From Yoonia litorea (GTDB taxonomy: Bacteria > Pseudomonadota > Alphaproteobacteria > Rhodobacterales > Rhodobacteraceae), in NCBI RefSeq assembly GCF_900114675.1, contig NZ_FOZM01000002.1, positions 248,001 through 312,000 of the forward strand: 64,000 bases of DNA. Reading direction: 5' to 3'. This document shows, one piece after another, positions 1-64,000 of the stretch. The notes beneath the pieces are model-generated. The model saw only the letters and a program-made list of their open reading frames with translations, searched no databases and was not told the DNA's origin. The position numbers and the translations under genes are program-made. The first letter of the stretch is position 1, and each line of letters begins with the position of its first letter.

Positions 1-296
1 GGATAAGAAATACCCAAGGACAAGTGAAAGCGGCTGTTGGGGTTCTTCCGGTCAATCCGGTAGGCACCCTCAGGCGTGCGCCCGTCGCCTTCCTGCATCT
101 TATGGCCAAGCGGTTCAAACCCCAGGTCGAAGTTATATTCCTTCAACAGGGTTCGGTGATGCAGAATTTGCATTAACCGCCGGTCTTTGAAGACCTGAAT
201 ACGCGTAACCTCTGGCCCGCGATATTGCGCCGCCCCGGCCGAGCAACCTGCAAGGCCAAGCGCCGTTCCAACCAACATGGATCGTCTTGTAATCAT
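1..296 (-). CDS. L,D-transpeptidase (YkuD family) lipoprotein, C-terminus outside window
   Basis: Translating the minus strand from the ATG at 296 gives an N-terminal lipoprotein signal (MITRRSMLVGTALGLAGCS; lipobox LAGC, lipidated Cys at residue 18). It is followed by a recognisable YkuD start: a short strand with IQVFKDRRLMQIL, then LGFEPLGHKMQEGDGRTPEG and a FHLSLGISY stretch. The GDGRTPEG block is typical of the YafK/YkuD L,D-transpeptidase group, which cross-links or modifies peptidoglycan in the periplasm through a catalytic Cys. That Cys and the rest of the domain lie beyond the window edge, so activity cannot be judged. The gene is downstream of, and co-directional with, the RNA methyltransferase gene, 94 bp away. 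Confidence 0.8.
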   Translation of the reverse strand, partial: MITRRSMLVGTALGLAGCSAGAAQYRGPEVTRIQVFKDRRLMQILHHRTLLKEYNFDLGFEPLGHKMQEGDGRTPEGAYRIDRKNPNSRFHLSLGISY

Positions 297-390
297 GAAT
301 ACTGCCCAATTTTCACGGTCTTTGCCGCTTATGCGAGAAAGATAGCGCAGCTTCGCTTCATCGGGCAATAGGATGCGACAATATGGGTTT

Positions 391-1590
391 CTACCGCGTG
401 AATGGTGCAACAACTTCGGTGTGAGGTGACCAGCGGAACTGATCGACCACCTGCACCCACGGCATTGCAAACCCCGCAGCCACCAAGGCCTGTGCGTCCC
501 GCGCAAAAGTGACAGGGTTGCATGACACCATCGCAATCGTCTTGATGTCCGATTTTGCCAAAGTCGCAATCTGTGCCTCGGCGCCGGCACGTGGCGGGTC
601 AATCACAGCAGCATCGAATTTGCGCAGCTCATCTGCCTCCAATGGGCGACGAAAAAGATCCCGCGTCTCGGTCGTGACCCGACGCAGCTGGAAGCCTTCA
701 CGCCACCCGCGATCAAGTGCTTTCAGCATCGCTGCCTCACCCTCAACAGCATGAACTTCTGAACGCTTTGCCAGCGGTAACGTAAACGTGCCGCACCCTG
801 CAAAAAGGTCGATAATCCGTGTGGCCTTGGCGGTGATTTCCTCAACAGCCGCAAGCAGACTTTCTTCGCCATGCCGGGTCGCCTGCAAAAAGGCACCCGG
901 CGGCGGCACCACAGTCGTACCACCGAAGTCCTGCGAAGGCGGATTGATCGTCACAACTGGCTCATCGTTCCATTCCAGACGCGACAACCCGTATTGGTTT
1001 GCGAGTTGAGGCAGCTCGATCCTCAGCTGCGCAGTCAGCTCTTTGTCGGTTTCGACAAGTATATCAGGTCCGTGGTCTGTCTCTGTGACAGTCAGGTCAA
1101 TCTCGCCCTTGCGTGAACAGGCCAGCAGGGTCAGCGCCTCTAGTGCTGGAAAGCTTGCCATCAGTGCAGGAGAAAGCAACTTGCAGCCCGGCACCTCAAC
1201 CAAAGTATCTGACCCTTTCGCATGAAATCCGATCATCGCACCCTTTTTGGTGCGGCGACCCGATAGTTTGGCGCGGCGGCGCGATTGCGCAGGCGAGGTC
1301 GCAACAGGACGAAATTCGGTGCTCAGGCCACGCGCGGTGAGCGCCTTTTCGACAATCTCCTGTTTCCATCCGGCAACGAATTCATCGCTGGCATGCTGCA
1401 TTGCACAGCCGCCGCAGGACTTGAAATGGCGGCAAGGTGGTGCAACTCGATCAGACGATGGAGTCACAATCCGCACAGTCCCGTCTTGCGCGACGTCCAC
1501 CTCCTCCCCGGGCAATACGCGCGGCAAAAGAGATTGCCCGTCAGAAGCACGCCCCAACCCCAGATGTGTCAGGCTTTCGATCGTCAGCAT
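391..1590 (-). CDS. rlmD: 23S rRNA uridine C5-methyltransferase (RumA/RlmD family)
   Basis: A 399-residue SAM-dependent RNA m5U methyltransferase. Four cysteines that would hold a 4Fe-4S cluster are visible at about residues 53, 59, 62 and 136 (CxxxxxCGGC plus PGC). The SAM-binding motif DLFAGCGTF is near 261, the DPPR loop at 331, and the nucleophilic Cys in SCNP at 357. These are the hallmarks of the RumA family, which methylates specific uridines of 23S rRNA. The N-terminal TRAM-like part is short compared with enterobacterial RlmD. Which uridine is modified cannot be told from sequence, so the symbol is by family only. It directly abuts the stop of the upstream ABC transporter gene on the same strand, suggesting co-transcription. 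Confidence 0.85.
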   Translation of the reverse strand: MLTIESLTHLGLGRASDGQSLLPRVLPGEEVDVAQDGTVRIVTPSSDRVAPPCRHFKSCGGCAMQHASDEFVAGWKQEIVEKALTARGLSTEFRPVATSPAQSRRRAKLSGRRTKKGAMIGFHAKGSDTLVEVPGCKLLSPALMASFPALEALTLLACSRKGEIDLTVTETDHGPDILVETDKELTAQLRIELPQLANQYGLSRLEWNDEPVVTINPPSQDFGGTTVVPPPGAFLQATRHGEESLLAAVEEITAKATRIIDLFAGCGTFTLPLAKRSEVHAVEGEAAMLKALDRGWREGFQLRRVTTETRDLFRRPLEADELRKFDAAVIDPPRAGAEAQIATLAKSDIKTIAMVSCNPVTFARDAQALVAAGFAMPWVQVVDQFRWSPHTEVVAPFTR

Positions 1591-3423
1591 TTATTCCGCC
1601 GCATCTTTCACATTGATAAATCCGCCAGACTGGCGGTTCCAATAGCGCGCATAAAGCCCGCCTTGCGCCAGAAGCGCCTCGTGCGTTCCTTCTTCGACAA
1701 TGCGACCTGCGTCAAGAACGACGATCCGGTCCATCCGCGAAAGTGTTGAGAGCCGATGAGCAATGGCGATGACAGTCTTATCGCCCATGATGCTTTCCAA
1801 GGCATGTTGAATTGAGGCTTCCACCTCAGAGTCCAGTGCGCTTGTCGCCTCGTCCAGCACAAGAATGGGCGCATCCTTCAGAATGGCGCGTGCGATGGCA
1901 ATCCGCTGTCGCTGCCCGCCTGATAGCTTGACGCCACGCTCACCCAGATGGGCATCATAGCCTTTGCGACCCTTGTGGTCTTGCAGATCAAGGATGAAAT
2001 CATGCGCCTCAGCTTGCTTGGCGGCCGCATGAATTTCGACCTCCGTCGCGTCGGGTTTCCCGTATCGGATATTGTCAAAGGCAGAGCGATTGAACATCGC
2101 TGTTTCCTGCGTGACCATCGCGATCTGACTGCGCAGGCTCGATTGGGTCACATCCCGCACGTCGTGACCATCCAGCGTGATGCGACCCTCCTCGGTGTCG
2201 TAGAGACGCAGAAGCAAGGCAACCAATGTGGATTTACCCGCGCCTGATGCACCGACGAGGCCCAACTTCTCACCCGGGCTGATCGTCAAGCTCACGTCAT
2301 GCAAACCGCGAGGCCCACCACCGTAGGAAAAGCTGACACGTTCCAAGGAAATTTCGCCATCATTGACTTGCAAAGGCTTTGCATCGGGCGCGTCAGTCAG
2401 CGTGTGGGCCGGGCTTAGCGTATGCATGGCATCCTCAACCTCGCCCACGTTGGCATACATGCCCATCAGTGTGAAACTGACCCAACCTGTCATCTGGGCC
2501 AGTCGCAGGGAAATCGCACCTGCGGCCGCGATTTCGCCAGCAGATGCCGCGCCGATCGTCCACAGATAAAGTGTCGTTCCAACCAGAATGACTGGCAGGA
2601 GCCCACCGAGCGCCATCAGCCAAAAACGGAACGCTGCCGAAAGCCACCCGAAGTGGACAGCCTTGTCCCAATACCGCGCCATCGCATCCGTTGCCGCGCG
2701 ATCCTCATGGTCGTCATGGGCGAACAACTTCACGGTTTTGATGTTGGTGATCGTGTCCACAACCTGCCCGCTGACCATCGCGCGCGTCTCGGCCCGCGCC
2801 TTGGACCGTGCCCGCACCCGCGGAATGAAAAAGCGGATCATATAGACGTAAGCGACTGCCCAGCCCGCAAGCAAAACTGCCGCCCGCCAATCGACAGCAA
2901 AAAGAACAACGACTGACCCGACGAGTGAGGCAAGCGCAAAAGCCACGGTGTGGATCATATCGACGATCAGATCGCCCGCTGCTCTGGCGGCTTGCATCTG
3001 CTTTTGTGCGATACGTCCGGCAAAATCGTCGTCAAAGAACGTGACCGACTGCCCTAGAGAGTGACGGTGCAGGCGTGACAAAATGAGGTTGCCGAGTGCA
3101 GGCCCGACCACCACGGATTGCATCATTCCTGACAGGCCCATCAAAGCGGGGCGCAGCAGGATGAAGAAGCAAAGGACCCCGATCAACAGCAGCACGTTAT
3201 CGCTGAAATAGCTGTCAGCCGAAGACGCAAGGGCAGCGTCAATGACCCAACCCAGCATCAGCGCGGATGCAACCTCAAGCACGCCGCCCAGCGCCGAGAT
3301 GACCCCCGCTATGACGGTCACCTTCGTGCTGCCCTTCAGGCACCAGCGCAGAAACGGCAAAAGCCGTTGCGGTGGTGGCCCATCAGCGGCCTGAAATGGA
3401 TCAATCCAGCGTTCAGGTGTCAT
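1591..3423 (-). CDS. ABC exporter half-transporter, permease/ATPase fusion (second of a pair)
   Basis: 610 residues with an N-terminal six-helix exporter-type membrane domain (about 30-320) fused to a C-terminal ATPase. Walker A GASGAGKST is at about 391, signature LSGGQRQR at 500, Walker B LVLDE at 521 with the catalytic Glu present, and the switch His in AIAHRLS. This is the architecture of homo- or heterodimeric ABC exporters (MsbA/LmrA/MdlAB type). The gene starts 12 bp after a very similar 609-residue gene, so the two probably form a heterodimer in the inner membrane. Both ATP sites look intact, unlike heterodimers with one degenerate site. Substrate is unknown; lipid, peptide or drug are all possible. 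Confidence 0.85.
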   Translation of the reverse strand: MTPERWIDPFQAADGPPPQRLLPFLRWCLKGSTKVTVIAGVISALGGVLEVASALMLGWVIDAALASSADSYFSDNVLLLIGVLCFFILLRPALMGLSGMMQSVVVGPALGNLILSRLHRHSLGQSVTFFDDDFAGRIAQKQMQAARAAGDLIVDMIHTVAFALASLVGSVVVLFAVDWRAAVLLAGWAVAYVYMIRFFIPRVRARSKARAETRAMVSGQVVDTITNIKTVKLFAHDDHEDRAATDAMARYWDKAVHFGWLSAAFRFWLMALGGLLPVILVGTTLYLWTIGAASAGEIAAAGAISLRLAQMTGWVSFTLMGMYANVGEVEDAMHTLSPAHTLTDAPDAKPLQVNDGEISLERVSFSYGGGPRGLHDVSLTISPGEKLGLVGASGAGKSTLVALLLRLYDTEEGRITLDGHDVRDVTQSSLRSQIAMVTQETAMFNRSAFDNIRYGKPDATEVEIHAAAKQAEAHDFILDLQDHKGRKGYDAHLGERGVKLSGGQRQRIAIARAILKDAPILVLDEATSALDSEVEASIQHALESIMGDKTVIAIAHRLSTLSRMDRIVVLDAGRIVEEGTHEALLAQGGLYARYWNRQSGGFINVKDAAE

Positions 3424-3435
3424 ATCCGTCTTTCA

Positions 3436-5265
3436 TTACTGCCCAAGGAACCCACCGGATTGGCGCGCCCAGAACCGTGCGTATTGTCCGTCTGCCGCGA
3501 GCAGCGCGTCATGGGTGCCGTCCTCAACGATGCGGCCCTGATCCATGACGATGATCCGGTCCATCCGCGCGATGGTCGACAGACGGTGCGCAATGGCGAT
3601 GACGGTTTTACCGTCCATCATCCGGTAGAGCGTTTCCTGGATGGCGGCTTCGACCTCACTATCTAGGGCGCTTGTGGCTTCGTCCAAGACGAGCAGGGGC
3701 GCATCTTTCAGGATCACCCGCGCAAGACTGATCCGCTGACGTTGGCCACCTGAAAGCTTCACCCCACGTTCGCCGACCTTGGCGTCATACCCCTTCCGAC
3801 CTTCGTTGTCCTCAAGCCCCAAGATAAAATCATGCGCTTCGGCCTTCTGGGCGGCCTCGATCATTTCCGCTTCAGTCGCCGCAGGATTGCCGTACAGAAT
3901 GTTTTCGCGGACCGAGCGGTGCAAAAGGGCGCTATCCTGCTGGACCATCCCAATGGCACTGCGCAAGCTGTCTTGGGTCGCCTTGGCGATATCCTGACCA
4001 TCAATCAGGATTTGTCCCTTTTCAGCGTCATAGAACCGCAAGAGCAGTTTGACCAAAGTGGATTTGCCAGCGCCGGACTGCCCGACCAGACCTACCTTTT
4101 CTCCGGGCGCAATCGTCAGGTCGATCTGATCAAGACCACCTGTCTGCTTGCCATAGTGGTGCGACAGATTCCGCAACACGACCCCGCCTGCGGTCACTTG
4201 CAGCGGCGTCGCATCAGGCGCGTCCACCAGCTCCACCGGTTGCGCGATGGTCAACATGCCTTCTTTGACAACACCCAATTCGCGGAAGAAGTCCGACAAG
4301 GCCCACATGATCCAGCCGGACATGGCATTGAGGCGCAGCGCCAAAGACGTGGCAACGGCAACCATACCGATTGAGGCAGCCCCTTGCATCCAGATCCAGA
4401 TCGCCCAACCAACGACACCAACGACCAACACACCATTGAGGATCATGAGTCCCGCATCCATCGTGGTGTAGAGGCGCATTTCGTATTGGAAGGTGCGGCG
4501 TGCCTCTTCAATGGCTTCCTTGGCATAGTCCACTTCACGGTCGTGATGGGCGAACATCTTGACGGCGTGGATGTTTGTGTAGCTGTCCACAACGCGCCCG
4601 GTCACAGCGCTGCGGGCGTTGGACGCAGCCTCGGAGGCTGGCGTCACGCGGTAAAGCACCCAGCGCACCAGAAAAAGATACGGGACCAGCCAGAACAACA
4701 AAGGGATCACAAGGGCCGGATCGGTCTGCGCCAGAAGAAAAATAGAGGCGACGACATAGGCGATGGCAAAAGTGATCGCGTCGAAAAGCTGGAACACCAC
4801 AGCACCTGCCGCTGGCGGGGTTTGCATGATCCGGTTTGCAATCCGACCTGCAAAATCATCCTCAAACCAGCCGACTGACTGCCGCAACACATGCCGATGC
4901 GCCCGCCAGCGGACCAATGTGCCAAAGTTCGGCAGGATCGTGTTGTTGAGCAGCATGATCTGCACAACATGGACCAAAGGCCGGATCGTCAGGATCAGCA
5001 CGGCAACAAGGATCAATTCGACCCCGCTACGCGCCCAGACTTCCGCTGGGGTGCCGCTCCCGAGAATATCGACGAGCCTTCCCAGATAGGCGAGCAGCCA
5101 GATCTCTACGATCGCAATGATCACAGACAACGTGCCGGTGACCCAGAACACCTTTTTGAACGGCTGGGCATAATTCAGCAGGAACGGAAACAGTCGCTTG
5201 GGCGGCGTGTCGTTCTCGGCATAGGGGCCGTAAGGGTCTACAAGGCGTTCGAAATAGCCAAACAT
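3436..5265 (-). CDS. ABC exporter half-transporter, permease/ATPase fusion (first of a pair)
   Basis: 609 residues, the same layout as the downstream partner: exporter-type transmembrane domain, then an ATPase with Walker A GQSGAGKST, signature LSGGQRQRIS, Walker B LLVLDEATSALD and IAIAHRLST. The N-terminus (MFGYFERLVDPYG) and the partner's RWIDPF motif resemble each other, as expected for a duplicated gene pair. The start at 5265 is chosen because it is the first ATG and homologous exporters begin with a similar FxxLVDPY stretch. It heads a short minus-strand operon with the partner exporter and the RNA methyltransferase. No neighbour reveals the substrate. Confidence 0.85.
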   Translation of the reverse strand: MFGYFERLVDPYGPYAENDTPPKRLFPFLLNYAQPFKKVFWVTGTLSVIIAIVEIWLLAYLGRLVDILGSGTPAEVWARSGVELILVAVLILTIRPLVHVVQIMLLNNTILPNFGTLVRWRAHRHVLRQSVGWFEDDFAGRIANRIMQTPPAAGAVVFQLFDAITFAIAYVVASIFLLAQTDPALVIPLLFWLVPYLFLVRWVLYRVTPASEAASNARSAVTGRVVDSYTNIHAVKMFAHHDREVDYAKEAIEEARRTFQYEMRLYTTMDAGLMILNGVLVVGVVGWAIWIWMQGAASIGMVAVATSLALRLNAMSGWIMWALSDFFRELGVVKEGMLTIAQPVELVDAPDATPLQVTAGGVVLRNLSHHYGKQTGGLDQIDLTIAPGEKVGLVGQSGAGKSTLVKLLLRFYDAEKGQILIDGQDIAKATQDSLRSAIGMVQQDSALLHRSVRENILYGNPAATEAEMIEAAQKAEAHDFILGLEDNEGRKGYDAKVGERGVKLSGGQRQRISLARVILKDAPLLVLDEATSALDSEVEAAIQETLYRMMDGKTVIAIAHRLSTIARMDRIIVMDQGRIVEDGTHDALLAADGQYARFWARQSGGFLGQ

Positions 5266-5308
5266 GGGGTAGGTCTCAAATAATCAGAGACCCGCTATAC
5301 CAAGCCGG

Positions 5309-5890
5309 TTACAGAAAAAGAAGCAAAGAGAATCCGGCCAGCGCCACAGCCATTGTGCGCATGAACACACGCCAGGCGGTCGGGTTGGTCAGCAGATACG
5401 AAAGCAGGCTGCCGGCCGTCGCCCAAAACGTGCAGACGCCGAGGTTGATCCCTGAAAAGGTCAACGCCAGTGCCGTGGCCTGATCAAGTGGTGTGAGCAT
5501 GGCGACATAGGCTGTCGCACTGAGCGCCACAGCCCAGACCTTGGGGTTGACCCACTGGAAAAGCACCGCCTCGATAAACGTAAACGGGCGGTCACGACTT
5601 GTCTTTTTTGTGGGGTCGGCATTCCAAAGGTTATACGCCATCCAGAGAATCCAGAGGCTCGCAATGATCTTGAGAACGAGGGTCAAGGCAGGCAGAGCCG
5701 TCAGCAGCGCCCCGATGCCGATCCCTGTGACGAAAGCAATAACGCCAACACCCAGCGCCACACCAAAAATATGAGGAACCGTGAGCTTGAAGCCGAACCG
5801 CGCACCCGATGCGGTAATCAGAATGACATTCGGCCCGGGCGAGAAAAGGCCGAAGAAGACGAAACCGATCAGTGGAAGGTAATCAGCCAA
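5309..5890 (-). CDS. LysE/RhtB-family amino acid exporter
   Basis: A 193-residue, very hydrophobic protein with the LysE-family N-terminal signature FFGLFSPGPNVILITASGAR (SPGPN near residue 17) and about six membrane segments. Family members export amino acids or related metabolites across the inner membrane. The start codon lies inside the end of the upstream CCA-adding enzyme gene (8-bp overlap), so the two are probably translated from one message. The family assignment is firm; the substrate cannot be predicted. Confidence 0.85.
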   Translation of the reverse strand: MADYLPLIGFVFFGLFSPGPNVILITASGARFGFKLTVPHIFGVALGVGVIAFVTGIGIGALLTALPALTLVLKIIASLWILWMAYNLWNADPTKKTSRDRPFTFIEAVLFQWVNPKVWAVALSATAYVAMLTPLDQATALALTFSGINLGVCTFWATAGSLLSYLLTNPTAWRVFMRTMAVALAGFSLLLFL

Positions 5891-7016
5891 GAAGCTCTGC
5901 CTTTGTCAGTGTGAAACCCGATGCGATCCAGCGCGCCTCGGCCTCTTTCAGTGCCGCACCCAGTGCAGCACCCTCCAAGGCAGGCATCAGATCGGCAGCG
6001 CGCAGAGGGAAGACCTGTTTTGCTGCGCTTTCAAGCTCTGAAAGTTGTCCTGGCGGCAATGGCTGCCCAAGGGAAGCCGCCCGGATCAACGCGGCATCGC
6101 GGGCCGCATCAAACCCGTGGCGATAGGCGAGTTCGGCCAACCCTGCGTCATCGGTGACATGCGCCAGATGTCGCTCGTCTGATTTTGACAGGCGCAACCC
6201 ATCACGCTGACCGCCAATCACCGCAAGCCGGCGCAGCGGGGCGGGGGGAACCTCTGCCAGTTTTTCGAGGTGTGCTAAAACGGCCAAGGTTCCGGCCTCG
6301 GCACCTGGCAAGATCTGCGCCAATGCCCCTGTCGAGGCCATGCTGGCCACCGCGGGGGCTGGTTCTGGTGCGGCCAATAACTTCAGCAATTCCGCCGTCA
6401 CCCGTTCCGCCGAGAGTGCGGACAGACCTTCAATATTTGCAGCACAGGCCGCGAGACCGTCCTGATCAATCCCAGCATCAGCGTCACCGTACCAGGCATG
6501 AAACCGGAAGAAACGTAGTATCCGAAGATAGTCTTCCTGAATGCGCCGCTCGGGGTCTTCGATGAAGCGGACGCGGCGGGCCGCAAGATCGGGCAAGCCG
6601 CCTAACGGATCGGACACAGTGCCATCAGCTGCCGCATAGAGAGCGTTCATCGTAAAATCACGACGGCGAGCGTCGTCCGTCATGTTGTCCGCGAAGACGA
6701 CCGTTGCATGACGACCGTCAGTCGCTACATCGCGGCGGAAGGTCGTGACCTCGAAGGGCACATCGTCAGCGACGAGCGTTACTGTTCCGTGATCAATACC
6801 GGTGGGGACGGCTTTGATCCCTGCGGCCTCTGCCAGTGACATCACGGTCTCGGGGTGGGCGTCGGTGGTCAGGTCCAGATCACTTACAGGCGCGCCGATC
6901 AGATCATTGCGGACGCAACCACCGACAAACCACGCCTGATGCCCTGCGTCAGTCAGCAGCTGACAGACGCGCTGGGCGGGGGCGGATGTCAGCCAGTCAC
7001 CTGTGATCCGTGTCAT
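5883..7016 (-). CDS. cca: CCA tRNA nucleotidyltransferase
   Basis: 377 residues of the class II nucleotidyltransferase family, which adds or repairs the 3' CCA end of tRNA. Seen: the nucleotidyltransferase head GGCVRNDL followed by the DLD metal-binding pair in SDLDLTTD (about residues 32-52), the RRDFTMNAL motif, and the RIQEDYLRILRFFRF block used for nucleotide recognition. The ATG overlaps the stop of the upstream Nudix gene by four bases (ATGA), and the downstream exporter gene overlaps its end. A poly(A) polymerase of the same fold is the main alternative, but the length and single-copy context fit the CCA enzyme. Confidence 0.9.
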   Translation of the reverse strand: MTRITGDWLTSAPAQRVCQLLTDAGHQAWFVGGCVRNDLIGAPVSDLDLTTDAHPETVMSLAEAAGIKAVPTGIDHGTVTLVADDVPFEVTTFRRDVATDGRHATVVFADNMTDDARRRDFTMNALYAAADGTVSDPLGGLPDLAARRVRFIEDPERRIQEDYLRILRFFRFHAWYGDADAGIDQDGLAACAANIEGLSALSAERVTAELLKLLAAPEPAPAVASMASTGALAQILPGAEAGTLAVLAHLEKLAEVPPAPLRRLAVIGGQRDGLRLSKSDERHLAHVTDDAGLAELAYRHGFDAARDAALIRAASLGQPLPPGQLSELESAAKQVFPLRAADLMPALEGAALGAALKEAEARWIASGFTLTKAELLG

Positions 7017-7603
7017 GCCACACGCTCCGCCAGACCGCGCAGCATCCGACCTGTCGCACCCCAGATGTAATAGGGGCCAAAGGGAACCGTGTAGTAATAG
7101 CGCTTGCGTCCCTGCCAGTGGCGACCCTCGACGCGGTAGTTGTTCAGATCGAGGAGATGGGACAGGGGTACCTCGAAAATTTCGCTCACTTCGCCCGCTT
7201 CGGCAATATGATCGAAATCTGCATTGATCAGACCCACAACAGGCGTGACGTGATAGTTGGTCACTGTCTGATGGTGAGGCAATGTGCCAAGCACATCGAC
7301 AATAGCTGGGGGAAGACCGATTTCTTCCTGCGCTTCACGCAAAGCTGCATCAACAGGCGTGGCATCCGTCGGATCCTGACGCCCACCAGGAAAGGCGATC
7401 TGGCCGGGGTGATGCTTGAGGCGCGCCGAGCGTTTCGTCAGCAAAACCGTCTCGGTTTTGGCAGAAATCCCGATCAGAACACCCGCAGGCGTCAGACGCC
7501 GCTGGGGCGCAGTCACATCGGGATTGAGGTCAAAGTCAGAGGACACATCGCCCTTGAGGGACAATGCATCCTCCAACCTTTGACGCAGATCAGGCACTTT
7601 CAT
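7013..7603 (-). CDS. Nudix hydrolase, CoA pyrophosphatase (NudL-like)
   Basis: About 196 residues from the ATG at 7603. An upstream in-frame start at 7642 exists but would push deep into the hslO end; MKVPDLRQRL looks like the natural N-terminus. The Nudix box is the NudL variant: PGGR, then DPTDATP, then LREAQEEIGL. NudL-type enzymes cleave coenzyme A and its derivatives into phosphopantetheine and 3',5'-ADP. The C-terminal half has the PYYIWGATGRML segment seen in this subgroup. It is sandwiched between hslO (14-bp overlap) and cca (4-bp overlap), so it is part of a tightly packed operon. Substrate preference is inferred from subgroup resemblance only. Confidence 0.85.
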   Translation of the reverse strand: MKVPDLRQRLEDALSLKGDVSSDFDLNPDVTAPQRRLTPAGVLIGISAKTETVLLTKRSARLKHHPGQIAFPGGRQDPTDATPVDAALREAQEEIGLPPAIVDVLGTLPHHQTVTNYHVTPVVGLINADFDHIAEAGEVSEIFEVPLSHLLDLNNYRVEGRHWQGRKRYYYTVPFGPYYIWGATGRMLRGLAERVA

Positions 7604-8582
7604 CATTCGCTTCAAACCCCAGCGTATCGGGGTCGAAGACATAATGAGCCCCGCAGAACTGGCAGTCTGCCGTCACGGTGCCTGCATCGGTGATCATCGT
7701 GCTGATATCCTTGGCCGAATAGATCGACAGAGACTGGCGGACCTTGTCGGCCGAACAGCTACACCCGAACTTCACCGGTTGCGGATCAAAAACGCGCGGC
7801 TTTTCTTCGTGGAACAGACGCACGAGCAACTCAGTCGGAGCAACGGACGGGCCGATCAGTTCAAGCGCATCCACGGTATCGAGCAAGACGTTTGCACGGT
7901 TCCAGTTTTCACCCTCATCCTCATCAAGAATGTCGGTCGCCTCCAACAGGCCATCCTCGCCGGATCCGCCTTCACCTTTCATTTCAGGTGAGGCTTTGGG
8001 CATATGTTGGAGCATGATGCCGCCAGCGCGCCAATGCGTCCCTTCTCCTGCAAGCTGCGAAAGCCCGTAGGTCAGCTCAAATCGCGTCGGCAACTGCTCT
8101 GACTGAGCGAAATAGGTCTGGGCACAGGCCGAAAGCGATCCGCCAGCAATCGGTGTGATCCCCTGATACGGCGTCATGCCCTGACCCTGGTCGATTAGGA
8201 TCGCGAAATACCCCTGACCGATCTGGCTGAATGGATCAGCGTTCTCGTCCAGACGCTCTGCATCATAAGACGCGTAGGCACGGATGCGCGCAGGCTCACC
8301 ATCTTCGGTGGGGCCGTAGTAGTCGGTGGCGATCAGACGGGCAGGGCCTGACCCCCGCACCTGCAACGACAGCTTCCAGCGCAGCTTGATGGATTGTCCG
8401 ATCAAGGCCGTCAGCAATGCCATCTCTGCCACCAGTCCTTCTATCAGCGGCGGATAGTCGTGCTGTTTGAGAACCTGCTCCAGCACGCCATCAAGACGCG
8501 CCACACGTCCGCGAATATCGGAGGCGTCAAGCTGGAATGGCAGGACGGTATCGTCCCAGGCGATTTGGTTGCCTGTGGTCAT
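7590..8582 (-). CDS. hslO: Hsp33 redox-regulated holdase chaperone
   Basis: About 330 residues from the ATG at 8582, chosen because AGGAAAG sits just upstream and the preceding in-frame residues look non-coding. The zinc/redox switch is visible at the C-terminus: CSC in FGCSCSADKV and CxxC in CQFCGAHYVFD. Under oxidative stress these four cysteines release zinc, form disulfides and switch on holdase activity in the cytoplasm. The protein is slightly longer than E. coli Hsp33 (about 290) owing to an acidic insertion (ILDEDEGENWN) in the middle. First gene of the hslO-nudix-cca-lysE run. Confidence 0.92.
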   Translation of the reverse strand: MTTGNQIAWDDTVLPFQLDASDIRGRVARLDGVLEQVLKQHDYPPLIEGLVAEMALLTALIGQSIKLRWKLSLQVRGSGPARLIATDYYGPTEDGEPARIRAYASYDAERLDENADPFSQIGQGYFAILIDQGQGMTPYQGITPIAGGSLSACAQTYFAQSEQLPTRFELTYGLSQLAGEGTHWRAGGIMLQHMPKASPEMKGEGGSGEDGLLEATDILDEDEGENWNRANVLLDTVDALELIGPSVAPTELLVRLFHEEKPRVFDPQPVKFGCSCSADKVRQSLSIYSAKDISTMITDAGTVTADCQFCGAHYVFDPDTLGFEANDESA

Positions 8583-8616
8583 AGTCTTTCCTAACACGTT
8601 TCGGGGTGGCATACCG

Positions 8617-8630
8617 CGCCTATATAGGCG
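8617..8630. promoter_or_regulatory. Perfect 14-bp palindrome in divergent promoter region
   Basis: CGCCTATATAGGCG is a perfect inverted repeat in the 77-bp gap between the divergent hslO and Nudix genes. Its centre (TATATA) also resembles a -10 element on both strands. It could be an operator for both genes or only a symmetrical core promoter. Confidence 0.35.
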
Positions 8631-8659
8631 GAGCAACCGCGCGTCCAAGGGGGCAAGCT

Positions 8660-9100
8660 ATGATCAGACGGTATGGCGATACGCCAAAACCGGGGCAACG
8701 ATACAAGGCACGTCCCGGTGTCTATGCGATCCTGCCGCTGGGTGGAAAGCTGCTGCTGACCTATCAAGGCGACCCGCACCACGAAATACAATTGCCAGGA
8801 GGCGGCATCGATCCGGGTGAACACCCCCTGAATGCACTGCACCGCGAAGTCTTTGAGGAAACAGGTTGGCGCATCGCGGCGCCGCGCAAACTGGGCACAT
8901 TCCGCCGCTTTGCATACATGCCCGAATACGACATGTGGGCCGAGAAGCTTTGCCATATCTACCTGGCACGTCCCGTCCGTCCGCACGGCCCCGCGACAGA
9001 ACCGGGGCATATCCCCCTCTGGATGGCGCCAGAGGTTGCGGTGTCTGAACTTTATAATGACGGCGATGCAGACTTTGTAGCATGGGTTGCGGGGCTATAG
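8660..9100 (+). CDS. Nudix hydrolase
   Basis: 146 residues from the ATG at 8660, which is preceded by an AGGGGG ribosome-binding site. An alternative in-frame ATG at 8606 falls in the hslO promoter region and is less likely. A full Nudix box is present: GGGIDPGEHP followed by REVFEETGW, which binds the metal ions that cleave a nucleoside diphosphate-linked substrate. The N-terminal QRYKARPGVYAILP is typical of small cytoplasmic Nudix enzymes. Substrate cannot be predicted. It is transcribed away from hslO and ends in a hairpin-rich repeat that faces the next, convergent gene. Confidence 0.85.
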   Translation: MIRRYGDTPKPGQRYKARPGVYAILPLGGKLLLTYQGDPHHEIQLPGGGIDPGEHPLNALHREVFEETGWRIAAPRKLGTFRRFAYMPEYDMWAEKLCHIYLARPVRPHGPATEPGHIPLWMAPEVAVSELYNDGDADFVAWVAGL

Positions 9101-9160
9101 GGGGCTCTGCCCCCATCGCCTGCGGCGATTCCCTCGGGATATTTATTGGCCAACAATGAT
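9100..9160. repeat. GC-rich double-hairpin dispersed repeat, copy 1
   Basis: Two consecutive hairpins, GGGGGCTCTGCCCCC (9100-9114) and ATCGCCTGCGGCGAT (9115-9129), then an AT-richer tail containing GGGATATTTATTGGCCAA. The same block occurs at 11296-11357 with few changes, and its tail resembles 54686-54722. All three copies lie between convergent genes, so a bidirectional transcription-terminator role is likely. Confidence 0.75.
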
Positions 9161-9166
9161 GGGGGC

Positions 9167-9946
9167 CTAGATCGGCAGGTCGCGGCCTTCAATCAGGTGG
9201 CCATACAAGGTCGTCAGGATGCTGACGCCGAGCATCAGCACCGTCCATCGCACAGCGATGTCCAGAACAAAGCCAACCAGTGGCAGGACCGCCGAAATCT
9301 CTGCGATCAGCACTGTCGCAACGCCGTTGATGCCCATCAAGAGGAAGGCCACGCCAAAAATGGTGCCAGACATCCCTTTGGTCGCGTGCCATGAATCGCC
9401 CATCGAAATCGGTTGTCCTATGGCAATGGAAGGCAAGGCAATCGCAATCCGCAACCAGACATAGGTCATGAACCCCGTGATCAGAACGGAGACGAAGACT
9501 GCGGCGACCCCGCTCCCCGCCATCATGAGCGGCATTGCCAGACCCATCGTCAGGAAGATGAGTGGCAGCGAGGCAAGCGCGATAATAAAACCATAGAGTA
9601 TGGAACGACCCACATAGGCCCAGATCGGACGACCAGCCAATTGCGGCAGAAGCCCGGGGTATTCCTCAAGCAGAATGAAGCGATGCCAGGCGACGGCAAC
9701 CCAGGCAACGGTGAAAAGCACGACCGGGATCAGCGCAAGAATGATCAGGGCCGCGGTCGGCTGCATGGGTTCTGCTCCACCCATCGGCGTTCCGTTATCG
9801 AACATGCCACCGGTTTCGCTGATCATGCCCACAGCCAGCACGACGATGACCGACAGGATCAGATATGGGCCCACCGAAACCTTGAGGGCCTCGCGCAGGT
9901 TGCCAAAGACCATGCGGAAGGCGTGGCGGATGATCTGAAAGGCCAT
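9167..9946 (-). CDS. Uncharacterised multi-pass membrane protein
   Basis: 259 residues with about six hydrophobic segments. It begins with an amphipathic stretch (MAFQIIRHAFRMVFGNLREALKVS) and then alternates membrane helices with short loops. No catalytic motif is seen. The N-terminal pattern of IxxAFxMVFxNLREALK followed by helices resembles generic inner-membrane proteins of unknown function common in Rhodobacteraceae. It stands alone: convergent with the Nudix gene (repeat between them) and divergent from argG (134-bp gap). No function is proposed. Confidence 0.7.
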   Translation of the reverse strand: MAFQIIRHAFRMVFGNLREALKVSVGPYLILSVIVVLAVGMISETGGMFDNGTPMGGAEPMQPTAALIILALIPVVLFTVAWVAVAWHRFILLEEYPGLLPQLAGRPIWAYVGRSILYGFIIALASLPLIFLTMGLAMPLMMAGSGVAAVFVSVLITGFMTYVWLRIAIALPSIAIGQPISMGDSWHATKGMSGTIFGVAFLLMGINGVATVLIAEISAVLPLVGFVLDIAVRWTVLMLGVSILTTLYGHLIEGRDLPI

Positions 9947-10080
9947 GGCAGTTCCCTGATTTGCAATTCGTGATCAAGATGCATGTCACAGCGATCCGGT
10001 CAACAGGCCACTCCTTGCCCCTTTTGCCAAAACCCGCTATCGCGCCATCGCAACCCTATTGACGCAAAGGCACAACGCGC

Positions 10081-11295
10081 ATGACTGCTCCGAAGAAAGT
10101 TGTTCTGGCCTATTCAGGTGGCCTTGATACCTCGATCATTCTCAAGTGGCTGCAAACGGAATACGGCTGTGAGGTTGTCACCTTTACTGCCGATCTGGGT
10201 CAGGGCGAGGAATTGGAGCCTGCCCGCAAAAAGGCCGAAATGATGGGTGCCAGCGCAGTCTACATCGAGGATTTGCGCGAAGAATTCGTGCGTGATTTCG
10301 TCTTCCCGATGTTCCGCGCCAATGCGCTTTATGAAGGGCTCTATCTGTTGGGCACGTCGATCGCCCGTCCGCTGATCTCGAAGCGTCTGGTCGAGATCGC
10401 CGCCGCAGAAGGCGCGGATGCGGTGTCACATGGCGCCACTGGCAAGGGCAACGATCAGGTAAGGTTCGAACTGGCCGCCTATGCGTTGAACCCCGAGATC
10501 AAAGTGGTCGCCCCGTGGCGCGAATGGGATCTTTCGAGCCGGACCAAACTCATTGATTTTGCTGAGAAACATCAGATCCCCATTGCCAAGGACAAGCGTG
10601 GCGAAGCGCCGTTCAGTGTCGATGCCAACCTGTTGCACACGTCTTCTGAGGGCAAAGTCCTGGAAGATCCCGCGCAGGAAGCACCGGACTATGTCTATCA
10701 GCGCACGGTCGCACCCGAGGATGCGCCCGATCAGGCCGAAATGGTCGAAATTGAATTCGAGCGTGGCGATGCCGTTGCCATCAACGGTGAGCGGATGTCC
10801 CCTGCGACGATCCTGACAAAACTGAACGAGTTGGGCGGCAAACACGGTGTTGGCCGTCTCGATTTGGTCGAGAACCGTTTTGTTGGCATGAAGTCCCGCG
10901 GCATCTACGAGACGCCAGGCGGGACGATCCTGCTGGAAGCCCATCGCGGGATCGAGCAGATCACGCTGGATTCCGGTGCGGGTCACCTGAAAGACAGCAT
11001 CATGCCGCGCTATGCCGAGCTGATCTACAATGGCTTCTGGTTCTCGCCTGAGCGCGAGATGTTGCAGGCGCTGATTGATAAATCCCAGGAGCATGTCTCG
11101 GGCACGGTCCGCGTAAAGCTTTATAAAGGCTCAGTAAATACCGTCGCCCGTTGGTCGGATCATTCGCTTTATTCCGAGGCCCATGTGACCTTTGAAGAAG
11201 ATATGGGTGCCTACGACCAGTCGGATGCACAAGGTTTCATCCAGTTGAATGCACTGCGGTTGAAACTGCTGGCGGCACGTAACCGCAAGGGGTGA
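10081..11295 (+). CDS. argG: Argininosuccinate synthase
   Basis: 404 residues, the usual length. It joins citrulline and aspartate with ATP to form argininosuccinate, the next-to-last step of arginine synthesis. Seen: the PP-loop AYSGGLDTS at residues 10-18, the [10 protein letters not shown] segment, and the substrate-binding [14 protein letters not shown] block near 118. Monocistronic by context: a divergent membrane-protein gene upstream and a double-hairpin repeat right after the stop. Confidence is high because the family is strongly conserved. Confidence 0.97.
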
Positions 11296-11357
11296 GGGGG
11301 CGCTGCCCCCATCGCCTGCGGCGATCCCCCGGGATATTTATAGGCCAATAATAACAG
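11296..11357. repeat. GC-rich double-hairpin dispersed repeat, copy 2
   Basis: GGGGGCGCTGCCCCC (11296-11310) and ATCGCCTGCGGCGAT (11311-11325) followed by CCCCCGGGATATTTATAGGC. The second hairpin is identical to copy 1 at 9115-9129. It lies between the stop codons of argG and the sulfotransferase-like gene, which converge on it. Confidence 0.75.
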
Positions 11358-11361
11358 TGGC

Positions 11362-12060
11362 TTAGAGTTTCTCGGCTGCAAGTTTCTCATAGTGCGGCAT
11401 CGCGAGGTGCAGCATTTTTTCCTGGGTTTCGGCAAGTTCAGGCAAAGGGCCTTCGGCCCCTGCGAAACCGGTGCTTTCATGCACTGCGCCGTACCAATGC
11501 GCAGCCCAGATACCGTCGTCTTTGCGCGGGCCTGCGGGCCAGTGCAGCATGGCGGGATCAAAATCTAAGCCTATGTTTTTGCAAAGCTTTTTGAGCATCT
11601 TTTCGGGATCGGCGCGGATATCTGCGCTGTCGATCACGAGGCCGCCGATCCTGTCATAAAGTGCGGTTTGCTGGGGGTAGCCGATATCCGCCAGCGTCAT
11701 CTCTTCGCGTTTCGCCCCGTAGCTGGCGATCACCCGTGCGGGGTGACGGATCAGGTGAATATTGATGCAGTCCTTTGCCCAATCGAGCGGGAAGCTCGCG
11801 ATCATGTGATGCGGCATGTGCTTCATATAAAAGTGTTTTTTGCCATCAGGCACAGGTCCGCTGCATCTTGCCGCAACAGCATGCGGGTCGGTTTCATGTG
11901 CGCTGAGGATCGCCTCTCGCATCGGGTGATGAAGGCCGGTTGCAGCCAGAAAAGGCGCATAGAAGGGTTCGTCCCAAACCGCAAAATCGGCGCGGTTTCC
12001 AAAGGCATACATCATCGCGGTCGAAAGGTTCCGCGGCCCTGACCACATGGCGATTTTCAT
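11362..12060 (-). CDS. Sulfotransferase-like P-loop protein
   Basis: 232 residues from the ATG at 12060. The longer in-frame opening would run through an iteron array and is rejected. MWSGPRNLSTAMMYAF at the N-terminus fits the 5'-phosphosulfate-binding loop of sulfotransferases, and IHLIRHPARVIASY near residue 105 fits the 3'-phosphate-binding motif. DEPFYAPF follows the first motif as in sulfotransferase family members acting on small molecules. The gene is downstream of, and co-directional with, a class IV aminotransferase gene. I recall plant proteins in which a similar P-loop domain is fused to an aminotransferase of that class, which would suggest a shared pathway. The real substrate is unknown. 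Confidence 0.75.
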   Translation of the reverse strand: MKIAMWSGPRNLSTAMMYAFGNRADFAVWDEPFYAPFLAATGLHHPMREAILSAHETDPHAVAARCSGPVPDGKKHFYMKHMPHHMIASFPLDWAKDCINIHLIRHPARVIASYGAKREEMTLADIGYPQQTALYDRIGGLVIDSADIRADPEKMLKKLCKNIGLDFDPAMLHWPAGPRKDDGIWAAHWYGAVHESTGFAGAEGPLPELAETQEKMLHLAMPHYEKLAAEKL

Positions 12061-12071
12061 GTCGCACACCC

Positions 12072-12126
12072 TGTGCACCACATGTACACAGCCTGTACAC
12101 AGGCTGTACACCAGCTGTGCAGACAG
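12072..12126. repeat. Five 11-bp iterons upstream of the sulfotransferase-like gene
   Basis: TGTGCA or TGTACA recurs at 12072, 12083, 12094, 12105 and 12116, exactly 11 bp apart. The three central copies read TGTACACAGCC, TGTACACAGGC and TGTACACCAGC. The array fills most of the 73-bp gap between the aminotransferase stop and the sulfotransferase ATG. One copy per helical turn would place bound proteins on one DNA face, so a regulator-binding array is a reasonable inference. A simple slippage repeat is the alternative. Confidence 0.7.
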
Positions 12127-12133
12127 GCCCGTC

Positions 12134-13033
12134 TCATGAATTTGCCACCAGATCTTTGTAAAGGTCGCGCAGTCGTGCGGTCACAGGACCCAGCTTGCCC
12201 GTCCCGATCTGCCGGCCGTCGATGTGACTGACCGGTGTTTGTGCACCGAACGTGCCGGTCAGGAAGGCCTCGTCTGCCGCATAGGTATCCACCAGTGAGT
12301 AGTTGCGCTCGTGCACGGGGATATCATTGGCGCGGCAAAGGTCGATGACCTTCTGGCGGGTGATTCCGTTCATGCAGTAGTCGCCAGTGCTGGTCCAGAC
12401 GGCACCTTTTTTCACAATGAAGAAGTTGCAGGCGTTCGTTGTGTTCACAAAGCCATGCACATCAAGCATCAGCGCCTCGTCCGCGCCCGCCTTCCCGGCG
12501 GCGATGCAGGCAAGAATGCAGTTGAGTTTCGAATGGCTGTTCAGTTTGGGGTCTTGCGTCATTGGCAGGCCGCGCTGATGCGGAACAGTGGCCAGAGTGA
12601 TCGGGCGCGGGATCTTGGGTTTGGAATGCTCCATGATGATCACGAAAGTCGGGCCCGATTGCGACAGGCCGGGGTGCTGGAAGGGCCGCACCTTGGTCCC
12701 GCGCGTCACCATCAGCCGTGCGTGGGCGTCTGTGGTCATGTTGTTGGCGCTGCGTGTGTCCTCAAGCGCCTGCATGACACCGGCGCGGTCCATGCCGATA
12801 TCGAGATCAATTGCTTTGGCTGCTTCAAAGAGCCGGTCGATATGTTCATCCACAAAGGCCCATTTGCCATCGTAGAGCCGCAGACCTTCCCAGACGCCAT
12901 CGCCCAGCATAAAGCCGCTGTCATAAACGCTGACGGTGGCCTCCGCCTTTGGCACGATCCTGCCGTCTACGTAGATCAGGATCTCTTCGTTGCGGGCGTC
13001 TTCTTCGGCCTGATGGGTGGTGACTTCGGGCAT
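12134..13033 (-). CDS. Class IV PLP aminotransferase (BCAT / D-amino acid aminotransferase type)
   Basis: 299 residues of fold-type IV PLP enzyme. Seen: the N-terminal IYVDGRIVPKAEATVSVYDSG segment and the GDGVWEGLRLYDG motif shared by branched-chain, D-amino acid and aminodeoxychorismate enzymes. A likely PLP lysine lies in HSKLNCILA near residue 170, with the cofactor-contacting NTTNACNFFIVK and NGITRQKVIDL further on. The start is supported by AAAGGACC just upstream. Family symbols ilvE, dat and pabC cannot be separated by eye. The partner is the sulfotransferase-like gene 73 bp downstream on the same strand, so a specialised transamination linked to a sulfated or phosphorylated product is possible. 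Confidence 0.85.
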   Translation of the reverse strand: MPEVTTHQAEEDARNEEILIYVDGRIVPKAEATVSVYDSGFMLGDGVWEGLRLYDGKWAFVDEHIDRLFEAAKAIDLDIGMDRAGVMQALEDTRSANNMTTDAHARLMVTRGTKVRPFQHPGLSQSGPTFVIIMEHSKPKIPRPITLATVPHQRGLPMTQDPKLNSHSKLNCILACIAAGKAGADEALMLDVHGFVNTTNACNFFIVKKGAVWTSTGDYCMNGITRQKVIDLCRANDIPVHERNYSLVDTYAADEAFLTGTFGAQTPVSHIDGRQIGTGKLGPVTARLRDLYKDLVANS

Positions 13034-13606
13034 GGCTTGGTCCTTTGCTTGCCGCGCGAGTGATGGAGAACGGATTACAACCTGTCAGATCAGGACTTGA
13101 AAGGGCACTAGCCATAGTGCGTCCGTCGGCTTCGCTCTTCTCCGATACTTTTCCATAAGAACCTGCCAGTTTTTATAACGACGCAAACAGCAAGCAAAAT
13201 GCAATCACGCTGATAAGCTCTACAGAGCTCTTTTTCCACATCAAAGTCCGACTATCAGTGGTGTCGGGACGAAAACGAGAAGCATGGTCATTGTAAGTGG
13301 ATTAGAAACCTCGCTACCTAAATGATCTGATCAACAGATTTCGATTGCTGACTTTATCATTTGGTGAACTTGCGGCAGGTCCGACGCCCCAGTGTCACTT
13401 CTTTGCAGAGCCCGTCGATGTATCGCAGAGAGTTTATCTACCACCGGGCAGAACAGTGTTCGTAGGATGGCCCACAGGGACACAAAAGAACATTGCGTTC
13501 CATGAATGGTCGGAATTCGAGAATCCGGCTGGGGAGACCCTGACAGACTATTCGCCGCACCTTGTTTGCCAAGTCCGCTGCACTCGCTGGTCTGTGTAGA
13601 CTTCAC
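13034..13606. other. 573-bp gap without a recognisable gene
   Basis: The stretch between the aminotransferase start and the manC stop is more AT-balanced than its flanks. It contains short open frames on both strands (for example 13345-13599 plus, 13331-13606 minus), but none has a ribosome-binding site, known motif or convincing composition. It presumably holds the aminotransferase promoter. It also marks the left edge of the polysaccharide cluster and may be remnant sequence. Confidence 0.6.
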
Positions 13607-15046
13607 CTAGCTGTCACGACCGCGCGCATAAATGTCCTCATAGCGAATAATGTCGTCTTCACCGAGATAAGTTCCGGTCTGCACTTCGATCAAAGTCAGT
13701 GGTACTTTGCCGGGGTTCTCCAGGCGATGGATCGCTCCAAGGGGAATGTAGACGGATGCGTTTTCACCAATGAGCTGCACGTTTTCGTCAACGGTAACCT
13801 TGGCGGTGCCTTCCACGACGATCCAGTGCTCAGAGCGGTGGTGATGACTTTGTAGCGACAGGGCTGCGCCGGGATTGACTGTGATGCGCTTTACCTGAAA
13901 CCGTGGGCCAACAACGAGACTTTCGAACCAACCCCAAGGGCGGTAATCACGGGGAAGGGTTTCGGCCTGTGCCACGGATTTGCGTTTGAGGGTGGCGACA
14001 GCCTCTTTGACCTCTTGCGCGCGGTCTTTACGGGCGACCAGCACTGCGTCGGGCATTGCGACCGCGATGATATCTTGCAGGCCTATCCCGACAAGCTCTT
14101 GCGCATCGTCTGTTGCTTGCAACAGTGTTCCGGCGCAGTCGAGCGCGGTCGAAGGGCCGGACGTGACCGTGCCGCTGTGATCCGCTTCTGCCTCGCGCCA
14201 GACGGCCTGCCAGTCGCCAAGATCGGACCATGCGCCAGCGTAGGGGACGACGCTGAGGTTGCTGGCCCGTTCCATCACCGCGTAGTCGATCGAGATATCG
14301 GGCAGTGTTTCCCACGCCTCGGGCCCCAGCCGTATAAAGGCGAGGTCGCGCTCGGCAGCGGCGAAGGCGGCTTGCGTGGCCTCAAGCACCTCGGGCGCAT
14401 GTTGGGCGAATGCGTCGAGAATGGTGGTTGTGGTGAAGAGGAAGATCCCTGCATTCCACAGGTGCATGCCTCCTGCAAGCAAAGCCTCGGCCTTGGCAGG
14501 GTCCGGTTTTTCGACAAAGCTCTTGAGCGGCTGCGCAATTGAAGCGAAGTCGTCTGTCGCCTGCGATAGCTCGAGCCAACCATAGCCCGTCTCGGCGCGG
14601 TCAGGGCGAATGCCAAAGGTCACGAGTTGTCCATCTCGCGCAGCAGAGGTTGCGGCGTGCACCGCCGCGCGGAAGCGAGCGCCGTCAGGGATCACATGAT
14701 CAGATGGGGCGACCAGCATGAGAGAACCGGGCGCGCGCGCCTCAAGTGCGATTGCAGCTGCACAGATCGCTGCAGCAGTGTTCTTGGCCGCTGGTTCAAT
14801 CAGGATATCGGCGGGCGCCATGTCGAGTGCCGCAAGCTGCTCGATTACGATGAAACGGAAATCCGAGGCTGTCACTATCATGGGGGCCGCGAAACCAGCC
14901 CCTGACAAACGGCGGGCAGAGGCCTGATAGAGGCTCTCGTCGCCTGTCAGTTTGACGAATTGCTTGGGGTAGGACTTGCGCGAGAGTGGCCAGAGGCGGG
15001 TTCCAGAGCCACCACAGAGAAGAACCGGATGAATGTCTTGCGTCAT
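13607..15046 (-). CDS. manC: Mannose-1-phosphate guanylyltransferase / mannose-6-phosphate isomerase
   Basis: 479 residues, full length for the bifunctional ManC/AlgA type. The N-terminal nucleotidyltransferase domain carries the signature LLCGGSGTRLWPLSRKSYPK (residues 9-28) and FVEKPD near 170. The C-terminal cupin domain (about 365-475) has SLQSHHHRSEHW and AIHRLENPG, where the histidines hold the metal for mannose-6-phosphate isomerisation. It makes GDP-mannose from mannose-1-phosphate and GTP in the cytoplasm, feeding Gmd and Fcl encoded just upstream. GAAGGATTGG precedes the ATG. It is the last gene of the leftward polysaccharide operon. Confidence 0.93.
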   Translation of the reverse strand: MTQDIHPVLLCGGSGTRLWPLSRKSYPKQFVKLTGDESLYQASARRLSGAGFAAPMIVTASDFRFIVIEQLAALDMAPADILIEPAAKNTAAAICAAAIALEARAPGSLMLVAPSDHVIPDGARFRAAVHAATSAARDGQLVTFGIRPDRAETGYGWLELSQATDDFASIAQPLKSFVEKPDPAKAEALLAGGMHLWNAGIFLFTTTTILDAFAQHAPEVLEATQAAFAAAERDLAFIRLGPEAWETLPDISIDYAVMERASNLSVVPYAGAWSDLGDWQAVWREAEADHSGTVTSGPSTALDCAGTLLQATDDAQELVGIGLQDIIAVAMPDAVLVARKDRAQEVKEAVATLKRKSVAQAETLPRDYRPWGWFESLVVGPRFQVKRITVNPGAALSLQSHHHRSEHWIVVEGTAKVTVDENVQLIGENASVYIPLGAIHRLENPGKVPLTLIEVQTGTYLGEDDIIRYEDIYARGRDS

Positions 15047-15058
15047 AGGTCCAATCCT

Positions 15059-16015
15059 TCAGCAGCGCAGGTCAGTTTGGTTATCCAGAAACCACGTATA
15101 GGTGGAGCGTAGGCCCTCATCGAGACTGATCGTTGCCTCCCATCCCATCGCCTTCAGGCGTGAGACATCCATCAGCTTGCGCGGTGTGCCGTCGGGTTTG
15201 TCGGGGTCAGTCGTGATGCGCCCTTCAAATCCCGTGATTTCTGCAACCTGTTGAGCAAGTTCAAGGATAGAGATATCCGTGCCGGTGCCCACGTTAATGT
15301 GGCTTAGCATGGGGTCGGTGTTGGCGTCGTAGACTTCCTTGGGCAGGTCCATCACAAAGAGCGAGGCGGCGGCCATATCGTCCACATGCAGGAACTCTCG
15401 GCGTGGCGTGCCGGTGCCCCAGATCACGACTTCGCCAAGCTCGTCTCGTGCGGCTTCATGGAAGCGGCGGATCAGGGCAGGCAGGACGTGGCTGTTTTCA
15501 GGGTGGAAATTGTCGCCGGGTCCGTAGAGGTTCGTCGGCATCACGCTGCGATAGTCGACCCCGTGCTGCCGGTTGTAGCTTTCGCAAAGCTTGATGCCAG
15601 TGATTTTGGCGATGGCGTAGGGTTCGTTGGTGGGTTCCAGCACACCGGTCAACAGCGCATCCTCGCGCATGGGCTGCGGGACAGCTCGCGGATAGATGCA
15701 AGATGATCCAAGTTGCAGGAGGCGTGTGACGCCGGCTGCAAAGGCCTGATGGATGACATTCGCCTCGATCATCAGGTTGTCGTAGATGAAATCAGCCGGA
15801 TAGTTGTTGTTAGCAAGGATCCCGCCCACGCGGGCCGCGGCGAGGATCACCACATCAGGGCGTTCTGCTTGCATGAAGGTGCGGACGGCAGCCTGATCAG
15901 TGAGGTCCAGGTCTGCATGGCTGCGCGCGATGATCTCGATGCCGTCACGTGCCTGCAACTGGCGCAGGATTGCGCCGCCGACCATACCCCGATGACCTGC
16001 CACATAGACCTTCAT
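15059..16015 (-). CDS. fcl: GDP-L-fucose synthase
   Basis: 318 residues from the ATG at 16015. The upstream extension of the frame overlaps gmd and is discarded. The SDR nucleotide-binding motif [12 protein letters not shown] is at the N-terminus, and the catalytic Ser (GSSCIYP) and YxxxK (YAIAKITG) are in the usual places. It converts GDP-4-keto-6-deoxymannose to GDP-fucose by epimerisation and NADPH reduction. It follows gmd by 5 bp and precedes manC, so three consecutive steps of GDP-fucose supply are encoded together. [19 protein letters not shown] matches the WcaG/Fcl family. Confidence 0.95.
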
Positions 16016-16020
16016 CGCGC

Positions 16021-17145
16021 TCACCCGTTCTCGACCGAGACCGGAATATCGTGCCCATGTGCCTTCAGCAGTGCATGGCGTTCGGCCACGCGCAGGTCTT
16101 CGGCGACCATCTCGGCGCACATCTCGCGGGCAGTAATCTCCGGTTCCCATCCAAGACGCTCCTTGGCCTTGCTCGGATCACCCAGCAGGGTCTCCACCTC
16201 GGCAGGGCGAAAATAGCGGGGGTCGATGCGGACTATGACGTCGCCAACCTTGAGCGCAGGCGCCTTGTCGCCGGTGATTGCAGCGACGGTGGCGATCTCG
16301 TCCGCGCCGCTCCCCGTGAACTCCAGTGTGATCCCCAGTTCAGCGGCAGACCATGTGATGAAATCTCGCACCGAGAACTGCTGTCCCGTGGCGATCACGA
16401 AATCCTCAGCAGCATCCTGTTGCAGCATCATCCACTGCATGCGTACATAATCCTTGGCATGGCCCCAGTCGCGCAGCGCATCGATGTTGCCCATGTAAAG
16501 GCAATCTTCGAGCCCTTGCGCGATATTGGCCAGACCACGGGTGATCTTGCGGGTCACAAAGGTCTCGCCACGGCGCGGGCTCTCGTGATTAAAGAGGATG
16601 CCGTTGCAGGCATACATCCCGTAGGCCTCGCGATAGTTGACCGTGATCCAGTAGGAATAGAGCTTGGCCACCGCATAGGGCGAGCGCGGATAGAAGGGCG
16701 TGGTCTCGCGCTGCGGGGTCTCCTGCACCAATCCGTAAAGTTCCGAGGTCGAGGCCTGATAAAATCGGGTTGTCTTCTCCAGCCCCAGAAAGCGGATCGC
16801 CTCGAGCAGGCGCAGGGTGCCCATGGCATCAACGTCGGCGGTATACTCGGGACTCTCAAAGCTGACCGCGACATGGCTCTGCGCACCGAGGTTGTAGACT
16901 TCGTCGGGCTGGGTTTCTTGAATGATCCGGGTGAGGTTGGAGGTGTCGGTCAGATCGCCGTAATGGAGATGCAGTTGCGGATTGGCGGCGTGTGGATCTT
17001 GATAAATATGATCAATCCGTTGGGTGTTAAAAGATGATGCGCGGCGTTTGACACCGTGCACCACGTATCCCTTGTTCAACAAAAACTCGGCGAGGTAAGA
17101 GCCGTCCTGGCCAGTGATGCCGGTGATGAGAGCTGTTTTTGTCAT
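16021..17145 (-). CDS. gmd: GDP-mannose 4,6-dehydratase
   Basis: 374 residues. The motif [16 protein letters not shown] near the N-terminus and [18 protein letters not shown] are characteristic of Gmd. The active-site STSELYG and the YxxxK of [12 protein letters not shown] are present, as is [20 protein letters not shown]. It dehydrates GDP-mannose to GDP-4-keto-6-deoxymannose, the substrate of Fcl. Its start codon overlaps the stop of the upstream glycosyltransferase by four bases. Base composition here is that of the core genome, unlike the AT-richer genes just upstream, so the boundary of the acquired segment lies close to its 5' end. Confidence 0.96.
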
Positions 17146-17915
17146 TCGGTTGGGGGCTTTCGCAATTTGAACTGTTCAATTTTTCTCAGGTTCTTGAGTG
17201 CCAACGCGGGGATACCCCCGACACCGTTTCGCCTCAAGGCGAAGTAATCTTCCCTGCTCTTTTTAATGATACGACCAAGAGACCTATTGCTCTCACCGCC
17301 AGTCCGCATCCTAACCATCACAATCGGAATGTAGGCTGGCTTCAGGTTGTGAATCCATAACCACCTCAGCATCGCATCATAATCTGCTGCGATCTGAAAC
17401 GATGTGTCATAGCTGCCAAATTTCTCCAGCAGAGATCGACGAATATAGAAGGTTGGGTGAGGCGGCATCCAGCCAGAGCGGATGTTGTTTCGATCATAGA
17501 AGCCCGCCTTCCAGTGTCGAACGACGCGCGTCGGATCATTCTCTGAAACGTACTGGAGATCGCCATACACACAATCAACCATTGGGTCAGAAAATGCTGC
17601 TGCAACGTGAGAAAGCACATCCCTTCGAGCGAAAGTATCATCCGAATGTAACAGCCCGACGATATCACCTGTTGCGCGCTTCAGCCCTCTATTGATGGCA
17701 TCGTAAATTCCATTGTCGGGCTCGCTCACTAGGTGGGTCCGTAAACCAGATACCTCTGAAATGATATCAAGCGTACCATCCGAAGATCCGCCATCCTGCA
17801 CCAGGTGTTCAACGTGACTATAGTCCTGCGACCCGACTGAATTCAGTGTGTCTTCGATAGTTAAGGCACGATTGAAAACCGCAGTAACAACTGAGATTGT
17901 GAGTGGATTATTCAT
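17142..17915 (-). CDS. Family 2 glycosyltransferase
   Basis: 257 residues with a GT-A fold. Seen: [20 protein letters not shown] at the N-terminus, the [10 protein letters not shown] nucleotide-sugar loop near residue 40, and the metal-binding acidic run LLHSDDTF near 90. The segment [12 protein letters not shown] near 190 is typical of WcaA/WcaE-like cytoplasmic enzymes. It would transfer one sugar onto the lipid-linked repeat unit at the inner membrane. It is coupled by a 4-bp overlap to gmd, so the donor could be GDP-fucose or GDP-mannose, but that is inference from position only. Confidence 0.88.
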
Positions 17916-17994
17916 CGAAGAATTTTTCTTTCAGCGGTGCTCTGGTAGAACACTCCATATTGAAGTGCAGCGCATTTGCCCATGGACACGAGCT

Positions 17995-18795
17995 TTAAAA
18001 CTTCGTGGCTCCGAAGGGGTAGCGGAGAACCACTTTCGCCAACTGCCTTTTGATTTGTGATGCCGAAAAAACTACAGACAGAATAAGAACGTCCTTCAAA
18101 CCAAGATACGATTTGTATTTCCAAAGTAGCGCAAACCGTCTGGGGTGATGGCTGGTCAAGCGTTCGCGCCCGTCAGATGGACGCATGAAGACCTTAGCTT
18201 TTGTAGAAAAGCGAATCTTTGCACCGGAAAGAATGACCCTAATGCCCAAATCTCTGTCTTCTGAGACGACTAGGTCTTTGTCAAAACCCCCAACAGTCCA
18301 GAATAGATCTTTACAAATGACAAAGTTTTGGCCGCTCGCACCGACATTCCTGCGTAACAGCCCCTTAACCGTAAAGTTTTCTGATGATGGCTGGGCAAGA
18401 CATATCGGTGTTTCTGGTCCCATCTGAAAGATACTCGAATAGACACATTTGGCATTCTCTTGAGCAAGTCGCTCCAGACAATCCGAAATGAAATTACTGG
18501 ACCAAACGTCGTCATCGTCCAAGAAGGCGATAAACCGCCCTTTTGAAAAGGCGGCACCAAAATTTCGGGCGATGGATGCACCTACACGAGGAGCAATGCG
18601 GAAATACAAAACCTCTTTAGGTAAACCTTCGACGTCTGCAGCGACCGTTCCATTGTCGACAATAATCACTTCAGTCGGTGGGCAAGACTGACCTAGCACA
18701 GAGTGAACCGCTTCGAGAAGCATCGAGTGAGGCCTATCGCAAGTTGGAATGATGACTGAAACCGGCGATTTTTTGGCTGAGGTAAGTTCAGTCAT
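17995..18795 (-). CDS. Family 2 glycosyltransferase
   Basis: 266 residues with VSVIIPTCDRPHSMLLEAVH at the N-terminus, VDNGTVAAD, and an acidic DxD-type run AFLDDDDVW near residue 95. A catalytic-base candidate is in SEDRDLGIRV (about 190). The pattern is that of GT2 enzymes of O-antigen or exopolysaccharide loci. The C-terminus is basic with a hydrophobic patch (VLILSVVFSASQIKRQLAK), which may anchor it to the inner membrane. It lies 79 bp upstream of the next GT2 gene and 19 bp downstream of the pyruvyl transferase gene. Confidence 0.87.
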   Translation of the reverse strand: MTELTSAKKSPVSVIIPTCDRPHSMLLEAVHSVLGQSCPPTEVIIVDNGTVAADVEGLPKEVLYFRIAPRVGASIARNFGAAFSKGRFIAFLDDDDVWSSNFISDCLERLAQENAKCVYSSIFQMGPETPICLAQPSSENFTVKGLLRRNVGASGQNFVICKDLFWTVGGFDKDLVVSEDRDLGIRVILSGAKIRFSTKAKVFMRPSDGRERLTSHHPRRFALLWKYKSYLGLKDVLILSVVFSASQIKRQLAKVVLRYPFGATKF

Positions 18796-18814
18796 TCAGA
18801 AGATCCCAAACGAT

Positions 18815-19948
18815 TCAGAGGTTTTCATTAAGAAACGCTAGCGATTTGCTTCGCAATTCTTCTAGGTCTGCAGCGGAGATCGGTCGTCGATCAAGACCCT
18901 CGATGTCAAAATTGGCATCTGAAACTTTCACAAACCGCTCGGACATATTGAGTTCGGCAAGGAGGCTTTCAAAGCGCGAAGATCCGCGACCAGGGTTGTC
19001 TAGAACCAAAAATGGTTTCTGAAAAATAGTGGCAAAGATTGCGCCGTGATATGAGTCTGTCACAACAAAGCGTGCTTGTCGAAAGCCATTGAGCCATTGT
19101 TCGACCGGAGGGAGGGGATCGCTTTCACTGCCACCAGTTTGGGAAGCCGTGCTTTCGGCCTTTCCCCTGAAGTTAATGGCCTTCAATTGAAAATAATCTG
19201 CAACCTGCTGCACCATGCCCAACTTGTGAGAATTCTTGTTGAGTAAATAGGCGTATATGTATTCAGAAGATTGCAAACTTTCTGTCTTTGCGCACAAATC
19301 CTCGTAGTATTCTCTGGTAAGCAGCAGTGTCGGATCAAGGACCTTGCTTGCCGCGACATCAAGATGTTCACTGCATAATTCAATCCCTGACGCTTCCCGC
19401 ACACTAATTGCGTCAATCCGTTTTGCCAGACCTTGGCATCGCTTTGTTTGCTCAGGCGTAAATTCCCATTTGTCGACTCCAAAGGACGCAGCATATGCAA
19501 TCCTTTTGGTGGTTTTCGCGTCACTCTTCTCCAAAAAGTCTAGAAAGAAGTTATATATGTTCGGAGAATAAGCAGGTCGCCAAACCTGGTCGCTTCCGAC
19601 AACCACTGCTTCAAAGCCACCGGCAAAGAAATAGCTCATGAGGCTTTTGTCGTCATAAATGGCTGGAGAGATATTAAGCTTCGTGTCGATAAATTCTCGG
19701 GTGTTGGTTGAGACGATCTCGATATGCTTTTCCAGAAAAACTGGTTGCTTTGACCCACGTAGGAATTTTCTCCCAAGGCGAAGTCCAAGACGCAATAGTG
19801 ACATCAGAGCACCGCGACGCGCGGCGCGACGGTCTATTGTTTCGACGATGTGTCCCTTCTCTCTCAGCACAGTTTGCAATGCCCAAGCTTGCATTATTCC
19901 ACCGTAGTTATGGCCTAGCGGCTGAGTGAGTATTGCTATTTTCATCAT
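18815..19948 (-). CDS. Polysaccharide pyruvyl transferase family protein
   Basis: 377 residues. The N-terminus MKIAILTQPLGHNYGGIMQAW is the hallmark of the PF04230 (WcaK/CsaB) group, with VVGSDQVWR near 115 and the C-terminal FVVTDSYHGAIFATIFQKPF motif around 290. These enzymes attach a ketal pyruvate from phosphoenolpyruvate to a sugar hydroxyl, giving an acidic polysaccharide. MMKI offers two adjacent starts; the second Met (19945) is equally possible. Position between glycosyltransferase genes fits modification of the repeat unit before export. Confidence 0.88.
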   Translation of the reverse strand: MMKIAILTQPLGHNYGGIMQAWALQTVLREKGHIVETIDRRAARRGALMSLLRLGLRLGRKFLRGSKQPVFLEKHIEIVSTNTREFIDTKLNISPAIYDDKSLMSYFFAGGFEAVVVGSDQVWRPAYSPNIYNFFLDFLEKSDAKTTKRIAYAASFGVDKWEFTPEQTKRCQGLAKRIDAISVREASGIELCSEHLDVAASKVLDPTLLLTREYYEDLCAKTESLQSSEYIYAYLLNKNSHKLGMVQQVADYFQLKAINFRGKAESTASQTGGSESDPLPPVEQWLNGFRQARFVVTDSYHGAIFATIFQKPFLVLDNPGRGSSRFESLLAELNMSERFVKVSDANFDIEGLDRRPISAADLEELRSKSLAFLNENL

Positions 19949-20045
19949 CTTGCCCTGTCACTTTGTAGAACACCGGTTTCCTATGTCAGCAGCTGGAGTC
20001 AATTCAAAGTCGACAAGCCTACTATATGCTTCGTGCTTTTCCCCT

Positions 20046-21194
20046 TTAGCTCTGCAACATCTCAAGGTTTTCTTCATGTGACCTGCTAGCGCCAACGATC
20101 TCCTTGTAGAGCTCAAGGTACTTCATCCCGATCACCTGCGGAGAAAGCTCCCTTACACAAAATGAAACTGCCGCCCGTGAAGCTTCGCAGTAGTTCGACA
20201 TGATGCGCACAGTCGCATCTGCAATTTCTGTTTCTGCTTTACCATCAAAATCAATGAGCGCTCCGAATTCATCTTCAACGTAGCTATCCATCCCCGTCTC
20301 TGACTGTGCAATGACCGGCACCCCATTCGCCAATGCTTCGGTCAGAGTATTCGGTGAATTGTCCAGCTTGGAGGGGCACAACAGAATATCAAAGGAGCGA
20401 TAGACTTGACGCAGATCTTTCTGAGCGAAGGGTGGGTGAGTGTGGACGATGATCCCAGACGGGAACCTTGGTATGTCATTGCTTCCTTTACCATAAATGT
20501 GAAGTTCAACCTCGGAAAAGCGCGCTCCGATAGCTGCCAAGGCTGAAGGAAGTGATGCAAGATTCTTTCGTGGATCATTTACAGGATTAGCGATGAAACC
20601 GAAGCGGACTTTGTCTTTCTCAAAGCGTCGGGTTTCTTCTTCTGCTGCGATATCGACAGCATTTCTAATTACCTTTATGCGGTCGACACGACTTCGTTCA
20701 CATAACCACTGCGATGGCGCTACCAGTAAGTCAGGCTTTGCTTTGCCATCGTAAAGTGTTTTGCGCATTAGATAGTTCGCAAAATTGCTGCTGGCCTCCA
20801 TGTTGAGACCATAGTGCTTTGCTCCATGATACGGCCAAAAATCACTCATACGATGGACGACTGGGCAGCTCACAGCATTTAGATCTTCAAAGCCTATTGT
20901 ATTGCCAGAAACATCGCAAAGCTGAATGAGGTCTGGCTGGTATTGCTTCTCAAGCTGAAGAAGACTGAAGACCGGTGGGCCGATGCGGAGACAATGAACA
21001 TCTGTCCCAAAAAAAGATCGCTCACAAATACGTTCTATGAGGCGTAGCAATCTAATTGGGCGGTAGGCCTGCGTTCGGTACGCATCTAAGGCAACTACTT
21101 CTATGCCAGCTGAACTAAGTGCGCGCATTAGATTCCGAGCACCTGTGGCGGCGCCACCTTTTTCCAACGACTTTGCAACTAGCAGCACTCTCAT
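20046..21194 (-). CDS. Family 4 glycosyltransferase
   Basis: 382 residues from the ATG at 21194, which overlaps the upstream polymerase-like gene's stop in ATGA fashion. The longer in-frame opening (to 21332) is inside that gene and is rejected. N-terminal MRVLLVAKSLEKGGAATGA and the C-terminal CPSKLDNSPNTLTEALANGV with the E-x7-E retaining GT4 signature show a GT-B glycosyltransferase. HIYGKGSNDIPRF fits the central nucleotide-binding domain. It resembles WcaL-type enzymes of exopolysaccharide loci. Donor and acceptor are unknown. Confidence 0.88.
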   Translation of the reverse strand: MRVLLVAKSLEKGGAATGARNLMRALSSAGIEVVALDAYRTQAYRPIRLLRLIERICERSFFGTDVHCLRIGPPVFSLLQLEKQYQPDLIQLCDVSGNTIGFEDLNAVSCPVVHRMSDFWPYHGAKHYGLNMEASSNFANYLMRKTLYDGKAKPDLLVAPSQWLCERSRVDRIKVIRNAVDIAAEEETRRFEKDKVRFGFIANPVNDPRKNLASLPSALAAIGARFSEVELHIYGKGSNDIPRFPSGIIVHTHPPFAQKDLRQVYRSFDILLCPSKLDNSPNTLTEALANGVPVIAQSETGMDSYVEDEFGALIDFDGKAETEIADATVRIMSNYCEASRAAVSFCVRELSPQVIGMKYLELYKEIVGASRSHEENLEMLQS

Positions 21195-22423
21195 GCCAGT
21201 TGTCTCAACCTGATACGTCTCAAGATAGCTACGATGAAATACACTGCAGCGAAAACGTAAATGAGACGCGTTCCGGTCCTCAAATTGTACTGCAATTGAA
21301 TAAGAAACGGGAATGCAAAGAATGAAAAACACAAAATAGCTTCAAATATATCGCGCCTCGTCGATAAATATTTTCGTGCAAGAAGAAAGCCGAACGACGA
21401 AAGAAAAACTGCCCCGATGTAAAGAAATGGACCCATGTAGGAGATCGCATATCCAAAACCTGGGTAAGGGATGTTCGCCCGAAATCGGTGAGTGGAGTTA
21501 AATTCAGCAGTGAGATCATACAAAACAGATGGTACCGGAATGATCGAGTAGTAGAACCATTTTGCTTCCGCTGCGACCGTTTCCAAGAGCTCGCCATTGA
21601 GGACAAATGAGAGATTGAAGATATAGTTAGTCCCATACAACACCATATGGGAAACGGCGGAAAAGTCTGAAAAAAAGGCGGCTTGGAAGACCGGGAGAAT
21701 GCCGCCGCTATTGACGATACGAAGATAGAGGATTGCTCCGAGCAGCCAAAATGCCAGCAAGCCTATTGCGATTGGTACCCAAGAGCGGTGCCGACGCAAG
21801 ACCAGCATCTCGACCGCAGCAAAAACAATAAGCATGACAATTGCTGACCGGCTGCCAACCGCGAGAAATGATGTTGTAACTACGAACAAGCACAAAAACT
21901 TAAATCCGTTCCGCCTGATAAAAGGCGTCAAAACGGCAGATAGAAATAGCAAGAGATCCGCAAACCGCATCCAGTGGTTCGAGGCACTAATGTAAATGAA
22001 TGCTGGCCGCTCCCAAAGATCGCTATTCGGCACCGCCAGAAAAACAAAGAACGCCGGAGAAATACAAAAAAGGAATCCGGTAATTCCGATATCGAGCTTC
22101 CGGAAATAATTGACGTCGACCGCAACATAGCTGCGATTATCAAGCAGATCGACAAAACGCATAGCCGCCAGAACCGCAAAGAAGTGAAAGCATATCATCG
22201 TCAGGACAAAGCCGTAGACATCGAGCATATTTCTCGAAAAATAGTCGAATGGCATATCTTCCCCAAAAGAGAAGACAAGAATACTCAACACAAAGTAGCC
22301 GCAGTAAATAAGTGGAACGCACAATACTGCCAATTCCAGCAAACGGCGACCACTCCACGCAAGCAATGCAAACATCCCAAGCAGAAGGTAACTGGAGACT
22401 GCTACAAATAGACTTGTCGTCAT
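21191..22423 (-). CDS. Wzy-like O-antigen/exopolysaccharide polymerase
   Basis: About 410 residues and nearly all hydrophobic, with ten or more predicted membrane helices and one longer periplasmic loop (about residues 270-340). No signature residues are conserved enough to prove function. The assignment rests on topology, position among glycosyltransferase genes and the presence of a Wzx flippase in the same operon. The start is uncertain: MTTSLFVAVSS at 22423 (ATG) is preferred to an upstream TTG at 22450. Wzy polymerises lipid-linked repeat units on the periplasmic face. Composition is strongly AT-rich (22 G+C in 60 at 21301-21360). Confidence 0.7.
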   Translation of the reverse strand: MTTSLFVAVSSYLLLGMFALLAWSGRRLLELAVLCVPLIYCGYFVLSILVFSFGEDMPFDYFSRNMLDVYGFVLTMICFHFFAVLAAMRFVDLLDNRSYVAVDVNYFRKLDIGITGFLFCISPAFFVFLAVPNSDLWERPAFIYISASNHWMRFADLLLFLSAVLTPFIRRNGFKFLCLFVVTTSFLAVGSRSAIVMLIVFAAVEMLVLRRHRSWVPIAIGLLAFWLLGAILYLRIVNSGGILPVFQAAFFSDFSAVSHMVLYGTNYIFNLSFVLNGELLETVAAEAKWFYYSIIPVPSVLYDLTAEFNSTHRFRANIPYPGFGYAISYMGPFLYIGAVFLSSFGFLLARKYLSTRRDIFEAILCFSFFAFPFLIQLQYNLRTGTRLIYVFAAVYFIVAILRRIRLRQLA

Positions 22424-22624
22424 TTGACAGGACAATCTTGCAGTAGCCAAAGATCCAGGTCTGGCAGGTCGACATCCATATAAGACATTAGGCCTCCCGA
22501 CCTCGTTCTATTTCTCTGCAATTCAATTACACCAAACTGAAGCACAATTTGTAGCTTCCGAAGAATGTTCCTGCGTCAATGGTGAAATACTTGCAGAAAG
22601 CCGCCAGCATCAAAGCAACCGCCG

Positions 22625-24361
22625 TTACTCGTGCCTGATGATTTTTCGGGCAAGTTTAATGCTCTTGGCACCCAAGGCGGCTTTGGCGGCCGTTTTGAAT
22701 TGGCCATGAACGTCCACTGCCAAATTCTTTACCGTCTGAAGCGCCTTGCTTTCGTCTTCTGCATCAACGAAAGCTTCTACAATCTGCGGGCTTTCCGATG
22801 CCTTTGATGAAAAGAAAGCCTTGAGCGCTTCTGCTGCCTCTTCCTTTGAAGACGCAGATGAGTATCTGAAACCGAGGGCTTCTGCATACGCCCTTACCAA
22901 GTTTCGTGATTGATTTCCGAAGTGCCCACTCGCGGCGACATATTTTTCAGCATCGTGCTTATACTTTGAACCTGCGTGGCCATATTGTGTGAACTCGGTT
23001 CCCTGACCATTGTTTACGAGAAGAATTCGGATGTTGGGTCCAATGTGGCGGCTACCCAAGGCATTCATGTCATAGAAGAAGGCCAAGTCCCCCGTGACAA
23101 GATAGAATAGCCTCTCGCGATCAGCCATTGATGCTCCAATGAGAGACGACAGACAACCGTCAATCCCGAAGCCGCCGACGTTAGAAGCCGCTGATACTCC
23201 GGTCGGGACATCGAAGAAATTCCACGCCCGCAAACTGTTGAGGATGCTAAAGTGAACCACAGAACCCTGGGGGATTTGTGAGGCAAACTTCGACGCGAGC
23301 CATAAATTGGAGAAAGGCAGATCTGGGACTTTAGAGCGCACTCTATTCAACACTTCTTCGCAGCTGGCAAAGTACTCCATCGGACTGCTTTCCTTGTGCG
23401 AGTAACCTTCAAAGAAAGCCTTCTCCGGCATCTCGAAAATATGCCGAAGCTTGCGATAGGTATCTCGGAGCTCTCCATCAGGACTGACGCGCCAGACCTC
23501 TGAGCCCGTTAAGGCAGGGGTATAATAATCGCCCGAGACCTCACCGATGTGGATACTAATGTCAGGTTTTATGCTCGTTTTTCGCAGCCTTTCCTGAGCG
23601 CCGACCAAGGCCATAGGCAAACGATACTTTCCGGTGTATGAGCTGGTGTGATCGCAAAAAACTGCGGCATTGTTTGTTTCGCAGAACCTTTCGACTGCTG
23701 CTGTTTCGTCGGCTGTCCATTTCTTGTGCGACCCAACAAATATTGCAATGCGTCCGGCAATCGTTGGAAGTGTGTCGCCAGGAGTCCATCGATCCATTTT
23801 TCTGAACACGGGAAGCGTTTTTGTTTCATAGTCTTGGCTATAAACGGTCGGCAAATTGATATGTGCCGGACCACCGCCATGGCGGCGCAGTTCAAGGATT
23901 GCTTTGTTAACTTTGATCTCACATTCCCAAATATCATCAGAGTCCTTAACGACAGGCAGATGCACGCTGACCTTCGCCACGTCATTCGGGATTGAAGATC
24001 TATCGACTACTTGTGCCACATTTTGGCCAACTCGCGCATGGATTTGCGTCGATGTAATCGCGAGAACTGGCAATTTCCGGTAAAATGCCTCCGTCAGGCC
24101 AGGCATATAGTTACGAGACGCCGTTGCTCCTGTGCAGCTTAGTGCGACCGGTTCTCCGAGCTGTTCGGCCATTCCACATGCCATGTATGCTGCGGAGCGC
24201 TCATCAACGGCTGAGAAGATCTTGAAGAAAGGATCGGTCTGTATGCTGCCAACGAAAGTCAGGTTTGTCGCGCCCGGGGAGGCGATCACGTACCGAACAC
24301 CGTGTGCCTTCAGCAGAGATATCACAATCTGCGCCTGCTTTTCCGCCGTATATGAGCTCAT
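22625..24361 (-). CDS. MenD-like thiamine-diphosphate-dependent enzyme
   Basis: 578 residues with the three-domain layout of acetolactate synthase/MenD enzymes. The cofactor-activating Glu is in VDERSAAY (E54), SNVGGFGIDG is at about 393-402, and the ThDP-binding motif runs from GDL (424) to NN (450). The wording GDLAFFYDMNAL is much closer to MenD (GDLSFLHDLN) than to acetolactate synthases. MenD adds a decarboxylated 2-oxoglutarate to isochorismate, but no menaquinone genes are here and the gene sits inside a polysaccharide operon. The neighbouring epimerase is coupled by a 4-bp overlap. A carbon-carbon bond-forming or decarboxylating step in making an unusual sugar is inferred, with the YerE branched-sugar enzyme as a loose precedent. 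174-200 bp of non-coding DNA follow. Confidence 0.75.
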   Translation of the reverse strand: MSSYTAEKQAQIVISLLKAHGVRYVIASPGATNLTFVGSIQTDPFFKIFSAVDERSAAYMACGMAEQLGEPVALSCTGATASRNYMPGLTEAFYRKLPVLAITSTQIHARVGQNVAQVVDRSSIPNDVAKVSVHLPVVKDSDDIWECEIKVNKAILELRRHGGGPAHINLPTVYSQDYETKTLPVFRKMDRWTPGDTLPTIAGRIAIFVGSHKKWTADETAAVERFCETNNAAVFCDHTSSYTGKYRLPMALVGAQERLRKTSIKPDISIHIGEVSGDYYTPALTGSEVWRVSPDGELRDTYRKLRHIFEMPEKAFFEGYSHKESSPMEYFASCEEVLNRVRSKVPDLPFSNLWLASKFASQIPQGSVVHFSILNSLRAWNFFDVPTGVSAASNVGGFGIDGCLSSLIGASMADRERLFYLVTGDLAFFYDMNALGSRHIGPNIRILLVNNGQGTEFTQYGHAGSKYKHDAEKYVAASGHFGNQSRNLVRAYAEALGFRYSSASSKEEAAEALKAFFSSKASESPQIVEAFVDAEDESKALQTVKNLAVDVHGQFKTAAKAALGAKSIKLARKIIRHE

Positions 24362-25443
24362 ACTATTTTCATTTGCCTCATAATTTGAACAGGAACGTGG
24401 CGAAAAAAGAGATATCGAGATAGTGATGAAAGCGTCTCAAGATCGGTTAGGTCCACGTATTCTCCACTTGCCTTATCCCTCAATGCTTCTGCTCTCCAGT
24501 TTATTCTACGAAATCTAGTTTCGCCTGCCAGTTGCTTTTCGAAGGAAGCTCTGAGGTCAACAAGCGGGTCTGCAATTGTGTTCAGATCGAAGAATGGAGC
24601 GATCTTGTTCGTCGAGAAACGCCTATCGTAAGCGCGGTCAAACTTTACCTGTTCAGGCTTTGTGTGAAGGCAAAACTCATCAAGGTTTTGTAAGACAACA
24701 TCACCTGTCCAACGCAGCGTCTCGCGAAGAACCGCTGAGTACGTTTGAAGTATGTCCGCCCATTGTATTCCGATGCCGCTTGTCAGGTTGAAATCATTGC
24801 AAATCGCTTCGCTTCGTCCGACCAACGACGCTATCATTCCTGCCACGGTATCGCTGTTGGTCAAAGTCGTCGTCCGATTCATAAGATCTTTACAAAATAC
24901 AACTTTTCGCCCTCTGACGGCGCGGTATAGCCAGTCTTCTTTTTCCAGCGGGCCCAACTGAAATCGCCCCTTTCCAAAAGTGATGTAGGGCCTGACGATC
25001 GTCCAATTTGTACTCGACGATTGGCGAATGTAGTCCTCCTGTCGCGCCTTTGCCAAGCCGTACTCATCGGTGGTCAGATAGTGTGGATCTGTACAAACGT
25101 CGAGTAATCGAGGAGAGCATTCATCTAGATCAGTCTGGCTGGCGGCAAATACCCGACATGAGCTAAGAAATACATACTGATCTGTCGCCCTGTAGAGCTG
25201 TTCAAATCTCTGCAGGAATTTTGGTGTCGTGTACGCCATAAAATCAATGATTGCGTCCCAGCGTGTGGACAAGAGGCTGCTTAAGAACTGGTCGTCCTGC
25301 GCGTCTCCCTTCAAGAATTTTACATTTTGGCGATCATTCAACGTTTTCCGGCTTGTCACCCAAATTTCGCTTCCGGCCCTCTCAAGCGAAAGGATCAGCG
25401 ACGTGCCAATGACACCGGTACCGCCGAGGACGAGCACTTTCAT
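24358..25443 (-). CDS. NAD-dependent epimerase/dehydratase (extended SDR)
   Basis: 361 residues. The nucleotide-binding motif GGTGVIGTSL is at residues 8-17, an active-site Ser region FLSSCRVFA lies near 95, and the YxxxK pair is present as YGLAKARQE near 130. The pattern is that of extended SDR enzymes which oxidise, epimerise or dehydrate nucleotide sugars. The C-terminal 80 residues are diverged from standard UDP-glucose epimerases, with a long basic tail (YLFFRHVPVQIMRQMK). Four-base overlaps link it on both sides, to the flippase gene and to the MenD-like gene, so the three are made from one message. Confidence 0.82.
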   Translation of the reverse strand: MKVLVLGGTGVIGTSLILSLERAGSEIWVTSRKTLNDRQNVKFLKGDAQDDQFLSSLLSTRWDAIIDFMAYTTPKFLQRFEQLYRATDQYVFLSSCRVFAASQTDLDECSPRLLDVCTDPHYLTTDEYGLAKARQEDYIRQSSSTNWTIVRPYITFGKGRFQLGPLEKEDWLYRAVRGRKVVFCKDLMNRTTTLTNSDTVAGMIASLVGRSEAICNDFNLTSGIGIQWADILQTYSAVLRETLRWTGDVVLQNLDEFCLHTKPEQVKFDRAYDRRFSTNKIAPFFDLNTIADPLVDLRASFEKQLAGETRFRRINWRAEALRDKASGEYVDLTDLETLSSLSRYLFFRHVPVQIMRQMKIV

Positions 25444-26975
25444 TTGGCGGCTCTTTTGGCCAGGATTGACCTAAGCAAAATCTTCAACTGCGCCCTCTCC
25501 CCGCTCGTAAGGCCAAAACAATAGATGAGCGTTGGCGCAGCGCCCAAGATCGCCAAGAGGCCTACAACTGATCCGAGCGATATCGTCGTGAACCCCGCTT
25601 CGAAAACGAGGGCAGACGCCGATATGACAATGATGCTTGAGGAAGTAACTACCTTGAAAATAGGCATCAGCGCGCGGTCGAAAAAGGCCCAAACGCTTAG
25701 TCCTACCATGCGTGACGCGATAGTGAGCCTTACAAAAAGCATCAAGATGTTCATCAAAATTGCGACGACATAGACAGAGTATGCAGGGAATCCTGTGCTA
25801 ACAAGCAACCATGACAGCAAGAATATAAGGACCTGTAGGCTACCCAGGACCAATTCGTAGGTCCTAACTTTACCGGCTGCCCTTACAGCCGTCATCAGCG
25901 GAAAGCTCGCGGAAACAATCAAGCTTTCGATAAGTGCAAGCCTGGTGAAGAGCAATGCTTCCGGTGGATAGTCGCCAATCCAAATCGAGAGCACAGGGCG
26001 CAAAAGCGCAATCAACGGCAATGTGACTATCCACGCCAAGAAAAACGCCGCTTTGCTGCCCATATAAACAAGGGCACGCGTTTGTTCATAGGCTCCTGAA
26101 GCGAAAGACTTCGTGATCGGTGGATTGAGTGCCGCGATAAAATTTTGGGAAAATGTCTGTACTTGGGCCTGTATCGTAAACGCTAGCGCACGCGCAGCGA
26201 CAGTCGTCGGATTGAAAGCTTGGTTGATAAGCAGCGTAATAGCTTGTGTTCGACAAACGGTTGTGAATTGACCAAACAACGTCCACGTCAAGAACCCGAG
26301 CATTTCCCGCATGGCTTGGGTGTCACTGCTTAGCCCGCGTAGTTTGCATTCGTCATACTTGAAAACGCAATATATCCACTGCGCGAGCATGACAGAAAGC
26401 GTCGCCAGGAAAAAAAAGAACCCGTAAATCACAAGCCCGTCCTGGTTGAAGGCTGAGATAGACAAAGCTGCTCCAAGTCGGAAAAGGGTCGTCAGAAATG
26501 CAAAAAACGCAAATGCAAACATGTCCTCATGCGCTAGCATAACTGACGCGTGAAACATTGCGATCGCACCACAAACAGTGCTTAAAACGAAGAACTGGAA
26601 TAGAGCTTCAACCTCATCCTGTCGACTGAACTCGACAACGAGACCATCTGAAACAAACCAGTTTCCGCCCGTCTGCAAAATAACAAAAATGAACGCGGCG
26701 CTCGCCAGTGTCAGAAAAAAGCACGTATCATGGAACCGACGAAGATTTGCGAAGGAATTCTCGCCAATAGCAAATGCCAGATAGCGCTGCGTCAGCATTC
26801 CGATGGAGTTCGTGACAAACGACAAAAGAAGCGCGACGCTGAGTACGACATTCATCAAACCGAAGTCGACAATGCCGAGTTCTCTTACAAGAACGCGAAT
26901 AGTATAGAGTCCGATGATTGCCAGAACAACTTGTCGGACGAAGAGGATGGTCGTGTTCTTCGCTACTCTATTCAA
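25440..26975 (-). CDS. Wzx-like polysaccharide flippase
   Basis: 511 residues with about twelve to fourteen membrane helices; the N-terminus NRVAKNTTILFVRQVVLAII and the GLMNVVLSV stretch match the MATE/MOP flippase superfamily used for O-antigen and exopolysaccharide units. It would move the undecaprenyl-linked repeat unit to the periplasmic side of the inner membrane. The start codon is TTG (26973-26975) with only a weak ribosome-binding site; no better start was found. It is the first gene of the leftward cluster, so the promoter should lie in the 329-bp gap to its right. Confidence 0.85.
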   Translation of the reverse strand: MNRVAKNTTILFVRQVVLAIIGLYTIRVLVRELGIVDFGLMNVVLSVALLLSFVTNSIGMLTQRYLAFAIGENSFANLRRFHDTCFFLTLASAAFIFVILQTGGNWFVSDGLVVEFSRQDEVEALFQFFVLSTVCGAIAMFHASVMLAHEDMFAFAFFAFLTTLFRLGAALSISAFNQDGLVIYGFFFFLATLSVMLAQWIYCVFKYDECKLRGLSSDTQAMREMLGFLTWTLFGQFTTVCRTQAITLLINQAFNPTTVAARALAFTIQAQVQTFSQNFIAALNPPITKSFASGAYEQTRALVYMGSKAAFFLAWIVTLPLIALLRPVLSIWIGDYPPEALLFTRLALIESLIVSASFPLMTAVRAAGKVRTYELVLGSLQVLIFLLSWLLVSTGFPAYSVYVVAILMNILMLFVRLTIASRMVGLSVWAFFDRALMPIFKVVTSSSIIVISASALVFEAGFTTISLGSVVGLLAILGAAPTLIYCFGLTSGERAQLKILLRSILAKRAAK

Positions 26976-27304
26976 GCCATCAACCGAGATTTTGACTACA
27001 CCTCTAACGTGGTGGGACCCTAATTGATATCCCCAAATCTTGTGTCTCGGATATTATTGGATTGTTTTAGACAGACCGGCGGCACCAAGAAGGGTCGCGT
27101 TGACCGACTTGTTTTTGTTGCTATTCGTATCTGAAAATAAATAATTGAAGACACGACGATTGGCATTGCAGCAAATGAGCGTCTCCATAGTATGACAAGG
27201 GCAACGAACGTCTTTGCCAGAGACATACCTTAGTGATGACATAGTTAGAACAAGAATTTTCTATGGAAACTAGTTGAAAGATTCTTAATATTTTAGGAGA
27301 GAAC
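26976..27304. other. 329-bp divergent intergenic region
   Basis: AT-rich gap between the flippase gene (leftward) and the repeat-protein gene (rightward). It must carry both promoters, but no convincing pair of -35 and -10 elements could be fixed by eye. A good ribosome-binding site AGGAGA (27294-27299) serves the rightward gene. No gene or large inverted repeat is seen. Confidence 0.6.
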
Positions 27305-29218
27305 ATGGCACGCGACACGATTGAAAGCATCGGTCTTTTTGGGCTTCAGGTTGACACTACCACGGGCGAATACGCCATCGTGGAATACAACGGGTCAGGA
27401 GAACTCGTCACAGACGGGGTCGATCTGAGTATCACTCGGGCCGGTGTCGGCGCGATCACAGAGACCACATATACAGACAATGTCTCGTACAACTTCCAGG
27501 CCACACAGGTGGCGGCTGACGACACGCCTGACGCAACCGGATACAAGGTTCTCTTCCAAGACTCATTCAGCGGTCGCATGATCGTCTGGACCGTGGATGA
27601 CACAGGTGCCTATGTATCGCAGCAGGAGATCACCAATGATCCGGCCGCCATCCGCGATGCAGAGGTTCTCTTCGATGTCGATGGCCTTGACGATGTCGAC
27701 GGAATTGGCGCTGAAGTTGGGCCAACAGTCGTCGTCGTTGATGACAACGCCACCGGTGTTGATCTGATCACAACAGATGGCGCATATGGTATCGTTGATG
27801 CTGCCAACTCCATTGACCTCGATCTCACGAGGGAAGGTGTCGGCACGATCACAGAGACCACATATACCGACAATGTCTCGTACAACTTCCAGGCCACGCA
27901 GGTGGCGGCTGATGACACGCCTGACGCAACCGGATACAAGGTTCTCTTCCAGGACTCATTCAGCGGTCGCATGATCGTCTGGACCGTCGATGACACAGGG
28001 GCCTATGTATCACAGCAAGAGATCACCAATGATCCAGCTGCCATCCGCGATGCAGAGGTACTCTTCAATGTCGATGGCCTTGACGATGTACCCGGCATCG
28101 GTGCTGAAGTAACTCCGCCAGATCCAACAGTCGTCGTCGTTGATGACAACGCCACCGGTGTTGATCTGATCACAACAGATGGCGCATATGGTATCGTTGA
28201 TGCTGCCAACTCCATTGACCTCGATCTCACTCGGGAAGGTGTCGGCACGATCACAGACGCCACATATACCGACAATGTCTCGTACAACTTCCAGGCCACA
28301 CAGGTGGCGGCTGACGACACGCCTGACGCAACCGGATACAAGGTTCTCTTCCAGGACTCATTCACCGGTCGCATGATCGTCTGGACCGTCGATGACACAG
28401 GGGCCTATGTATCTCAGCAAGAGATCACCAATGATCCAGCTGCCATCCGCGATGCAGAGGTACTCTTCAATGTCGATGGACTTGACGATGTACCTGGCAT
28501 CGGTGCCGAAGTTGGGCCAACAGTCGTCGTCGTTGATGACAACGCCACCGGTGTTGATCTGATCACAACAGATGGCGCATATGGTATCGTTGATGCTGCC
28601 AACTCCATTGACCTCGATCTCACTCGGGAAGGTGTCGGCACGATCACAGAGACCACATATACCGACAATGTCTCGTACAACTTCCAGGCCACACAGGTGG
28701 CGGCTGACGACACGCCTGACGCAACCGGATACAAGGTTCTCTTCCAGGACTCATTCACCGGTCGCATGATCGTCTGGACTGTGGATGAAACAGGTGCCTA
28801 TGTATCTCAGCAAGAGATCACCAATGATCCAGCTGCCATCCGCGATGCAGAGGTGCTATTTGACAGCGATGTGGATAGCGACAACTTCCAGTTCCTGGAA
28901 AACAATGGCGCCGTTGGTTTGAAAATCGATACTCAGACTGATCAATACGTCGTTGAAACTGAGAGCAACGAAATCGCCCTTACGGATACAGGAGACGCAC
29001 TCATCTTCTCTGAAAGCGGCCCGATTGAAGCAGAAATAGATGATTTCCAGGTACTGCAACTACTCTTTGAAGTTGAAGCTGGATACGAGACTGTTTCGGT
29101 CGACTTGCTTTCAGGCGCAGTTGATCAATTGTCAGCTACCGCAATCAGTGAGCTCGATGCAGAGAGCTTGTTTGATGTTGATCTGAACGGCGACGGAACT
29201 ATCGGGGTCATCGCCTAG
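27305..29218 (+). CDS. Acidic protein of four near-identical ~131-residue repeats
   Basis: 637 residues, very acidic, with almost no Lys or Arg outside a few fixed places, no signal peptide and no membrane segment. Units cover about residues 7-139, 140-273, 274-404 and 405-520; a diverged fifth follows and ends in FDVDLNGDGTIG, a calcium-loop-like motif. Each unit contains YNFQATQVAADDTPDATGY, a KVLFQDS(F)..MIVWTVD block and AYVSQQEITNDPAAIRDAE. The alternation of hydrophobic strands with W and Y and the closing (N)VDGLDD resemble the tryptophan-rich repeat found at the C-termini of secreted bacterial proteins (PF07483 type). Export by a type I system and a surface or matrix role are inferred from composition and from the polysaccharide neighbours. 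No direct evidence of function exists. Confidence 0.8.
   Translation: MARDTIESIGLFGLQVDTTTGEYAIVEYNGSGELVTDGVDLSITRAGVGAITETTYTDNVSYNFQATQVAADDTPDATGYKVLFQDSFSGRMIVWTVDDTGAYVSQQEITNDPAAIRDAEVLFDVDGLDDVDGIGAEVGPTVVVVDDNATGVDLITTDGAYGIVDAANSIDLDLTREGVGTITETTYTDNVSYNFQATQVAADDTPDATGYKVLFQDSFSGRMIVWTVDDTGAYVSQQEITNDPAAIRDAEVLFNVDGLDDVPGIGAEVTPPDPTVVVVDDNATGVDLITTDGAYGIVDAANSIDLDLTREGVGTITDATYTDNVSYNFQATQVAADDTPDATGYKVLFQDSFTGRMIVWTVDDTGAYVSQQEITNDPAAIRDAEVLFNVDGLDDVPGIGAEVGPTVVVVDDNATGVDLITTDGAYGIVDAANSIDLDLTREGVGTITETTYTDNVSYNFQATQVAADDTPDATGYKVLFQDSFTGRMIVWTVDETGAYVSQQEITNDPAAIRDAEVLFDSDVDSDNFQFLENNGAVGLKIDTQTDQYVVETESNEIALTDTGDALIFSESGPIEAEIDDFQVLQLLFEVEAGYETVSVDLLSGAVDQLSATAISELDAESLFDVDLNGDGTIGVIA
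27425..28857 (+). repeat. Four in-frame DNA repeats of about 393-402 bp
   Basis: Anchoring on the word CAACAGTCGTCGTCG gives starts at 27723, 28125 and 28518, so unit lengths are 402 and 393 bp; the first unit has a different leading part. By eye, units 2 and 3 differ at roughly a dozen of about 393 positions. This level of identity points to recent duplication or gene conversion. Confidence 0.85.
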
Positions 29219-29247
29219 TAAGTACTCCAAAGCCTCATGAAATCTAT

Positions 29248-29276
29248 AAAGCGCCCGCATTGCGGGCGCTTTCCTT
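29248..29276 (+). terminator. Intrinsic terminator after the repeat-protein gene
   Basis: AAAGCGCCCG and CGGGCGCTTT form a strong hairpin around a short loop, followed by CCTTTT. It starts about 30 bp after the stop codon at 29218. The AAA/TTT flanks make it potentially bidirectional. Confidence 0.8.
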
Positions 29277-29573
29277 TTGCGGGTGATTTATCAGCTTTCA
29301 GAGACTTTATAGACTTCAAAAATTTTTAGATGCTTTTGTTCCGCCAGCGTTCGCATAACGGTTGCCAGAAACTAAGTGATGATTCTGCTATCTAATGGTG
29401 GTTTGACATCCCTTCAGATATGAAGCGGTCAGTCAAACATCTGTTGGAGCGAAGCAGGATATGAAAGACCGTGATTTCTGCACGCAGTCCGACAACAACA
29501 ATTCGTGAAAATGATCTCAGCGACTTGGTAAGTCGACAGAACTTTCTAACTTTCCTTCAGAAGGGTAGTGTAG
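29277..29573. other. 297-bp gap upstream of msrA
   Basis: AT-rich intergenic DNA with no credible gene. A TTGACA-like hexamer is at 29403-29408 but no good -10 at standard spacing. The right end holds AGAAGGGTAG, a plausible ribosome-binding site for msrA. Confidence 0.5.
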
Positions 29574-30194
29574 ATGTTCAAACCGCTTGCCGTTTTGCTG
29601 TCGTTATTGCCGCTGCCTGTCTTGGCGGATGAAACGAGGACGGCCTATTTTGCCGGCGGTTGTTTCTGGTGTGTTGAAAGTGACTTCGAGAAGGTACGTG
29701 GTGTCGCTGAGGTGGTGTCTGGCTACACAGGCGGGACCACGGTTGATCCGACCTATGAAACCCTCAAGGGGTCGGGCCATTATGAGGCGGTGGAAATCAC
29801 CTATGATGCCGATGAGGTGAGCTACGAACAGTTGCTTTATGCGTTCTTCCGGTCAGTCGATCCCACAGATGCCGGGGGGCAGTTTTGTGACCGCGGGGAT
29901 GTTTACCGCACGGCGATCTTTGTCACTTCACCTGAAGAGCGCGCTGCGGCAGAAGCTGCAAAAGCCGCGGCCGGGCGGGCACTTGGCCAACAGATCGTGA
30001 CGCCGGTCCTCGATGCTGGAACATTTTACGAGGCCGAGGCCTATCATCAGGACTACTACAAAGGCGAAAGCCGAGTGCTGACGCGCCGTGGGATCAAGAC
30101 ACAGGCCGAGGCCTATGCGTTCTACCGCGAGGCCTGCGGCCGAGATGACCGTGTGCTTGCGCTTTGGGGTGATGCTGCGCCCTTTGCCAAATAG
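29574..30194 (+). CDS. msrA: Exported peptide methionine sulfoxide reductase A
   Basis: 206 residues. The catalytic motif GGCFWCVE is at about residue 26, with SGYTGG, the GHYEAVEI segment and DYYKGE as expected for MsrA, which reduces the S-epimer of methionine sulfoxide in oxidised proteins. The first 18 residues ([18 protein letters not shown]) form a typical Sec signal peptide ending in LA, so this copy should act in the periplasm rather than the cytoplasm. It converges on the broken DUF305 gene with only 2 bp between stops. Confidence 0.93.
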
Positions 30195-30196
30195 GC

Positions 30197-30565
30197 TTAT
30201 TGTCCTGTGGCGCGCGGTGTACCTTCGGGCGCGATGCCGTTCTGGGTAATGTCGTTGATGTAGAACTGCATCTCGTCAATTTCCGAGACCTGAGCCTCGA
30301 TGATTGCTTGTGCCAGCGCCTGAACGCGCGGGTCTTCGAGATTTGCGCGTTTGTTGCTGTACATGCCCAACATGAAAGCCAGCATGATAATCGCCATCAT
30401 ACCGCCCATATAGAGCGCCATCCACACACGCGTCTGCGAGAAAAAGACATGATCCAGCGCTTAGGTATTCAGGTACATCAACCCGTACATGACGACGGTC
30501 AACGTGATGATCATTGTGAAAAACCGCAAATAGCTGCCGTGATGTTCTGATCCGTGGTCTGTCAT
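30197..30565 (-). pseudogene. Inactivated DUF305-type membrane protein
   Basis: Reading from the ATG at 30565 gives MTDHGSEHHGSYLRFFTM and then MYLNT, a TAA stop at 30461-30463, and the same frame continuing ALDHVFFSQTR...MALYMGG to 30197. Intact family members, as I recall them, read MYLNTYALDH here, so a Tyr codon has become TAA. After the second membrane helix (MLAFMLGMYSNKRANL) the frame jumps straight to EDPRVQALAQAIIEAQ, the usual C-terminal end of DUF305. The middle part with the paired His (HHSIAI) that should bind metal is missing, consistent with an internal deletion. A 76-residue fragment could still be made from a GTG at 30427, but the DUF305 active part is gone. Confidence 0.8.
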
Positions 30566-30635
30566 TTATGCCCCCGCTTTCCTTCTGACGTAGGATGGGA
30601 AACGCGGTGGCGGCATGACTGTTCCGTCGGGGCGG

Positions 30636-31502
30636 TCAGCTCTGGAAGTCCTGCACCTCTGACAAATCGGGGATCACATCTGCCGTGCCGTGGCGTGTGA
30701 CCATCAGCGCACCGGCGATGGTGGCCTGCTTGATGGCCTGAGCCATCGGCATCCCGCGATCAAGACCCGCAAGCACGTAGCCGGTGAAGGTGTCACCCGC
30801 GCCGGTGGTGTCGACGGGATCAACCTTGATTGCGTCGAAGTGCTGCTGCCCATCCGGCCCGTACCAGTCAGCGCCCTCGGCACCACGTGTCACAATGACG
30901 TCCCTGACCGGCAGATCGGCAGGTGACTGACCGGTGGCCTGTTGGAGTTGCTCCGCCTCGACCGCGTTCAGGATCAGAAAGTCGAGATGGGGCAGAACGG
31001 CCTGCACCCGCTCTGCATCAAAGGGGGCTGCGGCATAGGCCACCTGCAGGCCGAGTTTCTTGCCAAGGCTGGCTGCGGTGCGTTGCAGGTTGGTTTCGTT
31101 CTGGATGACCAACCAGTCGCCCGTCTCTGCCTCTGACAAGGCGGCTTGTAATGTCGCTTGTGGGATTTCGGCGTTCGCACCGGGGTGCAGGATGATGCTG
31201 TTTTCACCTGCGGGGTCAACCATGATGATGGCCTGTGCGGTTTCGGTCTCGATCTCGGTGATGTTGCGGGTGTCAACGCCGTATTCCAGCAAGCGCTCAG
31301 CCGCCCAGCGCCCGTCAGAGCCGAGTGCGCCGATATGGTTGACCCGTGCGGCGGCGCGGGCTGCGGCGACGGACATATTGGCACCCTTCCCACCAAGGAA
31401 GCGTTGCCGCCGTGTTGAGGCGAGCGTTTCACCGGGCGTCGGAATATGCGGGACGCTGTAGACGAAATCTGCGTTGATGGAGCCGAGGTTCCAGATTGCC
31501 AT
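30636..31502 (-). CDS. rbsK: Ribokinase (PfkB family)
   Basis: 288 residues with the PfkB N-terminal GGKGANMSVAAARA motif (about 38-51) and the C-terminal DTTGAGDTFTGY signature whose Asp is the catalytic base. It phosphorylates ribose (or a related sugar) in the cytoplasm. The ATG shares one base with the stop of the upstream malic enzyme gene (TGATG). No ribose transporter genes are nearby, so the sugar is assigned from the family. Slightly shorter than E. coli RbsK (309). Confidence 0.85.
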   Translation of the reverse strand: MAIWNLGSINADFVYSVPHIPTPGETLASTRRQRFLGGKGANMSVAAARAAARVNHIGALGSDGRWAAERLLEYGVDTRNITEIETETAQAIIMVDPAGENSIILHPGANAEIPQATLQAALSEAETGDWLVIQNETNLQRTAASLGKKLGLQVAYAAAPFDAERVQAVLPHLDFLILNAVEAEQLQQATGQSPADLPVRDVIVTRGAEGADWYGPDGQQHFDAIKVDPVDTTGAGDTFTGYVLAGLDRGMPMAQAIKQATIAGALMVTRHGTADVIPDLSEVQDFQS

Positions 31503-33757
31503 CAGTCGACCCGGCAGGCCGCGATCACGGCCATATTGACGATGTCATTGACGGTCGAGCCGGTTGAGCAGATCTGGATCGGTTTGCCAATTCCTGACAG
31601 GATCGGGCCGATCACAGTCGCGCCGGCCATTTCCTGCATCAGTTTCACGGAGATCGATGCGGAATGTCTGGCCGGAACGACCAGAACATTTGCAGGGCCG
31701 GTAAGGCGCTGGAACGGGTAGCTTTCCTGCGCCTTGACGTTAAGAGCGACGTCAACGGTCATTTCGCCTTCATATTCAAAATCCGCCTTGCGGGCGTCGA
31801 GCACCTTGGGGGCCTTGTGCATTTTCTCGGCCCGTTCGGAGACCGGATAACCAAAGGTCGAGAACGACAGGAAGGCGACACGGGGTTCCAGACCCAGTTC
31901 GCGGGCCACTGCGGCACCGCGTTCTGCGATATCGGCAAGGTCTTCTTCGTTTGGCCATTCATGTACCAGCGTATCGGTAATCAGCACGATCCGGCCTTTG
32001 TGCAACAAGGCTGTCACACCTACGGCACCATCGTGAGGCTGGGCATCAAAGACGTGGTTGATTAGCTCAAGGATGTGGGCCGACTTGCGGGTTGCGCCCG
32101 TCACCATCCCGTCGGCGTGACCGTGGGCGAGCATGAGGGCTGCAAAAACGTGACGGTCACGCGCGGCAAGCCGGTGGACATCTTGCATGTCCACGCCCTT
32201 GCGCTGAAGCCGTTCGTAAAGGAACGCCTTGTATGTCTCCAGATGAGAGGTGTTGGCGGCGTTGACGATCTCCAGTTCGTCGTAGGCTTCCGGCATTCCT
32301 TCGCCAGCCAGCTTATCACGCACGTCATCTTCACGCCCGACAATGAGGGCCTTGCCCATACCGGCGCGCTGGTATTGCACGGCAGCGCGCAAGACACGTG
32401 GGTCATCACCTTCGGCAAAGACCACGGTGGATTGGTTGGCACGGGCGCGGGCGTTCAGGCTGCGCAGGATCGACTGGGTCGGGTCCATGCGGGTCTTCAA
32501 CGAAAGCTCATAGGCATCCATATCGACAATCGGGCGACGCGCGACGCCGGTCGCCATACCGGCTTTGGCCACAGCAGGCGGAATCCGATGGATCAGGCGC
32601 GGGTCAAATGGTGTGGGGATGATATAGTCACGGCCGAAGGTCAGCTTCTTGCCGTAGGCCATTGCGACTTCGTCAGGCACGTCCTCGCGGGCGAGCGCGG
32701 CCAAAGCCTCAGCACAAGCGATCTTCATCTCATCGTTGATTGCGCGCGCGTGGATATCGAGCGCCCCGCGGAAGAGATACGGGAACCCAAGCACGTTGTT
32801 GACCTGATTGGGGTAGTCACTGCGGCCGGTGGCGACGATGGCATCTTCGCGCACGGCATGCGCATCTTCCGGTGTGATTTCCGGATCGGGGTTGGCCATG
32901 GCAAAGATGACGAGATTGTCGGCCATATTGGCGACCATCTCTTGCGTCACAGCACCCTTGGCGCTGACACCGAGGAACACATCGCATCCCTTCATCGCAT
33001 CATCGAGTGAGCGGGCCGTGGTATTGGCAGCATGGGCGGACTTCCACTGGTTCATGCCCTCGGTCCGGCCTTGGTAGATGACCCCTTTGGTGTCGCACAT
33101 GATGCAGTTGTCATGCTTGGCACCCATTGCCTTGAGCAGTTCCAGACAGGCAATGCCAGCAGCACCCGCACCATTGAGAACGATCTTCACATCCTCGATC
33201 TTTTTGCCGGAGATATGCAGCGCGTTCAGAAGGCCAGCCGCACAGATCACTGCCGTGCCGTGCTGATCATCGTGGAACACCGGAATATCCATCTGCTCCT
33301 TGAGTGTTTGTTCAATGATGAAACACTCAGGTGCCTTGATATCCTCAAGATTGATGCCGCCAAAGGTCGGGCCAAGCAGCCGCACCGCTTTGATGAATTC
33401 ATCGGGGTCTTCGGTATCAAGCTCAAGGTCGATCGAGTTCACATCGGCAAAGCGTTTGAACAGAACCGACTTGCCCTCCATCACCGGCTTTGAGCCCAGC
33501 GCGCCAAGATTGCCCAGACCAAGCACCGCCGTGCCATTCGAGATGACAGCGACGAGGTTCCCCTTGTTGGTATAGTCATAGGCTGTAGCGGGGTCTTCGG
33601 CGATTTCCTCGCATGGGATCGCGACACCGGGTGAGTAGGCCAGTGACAGATCCCGTTGGGTCGTCATGGGGACTGTGGCTTGGATTTCCCATTTGCCCGG
33701 GCTTGGCTGCATGTGGAATTGCAGCGCATCCTCGCGGGTCAGTTTGTTCTTGGCCAT
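31502..33757 (-). CDS. maeB: NADP-dependent malic enzyme with phosphotransacetylase-like domain
   Basis: 751 residues from the ATG at 33757, preceded by a strong GGGGGGAA site; the longer frame to 33814 is discarded. The N-terminal 430 residues are a malic enzyme (SLAYSPGVAIPC, VFHDDQHGTAV, NGAGAAGIACLEL for NADP). The C-terminal 320 residues resemble phosphotransacetylase (GMVTGATRKSA, VLVVPARHSAS) and are regulatory in MaeB-type enzymes. It decarboxylates malate to pyruvate with NADPH formation. A 125-bp divergent region separates it from mutS. Confidence 0.93.
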   Translation of the reverse strand: MAKNKLTREDALQFHMQPSPGKWEIQATVPMTTQRDLSLAYSPGVAIPCEEIAEDPATAYDYTNKGNLVAVISNGTAVLGLGNLGALGSKPVMEGKSVLFKRFADVNSIDLELDTEDPDEFIKAVRLLGPTFGGINLEDIKAPECFIIEQTLKEQMDIPVFHDDQHGTAVICAAGLLNALHISGKKIEDVKIVLNGAGAAGIACLELLKAMGAKHDNCIMCDTKGVIYQGRTEGMNQWKSAHAANTTARSLDDAMKGCDVFLGVSAKGAVTQEMVANMADNLVIFAMANPDPEITPEDAHAVREDAIVATGRSDYPNQVNNVLGFPYLFRGALDIHARAINDEMKIACAEALAALAREDVPDEVAMAYGKKLTFGRDYIIPTPFDPRLIHRIPPAVAKAGMATGVARRPIVDMDAYELSLKTRMDPTQSILRSLNARARANQSTVVFAEGDDPRVLRAAVQYQRAGMGKALIVGREDDVRDKLAGEGMPEAYDELEIVNAANTSHLETYKAFLYERLQRKGVDMQDVHRLAARDRHVFAALMLAHGHADGMVTGATRKSAHILELINHVFDAQPHDGAVGVTALLHKGRIVLITDTLVHEWPNEEDLADIAERGAAVARELGLEPRVAFLSFSTFGYPVSERAEKMHKAPKVLDARKADFEYEGEMTVDVALNVKAQESYPFQRLTGPANVLVVPARHSASISVKLMQEMAGATVIGPILSGIGKPIQICSTGSTVNDIVNMAVIAACRVD

Positions 33758-33882
33758 TGATGTTCCCCCCTTGGCAGTCCCCGAAACATAGCGGGCTTCA
33801 TCAGGCAGTCGCAACGGGGTGATTTCGGGGTTTCGTCGCTAACATGGGCTGATAATGTGCGGCGCATGATCCGGGGGGATGC

Positions 33883-36522
33883 ATGAGCAGCGCAAAGAAC
33901 ACCGTCACGCCCATGATGGCGCAATACCTTGAGATCAAGGCCCAGCACCCTGACGCGCTGTTGTTCTATCGCATGGGCGATTTCTACGAGATGTTCTTTG
34001 ACGACGCTGTCGCGGCAGCCGAGGCGCTGGACATCGCGCTGACCAAACGCGGCAAGCATGACGGCGATGACATCCCCATGTGTGGTGTGCCGCATCATGC
34101 AGCAGAGGGGTATTTCCTGACGCTGATCCGCAAGGGCTTCCGTGTTGCCGTCTGCGAACAGATGGAAAGCCCCGCAGAGGCGAAAAAGCGTGGCTATAAG
34201 GCAGTTGTGAAGCGCGAGGTCGTGCGTCTGGTGACACCGGGCACGTTGACCGAAGATTCCCTCTTGGATGCACGCCGCCACAACTTTCTGGCCGCCTACC
34301 ATGTCGTGCGCGATGAGGGTGCGCTGGCCTGGGTCGACATTTCAACCGGGGGGTTTCACGTCATGCCCTGTGCCGGTGCCGCGCTGGGGCCGGAACTGGC
34401 ACGGATTACCCCACGAGAAGTGATCGTCATTGATGGATCAGAGGGCCAGTGGTCCGAGGTCATCGCAGACTCTGGTGCCACACTGACGACCTTGGGGGCG
34501 GCGGCCTTTGACAGTTCCGCGGGCGACAAGCGGCTGTGTGCGCTTTACAAAGTCGGGTCGCTGGACGCCTTTGGCACGTTTTCCCGCGCCGAGATCGGGG
34601 CCATGTCAGCCGTCGCTGAATACCTTGATATCACGCAGCGCGGAAACCTGCCGTTGTTGCGCCCCCCGGTGCGCGAGGGGCAATCGGCGGCGATGCAGAT
34701 CGACGCGGCGACACGGCGCTCGCTGGAGTTGACCCATGCGATGAATGGCGGGCGGCAAGGTTCGCTTTTGCACTGTATCGACCGGACGGTGACCGCAGGC
34801 GGCGCGCGCTTGTTGGAGCGGCGGCTGTCGTCCCCTTCTTGCAGTATTGAGGTGATTGCGGCGCGTCAGGACGCCGTTTCATTTCTATGTGAAAATCAGC
34901 GGCTAACTGAGGATATCCGCGATGCGCTGAAAGGTGTTCACGATATTGATCGCGCGTTGTCGCGTCTTGCGCTCGACCGAGGTGGACCACGCGATATGGC
35001 GGCGATCCGCAACACGCTGGGCCAAGCTGCTGACCTGTCGCAAGGATTGCCGGAGAACCTGCCATCTGTGTTGGCAGATGCCGCGCGCGACCTGACCGGC
35101 CATGACGCTTTGCTTGACCTGCTGGATCAGGCGCTGGTTGCTGAACCGCCACTGCTTTCCCGCGATGGCGCATTTATTGCACCCGACTACAACGAAGAAC
35201 TGGATGAGGTGCGCAAGCTGCGTGACGAAGGCCGATCCGTCATTGCAGGGATGCAGGCAGAGTATATTGCGCTCTCAGCCGTGCAATCGCTCAAGATCAA
35301 GCACAACAATGTGCTGGGCTACTTCATCGAGACGACAGCGACCCATGCCGAAAAGATGATGGCACCGCCGTTGTCAGAGACCTTTATCCACCGCCAGACG
35401 ACGGCCAATCAGGTGCGGTTTACCACCGTCGATCTGTCGGAAATCGAAACGAAGATCCTGAATGCAGGCGGCCGTGCGCTTGAGATCGAAAAGCGGCTTT
35501 ACGCAGATCTGCGTGCCGCAATCATTGATCAGGCGGGGCCGCTGGGGGCATTGGCACGCGCGCTTGCCACGTTTGATCAGGCAGCGGCGCTTGCCCATCT
35601 GGCAACCACAGAAAACTGGGTGCGGCCAAGAGTGGACGACAGCCGCGCCTTTGAAATCACCAACGGGCGGCATCCGGTGGTCGAGAACGCATTGCAAAAG
35701 GACGGCACACCCTTTGTTGCCAATGACTGCGACCTGACGGACGCCCATATCTGGCTGCTGACCGGCCCCAATATGGCGGGTAAATCAACATTTCTGCGCC
35801 AGAACGCCCTGCTCGCGATCCTTGCGCAAATGGGGAGCTTTGTGCCCGCGTCAGAGGCACATATCGGCGTGGTCAGCCAGATCTTCAGTCGCGTGGGCGC
35901 GAGCGATGACCTCGCCCGCGGGCGATCTACCTTCATGGTGGAAATGGTTGAAACCGCGGCGATCCTGAATCAGGCCGATGACCGCGCCCTTGTGATCCTT
36001 GACGAAATCGGACGCGGCACTGCGACCTATGACGGCCTGTCTATCGCCTGGGCGACGCTTGAACACCTGCACGACGTGAACCGGTGCCGCGCGCTTTTCG
36101 CCACGCATTATCACGAGATGGCCACGCTTTCGAACAAGCTGGAGGGGGTGGAGAACGCCACGGTCGCAGTCAAGGAATGGGACGGCGATGTGATCTTCCT
36201 GCATGAGGTCAAACGCGGAACCGCCGACCGCAGTTATGGTGTGCAGGTAGCAAGGCTGGCAGGGCTGCCGCCCGTCGTGGTGGAACGGGCCAAAGTGGTG
36301 CTTGAGGCATTGGAAAAGGGCGAGCGCGAAGGCGGATCAACGCGCAAGACCGTGATTGACGACCTGCCGCTTTTTTCTGCCACACCTGCGCCCGCGCCTG
36401 CCAAGCCCAAGTCATCGCAGGTTGAGGAAAAACTCCAAAACATCCACCCCGACACGCTCAGCCCGCGTGAAGCGCTCGACCTGATTTATGAGCTGACGGA
36501 AATGGCAAAAGGCGCGGAATAA
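33883..36522 (+). CDS. mutS: DNA mismatch repair protein MutS
   Basis: 879 residues, full length. The mismatch-recognition FxE is visible in MGDFYEMFF (about residue 30). The ATPase has Walker A GPNMAGKST near 630, Walker B VILDEIGRGTATYDG, and the H-containing FATHYHE. Near the C-terminus there is a proline-alanine-rich linker (ATPAPAPAKPKS) before the dimerisation helices. MutS binds mismatched bases and starts methyl-independent repair in alphaproteobacteria. GGGGGATGC just before the ATG is the ribosome-binding site. The stop codon forms the loop of a terminator hairpin. Confidence 0.97.
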   Translation: MSSAKNTVTPMMAQYLEIKAQHPDALLFYRMGDFYEMFFDDAVAAAEALDIALTKRGKHDGDDIPMCGVPHHAAEGYFLTLIRKGFRVAVCEQMESPAEAKKRGYKAVVKREVVRLVTPGTLTEDSLLDARRHNFLAAYHVVRDEGALAWVDISTGGFHVMPCAGAALGPELARITPREVIVIDGSEGQWSEVIADSGATLTTLGAAAFDSSAGDKRLCALYKVGSLDAFGTFSRAEIGAMSAVAEYLDITQRGNLPLLRPPVREGQSAAMQIDAATRRSLELTHAMNGGRQGSLLHCIDRTVTAGGARLLERRLSSPSCSIEVIAARQDAVSFLCENQRLTEDIRDALKGVHDIDRALSRLALDRGGPRDMAAIRNTLGQAADLSQGLPENLPSVLADAARDLTGHDALLDLLDQALVAEPPLLSRDGAFIAPDYNEELDEVRKLRDEGRSVIAGMQAEYIALSAVQSLKIKHNNVLGYFIETTATHAEKMMAPPLSETFIHRQTTANQVRFTTVDLSEIETKILNAGGRALEIEKRLYADLRAAIIDQAGPLGALARALATFDQAAALAHLATTENWVRPRVDDSRAFEITNGRHPVVENALQKDGTPFVANDCDLTDAHIWLLTGPNMAGKSTFLRQNALLAILAQMGSFVPASEAHIGVVSQIFSRVGASDDLARGRSTFMVEMVETAAILNQADDRALVILDEIGRGTATYDGLSIAWATLEHLHDVNRCRALFATHYHEMATLSNKLEGVENATVAVKEWDGDVIFLHEVKRGTADRSYGVQVARLAGLPPVVVERAKVVLEALEKGEREGGSTRKTVIDDLPLFSATPAPAPAKPKSSQVEEKLQNIHPDTLSPREALDLIYELTEMAKGAE

Positions 36523-36535
36523 TCCGCGCCCTTTC
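36508..36535 (+). terminator. Terminator whose loop is the mutS stop codon
   Basis: GGCGCGGA (36511-36518) pairs with TCCGCGCC (36523-36530) around ATAA, which contains the mutS TAA stop at 36520-36522. The stem is extended by AAA on the left and CTTTCT on the right. It faces the convergent grpE gene. Confidence 0.75.
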
Positions 36536-36589
36536 TGGTGTTCAAAAGTTTCGGTGCGCCACCGACAAAGGTGATGGGATGGGGCGCGA

Positions 36590-37144
36590 TTACCCTTGCA
36601 TCGACGACACGCCCACCTGCGCGGGGCGCAGCAGGCGATCGTGCAGCATGAAGCCCGTTGCAGAAACCTGAATAATCTCGCCGGCCTTGGTGCCTGGCAG
36701 CGGTGCTTCGAACATTGCTTCGTGCATCTGCGGATTGAACTTGTCACCAACCTCGGGCTGGATCGGTTCGATGCCATGCTTTTTGAAGACGTTGATCAGC
36801 TCGCGCATCGTCAGCTCGATCCCTTCCATGAGGGATTCAGGGGCTTTCTCGTCGCTTTCCTTCGCCGCGGCCAATGCGCGGTTGAGGTTGTCGTAAACCG
36901 GTAGCAAATCCCGCGCGAGGCGTGACCCGCCGTAGTTTTCCGCCTCGCGACGGTCACGCTCGGCACGTTTGCGCGTATTCTCGGCATCTGCGAGGGCACG
37001 CATGAATTTGTCGCGAAAATCGTCGCGCTCTGTGCGCAAGGCTTCGATCTCATCAAGGCTGTCGGCGGCCGCGTCGAAGTCGGGCTCATCGCCTTCAGCG
37101 GCGAGTTCATCGAGTGTTTGCAGCTCTTCGTCTTTCTCAGACAT
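36590..37144 (-). CDS. grpE: GrpE nucleotide exchange factor for DnaK
   Basis: 184 residues from the ATG at 37144, supported by GAAGGGAAAG just upstream. An acidic N-terminus, a long central coiled coil and the C-terminal GFMLHDRLLRPAQVGV motif define GrpE. It releases ADP from DnaK in the cytoplasm. The stretch NRALAAAKESDEKAPESLM is the usual start of the compact domain. It follows hrcA by 13 bp, as in many alphaproteobacteria, so both are under HrcA or heat-shock sigma control. Confidence 0.95.
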   Translation of the reverse strand: MSEKDEELQTLDELAAEGDEPDFDAAADSLDEIEALRTERDDFRDKFMRALADAENTRKRAERDRREAENYGGSRLARDLLPVYDNLNRALAAAKESDEKAPESLMEGIELTMRELINVFKKHGIEPIQPEVGDKFNPQMHEAMFEAPLPGTKAGEIIQVSATGFMLHDRLLRPAQVGVSSMQG

Positions 37145-37157
37145 CAATTCTTTCCCT

Positions 37158-38222
37158 TCACGAGCGGTCAGCGATCATCTTGCCGACAAGCTTTGCGGTA
37201 TAATTCACAATCGGAACAATACGACCGTAGTTCAGGCGGGTCGGCCCGATCACACCGACAGCACCAATAATCTTTCGGTCGGCGTTCATATAAGGGGAAA
37301 CGACCAAAGATGAACCCGAAAGTGAGAACAATTTATTCTCCGAGCCGATAAAAATGCGCACGCCGTCGCCTTCTTCTGCAAGGTCGAGGAATTGTGCGAT
37401 ATCGCGTTTGCGTTCCAGATCATCAAACAGCGTGCGAATGCGCGCGAGGTCTGTCTCTGATTCACCATCGCCAAGCAGATTGCCACGACCCCTGACAATC
37501 AGACGCTCGGTTGCCTCACCTTTGTTTTCCCAAAGTGCCAGACCGTTTTCGACAAGATCACGGGCCAGAGCATCAATCTGCTGACGGCGGGTTTCGATCT
37601 CACGCGCGATGACCGATCCCAGCTCGGACAGGGTGTGACCCTCTGCGATGGAGTTGAGAAAATTCGCGGCTTCCCGCATCGAAGATGGGGTTTGTCCGAC
37701 GGGTGGCGTAAACACGCGGTTTTCGACATGGCCATCTGCAAAGACCAGAACGACAAGCGCCCTTTCCCGCGACAAAGACACAAAGTCGATGTGTTTGATC
37801 GGAGCTTCGTGTTTGGGCGTAAGCACAAGGCTGGCCCCATGCGTCACACCGGAAAGAGCACGCCCCACCTGATCAAGAACAGATGTGACGTCGTGATCAT
37901 TGGATGTCAGCGTGCGGTCGATTGTCTCTCGGTCCTTGCCGTCCAGATCGCCAACCTCAAGCAGGCCATCGACAAACATCCGCAAACCCAATTCGGTCGG
38001 GATGCGTCCGGCACTGACGTGTGGGCTGCCGAGCAGACCAAGGTATTCGAGGTCCTGCATGACATTGCGGATCGTCGCCGCGCTGACCTTTTCTGAAAAG
38101 TCGCGAGTCAGCGTCCGCGATCCGACAGGGGCACCGCTTTCGAGGTAGCCTTCAACGACACGGCGGAACACCTCGCGCGAGCGGGCATTCATTTCCTCAA
38201 TGTTTGGCGGTTGCTCTGCCAT
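37158..38222 (-). CDS. hrcA: Heat-inducible transcription repressor HrcA
   Basis: 354 residues from the ATG at 38222 (AGAGGAA precedes it). The N-terminal winged helix carries [20 protein letters not shown] and [16 protein letters not shown]; the C-terminal part has [20 protein letters not shown], both HrcA hallmarks. HrcA binds CIRCE elements upstream of chaperone genes; no CIRCE copy was seen within this window, so its targets lie elsewhere. It is divergent from rph, with a sigma70-like promoter in the 117-bp gap. Confidence 0.95.
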
Positions 38223-38247
38223 TACGTTCCTCTTTTGAAGGCGGGCC

Positions 38248-38276
38248 AATTAAAACGAAGTCGCGGGCGCGGTCAA
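38248..38276 (-). promoter_or_regulatory. Candidate hrcA promoter
   Basis: On the minus strand TTGACC (38271-38276) and TTAATT (38248-38253) are 17 bp apart. Transcription would start about 18 nt before the hrcA ATG. The match to the -35 box is good and to the -10 box fair. Confidence 0.45.
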
Positions 38277-38339
38277 TCGGGGTTGGATTCCAAATGTGGG
38301 CAGCGTATCGACGGGATGCAATCAAACAGGAGTGATCCC

Positions 38340-39047
38340 ATGCGTCCATCAGGCCGTCAGACCAACGAAATGCGTGCTGTCTCCATCGAGACCGGTGTGA
38401 CCATGCACGCCGAGGGCTCTTGCCTGATCAAATGCGGGAACACGCATGTCCTGTGCACCGCAACGATTGATGAACGCGTCCCTCCCTTTCTGAAGAACTC
38501 TGGCCTTGGATGGGTGACTGCTGAATACGGGATGCTTCCGCGTGCGACAAACAAACGGATGCGCCGCGAGGCAAAGAACGGGCAATCCGGTCGCACGCAG
38601 GAAATCCAGCGCTTGATCGGACGATCGCTGCGCGCGGGTGTTGACCGTGTGGCCTTGGGTGAACGTCAGATCGTCGTTGACTGTGACGTCATTCAAGCGG
38701 ACGGCGGCACACGTTGCGCGTCAATTACGGGCGGTTGGGTTGCGCTGAAACTGGCCGTGCAGAAGTTGATGAAATCTGGCGATGTGATCACCGATCCTTT
38801 GGTCGATCCGGTGGCGGCCGTTTCCTGTGGAATCTACGCAGGGCAAAATGTGTTGGATCTTGATTATCCTGAAGACTCAGAGGCCGGTGTCGATGGTAAT
38901 TTTGTCATGACCGGCGGCAAGCTGATCGAAGTCCAGATGTCGGCTGAAGGCGCAACGTTTACACGGACACAAATGGACGGTCTTCTCGACCTTGCGGAAA
39001 AAGGCATTTCTGAATTGACCGAAGCACAGCTGGCGGCGGTCGGCTGA
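38340..39047 (+). CDS. rph: Ribonuclease PH
   Basis: 235 residues from the ATG at 38340, which follows AGGAGTGATCCC; the 43 upstream residues of open frame cross the hrcA promoter and are not coding. The RNase PH family residues are present: [14 protein letters not shown] at the start, [14 protein letters not shown], and the phosphate-binding RSLRAGVDR. It trims tRNA 3' ends using phosphate. Its stop overlaps the rdgB start by one base (TGATG), so the two are coupled; hemW follows. Confidence 0.96.
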
Positions 39048-39655
39048 TGCGCAAGTTTGACGGCAAGGAGTTGGTCATCGCGACACACAATCGCGGTAAG
39101 CTGGAGGAGATCGCGGATCTTCTTTCCCCTTTCGGTGTGACACTGACCTCCAATGCCGATCACGGATTGCCCGAACCTGACGAAACCGAGACGACTTTCG
39201 TTGGCAATGCCCGCATCAAGGCCCATGCAGCAGCCAAGGCGACTGGCCTGCCGGCCCTCGCCGATGACAGCGGGATCGAGATTGACGGGCTGAACGGTGC
39301 GCCGGGTGTCTATACTGCGGATTGGGCTGAAACGCCTGACGGTCGTGATTTCAAAATGGCCATGGAACGGGCGTGGCGCGAACTTGAACAACTGAACGCG
39401 CCCTACCCGCGATTGGCCCGTTTTTGCTGCACTTTGGTACTGGCTTGGCCTGACGGTCACGACGAAGTGTTTCCCGGTATCATGCCTGGTGAGATCGTCT
39501 GGCCAATGCGTGGCGATCAGGGCCACGGCTATGACCCGATCTTTCAACCCCACGGATATGACATCACATTTGGTGAAATGGACCGCTGGGAAAAGAACAA
39601 GATCAGCCATCGCGCCGATGCGTTCAAGAAGCTGATCGCGGGCTGCTTTGGCTGA
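39047..39655 (+). CDS. rdgB: dITP/XTP pyrophosphatase
   Basis: 202 residues, Ham1 family. VIATHNRGKLEEI near the N-terminus and ADDSGIEIDGLNGAPGVYT in the centre are the substrate and metal-binding blocks; the C-terminal HGYDPIFQP and KNKISHRADAF are typical. It removes deaminated purine triphosphates such as dITP and XTP from the pool. It overlaps hemW by eight bases at its 3' end. Confidence 0.95.
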   Translation: MRKFDGKELVIATHNRGKLEEIADLLSPFGVTLTSNADHGLPEPDETETTFVGNARIKAHAAAKATGLPALADDSGIEIDGLNGAPGVYTADWAETPDGRDFKMAMERAWRELEQLNAPYPRLARFCCTLVLAWPDGHDEVFPGIMPGEIVWPMRGDQGHGYDPIFQPHGYDITFGEMDRWEKNKISHRADAFKKLIAGCFG

Positions 39656-40805
39656 GGATTGGGAAAACGGAGGCTTCGGCCTCTATATTCATTGGCCGTT
39701 TTGCCAGGCCAAATGCCCCTATTGCGATTTCAACTCACACGTTGTCGCGCAGATCGACCAGAAGGCTTGGGAAGCTGCATATGTCAGTGAGATAGACCGT
39801 ATCGGGGCCGAGACAGAGGGTCGCGTGCTGCGGTCCGTCTTTTTCGGCGGCGGAACACCAAGCCTGATGGACCCAGAGGTCGTGGATGCGGTCATGACCA
39901 AAATTCGCAGCACCTGGCCTGTGGCTAACGCTGTCGAGGTCACGCTAGAGGCCAATCCCACTTCGGTCGAGGCAGGGCGTTTTGCCGGATACCGTGATGC
40001 GGGTGTCAATCGTGTCTCGATGGGCATTCAGGCGCTGAATGATGCTGATCTAAAGGCTTTGGGGCGACTGCACTCTGCATCCGAAGCCATGAAAGCCTTT
40101 GACATCGCCAGAGGCGTGTTTGATCGCGTGAGCTTTGACCTCATATACGCGCGACAAGGCCAGAGCGCGGCTGATTGGGAAGCAGAGCTTCGTCAGGCGC
40201 TTTCGATGGCAGTCGATCACCTGTCCCTTTACCAACTGACGATCGAGGACGGGACTGCGTTTGGAGACCGCTACAACGCGGGCAAGCTTCGTGGCTTGCC
40301 GGATGATGATACGGCCGCGGATATGTACCTGTTGACGCAAGACCTTTGCGAGGACGCGGGGTTTGCGGGGTATGAGGTGTCAAACCATGCCCGTGACGGG
40401 GCCGAAAGCGTGCACAACCGGATCTACTGGCGCTATGGCGACTATGCAGGGATCGGTCCTGGCGCACACGGGCGTCTGACATTAGGCGGACAACGATATG
40501 CAACCGAGACACCGCTGTCTCCGGCGGGGTGGTTGGCACAGGTCCGACGGACCGGTAGCGGAGAGAGCCCGCGTGAGCCGTTGTCCGTTGAAGACCAGTT
40601 TACTGAGTTTCTGTTGATGGGCCTGAGACTGCGCGAGGGCGTTGACCGGCGGCGCTTTCAAGATCAGTGGTCTGATGAATTATTGAATAATATCAATAAT
40701 TTAGAACAACTAGACATGCTGAAGATGGATGAAAATCACCTTGCTGTCACACCGACCGGCCGCCCCGTTCTCAATGCTGTCTTGCGACAGCTTCTTGAAG
40801 GCTAG
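39648..40805 (+). CDS. hemW: Radical SAM heme chaperone HemW
   Basis: 385 residues. The radical-SAM cluster motif CxxxCxxC appears as CQAKCPYC near residue 19 and is followed by the aromatic residue of HemW/HemN proteins. FFGGGTPSLM binds SAM. The start is a TTG (39648) inside the rdgB 3' end; the next in-frame ATG comes too late, after the cysteine motif. The lack of the N-terminal extension found in CgdH/HemN, and the third-gene position behind rdgB, favour HemW (heme transfer) over coproporphyrinogen dehydrogenase. Confidence 0.85.
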   Translation: MAEDWENGGFGLYIHWPFCQAKCPYCDFNSHVVAQIDQKAWEAAYVSEIDRIGAETEGRVLRSVFFGGGTPSLMDPEVVDAVMTKIRSTWPVANAVEVTLEANPTSVEAGRFAGYRDAGVNRVSMGIQALNDADLKALGRLHSASEAMKAFDIARGVFDRVSFDLIYARQGQSAADWEAELRQALSMAVDHLSLYQLTIEDGTAFGDRYNAGKLRGLPDDDTAADMYLLTQDLCEDAGFAGYEVSNHARDGAESVHNRIYWRYGDYAGIGPGAHGRLTLGGQRYATETPLSPAGWLAQVRRTGSGESPREPLSVEDQFTEFLLMGLRLREGVDRRRFQDQWSDELLNNINNLEQLDMLKMDENHLAVTPTGRPVLNAVLRQLLEG

Positions 40806-41683
40806 TTTCCAGAAAGCACCCGCAATAGATCGTCCAACTGCTCAAGAGAGCGATAGCTGATCGTCATCTTGCCACCTTCGGTTCCGGCAGCGTGATCAAT
40901 GGACACCTTCATTTTCAGCGTCGCGCCAAGTTCTTTCTCGATCTGAACGGTGTCAGCATCTTTGGTACTGTGGGAACCGCTGGTCTTGCGGCGGGTCTCG
41001 TCCTGAAGGCCTTTTTTCACGAGTGCCTCCGCTTGGCGGACTGACAGCTTTTCATTGATGATTTTGCGCGCCAACAGCCGGGCGTCATCGTGTCCGATCA
41101 ACGCGCGTGCATGACCCGCCGTCAAAAGGCCGTTGGTCAGATAGTCCTGCACCTCTTCGGGCAGGTTCAGCAGACGCATTGCATTCGCGATGTGGCTTCG
41201 GCTTTTGCCAAGAGCCTGTGCAAGCTTGTCCTGAGTGTGTCCGAAGCGGTCCATCAACTGCTTGTAGCCGGCAGCCTCATCAATCGGGTTGAGGTCGGCG
41301 CGCTGGATGTTCTCGATGATTGCGATTTCAAGAACTTCGGTGTCATCATATTCGCGCACGATAACCGGCACTTCGTGCAGCTTCGACATCTGCGCGGCAC
41401 GCCAGCGCCGCTCGCCAGCAACGATTTCATAGCCATCATCGACAGTTCTGACGATGAGCGGCTGGATGATCCCTTTTTCTGCAACGGATGCTGCCAGTTC
41501 TTGTAGCGCATCTTCTGCGAAATAGCGGCGCGGCTGATCAGGGTTCGGGCGCACCTGTTCGATCGGAACAACAAGGTCAGGACGCTTGGGGGCAGCCTGC
41601 GGTCCGGCCTCGGTTGCCACATCCGACATCAAGGCAGACAGCCCACGCCCCAAACCACGCGATTTCTTTACATTGCGTGCCAT
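40802..41683 (-). CDS. parB: Chromosome partitioning protein ParB
   Basis: 293 residues from the ATG at 41683. The CTP-binding motifs VAGERRWRA and ENIQRADLNP are present, then a helix-turn-helix (DKLAQALGKSRSHIANAMRLL) that reads parS, and a C-terminal dimerisation tail. ParB loads onto parS, spreads as a clamp and, with ParA, moves sister origins apart. Its two partner sites are at 43063 and 44968. Its stop codon and that of the convergent hemW share the tetramer CTAG. Confidence 0.96.
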   Translation of the reverse strand: MARNVKKSRGLGRGLSALMSDVATEAGPQAAPKRPDLVVPIEQVRPNPDQPRRYFAEDALQELAASVAEKGIIQPLIVRTVDDGYEIVAGERRWRAAQMSKLHEVPVIVREYDDTEVLEIAIIENIQRADLNPIDEAAGYKQLMDRFGHTQDKLAQALGKSRSHIANAMRLLNLPEEVQDYLTNGLLTAGHARALIGHDDARLLARKIINEKLSVRQAEALVKKGLQDETRRKTSGSHSTKDADTVQIEKELGATLKMKVSIDHAAGTEGGKMTISYRSLEQLDDLLRVLSGN

Positions 41684-41684
41684 A

Positions 41685-42494
41685 TCAAGCGGCCTTTCTT
41701 TTCTTCGTGCGTCCAATCACCTCTTTGGCAAGCGCACGATATGCGGCGCTGCCTTTGGAATTGGTGTCGTAGTTCAAAACCGGTACCGCAAACGACGGCG
41801 CCTCACTCAATCGCACATTGCGCGGAATAACGGTCTTGAACACCATGTCACCCATGTTTTCGCGCGCATCATCCTCAACCTGCAAAGACAGGTTGTTGCG
41901 TGCGTCATACATTGTCAGGGCGATCCCTTCGATCCTGAGATCCGGATTGGCCGACTGACGGACGTCGCGCACCGTCAAAATGAGCTGTGAAAGCCCTTCA
42001 AGCGCAAAGAATTCGCTTTGGAGGGGTACAATGATCGAGTCTGCAGCCACCATCGCGTTGACCGTCAGAATGTTGAGCGACGGCGGGCAATCTATCAATA
42101 TATAGTGGTAATCTTCTGCCCCACCACCAGATTTACGTAGGACTTCGCGAAGAAGAAAACTGCGGTTGGCGTTATCGCCGAGTTCGATATCGGCTGAGCT
42201 AAGGTCAGTTGTCGCCGGAACAATCTCTAGCCGGTCGACACTTGTTGTCAGGGCCGCATCTGCGAGTGAAATCTCGCCTGACAGCAAATCATATGTCGTG
42301 GCATCGCGCATATCATACTCGATCCCCAAGCCGGTGGAAGCGTTGCCCTGCGGGTCAAGATCGACAAGCAGCACGCGCTTTCCAAGCTCTGCAAGAGCGG
42401 CGCCAAGGTTAATCGTTGTGGTCGTTTTCCCAACGCCACCCTTCTGGTTCGCGATCGCAATAATTGTGGGAAAAGAGGCAGATTTAGGTGCCAC
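41685..42494 (-). CDS. parA: Chromosome partitioning ATPase ParA
   Basis: 269 residues if started at the GTG at 42494, which is inside the last codons of rsmG and preceded by a GCAAG run. The longer in-frame start at 42593 would overlap rsmG by more than 100 bp and is less likely. The deviant Walker A KGGVGKTTT is at about residue 17, and Walker A' VDLDPQGNAS and YILIDCPPSLN follow. ParA forms a dynamic gradient on the nucleoid that pulls ParB-parS complexes. It is followed directly by parB. Confidence 0.95.
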   Translation of the reverse strand: MAPKSASFPTIIAIANQKGGVGKTTTTINLGAALAELGKRVLLVDLDPQGNASTGLGIEYDMRDATTYDLLSGEISLADAALTTSVDRLEIVPATTDLSSADIELGDNANRSFLLREVLRKSGGGAEDYHYILIDCPPSLNILTVNAMVAADSIIVPLQSEFFALEGLSQLILTVRDVRQSANPDLRIEGIALTMYDARNNLSLQVEDDARENMGDMVFKTVIPRNVRLSEAPSFAVPVLNYDTNSKGSAAYRALAKEVIGRTKKRKAA

Positions 42495-43101
42495 CTTGCA
42501 GAATCCTTCGTATGGATAACAGTCGTGCCTCAGGATCAGTGATACTGGGCTGATCTTCAAGGGCAAACGACCAAGTCTCTTGTGCCTGCGCAATCTCGCT
42601 TGCCGCGTTACGACCCTTATGGATCAGGCAGACGCCATCTTTTGCAAGGTGGCGGTGAACAAGCGGAAGAAGCGCCGGCAAGGCAGCAAGCGCCCTTGCG
42701 GAGACGACATCGGCTTCTTGCGGTGCTGCAGCTTCAATCCGGTTAGCGATGACGTTGACAGAAAGTGACAATTCTCGCGCAGCCGTCCGCAGGAAGGTGC
42801 ATTTGCGTTGGTCGCTTTCGATCAGCGTGAAGCGCGCGTCAGGGTGATGTTGGTGGCCGAGGATAGCCATTACAATGCCAGGAAAGCCCCCACCACTGCC
42901 GATATCGACCCAATGTTCGAACTCTGATGGCGCCAAAGCATATAATTGCGCCGAATCGACGATGTGCCGGTCCCAGATCTCTGTCGTCGTGCCCTTTGCG
43001 ATCAGGTTGATTTTTGGTGTCCATTTGAGCGTGATTGCCGCGAATGCCTCCAATCGCGCCAATGTTTCACGTGAAACAGGAACACCAGCGACATGTTCCA
43101 T
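42484..43101 (-). CDS. rsmG: 16S rRNA m7G527 methyltransferase
   Basis: 205 residues. VDIGSGGGFPGIV (about residue 67) binds SAM, and the VSRET segment near the N-terminus is spelled by a parS site, a well-known feature of rsmG genes next to parAB. The enzyme methylates G527 of 16S rRNA; loss gives low-level streptomycin resistance in other bacteria. It starts 2 bp after the mnmG stop and overlaps the parA start. Confidence 0.95.
   Translation of the reverse strand: MEHVAGVPVSRETLARLEAFAAITLKWTPKINLIAKGTTTEIWDRHIVDSAQLYALAPSEFEHWVDIGSGGGFPGIVMAILGHQHHPDARFTLIESDQRKCTFLRTAARELSLSVNVIANRIEAAAPQEADVVSARALAALPALLPLVHRHLAKDGVCLIHKGRNAASEIAQAQETWSFALEDQPSITDPEARLLSIRRILQGGT
43063..43078. promoter_or_regulatory. 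parS: parS site 1, inside rsmG
   Basis: TGTTTCACGTGAAACA, a perfect match to the 16-bp palindromic ParB-binding consensus. It encodes VSRET at residues 9-13 of RsmG. It lies about 5.1 kb from the hemJ-maf gap. Confidence 0.95.
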
Positions 43102-43103
43102 GG

Positions 43104-44984
43104 TTATGTACCGGTCGCTTCTGTCTGGTTGCGCTTGAGTGCAGAGATAAGCAGCATCAACGCTGCTGGTGTCATGCCTTCTATACGGCCGGCCTGAGCA
43201 ATCGACGTTGGCCGAGTCGCCTTGAGTTTGCTGACAATCTCGTTCGAAAGCCCTGTAATCCGGGCAAAATCAAGATCATCCGGGATAATCTGCTTCTCAT
43301 CCCGCTCCATCGCAGCGATATCACGCTCTTGCCGCGCGATATAATGCGCATAAAGCGCGTCCTTCTTGACCTGATCCTTGATTGCTGTGGGCGTCTCGGT
43401 CAGTGGAAAACCCAGCGTCTGGAGTTCATTAAATCCAAAGTCGGACAAAGCCAGCGCGTCGATGGCACTCCGTCGCGGCCCGTCGGGGTTCAGTTTGGCT
43501 CCTGTACCTGCAATATCGCGGGAGGTCAGTTCGATTTCGGCAAGTGCAGCCTTTGCCTCGGTCAGGTGCGTCATCTTATCAGAGAACGCGGCCCAGCGGA
43601 GATCACCGACACACCCAAGGTCACGGCCCATTTCCGTTAACCGCTGATCGGCGTTGTCAGCGCGCAGTGACAACCTGAATTCGGCCCTTGATGTAAACAT
43701 GCGATAAGGTTCGGAAACACCGCGGGTTGTCAGGTCGTCGATCATGACGCCGATGTAGGAATCACGCCGGCTGAACACCACCTCGCCCCGCCCTTGCGCC
43801 TGTGCCGCTGCATTCAGCCCAGCGACAAGACCTTGTGCGGCTGCCTCCTCATAACCTGTGGTGCCATTGATTTGACCTGCCAAGAACAGCCCTGGAACAT
43901 CGCGAAGTTCGAGTGTTGGTCGCAAAGCGCGGGGGTCAATGTAGTCATATTCGATGGCATAGCCCGGCTGCAAAATCTTTGCGTTTTCAAGGCCATAGAT
44001 CGAATGAACGTAATCTTCCTGCACATCTTCAGGTAACGAAGTGGAGATCCCGTTGGGGTAGACCGTATCGTCACTCAAGCCTTCCGGTTCCAGAAATATC
44101 TGATGTGATGGCTTATCTGCGAAGCGGACGATCTTGTCTTCAATGGACGGGCAATAGCGTGGACCGACGCCGTCGATATGACCTCCATACATCGCTGAAC
44201 GCGCAAGGTTGGCACGGATGATCTCGTGCGTTCTTTCATTGGTATGTGTAATCCCGCAATCGATCTGTCGGACATACGGTTGCTTCGATAGAAAGGAAAA
44301 CAGCACCGGATCCGGGTCGCTTGGCTGCTTTTCAAGCAGATCCCAATTGATTGTCTTCCCGTCCAGACGCGGCGGTGTTCCTGTCTTCAGACGTCCCATT
44401 GGCAAACCGAAACTGTCCAGACGCTCGGCCATTTTGACGGACGGATCATCGCCCATCCGTCCACCTGGGCGGGAAACATCACCGATATGGATCATGCCTC
44501 GCAAGAATGTGCCTGTCGTGAGGATCACATTTGCAGCACGGATTTCACTGCCGTCCCGAAGGTGAAGGCCGCAGACACGCCCGCTTTCGACGATCAGGTC
44601 GGTCGCCTCGCCCTCAATGATTGTCAGGTTTTCCGCTTCGGCAAGTACCCCTTGCATCTCGTTGCGGTAAATCTTGCGGTCAGACTGCGCCCGTGGGCCC
44701 TGGACAGCCGGACCTTTCTTTCTGTTCAAAAGCCGAAACTGGATTCCAGCCTTGTCAGCGACCAGCGCCATGACGCCATCCAGCGCATCAATTTCTCTGA
44801 CAAGGTGGCCTTTCCCAAGTCCGCCGATGGCCGGGTTACAGGACATTACACCAATTGAGGCCTTGGTCAGCGTGACCAAGGCAACCTGCACTCCCATCCG
44901 GGCAGCAGCATGCGCAGCTTCCGACCCGGCATGACCACCGCCGATAACAACCACATCAAAGTCGCGATGTTTCACGTGAAACAC
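43104..44984 (-). CDS. mnmG: tRNA uridine 5-carboxymethylaminomethyl modification enzyme MnmG
   Basis: 626 residues. The start is GTG at 44984, with AGGGAG upstream, giving [17 protein letters not shown]. The FAD-binding [12 protein letters not shown] follows at once, then [20 protein letters not shown], and a conserved [10 protein letters not shown] in the middle. With MnmE it installs the cmnm5 group at the wobble uridine of some tRNAs. Residues 2-6 (FHVKH) are encoded by a parS site, which many mnmG genes near origins share. Three bases separate it from the mnmE stop. Confidence 0.96.
44968..44983. promoter_or_regulatory. parS: parS site 2, inside mnmG
   Basis: TGTTTCACGTGAAACA, again a perfect ParB palindrome. 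It begins one base after the mnmG start-codon nucleotide 44984, so ParB bound here would also sit on the mnmG translation-start region of the DNA. Confidence 0.95.
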
Positions 44985-44987
44985 TCC

Positions 44988-46268
44988 CTACTTTCCAATG
45001 CAAAAGCTTGAAAAAATCTCTCCAAGCACCTGTTCTACATCAACCCGACCAACAATGCTATCGACAGCCCTGATTGCGGAGCGAAGTTCTTCAGCAATGA
45101 TGTCGGCCAATCCAGCCTCCGCCACCATCATACTCTGTGCATCATCCATGTGACCAATAGCACGCAGCATGGCTGTCCGATGCCTCTCACGCATCGCGAC
45201 GCCGATCATGCCAACCTTTGTCTCAAGGCGTTTCCGAATATTTTCAATGAGTTCATCGACACCTTCGCCAGTTTGTCCTGAAACACGCGGTGTTTCAGAT
45301 GCGCCCAGATCAGCCTTGCCCCAAACCACAATGTCATCCTCACCGCTGGCTGCAGGTCGGGTCTCACCCGGAGACAAAAGGTAAACTCTCAGGTCGGCCT
45401 GTTCGGCCCGCTCTCTGGCGCGCGCAACGCCAAGACCTTCAACAACATCCTCTGTTTCCCGAAGTCCCGCCGTGTCAAGCATCGTCACCGGCAGCCCACC
45501 CAGATCCATACGGACTTCAATCACATCGCGTGTCGTTCCAGCGATTTCTGATGTGATCGCAACATCACGACCGGCGAGCCGGTTCAGTAATGTTGATTTC
45601 CCCGCGTTTGGTGCGCCGATGATCGCGACTTCAAACCCGTCTCGCACACGCTCAGCGATCTGAACGCCTTCGGCTTCGCGCTTCATCGCTGCAGAAACGT
45701 TGGTCAACAACGCAGTCACTTCAGGGAATACATCAACCGGCACCTCTTCATCCGCGAAGTCGATTGTCGCTTCCAGTAGGGCGGCAGCTCTGATCAGTTT
45801 CTCGCGCCACTCACCTGCGAGCGCACCGAGTGCACCAGAGAAAACGCGAATTGCCTGCCTGCGCTGACTTTCGGTTTCAGCGTCAATCAAATCTGCGAGG
45901 CCTTCGACCTCTGCAAGATCGAGTCTGCCGTTCTCAAGGGCACGGCGGGTAAATTCCCCCGCCTCCGCCTGCCGCAGATCAGGCATATTTCCCAACTCCC
46001 GCAGGACCGCCTGAACCACAGCCGGGCTACCATGCAAGTGCAGCTCAATGACCGTTTCTCCAGTAAAGCTGTGACCAGCCGCGAACGTTAGCACCAAAGC
46101 TTCATCGAGAAGCGCGCCTTCGGCATCCCTGAGCTTTCGCACCCCTCTGCGTTCGGGCACGTTGGTACAGAGGCGTGCAACGCTGTCAGCTGCAGCCGGA
46201 CCTGAAATCCGGACAACAGCAACACCGGCGCGTCCCTGCGCGGTTGCGAGAGCAAAGATTGTATCCAT
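44988..46268 (-). CDS. mnmE: tRNA modification GTPase MnmE
   Basis: 426 residues from the ATG at 46268 ([20 protein letters not shown]). The GTPase G1 loop [11 protein letters not shown] is near 220, the G2/G3 region holds DTAGLRET, and the protein ends in the family-defining CIGK. It forms a complex with MnmG for wobble uridine modification. A few extra codons upstream (to 46292) cannot be excluded. A 28-bp gap separates it from the rho stop. Confidence 0.95.
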
Positions 46269-46296
46269 TTTTAACCCATTGTTATTAAACAATAAG

Positions 46297-47568
46297 TTAC
46301 GTGTTCATCGAGTCGAAGAAGTCGGAATTTGTCTTGGTTTGCTTAAGCTTCCCGATCAGGAACTCGATCGCATCTGTGGTCCCCATCGGGTTCAGGATGC
46401 GGCGCAACACGTAGGTTTTGGCAAGATCGGCTTTATCCACCAGCAGCTCTTCCTTGCGGGTGCCGGACTTGAGGATATCCATTGCAGGGAAGACGCGCTT
46501 GTCTGCGACTTTACGATCAAGCACGATCTCGCTGTTACCTGTGCCCTTAAATTCCTCGAAGATGACTTCGTCCATCCGGCTGCCGGTATCGATCAGGGCC
46601 GTCGCGATGATTGTCAGCGATCCACCTTCTTCGATATTCCGCGCTGCACCAAAGAAACGCTTTGGGCGTTGCAAGGCGTTTGCATCCACACCACCAGTGA
46701 GGACCTTACCTGATGACGGCACCGTCGTGTTAAAGGCCCGGCCCAGTCGCGTGATCGAATCCAGCAGGATCACAACATCACGCTTGTGCTCGACCAGTCG
46801 TTTGGCCTTTTCGATGACCATTTCAGACACAGCGACGTGGCGCGACGCGGGTTCGTCGAACGTCGAGGAAACAACCTCGCCTTTGACAGAACGCTGCATG
46901 TCGGTGACTTCCTCTGGTCGTTCGTCAATCAACAGAACAATCAGGTAGCACTCTGGGTGGTTTTTCTCGATCGAGTTGGCGATGTTCTGCAACAGGACAG
47001 TCTTACCGGTCCGCGGTGGTGCCACAATCAAAGAGCGCTGCCCTTTCCCGATCGGTGCCACCAGGTCGATGATCCGCGCGGAGCGGTCTTTGACTGTCGG
47101 ATCCTCGACTTCCATCTTGAGCCGCTCATCAGGATACAGCGGTGTCAGGTTGTCAAAGGCCACCTTGTGCTTGGCCCGCTCCGGTTCCTCGAAGTTGATC
47201 CGCTCGACAGAGGTCAGCGCAAAATAGCGTTCATTGTCGTTCGGCTCTTTCATCACACCTTCGACGGTGTCGCCTGTTCGCAAGGAATGCTGGCGGATCA
47301 TGTCTGGTGAGACATAAATATCGTCCGGACCCGGAAGGTAGTTGGCTTCAGGCGATCTGAGGAACCCAAACCCGTCCTGAAGTACCTCAAGAACCCCGTC
47401 ACCGCCGATGACCCATTCCTCGTCTGCGCGTTCCTTGAGAATGGCGAACATCATGTCGCCCTTACGCATGGTCGAGGCGTTTTCGATCTCAAGCTCCTCG
47501 GCCAGGGACAAAAGGTCTTTGGGGCTTTGCGCTTTCAGATCGGCAAGGTTCAGGCGGTGCTGTGACAT
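46297..47568 (-). CDS. rho: Transcription termination factor Rho
   Basis: 423 residues from the ATG at 47568 ([14 protein letters not shown]); starts at 47580 and 47601 are also in frame. The N-terminal RNA-binding domain is followed by the ATPase with Walker [21 protein letters not shown], the R-loop and the [15 protein letters not shown]-loop region. Rho is a hexameric helicase that stops transcription of untranslated RNA. It is upstream of mnmE and downstream of hemJ, the usual origin-proximal order in this family. Confidence 0.95.
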
Positions 47569-47668
47569 GACATATTCCATAGGGCCACGTTTCGCGGCCA
47601 TCTCTAAGATCAAAATCGGAAATACACTTTCCCGGACGGGAAGCGGTTTCACAGATAAGCGGTGGTTG

Positions 47669-47687
47669 GGTGTGAGTCAATCACACC
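47669..47687 (-). promoter_or_regulatory. Inverted repeat between hemJ and rho
   Basis: GGTGTGA (47669-47675) and TCACACC (47681-47687) are separated by five bases. It lies directly after the hemJ stop and about 100 nt before rho. No T-run follows, so a rho leader structure or protein site is more likely than an intrinsic terminator. Confidence 0.35.
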
Positions 47688-47688
47688 A

Positions 47689-48138
47689 TCAAAAGGGTCT
47701 CACAACCACAGCAATCACGATCAGGAACATCAGGATCGTCGGGACCTCATTGAAAATCCGGTATTGCCGCCCTGTTCTGGTGTTTGTCCCGTTCGCAAAT
47801 TCCTTGCGCCGTGCAGCCATCCAGATGTGCGCCCAGGTCATCGCAAGAACTGCGCCAAGCTTGACCCAAGACCACATCGCACCCCAATCAAAAGCGCCCA
47901 TGCCCAGCATCACAAGACCAGCCAGCCATGCCACGATCATCGCAGGACGCATGATCACCCGCAGCAGCTTCTCTTCCATGACCTGAAATGTTTCATCAAG
48001 TTCAGAGCCAACTTCTGCACGCTCAGCGTGATAGACAAAAAGCCTTGGAAGATAGAACAAGCCCGCCATCCACGCGATCACAGCCATGATGTGTAAAGCT
48101 TTGATCCAGGGATAAATTGAAAACAAAACGTCTGGCAT
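47689..48138 (-). CDS. hemJ: Protoporphyrinogen IX oxidase HemJ
   Basis: 149 residues with four membrane helices. Residue His in KALHIMAVIAWMAGLFYLPR (about 16) and the RIFNEVPTILMF end are conserved in the HemJ (formerly CopD-like/UPF0093) family. It catalyses oxidation of protoporphyrinogen IX to protoporphyrin IX in the inner membrane in bacteria that lack HemG/HemY. AGAAGGGTTGG precedes the ATG. It is the first leftward gene from the putative origin. Confidence 0.88.
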   Translation of the reverse strand: MPDVLFSIYPWIKALHIMAVIAWMAGLFYLPRLFVYHAERAEVGSELDETFQVMEEKLLRVIMRPAMIVAWLAGLVMLGMGAFDWGAMWSWVKLGAVLAMTWAHIWMAARRKEFANGTNTRTGRQYRIFNEVPTILMFLIVIAVVVRPF

Positions 48139-48543
48139 GATTGTCCAACCCTTCTTTGCCTTCTTCTTTCATAAATAAAGAAAGAAAGAAAAGATGATGT
48201 TGTTGATAGTGTCTCCGTTTTCTGTGGGTTGTTTTTTCATCCGCAGAGTTATCCCAAGGAGCCATTCCCTTAATCAGACTGTTTCTGGTTTGGAATTTAT
48301 GATTTTATCCATGTAAAACAGTATTTTATGCCATTACAGCGACCCTTGCTATTTTGGAGACCGCAATTTTTTCTTGGGTGCAGCCAGATTCTTCCACAGG
48401 CTCAAGTTGTTCTCATCCACCGTGGAAAACGTGCAGTGAATCGGACTGGGACATGTCACTTCTACCCATCTTCATGTGATATGCTAAATGTCCCCAAAAT
48501 GACCCGCAAAGCGACACAGAGTTTCTCCCAAAGGTTATCCACA
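48139..48543. other. oriC: Probable chromosomal replication origin (oriC)
   Basis: 404 bp without a gene between hemJ (leftward) and maf (rightward). Seen: an AT-rich run (48168-48210), one perfect DnaA box TTATCCACA at 48535-48543, and two-mismatch boxes at 48249 (TTATCCCAA), 48305 (TTATCCATG), 48390 (TCTTCCACA), 48413 (TCATCCACC) and 48421 (CGTGGAAAA, reverse). Two GANTC (CcrM) sites lie at 48387 and 48438, about the chance number. Known: in Caulobacter and other alphaproteobacteria the origin lies next to the maf-aroE-coaE-dnaQ side, with rho-mnmE-mnmG-parAB on the other. Genes diverge here in both directions. Inferred, not proven. Confidence 0.72.
48535..48543 (+). promoter_or_regulatory. 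Perfect DnaA box overlapping the maf start codon
   Basis: TTATCCACA ends on the A of the maf ATG at 48543. It matches the consensus TTATNCACA without error. DnaA bound here could cover the maf ribosome-binding region. Confidence 0.75.
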
Positions 48544-49142
48544 TGACCGATCGACTTATTCTGGCCTCAGGCTCTGAAATTCGCGCACAGCTGTTGCGAA
48601 ATGCAGGTTTGCAGATTGAAACCATTCCAGCACGTGTTGACGAAGATGCCGTGCGCGATGCCTTGCTTGCCGAGCAAGCAAGCCCGCGTGATGTGGCTGA
48701 TACTCTGGCTGAGCTCAAGGCGCAGCGGGTCGCCGGAAAACACCCCGATGCAATGGTCATTGGATGCGATCAGGTTCTTGCCTTTGGTCGCGACATCTTC
48801 AGCAAGCCTACTTCCCCCGAAGATGCGTTGGCACATTTGAAGGCGCTGCGCGGACAAAAGCACCAGCTTCTTTCTGCTGCGGTGATCTATGGAGAAGGCA
48901 AACCGCTTTGGCGTCATGTCGGTGTTGTCAGGCTGACAATGCGTGACGCCAGCGATGGATATCTTGAAGATTATGTCGCGCGGAACTGGGACAGCATCCA
49001 GCACTCGGTCGGCGCTTACAAATTGGAAGAAGAAGGAGTGCGACTTTTTACACGCATCGACGGAGATTATTTCCATGTTCTCGGCATGCCGCTACTGGAA
49101 CTCTTGTCATACCTGACCTTACGCGGAACATTGCGCGCATGA
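48543..49142 (+). CDS. maf: Maf-family nucleotide pyrophosphatase
   Basis: 199 residues. [19 protein letters not shown] at the N-terminus and GCDQVLAF near 78 are the Maf/YceF substrate-binding segments, with [17 protein letters not shown] after them. Members hydrolyse non-canonical or specific nucleoside triphosphates to monophosphates. Its stop overlaps the aroE start (ATGA). First rightward gene of the presumed origin. Confidence 0.9.
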
Positions 49143-49966
49143 CCCAAATCCCACGCGCTGCCGTCATCGGAAACCCAATCAGCCACAGTCTGTCGCCAAA
49201 GCTTCACGGCTATTGGCTCAAGCGGTATGGCCTTGAGGGATCCTATGAAGCCTTGCAAGTCGCAGAGGATGCGCTTGAGGCTACGCTCCATAGTCTGCCC
49301 GCAAAAGGATTTGTCGGAGCAAACGTCACGATCCCACATAAGGTGTCGGTTCTGCAATTCGCGGATCAAGTCACGGACCGTGCGACTCTGATCGGTGCTG
49401 CGAACACGCTGATTTTCAAGGCGGACGGGCGTATCTTTGCGGACAATACCGATGGTTACGGATTTATCTCTAATTTGCGCCAAGGGGCTCCGTCCTGGGA
49501 CCCAAAGGCAGGACCAGCCGCGATTTTCGGTGCAGGAGGGGCCGCCCGCGCGGTTGTGGTCGCATTGATCGACGCCGGTGTCCCGGAGATCGTGATCTCA
49601 AACCGGACACGGCCCAAGGCTGAGGCGCTCAGAGATGATTTCGGCGCGCGGATTCGGGTGGTTGATTGGGTTCAAGCCGACACGATGGTTGAAGATGCCA
49701 TGACAGTGGTCAATACAACGTCGCTCGGCATGAAAGGTGCGTCTGATTTCAAGGTGTCGCTTGATGGTCTGCGTAAAGAAACCGTCGTGACGGACATCGT
49801 CTACAATCCGTTGAAAACGCCATTCCTCGAAGCTGCCGAGAAACGTGGGTGCACCACCGTTGATGGATTGGGGATGCTCTTGCACCAGGGCGTTCCCGGA
49901 TTTGAGCGTTGGTTTGGTCATCGTCCCGAAGTGGATGAAGAAACACGTCAGGCGGTTCTCTCTTGA
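49139..49966 (+). CDS. aroE: Shikimate dehydrogenase
   Basis: 275 residues. The substrate site [16 protein letters not shown] is at the start, the catalytic Lys in NVTIPHK at about 65, and the NADP-binding [14 protein letters not shown] near 127. It reduces 3-dehydroshikimate to shikimate in aromatic amino acid synthesis. Linked by a 4-bp overlap on both sides to maf and coaE. Confidence 0.95.
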
Positions 49967-50565
49967 CCCATCTTCTTGGGCTGACGGGCTCGATCGGCAT
50001 GGGGAAGTCCACGACTGCCGAAATGTTTCGGGAAGAGGGCATCCCTGTTTGGGATGCTGATGCAACGGTTCATAGGCTTTACGGCAAGGGCGGCGCGGCC
50101 GTGGCCTCAATCGCTGCTGCCTTTCCTTCCGCCGTTCAGAACGATGCGGTTGATCGCAGTGCTCTCAAATCGCTTATCGCCAATGATCCTGAAGTGATCG
50201 GTCGGTTGGAAAAAATCGTGCATCCCCTCGTCGCCGCTGATCGGGCCGCCTTTCTGGCGAAGAATGATGGGCCGCTCGTCGTTTTTGATATCCCATTGTT
50301 GTTCGAAACAGGTGCTGACGCCTGGCTGAGCAGCGTTCTGGTTGTGACGGCTCCGCCGGAGGTTCAAAGGGAGAGGGTGTTGGCGCGCGGGCAAATGGAT
50401 AGCGCGATGTTCGAACAGATACTTTCGCGCCAGATGCCTGATCAAGAAAAACGCAGCCGCGCCGATCATATCATTGAGACGCTGACACTGGACGACACAC
50501 GCCTTGCGGTGCAGAATCTCATACGGGAACTGACAGGAAAGACCGATGCGCGAGATCGTACTTGA
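49963..50565 (+). CDS. coaE: Dephospho-CoA kinase
   Basis: 200 residues with P-loop GLTGSIGMGKST at the N-terminus and the VWDADATVHRLY and VFDIPLLFETGA segments of CoaE. It phosphorylates dephospho-CoA, the last step of CoA synthesis. The start is TTG at 49963, overlapping the aroE stop; the next in-frame ATG falls inside the P-loop, so TTG is preferred. Its 3' end overlaps dnaQ by 20 bp. Confidence 0.93.
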   Translation: MTHLLGLTGSIGMGKSTTAEMFREEGIPVWDADATVHRLYGKGGAAVASIAAAFPSAVQNDAVDRSALKSLIANDPEVIGRLEKIVHPLVAADRAAFLAKNDGPLVVFDIPLLFETGADAWLSSVLVVTAPPEVQRERVLARGQMDSAMFEQILSRQMPDQEKRSRADHIIETLTLDDTRLAVQNLIRELTGKTDARDRT

Positions 50566-51277
50566 TACTGAGACGACAGGGTTCGAGCCTGCTGACGGGG
50601 ACAGAATTGTCGAGATCGGTGCCGTCGAACTGATGGGCCATGTTCCGACCGGTCGGACGTATCATCAGTATATCAACCCACAACGCTCCATGCCTGCCGA
50701 GGCCTTTGACGTGCACGGGATCGGGCCAGACTTGCTGGAGCCGCCACAAGAGCCGAAACCCGGTCAGGAAACCCTTCGCGACAAACCCGTCTTTGAAAAG
50801 ATCGGGCAAAGTTTTCTCGATTTTGTGGGTGACGCCAAATTGGTCATTCACAATGCGGCTTTTGACATGAAGTTCCTGAATTTCGAGCTTCATCGCATGG
50901 GTTTGCGCCAACTCCCAATGGATCAGGCGATAGATACGCTTGCGATTGCGCGCCGGAAATTTCCAGGATCGCCGGCCTCGCTTGACGCACTTTGCCGTCG
51001 GTTTGGGATCGATAACAGCTCTCGGACATTGCACGGCGCGCTGCTAGATAGCGAGATCCTCGCTGATGTCTATCTTGAGCTTATTGGTGGACGACAGCCA
51101 GACTTCGGGCTTTCTGCAAACGTATCTGCGCAAACGCCTGGCGCAACTTCTGAGGAATGGCGTCCAACACAGCGGCCAGAGCCTTTGTCACCACGGATCA
51201 CAAAAGAGGAAGCCGCCGCCCATGCTGAATTTGTGGACAGCTTGGGCGACGGCGCTTTGTGGAAAAATCTCGCTTAG
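50546..51277 (+). CDS. dnaQ: DNA polymerase III epsilon subunit (proofreading exonuclease)
   Basis: 243 residues. Exonuclease motifs are in place: ExoI DTETTGFEP (residue 7), ExoII HNAAFDMKF (about 104), ExoIII LHGALLDSEILADVY with H and D (about 155). A flexible tail ends in the usual C-terminal region that contacts the alpha subunit. The stop TAG overlaps the convergent secB stop in TTAG. Confidence 0.95.
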   Translation: MREIVLDTETTGFEPADGDRIVEIGAVELMGHVPTGRTYHQYINPQRSMPAEAFDVHGIGPDLLEPPQEPKPGQETLRDKPVFEKIGQSFLDFVGDAKLVIHNAAFDMKFLNFELHRMGLRQLPMDQAIDTLAIARRKFPGSPASLDALCRRFGIDNSSRTLHGALLDSEILADVYLELIGGRQPDFGLSANVSAQTPGATSEEWRPTQRPEPLSPRITKEEAAAHAEFVDSLGDGALWKNLA

Positions 51278-51780
51278 TTGGCTTTCGCTTTTTCAGCTTC
51301 GGCGCGACGTGCCAGTTCTGAGCGATAAAGTGCGAGGAAATCAATTGTCTCGAGGTTGAGCGGTGGGAAACCACCGTCACGCGTCACATCGCTGACAACC
51401 CGACGCAGGAACGGGAAGGTGATGCGCGGGCATTCGATCAACAGATAGGGGTGCATTTGTTCGTCAGGCACACCTTTGATTTCAAAGATGCCGGCGTATT
51501 CGACTTCCAACAGAAACAGCGGATCGCCGCTTTCTTTCGTTTTGCTGGTCACGTTGAGCTTTGTGATGACTTCGAACTGGTTGTCCTGCTTGCGCTTGCG
51601 CGCATCAAGGTTCACCTGAACCTGAATTTCAGGTTGCGCATCACCTGTGACACCCTTTTGCGCGAGGATGTTCTCGAATGACATGTCGCGGATGTATTGC
51701 GCAAGGACGCGGCTGGAAACTTGTGGTGCGGCGGCAGCGGCTTCTTGTGTTGCTGCGCCGTTTTCGGGTGTGTCAGACAT
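51274..51780 (-). CDS. secB: Protein-export chaperone SecB
   Basis: 168 residues. YIRDMSFENI near 30, the IQVQVNLDARKR strand, EVEYAGIFEI and the FPFLRRVVSDVTRDGGFPPL block are SecB hallmarks. It keeps precursors unfolded for SecA. GGAGCAGGTCTT precedes the ATG. Alone on the minus strand together with fxsA, converging on dnaQ with a 4-bp stop overlap. Confidence 0.95.
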   Translation of the reverse strand: MSDTPENGAATQEAAAAAPQVSSRVLAQYIRDMSFENILAQKGVTGDAQPEIQVQVNLDARKRKQDNQFEVITKLNVTSKTKESGDPLFLLEVEYAGIFEIKGVPDEQMHPYLLIECPRITFPFLRRVVSDVTRDGGFPPLNLETIDFLALYRSELARRAEAEKAKAN

Positions 51781-51837
51781 AAGACCTGCTCCGGTTAAAA
51801 GACGTTCGGGTGTTCCTATCAGCCAATTCGTGAAGGC

Positions 51838-52326
51838 TCAATGCCGGGTCCACTCCGATGGCTCATCACGGCGTGGATTGCCTTGTGTGACGTCTTCAAA
51901 GTCAACGTCGATCACGCGGTCTTGCGGTTGCTGAGGATGATGGGGCCGCTGTGGTGGCTCGCCCATGGTGAAGCTCTGCACCTTGATGCGTGATTTTGCC
52001 CAAAGAAATGCCGCGCGCCTGACTCGTGGCACAAGCAGGGACAAGCCGACCGCATCAGTGAAGAAACCCGGCGTCAGCAGTAGAGCACCTGCGAACAGGA
52101 TCATTGCGCCATTGGCAAGTGGCTCCGTCGGGTCGTTAAGCTCAGAGAAAGAGCGTTGCAAATTGCTTATTTCTCGCAACCCTTGATTGCGCACCATATA
52201 TGATCCTGCAATTGCGGTGACGAGAACGATCAGGAGAGTCCACCACACCCCAATCAGACCGCCGACCTGAATAAACAGTGCGATCTCGATCATCGGAACA
52301 GCAATAAAAGCAAGAAGTAGCCACAT
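51838..52326 (-). CDS. fxsA: FxsA-family membrane protein
   Basis: 162 residues. The N-terminal segment MWLLLAFIAVPMIEIALFIQ with three further helices and a proline-rich tail (MGEPPQRPHHPQQPQ) is typical of FxsA, an inner-membrane protein that affects phage exclusion in E. coli when overproduced. The cellular role is unclear. It lies 57 bp from secB on the same strand and diverges from the Tim44-domain gene (112-bp gap). Confidence 0.85.
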   Translation of the reverse strand: MWLLLAFIAVPMIEIALFIQVGGLIGVWWTLLIVLVTAIAGSYMVRNQGLREISNLQRSFSELNDPTEPLANGAMILFAGALLLTPGFFTDAVGLSLLVPRVRRAAFLWAKSRIKVQSFTMGEPPQRPHHPQQPQDRVIDVDFEDVTQGNPRRDEPSEWTRH

Positions 52327-52438
52327 ATGATCAGCCTTTCATAACATGTTCGGGGGCAAGGTGGACTCGGCCCTACACACGACCTACATAAGAATTCAAA
52401 GGGCGCGTTACTATGCCCTCTCCCGAAACGAGGTCGAA

Positions 52439-53101
52439 ATGAATTCTCCGATTATTCAACTCCTGGTGCTTGCGGGCATCGCGGTTTTCCTCATCCTGCG
52501 TTTGCGCGGCGTGCTTGGCACACGTGAAGGTTTCGAAAAACCAGCGGTGACACGGCCAGAACCAGCGAGCCGTCTTGGAAAGCCGGAATTTGATGTTATC
52601 GAAGGTGGGCCTGATCTGGATATCACCGATCACGTTGAGGATGGCTCTGAAAGCGCCAAGGCGCTTGCCGCCATGAAACGTGCGGATCCGACATTTAATG
52701 TCAGTGAGTTTTTGGGCGGTGCCCGTGGCGCTTACGAAATGATCCTTATGGCGTTTGAAAATGGCGATCTCGATAGCATCGTCCCTTTCATTTCCGAAGA
52801 TGTTTACGAGGCATTTGCCTCGGTCGTGGATGAACGCCAGCGTCAGGGCCTCTCTGTGGATGCTAACTTCATTGGGATCAGCGACATGTCGTTGGTCGGC
52901 GCTGAATTCGATGAAGTGACGAAAGAAGGCGAAGTATCCGTCAGGTTCAAGGCCGAGATGACATCGGTTGTTCGCAACGCCGAAGGTGAAGTGGTCGAAG
53001 GCAGCGAAAAAGAAATCAAGCGCATGAAGGACACCTGGACCTTCGCACGCAAGATGGACTCTGACGATCCAAACTGGCGTTTGGTCGCCACTGGCGAATA
53101 G
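52439..53101 (+). CDS. Tim44-domain membrane-anchored protein (TimA)
   Basis: 220 residues from the ATG at 52439 with a GAGG site; the upstream frame to 52346 is not coding. One N-terminal membrane helix (PIIQLLVLAGIAVFLILRL) is followed by a cytoplasmic Tim44-like domain (FLGGARGAYEMILMAFENGD onward) that ends in KDTWTFARKMDSDDPNWRLV. Tim44 is the mitochondrial import motor adapter; the bacterial relatives sit on the inner membrane with unknown partner. It is just upstream of mltA. Confidence 0.88.
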   Translation: MNSPIIQLLVLAGIAVFLILRLRGVLGTREGFEKPAVTRPEPASRLGKPEFDVIEGGPDLDITDHVEDGSESAKALAAMKRADPTFNVSEFLGGARGAYEMILMAFENGDLDSIVPFISEDVYEAFASVVDERQRQGLSVDANFIGISDMSLVGAEFDEVTKEGEVSVRFKAEMTSVVRNAEGEVVEGSEKEIKRMKDTWTFARKMDSDDPNWRLVATGE

Positions 53102-53119
53102 AACCGCTCGGGCCGGACA

Positions 53120-54070
53120 ATGGCCACGCTGCGCTACACCAGATTGGCATTTGCGGATTTGCAAGGGTGGGCTGATGATAATCATCAGGCCGCCCTTTCT
53201 GCTTATCGCCTGACTGTGGACGCGCTGGAGCCGCACTGGCCAAGGCCATCAGAGGTTGGGGCCAGACGCTTTTTCGAGACTGCGTTCACGCCGGTCCAGA
53301 TCACCGATGACACCGAGATGCTGTTCACCGGGTATTTCGAGCCAGAGTACGACGCCGTATTGTCACCAAGCGAGACTCATAAATATCCCGCATATGCTCC
53401 GCCTGAAGACCTCGACCCGTCTGCCCCGTATCTGACAAGACAGGAAATAGACGCAGGCCGGCTGCAAGGGCGCGGTCTTGAACTGGCTTGGTTTGACGAT
53501 CCGCTGGACCTTTACTTTCTGCAGGTACAGGGATCCGGACGTATCAAGATACTAGGGGGCGAGGTGATCCGACTTGGCTTTGCCGCGAAGAATGGTCGCC
53601 CGTACACATCGCTGGGCAAGGTCATGATCGCGCGCGGCTACTTGGACCCGAAAGAGGTTTCTCCAGAAACGATCCGGCGCTGGTTTGCCGAAAATCCTGA
53701 AGAGGGCCAAGCACTGCTTTGGGAAAACGAAAGCTACGTGTTCTTTCAAAAGCGCGATGGCGTTCGACCGGATGAGGGTCCACTCGGTGCGATGGGCCAA
53801 CCTGTGACGGCCGGTCGGACAATAGCGGTGGACCCGGAGGCGTGCCCACTTGGTGCACCTGTCTGGATTGAAAAGTCTGGTGACGCTCCAATCAATCGTT
53901 TGACTGTCGCACAAGATATCGGCTCTGCGATCAAAGGCGCGCAACGCGCAGATATCTTTTGCGGGACGGGTGAAGACGCGGGGCGGCCAGCAGGTCAGAT
54001 CAAGGATCGTGGCCGCATGGTGGTTCTGATGCCGCATCAGATGGCGAATGCGCTCTGCGAGGAACATTGA
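53120..54070 (+). CDS. mltA: MltA-family murein transglycosylase, no visible signal peptide
   Basis: 316 residues. LYFLQVQGSGRI, PLGAMGQPVTAGRTIAVDP and the C-terminal AQDIGSAIKGAQRADIFCGT are the MltA and 3D-domain motifs, with the catalytic Asp (QDIG) present. It cleaves glycan strands to 1,6-anhydromuropeptides. It begins MATLRYTRLAFADLQGW, without hydrophobic segment or lipobox, and the frame upstream is closed by the tim44 stop at 53099, so no signal peptide can be encoded here. How it is exported is unclear. Its end overlaps the start of an in-frame alternative for smr. Confidence 0.85.
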   Translation: MATLRYTRLAFADLQGWADDNHQAALSAYRLTVDALEPHWPRPSEVGARRFFETAFTPVQITDDTEMLFTGYFEPEYDAVLSPSETHKYPAYAPPEDLDPSAPYLTRQEIDAGRLQGRGLELAWFDDPLDLYFLQVQGSGRIKILGGEVIRLGFAAKNGRPYTSLGKVMIARGYLDPKEVSPETIRRWFAENPEEGQALLWENESYVFFQKRDGVRPDEGPLGAMGQPVTAGRTIAVDPEACPLGAPVWIEKSGDAPINRLTVAQDIGSAIKGAQRADIFCGTGEDAGRPAGQIKDRGRMVVLMPHQMANALCEEH

Positions 54071-54071
54071 T

Positions 54072-54668
54072 ATGCGCAAACCTCGTCATCTATCCAAGGA
54101 AGAACGCGACTTGTGGGATCGCGTCGCTGCAAGGACCACTCCGTTGCGGGAAGGTTCTTCGGAAAAAAGTGAGCCTACAGCGCCGCCGCAGAGAGCCAAG
54201 GCGCGGCGCGGCGATGACCCGTCTGGCCCGATGCCGGATTTTCGGGTTGGCCAAAAAGTCAGACATGCGCGCGACCATGACCTGTTGAAGCCGATCTCAG
54301 ACAGGCTTTCCAAAGCGCCTGTTAACATGGATGCGAAGTCTTTTGGCAAGATGAAGCGCGGCAAGTTGAAACCAGAGGCGCGGATCGATCTTCACGGCAT
54401 GACCATGTCAGAAGCGCATCCTGAGCTCACAGCATTTATCCTCGGCTCTCAGGCGTTGGGGCGGCGCCTTGTGCTGGTGATCACCGGCAAGGGCAAAGAA
54501 AGAGACGATGGCGGCCCGATCCCGACACGTCAGGGGGTGCTGCGTCATCAGGTGCCTCAGTGGTTGGCCTTGCCGCCTTTGGCGCAGGCAATCCTGCAGG
54601 TGACGCCCGCGCATCTTCGTCACGGGGGCCACGGGGCTTACTACGTCTACCTCAGACGCAACCGTTAG
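54072..54668 (+). CDS. Smr-domain protein
   Basis: 198 residues from the ATG at 54072 with GAGGAAC upstream. A basic, Arg/Pro-rich N-terminus (about 100 residues) leads into a Smr domain: RIDLHGMTMSEAHPEL, VLVITGKGKERDDGGPIPTR and HGGHGAYYVYLRRNR at the end. Smr domains are nuclease-like folds that bind RNA or DNA (E. coli YdaL and SmrB). It is 1 bp after the mltA stop and ends next to a repeat element. Confidence 0.88.
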   Translation: MRKPRHLSKEERDLWDRVAARTTPLREGSSEKSEPTAPPQRAKARRGDDPSGPMPDFRVGQKVRHARDHDLLKPISDRLSKAPVNMDAKSFGKMKRGKLKPEARIDLHGMTMSEAHPELTAFILGSQALGRRLVLVITGKGKERDDGGPIPTRQGVLRHQVPQWLALPPLAQAILQVTPAHLRHGGHGAYYVYLRRNR

Positions 54669-54680
54669 CAGGTATTGCGG

Positions 54681-54722
54681 CCCGAGGGAGCCTCCGGCGG
54701 GAGTTTGTTGGCCAAGATGAAG
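54681..54722. repeat. Dispersed repeat, copy 3 (variant)
   Basis: GGGAGCCTCCGGCGGGAG followed by TTTGTTGGCCAAGATGAAG. The tail TTGGCCAA with ATGA is shared with copy 1 (9146-9153). It lies between the stop codons of smr and the MFS gene, which converge. Confidence 0.65.
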
Positions 54723-54728
54723 GAAATC

Positions 54729-55967
54729 CTAAGGTACGGGCGACGCCATAGCGGCGCGCGCGGTGCGGGTGGGCACAATCAGGATGATTGCGGCAAACGC
54801 AAAGATGGCAGCATATCCCAGTTGCTGCACCTCAAAACCGACACCTGCGTCGATGAGCCAACCGCTCAGACCCGGTCCAATCGCTGACCCAAGGACCATC
54901 AGGGCCGCGGCAGCAGCCTTGATCGCGCCGATGTGTCGTGTGCCGTAGAATTCTGCCCAGCAGGCGTTGAGCAATGTCGCCTGACCACCGCCCGCAATGC
55001 CCATCAGGATCACGGCGGCTGCCGTCCACCAAAGCGAAGGGGCATACCAGTGCAGGATAAAGGCAACGATCAACGGGATCAGATAGATCGGCAGAAGGCG
55101 CGTAGCACCAAACCGGTCAACGGCCCAGCCGTATCCGATCGTCGAAACCATCAGGGCGAATGTTCCCAAAGGAAAGACAGCGACGAGCGAAAGATGCGAC
55201 CAGCCTTTGATTTCTGCGAAATGCACCTGATGAAACCAGAAGGCCGTACCAAATCCCGAAAATGACATGACTGCCGGCACCATCGCCCAGAAAAGTGGAT
55301 GGCGCAGTGCTTGCGCGCGGGTCCAATGCCGCCTTCCCATGCCGAGTGCGTGAGACTCTTCTGCCATCGCTTTCGGAGTGCGTTCAAGTTTGAGTAGGTT
55401 GTAGAGAACACCGCTCATCAAGAGCGCAAAAAGCGCGCATCCGATCCAGAGTGTCCGCCAGTCGAAGAATGTTTTCAGCCAGACCATCCCAAGTGGCAAA
55501 GTTGCCTCGCCAAGAAAGAACCCGAACGCGGCGACAGCGAGGGCGCGGCCCCGTGCAGCGATGAACCAGCGTGCCATGGCGACAGTCGCCACATGGGTTG
55601 TCATGCCCTGCCCTGTGAAGCGCAGTGCAAAGACGACCAGAGGTAAGAGCACGGTGGTTGTGTTGAATGCCATGAAGAGGCACGCAGCGGCCAAAAGCCA
55701 GACAACGAGAATTCCGAAAGTTCGCACGCGGAACCTGTCGGCCAAGCCACCAGCGAAAACCATGACGGCGGCAGAAGCCCCCGTGCCGACCATGTAGATC
55801 AGGCCCCAGCCGCCGTTTGTCATCCCGTAAGCTTCACGGATTTCGCCACCAAAGATCGCGATAAAAAAGGTCTGCCCGAAGCTCGACAGAAAGGACAACA
55901 AAAAGCCCGTCCCGAGAAATGGCAGGTTCTGACGAATGAAACGAAAATATCCGGTGGACTGGCCCAT
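54729..55967 (-). CDS. MFS transporter
   Basis: 412 residues with twelve hydrophobic segments and the MFS loop motif GGLADRFRVRTFG after helix 2 (near 70). The second half has the matching YGWAVDRFGATRL. No substrate can be inferred. The N-terminal FRFIRQNLPFLGTGFLLSF is basic enough to position it in the inner membrane. It stands alone, converging on smr through the repeat. Confidence 0.85.
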   Translation of the reverse strand: MGQSTGYFRFIRQNLPFLGTGFLLSFLSSFGQTFFIAIFGGEIREAYGMTNGGWGLIYMVGTGASAAVMVFAGGLADRFRVRTFGILVVWLLAAACLFMAFNTTTVLLPLVVFALRFTGQGMTTHVATVAMARWFIAARGRALAVAAFGFFLGEATLPLGMVWLKTFFDWRTLWIGCALFALLMSGVLYNLLKLERTPKAMAEESHALGMGRRHWTRAQALRHPLFWAMVPAVMSFSGFGTAFWFHQVHFAEIKGWSHLSLVAVFPLGTFALMVSTIGYGWAVDRFGATRLLPIYLIPLIVAFILHWYAPSLWWTAAAVILMGIAGGGQATLLNACWAEFYGTRHIGAIKAAAAALMVLGSAIGPGLSGWLIDAGVGFEVQQLGYAAIFAFAAIILIVPTRTARAAMASPVP

Positions 55968-56011
55968 CGCGCATTCTTGCGCCGGTTCCTGCTAGTATTG
56001 GAAGCGTTATC

Positions 56012-56287
56012 TTACCGCGCTTGCCAATTATTGTAGCGGCGCACCAGCTCACTCTCGCAGATTTTGAACCCGATGTAAGAGACCATTGCGACGGTGCCTG
56101 ATGCTATGATTTGCAAAAGCTGCAAGATCGCACCCTCCTGGACGGCCTCCCAACCATACTCGCGCAAGAACCGCGTGTTGGCCATCGACATCTGAAAAAG
56201 GTTTACCGTGGCGTAGGCAAACACAATCGCAAACAGTCCCGCAATCATGAGGACAAGAACCACAGGATAACGGTTCAACCGAAGCAT
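56012..56287 (-). CDS. Small membrane protein of unknown function
   Basis: 91 residues with two hydrophobic helices (LVLMIAGLFAIVFAYATVNL and LQIIASGTVAMVSYIGFKI) and a basic end (RRYNNWQAR). No motif is recognised. It starts 3 bp after the hslU stop on the same strand, so it is probably co-transcribed with the HslVU operon. Confidence 0.6.
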   Translation of the reverse strand: MLRLNRYPVVLVLMIAGLFAIVFAYATVNLFQMSMANTRFLREYGWEAVQEGAILQLLQIIASGTVAMVSYIGFKICESELVRRYNNWQAR

Positions 56288-56290
56288 GGA

Positions 56291-57598
56291 TTACAGCACG
56301 TAGCGGCTGACATCCATTGAACGCGCCAATTCGCCCAGGTGTTTTTCAACGAAAGCGGCATCGACGGCAATGTCCTCTCCTGCGCGATCCGGCGCGTTGA
56401 ACGACAAATCCTCAAACACACGCTCGATCACCGTATAGAGACGCCGCGCACCGATGTTTTCGACGCTTTCGTTGACCTCGGCTGCGATCTTGGCCAATTC
56501 CTTGATGCCGTCATCGGTGAACGTCACTGTGACATCCTCGGTCTTCATCAAAGCTGAATACTGCCGTGTGAGCGCATTGTCTGTTTCGGTCAGGATGCGG
56601 ACAAAATCATCTTCGGTCAGAGCACGCAACTCAACGCGGATTGGCAGGCGACCCTGCAATTCAGGCAAAAGGTCTGAGGGCTTTGCGACATGAAATGCGC
56701 CTGAGGCGATAAACAGAATATGGTCTGTCTTGATCGGGCCATGCTTGGTGCTGACAGTGGTTCCTTCGATCAAGGGGAGCAAATCGCGTTGAACGCCTTC
56801 GCGGCTGACATCAGCGCCGCGTCTGTCTGCATTGGCACAAACCTTGTCGATTTCATCAAGAAAGACGATGCCATTCTGTTCGACCGCTTCGAGCGCTGCT
56901 TTCGTCACCGTCTCATCATCCAGCAGTTTGTCGGCTTCGTCAGCGATCAAGGCTTCATAGCTCTCTGCAACGGTCATCCGCTTCTTGACGGTGCGTCCGC
57001 CCATGGCTTTGCCGAACAGATCGCCAAGGTTCATCATACCGCCCATGCCACCGGGTTGACCGGGGATTTCGAAACCACCCAGGGGATTGGATGTATCCGT
57101 CAACTCAAGCTCGATGACCGTGTCGTCAAGTTCGCCCGACTTTAGCTTCTTTCGAAACATTTCGCGCGTGCCGTCGCGTGCGTCAGTGCCAGCAACAGCA
57201 GTGATCACACGGTCTTCGGCAGCCTGATAGGCTTTCGCCTTGACGTCTTCGCGCATGTGCTCGCGTGTGTCGATGATCGCAGTGTCGACCAGATCGCGGA
57301 TGATTTGTTCGACATCACGGCCAACATATCCTACCTCCGTGAACTTCGTTGCCTCAACTTTGAGGAATGGCGCGCGCGCCAATTTGGCCAAGCGGCGGCT
57401 AATTTCGGTTTTGCCGACGCCTGTCGGGCCAATCATCAGAATGTTCTTGGGATAGACCTCATCACGCAGATCGTCGCCCAATTGTTTGCGCCGCCAGCGG
57501 TTCCGCAAGGCCACAGCCACGGCGCGTTTCGCGTCCTTTTGGCCAATGATGAAGCGGTCAAGCTCCGAGACGATTTCGCGAGGGGTCAAGTCAGTCAT
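56291..57598 (-). CDS. hslU: ATP-dependent protease ATPase subunit HslU
   Basis: 435 residues. Walker [10 protein letters not shown] near 63, Walker [11 protein letters not shown] near 250, the sensor region [10 protein letters not shown], and the C-terminal DVSRYVL that docks into HslV are all visible. HslU unfolds substrates for HslV. The ATG at 57598 ([10 protein letters not shown]) is chosen over a GTG two codons upstream. It is separated from hslV by one gene, which is unusual. Confidence 0.95.
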
Positions 57599-57604
57599 AA
57601 TCAC

Positions 57605-58672
57605 TCACACATGGGATGGAGGGAGGCGGTGCAGCGGGATAAACCCCGGCATCAGGCGCAGGGCCCTTGCGCGGATACGTTCCCAGAAAGCACCCAAAAG
57701 AAGAAGTACGATGCCGAGCATCAGAACGGTCAGTGCCGTTCCTTCGCCGTCAAAGAGCGTGGCGGCGAGTGCCACAATGTAGCCGATGGCTGCGATCAGA
57801 AATGAGCGCCTGTCAATGACGATTGCGACAATCGCAAAAAGGGAAAGCACGCCGAGCAGGATCAGGTTTGAAAATGCCGTGTCCTGCGAAATCAGTGACA
57901 GCGCCACAGTGTTTACCAAAGCTGGCGCGGCAACGACATGCAGCCAGAAGCCATTCGCCGATCTGCGCGTGACGCGATGCGGATCGCTCATATCAAAGGC
58001 CATCGCCACGGCAAAAACCGCAAAACCCAAGGCAAGGGTGATCCACGCGAAGGGGCCATCTGCGGATAACAGGAAGAAATCATTAATATCTTCCACCCGG
58101 CCGCCCTGGCTGGCCGCAAAGACAATTGCCACTGCAAAGAGGCCGACAGCAATCATCGCCATCGCGAACGGCACACGGAACCGCCACCAGTAGACCAGTA
58201 GCAAAAGCGTGGCGATAAACAGCGGAAGTGGAACGCTGGAATAGTCGTTTTGCGCGACCATGAACGGTTCGGTCATGATCAGATTCATGACGCCTGCGGC
58301 AGTGCCAGCGAACATGAGCGAAAGCATAATCGCCGGAGCCACCATACGACGCTTGCGGATAAAATACTCAGACAGCAACCAGATCACGGCACCCGACAAG
58401 GCGCCAACGGCAGCCGTCGTTGACTGAAGACTGCCCATATTGTCGGCAATCATCACGCCTGCAAAGCTCCACCAACCGACGGAGAGAATGATCAGGCCGA
58501 TCACAATGAAAATCTCGTTGAACCCTTTGAAAAGTTCGAATGGTTCATCCCCCGCCGCAAGGTTTTCGCGCGCGCCACGGCGGCTGTCAGACAGGCTGAT
58601 CAGACCAGCCGCCTGTTTCTCGCTCAGCAGACCGCTGCTGACAGCCGCTTTGAGGTCGTCGCGCTCAATCAT
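57605..58672 (-). CDS. DUF2157-type multi-pass membrane protein
   Basis: 355 residues: a short N-terminal cytoplasmic helical part ([23 protein letters not shown]) typical of DUF2157 and then about eleven membrane helices. No enzymatic motif is visible. It overlaps the hslV stop by 4 bp (ATGA) and ends 6 bp before hslU, so it is in the same operon and inserted between the two protease genes. Its role is unknown. Confidence 0.75.
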
Positions 58673-59226
58673 CCGCTGATTGTTTCAACCGTCAGGTTGC
58701 CGTTGGTGTAAACACAGATATCTGCAGCGATTGCCATCGCAGCGCGGGCGATGGCTTCGGCATCTTTGTCACTGTCCATCATTGCGCGTCCTGCCGCCAA
58801 GGCAAAATTACCGCCTGATCCAATCGCGGCGATATCATGCTCTGGTTCCAAGACATCGCCAGCACCAGTGATCACGAAAAGGTCGTTACCGTCGCTCACG
58901 ATCAGCATCGCTTCAAGTTTTTGCAGGTATTTGTCGGTCCGCCAATCCTTGGCAAGTTCGACGGATGCTCTGGCAAGCTGACCCGGGGTCGCCTCAAGCT
59001 TTTTTTCAAGCCGTTCCAGCAACGTGAAAGCGTCGGCGGTTGATCCTGCAAAACCGCAGATCACATCCTGACCACCAGGGCTGAGACGGCGCACCTTTCT
59101 GGCAGTACCCTTGATCACTGTCTGGCCAAGGCTGACTTGGCCATCACCAGCGATGACAACTTTGCCGCCTTTGCGCACACCGATGATCGTCGTGCCGTGC
59201 CAACCGGGGAATTCGTCTTGTGCCAT
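58669..59226 (-). CDS. hslV: ATP-dependent protease peptidase subunit HslV
   Basis: 185 residues from the ATG at 59226. The longer frame to 59328 runs over the neighbouring promoter. [20 protein letters not shown] shows the propeptide and the catalytic N-terminal Thr (T12 after processing); [12 protein letters not shown] and the closing NLTVETISG complete the HslV fold. With HslU it degrades misfolded and regulatory proteins in the cytoplasm. Confidence 0.95.
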
Positions 59227-59327
59227 TCGTAGGTCCTTTTCGTCTTGGAAACTATATGGCGGGCCACTGGGCAGCAAACAACCCCGACCGTCTTGTTCCA
59301 TGGCAACCGTGCCGATACCTTTGCGCA

Positions 59328-60245
59328 ATGCGCGCCAGTGATACCGTCACATTTTATCTTCATCCCAAGCTGCGGCGTCAGGCTGAAAACGGCAATCACA
59401 ACTTCATTTCGAAGATTGCAGAAGTTCTCGGGGCAGCCGGCATGTCCATAGCTTTCGATGGAGATGATGCCGCTGCGAGGCTCCGTGCGATGGCGCGACC
59501 GGGGCGCGGTCTCTATTTGATGCAGGACCCCGTGAACAGCCGCGGGTTGGTTTTTCGCAAAACGTATCTCTATCCCTTTTGGCATATCGAGAAAGAGGCC
59601 GCCCGATGGGAATGGCCTGTCGCTAAGTCTGCCTTTGATCCAAACGAAATAGACCCCCGCAAAGCCTCGAATTTCTATCGTTTCTGGCGCAATCGGTTGT
59701 TTGATGATGCCGCGCGTGACGCGCGGCGTGATGGGTTCGTTTTTGTCCCCCTGCAGGGAAAGTTGCTTGAGCGGCGGTCGTTCCAGCAATGCAGCCCCAT
59801 CGACATGCTCCAAGCGGTTTTGTCGCATGAGACAAAGAGGCAGGTTGTCGCGACACTTCATCCCAATGAGACCTATTCAGCAGCTGAAGAAGAGGCGTTG
59901 CGATCATTATTCGAAACGCATGACAGGTTCTTTTTGCAGCCCGGTGGGTCTGCCCGATACTTGCAGAACTGTGACTACGTGGTGACCCAGAACTCAAGCG
60001 TCGGGTTCATAGGTTTGTTTTACGGCAAGCCACTGGTGCTATTTGCCAAAACGGACTTTCACCATATCGCGCTCAACGTGGCTGAGTTCGGCGCAGAAGA
60101 AGCAATCAGCCGCGCGCCGTCCCATGCGCCGGATTGCCCTTCATATCTTTACTGGTTTTTGCAGGAACAGGCTATCAACGCTGGCAGACCTGAGGCCAAG
60201 GAAAAAATCAAAAAGGTACTGCGCGGCCACGGTTGGCCCGTATAA
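59328..60245 (+). CDS. Capsule polysaccharide biosynthesis-like protein (KpsS/LipB type)
   Basis: 305 residues from the ATG at 59328. The C-terminal half has [19 protein letters not shown] and [20 protein letters not shown], which fits the PF05159 capsule-synthesis family (KpsC/KpsS glycosyltransferases that add Kdo). The N-terminal [20 protein letters not shown] is not in standard KpsS. No other capsule gene is adjacent. An ATG at 59256 gives a longer version. Assignment is tentative. Confidence 0.6.
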
Positions 60246-60250
60246 CGAAA

Positions 60251-60276
60251 AAAGGGCGCCACAGCGGGCGCCCTTT
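60251..60276. terminator. Bidirectional terminator between two convergent genes
   Basis: AAAGGGCGCC (60251-60260) pairs with GGCGCCCTTT (60267-60276) around ACAGCG. The A and T flanks fit intrinsic terminators on both strands, serving the capsule-type gene (plus) and trxA (minus). Confidence 0.85.
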
Positions 60277-60295
60277 CGATCTATCAGATCGGCAA

Positions 60296-60616
60296 TCAGA
60301 TTGAGTCTTCGATCCAGCCCTGGATCGCGGCTTTCGGCGCTGCGCCGGCTTTGTTAGAGACAACTTCGCCGTTCTTGAAAACGAACAGCGCGGGAATGCC
60401 ACGGACACCCATCTGGGCAGGTGAGTTTGGATTCTCATCCACATTCACTTTAACGATTTTGACCTTACCAGCCATTTCATCGGAAAGCTCTTCAAGTGCC
60501 GGGCCGATCTGCTTGCAAGGGCCGCACCATTCGGCCCAAAAATCGACGACGACGGGAATATCGGACTGACGCACTTCAGCGTCAAAGGTGGCGTCTGTCA
60601 CTGCTACGGTTGCCAT
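60296..60616 (-). CDS. trxA: Thioredoxin
   Basis: 106 residues from the ATG at 60616. [15 protein letters not shown] holds the redox WCGPC (Cys 31 and 34), and the cis-Pro is in [10 protein letters not shown]. It is the main cytoplasmic disulfide reductase. It lies 60 bp downstream of addA on the same strand. Confidence 0.96.
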
Positions 60617-60676
60617 CAGGGTCACTCCTTGGCGGGGAAAGTTGAGCGCAGAACCTATGTAGCCTCGGTCACTTGG

Positions 60677-63600
60677 TCAAGATGCTGTAACAAGACCGAG
60701 AGCGTTTCCCAGAACCGCCTCTGGAATGGGCATGAGTTCTCCGGTTTCAGTCCAGAGGATTGCCACTTCGACCTGTCGGTCAGGAAAGATCTGGCGAAGT
60801 GCTGCATGGTAAACGGCCATTTGCCGCAACAGCCCAGCGGGTGTCTCGGATGCTTCGCGTGGCACAAGTCGATTGGATTTATAGTCGATGGCGGTCACGG
60901 TCGTTTCGGTGACGATCAGTCTGTCGATGGCACCATGAATTCGGCCAAGGCCCTGAATATCAGCGGTGATATCGACCTCTGTCAGTGCATCCGAACACCA
61001 CAACCAAGAAAGCTTATTATTCTCAATGAGGGCTGAAATCGCTTCAACAAGTTCGTGTTGTCCTTCGGCGAGTTGCAGTCCAACTGTGAGGCGTCGGTCG
61101 GGTGGCGTCTCCGGCAGGTGTTCCAGCAATCGATGTATCATCGTTCCACGCGCTTTTGCTGCATCAGATTCACTGGTGTCGTGTTCGCCCGCCAAGACTT
61201 TCGCACCCCCGAGGTCGGATGGTGAAAGTGTCTGTTCTGTTACGGGCGCAGAGACATGGCCAAATTCTGGCAAGACTATTTGCGTTTTCGGTTTCTGTTC
61301 GGGCGTCGTCACCTCTCCAACGTCCCAATCTAGCGTCGAAACTCTTGTGATCGGCAGTTCACCCGAGGTTGCTTCATATGCGCCACGTTCGCTCATGCCA
61401 TCCTGAATGATGTTGTACCAACTTGCGTCGCCATCGCCCACATCGCCTGCTGCTCCGACGATGAGCCATTTTTCGGCACGGGTCATGGCGACGTAGAGCA
61501 AGCGCATTCTTTCGCGGCGCTCTTTTTCAAGGATGCTTTCGCGAATGGGCTTCAGCGTATCTGGTATGTCGTCGGCCAATGGTTTCCAGACAACCTGATC
61601 ACCCACCGGCAGAAGCTCTGGCCTCAACGGCACATCTCGTTTCGCGGTGTCCGGCAAAATGACGATTGGCGCCTCAAGCCCTTTCGCACCATGGACAGTC
61701 ATCACCCGAATCCGGTCGCCCTGACTTTCCATCTGGCGTTTGACCTCAATGTCATCTGTCTGCATCCAACTCAGGAAGCCGGTGAGGTTTGGAACATTGC
61801 CGGATTCATATGCTAACGCTTGCGCAAGCAAAGCATCGATCCCGTCTTCGGCCTCCGGCCCGAGGCGCGCAAGTAATTTGCGGCGGCCATCATGCCGAAT
61901 GAGAATGCGTTCAAGCAAATCGTAGGGACGCAAGAAATCAGCTTGGCTGCGCAAATCATCGAGGATAGCGCGCGTTGCATTGTGGTCCGAATTGCGGAGT
62001 GCTGCCCAAAGGAAGGATTTGGGCGGACGGTGATGGGCAAGCGTGAACAGGTCCTGTTCTGACCAACCGAAAAGCGGAGAGCGCAAGGCCGCAGCGAGCG
62101 ACAGATCATCTTCTGGCAGGGCCAGGAAACTCAGAAGCGCGGCGAGATCCTTGACGGCGAGTTCTGCGCCAACCCGCAATCGGTCTGCACCAGCAATTTT
62201 CAGGTTTGCCGCTTTGCAAGCACGGATGATCTCGGCGAAAAGGTCAGAGCGCCGTTGAACGAGGATCAGAAAATCGCCTTCGGTAATTTTGCGGCGATTG
62301 TAGGTTCCGGTGTTCCCGATTTCTTCGGGGATGGATTCATTTTTGATCAGATACCCGATTTGCGCAGCGATCCGCTCTGCCAATACTACGGTGTGATCGG
62401 TTGCGCTGGGCTCATCGACGGGTTTGTACCACTCGCGTGTATCTTCAATCTGCGGCTTCTCGACCACCGGCCAAAGGTCGACCCGTCCCGGCATGTTTTC
62501 CTTAAAAGCAAGGTGCGAGATGCTGTCATCCATGCCTTTGGCGCGTTCACCAGTGAAGCAGGCATCAACGACAGACAGAATAGCCTGCGCGGAGCGGAAA
62601 GAGTGCTTTAGCGATGTATCAAACAAGGTCTTGCCGATATCCGTCTGCGCCTTGGCGAAGTGCTCCCGCATTGCATCAAACGCATCAGGATCGGCACCTT
62701 GGAAGGAATAAATCGACTGTTTCTTGTCCCCGACGACAAAAACGGTCCGTTCACGTCCGGTATTGGCGCCATCACCTGCCGCGAATTCCTGAGCGAGATT
62801 CTCGATCACTGACCATTGTGTCGGGCTGGTATCTTGCGCCTCATCAACCAAGATATGATCAATGCCGCCGTCGAGCCTGAATAGAACCCATTGCGCGACA
62901 TCGCGGTCCGTCAGGAGGGCCCTTGCCTTGCGGATCAGGTCATCAAAGTCTAGCGCTCCCATCATGAGTTTGCGCCGCTCGTAAGCGGGAACAAATCTTG
63001 TCGCAAAATTATAGAGGGCCTCGGTGCGTTCAAAGCTGCGCAAGGCAAGCCGCTGAGGCCTGATTTCCTCAATGCGCGTCATCAGATCTTCGACGCGGCT
63101 CATCAGGTCGGGTTGTGCTAACCGTGTCGCTTTCGTGGGAAGTTTACCAATCTTGGCTGTATAGGGTTCTTTCGCAGACTTTCCGGTCAGAAACATGCCT
63201 TCGAGAGCGGCAAGGCGACGGTGTGGATCAAGCTTGGCCGCGAGCAGCGCTTTCAGGTTTTGAGAAAGCGTGATGTCAGATTTGCTGCCGCTAGCACAGG
63301 CATCTGAAAGATCCCGCAACAGCACCTCATCATAGACCTCATTGACAAATGCATTGGCTGATGCGCCATCGGGGACGTTCAGAAACTGTCTCAGTTCATC
63401 TGCTTTGAAGGGCTGAAGGAACGCGTCGCGGTTTCGGGTAATCTCAGCCGTCAATTTTGATAGGTCGTCGCCTGTGAAGTGTCTGAGCATGTCATTGACG
63501 GCTCCGGCATCGGGGCCGGTAAGAAGCGTGTCCACCACTTCAGCCCGCAAGAGTTCAGCATCACGATCTTCCATTTCGCGAAATTGCGGGCTGACCTGTG

Positions 63601-64000
63601 CTTCAAGTGGAAATCGCCGCAGAACACCTGCGCAGAACGAATGGATGGTCTGGATTTTAAGTCCGCCCGGTGTCTCAATAGCACGTGCAAAAAGCGTGCG
63701 TGCTTTTGTGAGTTGGTCAGGGCCAACCTGCCGCTCAACGCCAAGTTCGTTAAGCGTACCGCGCAAGTCTTCATCTGCCATCATCGCCCACTGACCCAGA
63801 CGCAGAAACAAGCGGTTCTGCATCTCGGTTGCTGCGGCCTTTGTGTAGGTCAGGCAAAGGATGTTTTGAGGGGAGACATCCTCAAGCAGCAGGCGCGCGA
63901 CGCGGTCGGTCAGCACACGGGTCTTGCCTGAGCCTGCGTTCGCAGAAAGCCAGGTAGAAAACTTTGGATTGGCAGCATCAACCTGCCGCTGCGTTGCCTC
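60677..64000 (-). CDS. addA: Double-strand break repair helicase-nuclease AddA, N-terminus outside window
   Basis: The frame runs off the right edge; about 1107 codons are visible. Reading from 64000, the codons give EATQRQVDAANPKFSTWLSA and then the Walker A NAGSGKT, so only a few N-terminal residues are missing. UvrD-type helicase motifs include HILVDEAQDTSPTQW, VGDKKQSIY, FRSAQAIL and RIRVMTVHGAKGLE. The C-terminal nuclease (about the last 180 residues) has IHGAIDRLIV and AIDYKSN with the catalytic Asp and Lys of the PD-(D/E)xK fold. AddAB resects broken ends to start recombination; addB should be just upstream. Confidence 0.95.
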   Translation of the reverse strand, partial: EATQRQVDAANPKFSTWLSANAGSGKTRVLTDRVARLLLEDVSPQNILCLTYTKAAATEMQNRLFLRLGQWAMMADEDLRGTLNELGVERQVGPDQLTKARTLFARAIETPGGLKIQTIHSFCAGVLRRFPLEAQVSPQFREMEDRDAELLRAEVVDTLLTGPDAGAVNDMLRHFTGDDLSKLTAEITRNRDAFLQPFKADELRQFLNVPDGASANAFVNEVYDEVLLRDLSDACASGSKSDITLSQNLKALLAAKLDPHRRLAALEGMFLTGKSAKEPYTAKIGKLPTKATRLAQPDLMSRVEDLMTRIEEIRPQRLALRSFERTEALYNFATRFVPAYERRKLMMGALDFDDLIRKARALLTDRDVAQWVLFRLDGGIDHILVDEAQDTSPTQWSVIENLAQEFAAGDGANTGRERTVFVVGDKKQSIYSFQGADPDAFDAMREHFAKAQTDIGKTLFDTSLKHSFRSAQAILSVVDACFTGERAKGMDDSISHLAFKENMPGRVDLWPVVEKPQIEDTREWYKPVDEPSATDHTVVLAERIAAQIGYLIKNESIPEEIGNTGTYNRRKITEGDFLILVQRRSDLFAEIIRACKAANLKIAGADRLRVGAELAVKDLAALLSFLALPEDDLSLAAALRSPLFGWSEQDLFTLAHHRPPKSFLWAALRNSDHNATRAILDDLRSQADFLRPYDLLERILIRHDGRRKLLARLGPEAEDGIDALLAQALAYESGNVPNLTGFLSWMQTDDIEVKRQMESQGDRIRVMTVHGAKGLEAPIVILPDTAKRDVPLRPELLPVGDQVVWKPLADDIPDTLKPIRESILEKERRERMRLLYVAMTRAEKWLIVGAAGDVGDGDASWYNIIQDGMSERGAYEATSGELPITRVSTLDWDVGEVTTPEQKPKTQIVLPEFGHVSAPVTEQTLSPSDLGGAKVLAGEHDTSESDAAKARGTMIHRLLEHLPETPPDRRLTVGLQLAEGQHELVEAISALIENNKLSWLWCSDALTEVDITADIQGLGRIHGAIDRLIVTETTVTAIDYKSNRLVPREASETPAGLLRQMAVYHAALRQIFPDRQVEVAILWTETGELMPIPEAVLGNALGLVTAS

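Follow-up and report, generated by a model that had tools for sequence, protein, structure and literature searches.

RapA2 and RapD of Rhizobium leguminosarum are described as calcium lectins that are exported by a type I secretion system (T1SS) and bind the bacterium's own exopolysaccharide (PMC5061743, PMC9298526). Substrates of such systems are in turn described as carrying a noncleavable C-terminal signal (PMC8277102). For the Pfam family W_rich_C (PF07483), we found no functional study in the open literature, where the texts covered mention the domain only in domain lists and subscription journals lie outside the coverage; a wider open-literature search on W_rich_C added only a general RTX review.

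Here, we analyze a protein, referred to as REP, that is encoded in a 64,000-nucleotide stretch of the Yoonia litorea genome (the window; contig NZ_FOZM01000002.1, positions 248,001 to 312,000). REP is a variant of the known W_rich_C family.

A tandem array of W_rich_C units

The REP gene and its units have the following coordinates in the window.

27295..27300, + strand: ribosome-binding site AGGAGA of REP, read from the sequence
27305..29218, + strand: REP coding sequence (stand-alone W_rich_C array protein, 637 aa), an open reading frame with an ATG start and a PF07483 match
27305..27709, + strand: unit 1, 135 aa, with ~43 N-terminal residues unlike units 2-4
27710..28102, + strand: unit 2, 131 aa
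28103..28504, + strand: unit 3, 134 aa
28505..28885, + strand: unit 4, ~127 aa, with an end chosen by us
28886..29215, + strand: unit 5, diverged, with a start chosen by us, a canonical loop (DVDLNGDGTIG) and the C-terminal tail GVIA
29248..29272, + strand: hairpin 3' of REP, found by folding, with an 11-bp stem followed by CCTTTT; possible terminator

The hairpin at 29248-29272 is not among the reports of a consensus terminator scan.

The earlier note on this DNA had described four nearly identical in-frame units and a degenerate fifth, and the repeat spacing, Tandem Repeats Finder and the unit alignment all confirm this. The DNA direct repeats occur in four copies at spacings of 393, 402, and 393 nt, and Tandem Repeats Finder gives the REP array a score of 2513 with 94% matches. 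Since the other two arrays in the window score 59 and 52, the REP array is not a product of chance. Relative to unit 2, the identity is 97% for unit 3, 94% for unit 4 (lowered by its last ~12 residues), and 76-80% for unit 1 (lowered by its first ~43 residues), and units 1-4, each of which contains one tryptophan, share a 66-residue core (TYTDNVSYNF...RDAE) with differences of 0-2 residues. Only unit 5, which ends at its C-terminus in DVDLNGDGTIGVIA, has a canonical DxNxDG loop; in place of that loop, units 1-3 carry VDGLDDxxGIG and unit 4 carries DSDVDSDN.

The similarity of the first three units is maintained by purifying selection: pairwise comparisons of 97-codon stretches of units 1-3 give dS of 0.17-0.37 and dN of 0.024-0.039 (omega 0.10-0.14), with the unit 4 pairs (omega 0.38-0.54) set aside because they are raised by the diverged end of that unit. 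The earlier description of a protein with few basic residues and without a signal peptide or membrane helix was likewise borne out. REP contains 18 K+R, 123 D+E, and no Cys (pI 4.05), and its Kyte-Doolittle hydropathy, which reaches at most 1.02 in a 19-residue window and 1.36 in an 11-residue window near the N-terminus, indicates neither a membrane helix nor a Sec signal.

The repeats had been suspected to be of the PF07483 type, and the Pfam HMM search returned W_rich_C for the whole protein with 75 bits (cut-off 26.2, E 5.5e-21) in four stretches. Taken singly in a scan of the own genome, the units score 19-23.4 bits and the fifth scores 12.4 bits (E 0.35). As each single unit falls below the cut-off, REP is a diverged member of the family, whose membership we accept on the summed unit scores, as in the Pfam whole-protein cut-off. 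The stretch of unit 5 alone (28880-29215) has no Pfam match at E 0.01, and unit 5 is counted as a fifth W_rich_C domain by a model that includes unit 5 itself. At E ≤1, the own genome contains five W_rich_C matches, all of them within REP. Neither RTX nonapeptides (GGxGxDxUx, PF00353; Pfam and motif search) nor a cadherin-type domain (Pfam) was found in REP.

Other assignments of REP were set aside. The pollen allergen family PF01620 scored 28.6 bits (cut-off 28.2), but no stretch passes alone; ten further Pfam families are under their cut-offs with no stretch passing alone, and nine NCBIfam matches are all under cut-off, among which only YPYG (19.6 bits, cut-off 30) has a passing stretch.

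A canonical W_rich_C domain from Bradyrhizobium, modeled from a 102-sequence alignment (pLDDT 94.6, pTM 0.89), is predicted to fold into seven strands in two groups, followed by a helix and then the DLNGDG loop. Foldseek returned no match to this model at E ≤0.001, either in the PDB (best 0.17; TM ≤0.42 among the 50 matches listed, many of them propeller proteins) or among viral structures (best 0.031), so no solved relative of the modeled fold was found. The model of one REP unit, built from a mixed alignment, has a pLDDT of 57.7, with residues 1-60 under 50 and the second half at 67-83; its Foldseek matches (E ≥0.43, many of them propeller blades) were discarded. By sequence, REP has a single match in the PDB (E 0.43), which we take as chance.

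Polysaccharide genes and the relatives of REP

REP had previously been placed beside a polysaccharide cluster. The association stands, and "beside" proved too weak a word: REP lies within a segment that is missing from relatives and that holds the following genes.

13047..29648 (outer limits), no strand assigned: segment with no homologous counterpart at this site in relatives, holding the polysaccharide genes and REP, from junction comparison
13607..17145, - strand: manC, fcl, and gmd (GDP-fucose supply), from Pfam domains and plasmid records
17142..18795, - strand: two family 2 glycosyltransferases (GT2)
18815..19948, - strand: polysaccharide pyruvyl transferase (PF04230)
20046..21332, - strand: GT4-type glycosyltransferase
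21191..22450, - strand: putative polymerase with a presumed Wzy role (weak NCBIfam TIGR04370 match, E 0.82; no Pfam match)
22625..24361, - strand: thiamine-diphosphate (TPP) enzyme that scores as MenD-like without reaching the MenD cut-off
24358..25443, - strand: NAD-dependent epimerase/dehydratase
25440..26975, - strand: putative Wzx-type flippase (PF01943, 19.2 bits, cut-off 28.2)

Homology to relatives stops at 13024-13046 and restarts at 29648-29652 inside msrA (7 junctions compared). These limits set the length of the insert at 16.2-16.6 kb, with a right edge that can be placed anywhere between REP and msrA. An msrA match is present in 24 of the 36 same-genus genomes searched, the own and 23 others; in all eight of these 23 that were fetched, the insert is absent beside msrA. 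In these eight relatives, msrA adjoins ilvE directly (7/8) or the next gene, g11362 (1/8), and tblastn at 1e-10 of the polysaccharide proteins and REP finds no match in 19 kb of the eight.

The flippase gene and REP are divergent, with 329 bp between them. The G+C content is 46-51% in the genes from glycosyltransferase to flippase, 53% in REP, 59-60% in manC-fcl-gmd, and 56-63% in the flanking genes. The polysaccharide gene block was apparently acquired, and REP could have entered at the site separately from it. Among plasmid records, none covers 80% of the insert, and its GDP-fucose genes have relatives at 72-78% (best rows) on plasmids, e.g., of Aestuarium, Sulfitobacter, and Phaeobacter. 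Judged by W_rich_C and the GDP-fucose genes together, the relatives are Phaeobacter, Ruegeria, Sulfitobacter, and similar. As a separate observation, the best NCBIfam match of the TPP enzyme at 22625-24361, inside the polysaccharide island, is MenD (158.5 bits, cut-off 244.2).

REP-type units occur in 2 of the 56 genomes of the genus, namely the own genome and a second one (G939). The G939 homologue has 984 aa in eight units, is 46.9% identical to REP over 524 columns (E 7e-106), and is surrounded by flippase, Wzy_C, FkbM, epimerase, GT2, and GT4 genes. As these surroundings are unlike the ilvE/msrA site of the window, the homologue looks like it lies at a different place. The link to polysaccharide genes is thus strengthened twice, by the insert and by this homologue in another polysaccharide cluster. 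Across the REP and G939 units, 25 columns are invariant, including the W and most of GYKVLF; the last G939 unit is without a DGDG-type ending. Omega among five G939 units scatters from ~0.1 to 0.5, partly since the stretch of unit 2 starts elsewhere, and synonymous sites between REP and G939 units are saturated in 18 of 18 comparisons (dN 0.31). The units therefore arose or were homogenized within each lineage. Two transposase-like ORFs (IS3-like by eye; L209:12190-13325 and 15476-16507) adjoin the G939 homologue.

Searching genome_contigs, viral_contigs, and phages with the single protein returned no close relative of REP, and tblastn in 60 genomes (own plus 59 relatives, a sample without G939) matched only the own genome. 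PF07483 is found at E 0.001 in 2/248 genomes of the family, 14/390 of the order, 4/385 of the class, and 7/398 of the phylum, in overlapping samples that each include the own genome. Scanning genome_contigs yielded 209 W_rich_C relatives; among the best 80 (78 loci), 68 of the 78 loci are titled Bradyrhizobium, and a further genus (g510) is presumably Bradyrhizobium-type, judging by its domain match to the named Bradyrhizobium loci. The scanned loci contain 109 W_rich_C ORFs, 86 of which are complete. Among these 86, an RTX motif occurs in 52 and an HExxHxxG motif in 44, and only REP and the G939 homologue are without another stretch of 100 aa, in a count that does not include the Phaeobacter arrays described below.

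We counted polysaccharide markers in ~20 kb per locus, using leave-one-out markers at thresholds of 40 and 80 bits in samples that are not independent. At 40 bits, at least one marker is present at 5 of the 14 other same-order W_rich_C loci, compared with 3/34 RTX controls (p 0.037) and 0/20 random loci (p 0.007); at 80 bits, the corresponding counts are 4/14, 2/34 (p 0.052), and 0/20 (p 0.022). For the named Bradyrhizobium-type loci (54 of the 78 were used, those with at least 19 kb), markers are present at 22/54 at 40 bits, compared with 0/5 RTX controls and 0/20 random loci, the latter taken in three further Bradyrhizobium-type genomes (p 0.0002), and at 12/54 at 80 bits (0/20 random, p 0.016). 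Further Bradyrhizobium-type loci outside the named set give 1/9 at 40 bits and 0/9 at 80. The REP-type pair gives only 1/2 at 40 bits (p 0.21 versus RTX controls). The leave-one-out count is insensitive, and this low figure arises because it detects none of the polysaccharide genes that Pfam finds in the 20 kb counted for the window. Four loci of G398 and G502, markerless in an earlier count, were left out.

Altogether, the proximity of W_rich_C to polysaccharide genes is a tendency and no rule. The stricter statement that W_rich_C always lies in polysaccharide clusters is rejected as a rule: most loci are markerless in the leave-one-out count, and the arrays of Phaeobacter inhibens have no polysaccharide neighbors in the stretches listed. 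Separately, a W_rich_C protein of another genus (L210:8457-15176) stands directly before matches to rmlC, rmlB, rmlD, and rmlA (by phmmer or eye); the same four genes are near W_rich_C at L217, and two of the four at L215.

The P. inhibens arrays are as follows.

L077:7836-10256: array of strain M631, 806 aa, 7 units (Pfam PF07483, 207 bits)
L078:6552-9722: array of strain M623, 1056 aa, 9 units, 44% identical to M631 by tblastn; no W_rich_C match in Pfam
L325:9001-9711: array of strain P72, 236 aa, 2 units

All three are carried by conjugative plasmids of one replicon cluster and annotated as hypothetical protein (e.g., WP_260085019.1). Within M631 and M623, units differ by 0-2 nt from the first unit, and the last unit by 11 and 10 nt, respectively; such near-identity in DNA suggests that unit number changes rapidly. 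The DGDG-type ending is present in the last unit only of M623, like REP, and in all units of M631 and P72. The neighboring genes are for heme uptake, two-component systems, T4SS, or ABC transporters. The gene table, itself incomplete, lists 17-19 kb and shows no polysaccharide genes near the three arrays, and the three plasmid arrays without polysaccharide neighbors in view count against a universal polysaccharide link.

Exporter genes and the C-terminal tail

Type I export had been proposed for REP, and a search for type I secretion genes elsewhere in the own genome located two HlyD loci over the cut-off; the window contains no HlyD match. The two ABC transporters of the window (1591-5265) are not part of the insert, and relatives carry their counterparts. 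One of the two HlyD loci, a HlyD/ABC pair (L230:8969-19395), adjoins a YjbH exopolysaccharide gene and a SpaA/SdrD_B-type protein of 1256 aa and is a candidate REP exporter. The own genome also contains 40 RTX repeat matches; a 7024-aa frame (G000:C3:34407-48110) has many RTX repeats and, nearby, sub-cut-off HlyD-like matches (C3:27208-32773).

In a genome of the same family (G104), the gene of a W_rich_C+RTX protein directly precedes those of its own exporter (outer-membrane, ABC (C39-like), and HlyD), and this 19.5-kb stretch also contains EpsG, Wzx-type, and Wzc-type genes and intervening rml-like genes named by eye. At L029:3691-10219, a W_rich_C+RTX protein is encoded together with a type I exporter of its own, surrounded by polysaccharide genes, which makes this locus a good bench system for the W_rich_C domain.

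In proteases, type I export is driven by a short C-terminal stretch of acidic and hydrophobic character. We described such tails by a home-made, post hoc rule, namely that the last two residues are hydrophobic, the last 12 contain at least two D/E, and the last 8 contain no K/R. The rule describes REP. Among same-order W_rich_C proteins whose ends are intact, it describes 14/14 (10 of them from one genus) versus 6/215 other ORFs of those loci, and it describes all three Phaeobacter arrays; it also holds for 17/32 RTX proteins, 25/445 ORFs beside these, and 8/331 random-locus ORFs. Over all loci, the rate is 22/102 W_rich_C proteins versus 26/1099 others, from which it follows that the Bradyrhizobium-type W_rich_C proteins mostly do not fit. 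By this rule, the REP C-terminus resembles type I secretion tails and is similar to that of many RTX proteins.

Proposed function and comparison with known systems

The most economical reading, in our analysis, is that REP would be exported by a type I system and act on the polysaccharide that its own island makes, in the manner of RapA2 and RapD, whose domains are unrelated. Specifically, we propose, with a probability of about 0.5, that REP is a type I-exported, multivalent, polysaccharide-associated protein of the extracellular matrix or capsule. REP would consist of five W_rich_C beta-domains in a row, without any recognized enzyme, anchor, or signal peptide, and would leave the cell, by means of its C-terminal tail, through a T1SS encoded elsewhere in the genome. 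Its acidic domains would probably be stabilized by calcium at their helix-loop (DxNxDG-like) ends, and the repeats could bind the island's polysaccharide at several points at once, which would retain, cross-link, or order the polysaccharide at the cell surface. The starting points of this proposal are the domain identity, the tandem array, the selection on its units, the location in the insert, the same-genus homologue in a second polysaccharide cluster, and the secretion-type tail; from these, we infer the actual export, the calcium, the polysaccharide ligand, and the cross-linking. The G104 locus, the two HlyD loci of the own genome, and the excess of polysaccharide markers at W_rich_C loci over controls also speak for it. 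We count against it the P. inhibens arrays with no polysaccharide neighbors listed, the lack of markers at most W_rich_C loci, the poor fit of the tail rule over all loci, the absence of RTX nonapeptides from REP and of a HlyD match from the window, the possible separate entry of REP at the site, and the poor model of the REP unit. The loop counts against it as well, since four of the five REP units have a changed version and the last G939 unit has none.

Under the chief rival, which we regard as somewhat unlikely, REP would be secreted and belong to the surface or matrix, its length would be variable, mobile DNA would spread it, and its ligand would be other than the island's polysaccharide. 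The ligand may then be a surface, a host glycan, another cell, or a phage, and REP would be one more surface-variation gene carried along by an island or plasmid. In favor of this are the pure arrays of 2, 7, and 9 units on three conjugative P. inhibens plasmids with no polysaccharide neighbors listed, and the patchy occurrence in the genus (2/56 genomes). Yet both REP-type proteins, only 47% identical to each other, sit among polysaccharide genes, and G104 has W_rich_C, T1SS, and polysaccharide genes together.

Alternatively, REP could be a passive scaffold, calcium sponge, or spacer, a flexible acidic polymer that thickens the matrix through charge and calcium bridging and has no specific sugar site. 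We consider this improbable: its pI of 4.05, its 123 acidic versus 18 basic residues, and its near-identical units speak for such a role, but selection fixes one sequence in units 1-3, and the 25 invariant columns of REP and G939 exceed what charge by itself would need. That REP stays inside the cell, or is a by-product of expanding repeats that is not expressed, is very improbable, since the lack of a signal peptide by hydropathy and of a HlyD match in the window is set against an omega of 0.10-0.14, the ribosome-binding site, the hairpin, the secretion-type tail, and the frequent occurrence of W_rich_C on proteins with RTX (52/86) or HExxHxxG (44/86) motifs.

The proposed role as a type I-exported polysaccharide partner can be extended to a broader reading, rather unlikely as a whole, in which stand-alone W_rich_C arrays would be an unrecognized class of extracellular proteins in marine Rhodobacterales-type bacteria, mobile, length-variable, and type I-exported. 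Its members would combine a beta-domain without a solved relative with a terminal helix-loop-hydrophobic tail and, in some lineages, would serve as a dedicated multivalent lectin handed on with a polysaccharide cluster. As part of this reading, the export tail in several arrays may double as the DxNxDG loop of the last domain. As a protein composed solely of W_rich_C units, inside a polysaccharide insert, REP offers a clean system for the question of the W_rich_C ligand.

Among known proteins, the W_rich_C proteins of Bradyrhizobium and of the own order share the Pfam domain with REP, and the same-order members also share the acidic-hydrophobic tail. In contrast to REP, these W_rich_C proteins carry other long stretches and often RTX repeats or an M10-type metallopeptidase motif; REP differs from them further in the single W of each of its units 1-4 and in its changed loop. 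The Phaeobacter arrays resemble REP in consisting only of tandem W_rich_C units, in their pI of 4.05, and in the same kind of tail; unlike REP, they lie on conjugative plasmids and have units nearly identical in DNA, and they are ~25% identical to it. Periscope Proteins, as described in PMC8201768, have near-identical tandem domains like REP, and unit number varies from strain to strain in the Phaeobacter arrays; compared with that description, REP is without a recognized ligand-binding head domain and without a wall anchor. RapA2 and RapD, as far as the sources cited above describe them, are like REP in its proposed working, with small beta domains, type I export, calcium, and a polysaccharide partner. 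They have Ra/CHDL cadherin-like domains, for which REP has no Pfam match, and are functional analogues only. If the proposed partnership of REP with its island's polysaccharide is true, another domain family besides Ra/CHDL would be found in type I-exported proteins that bind their own polysaccharide.
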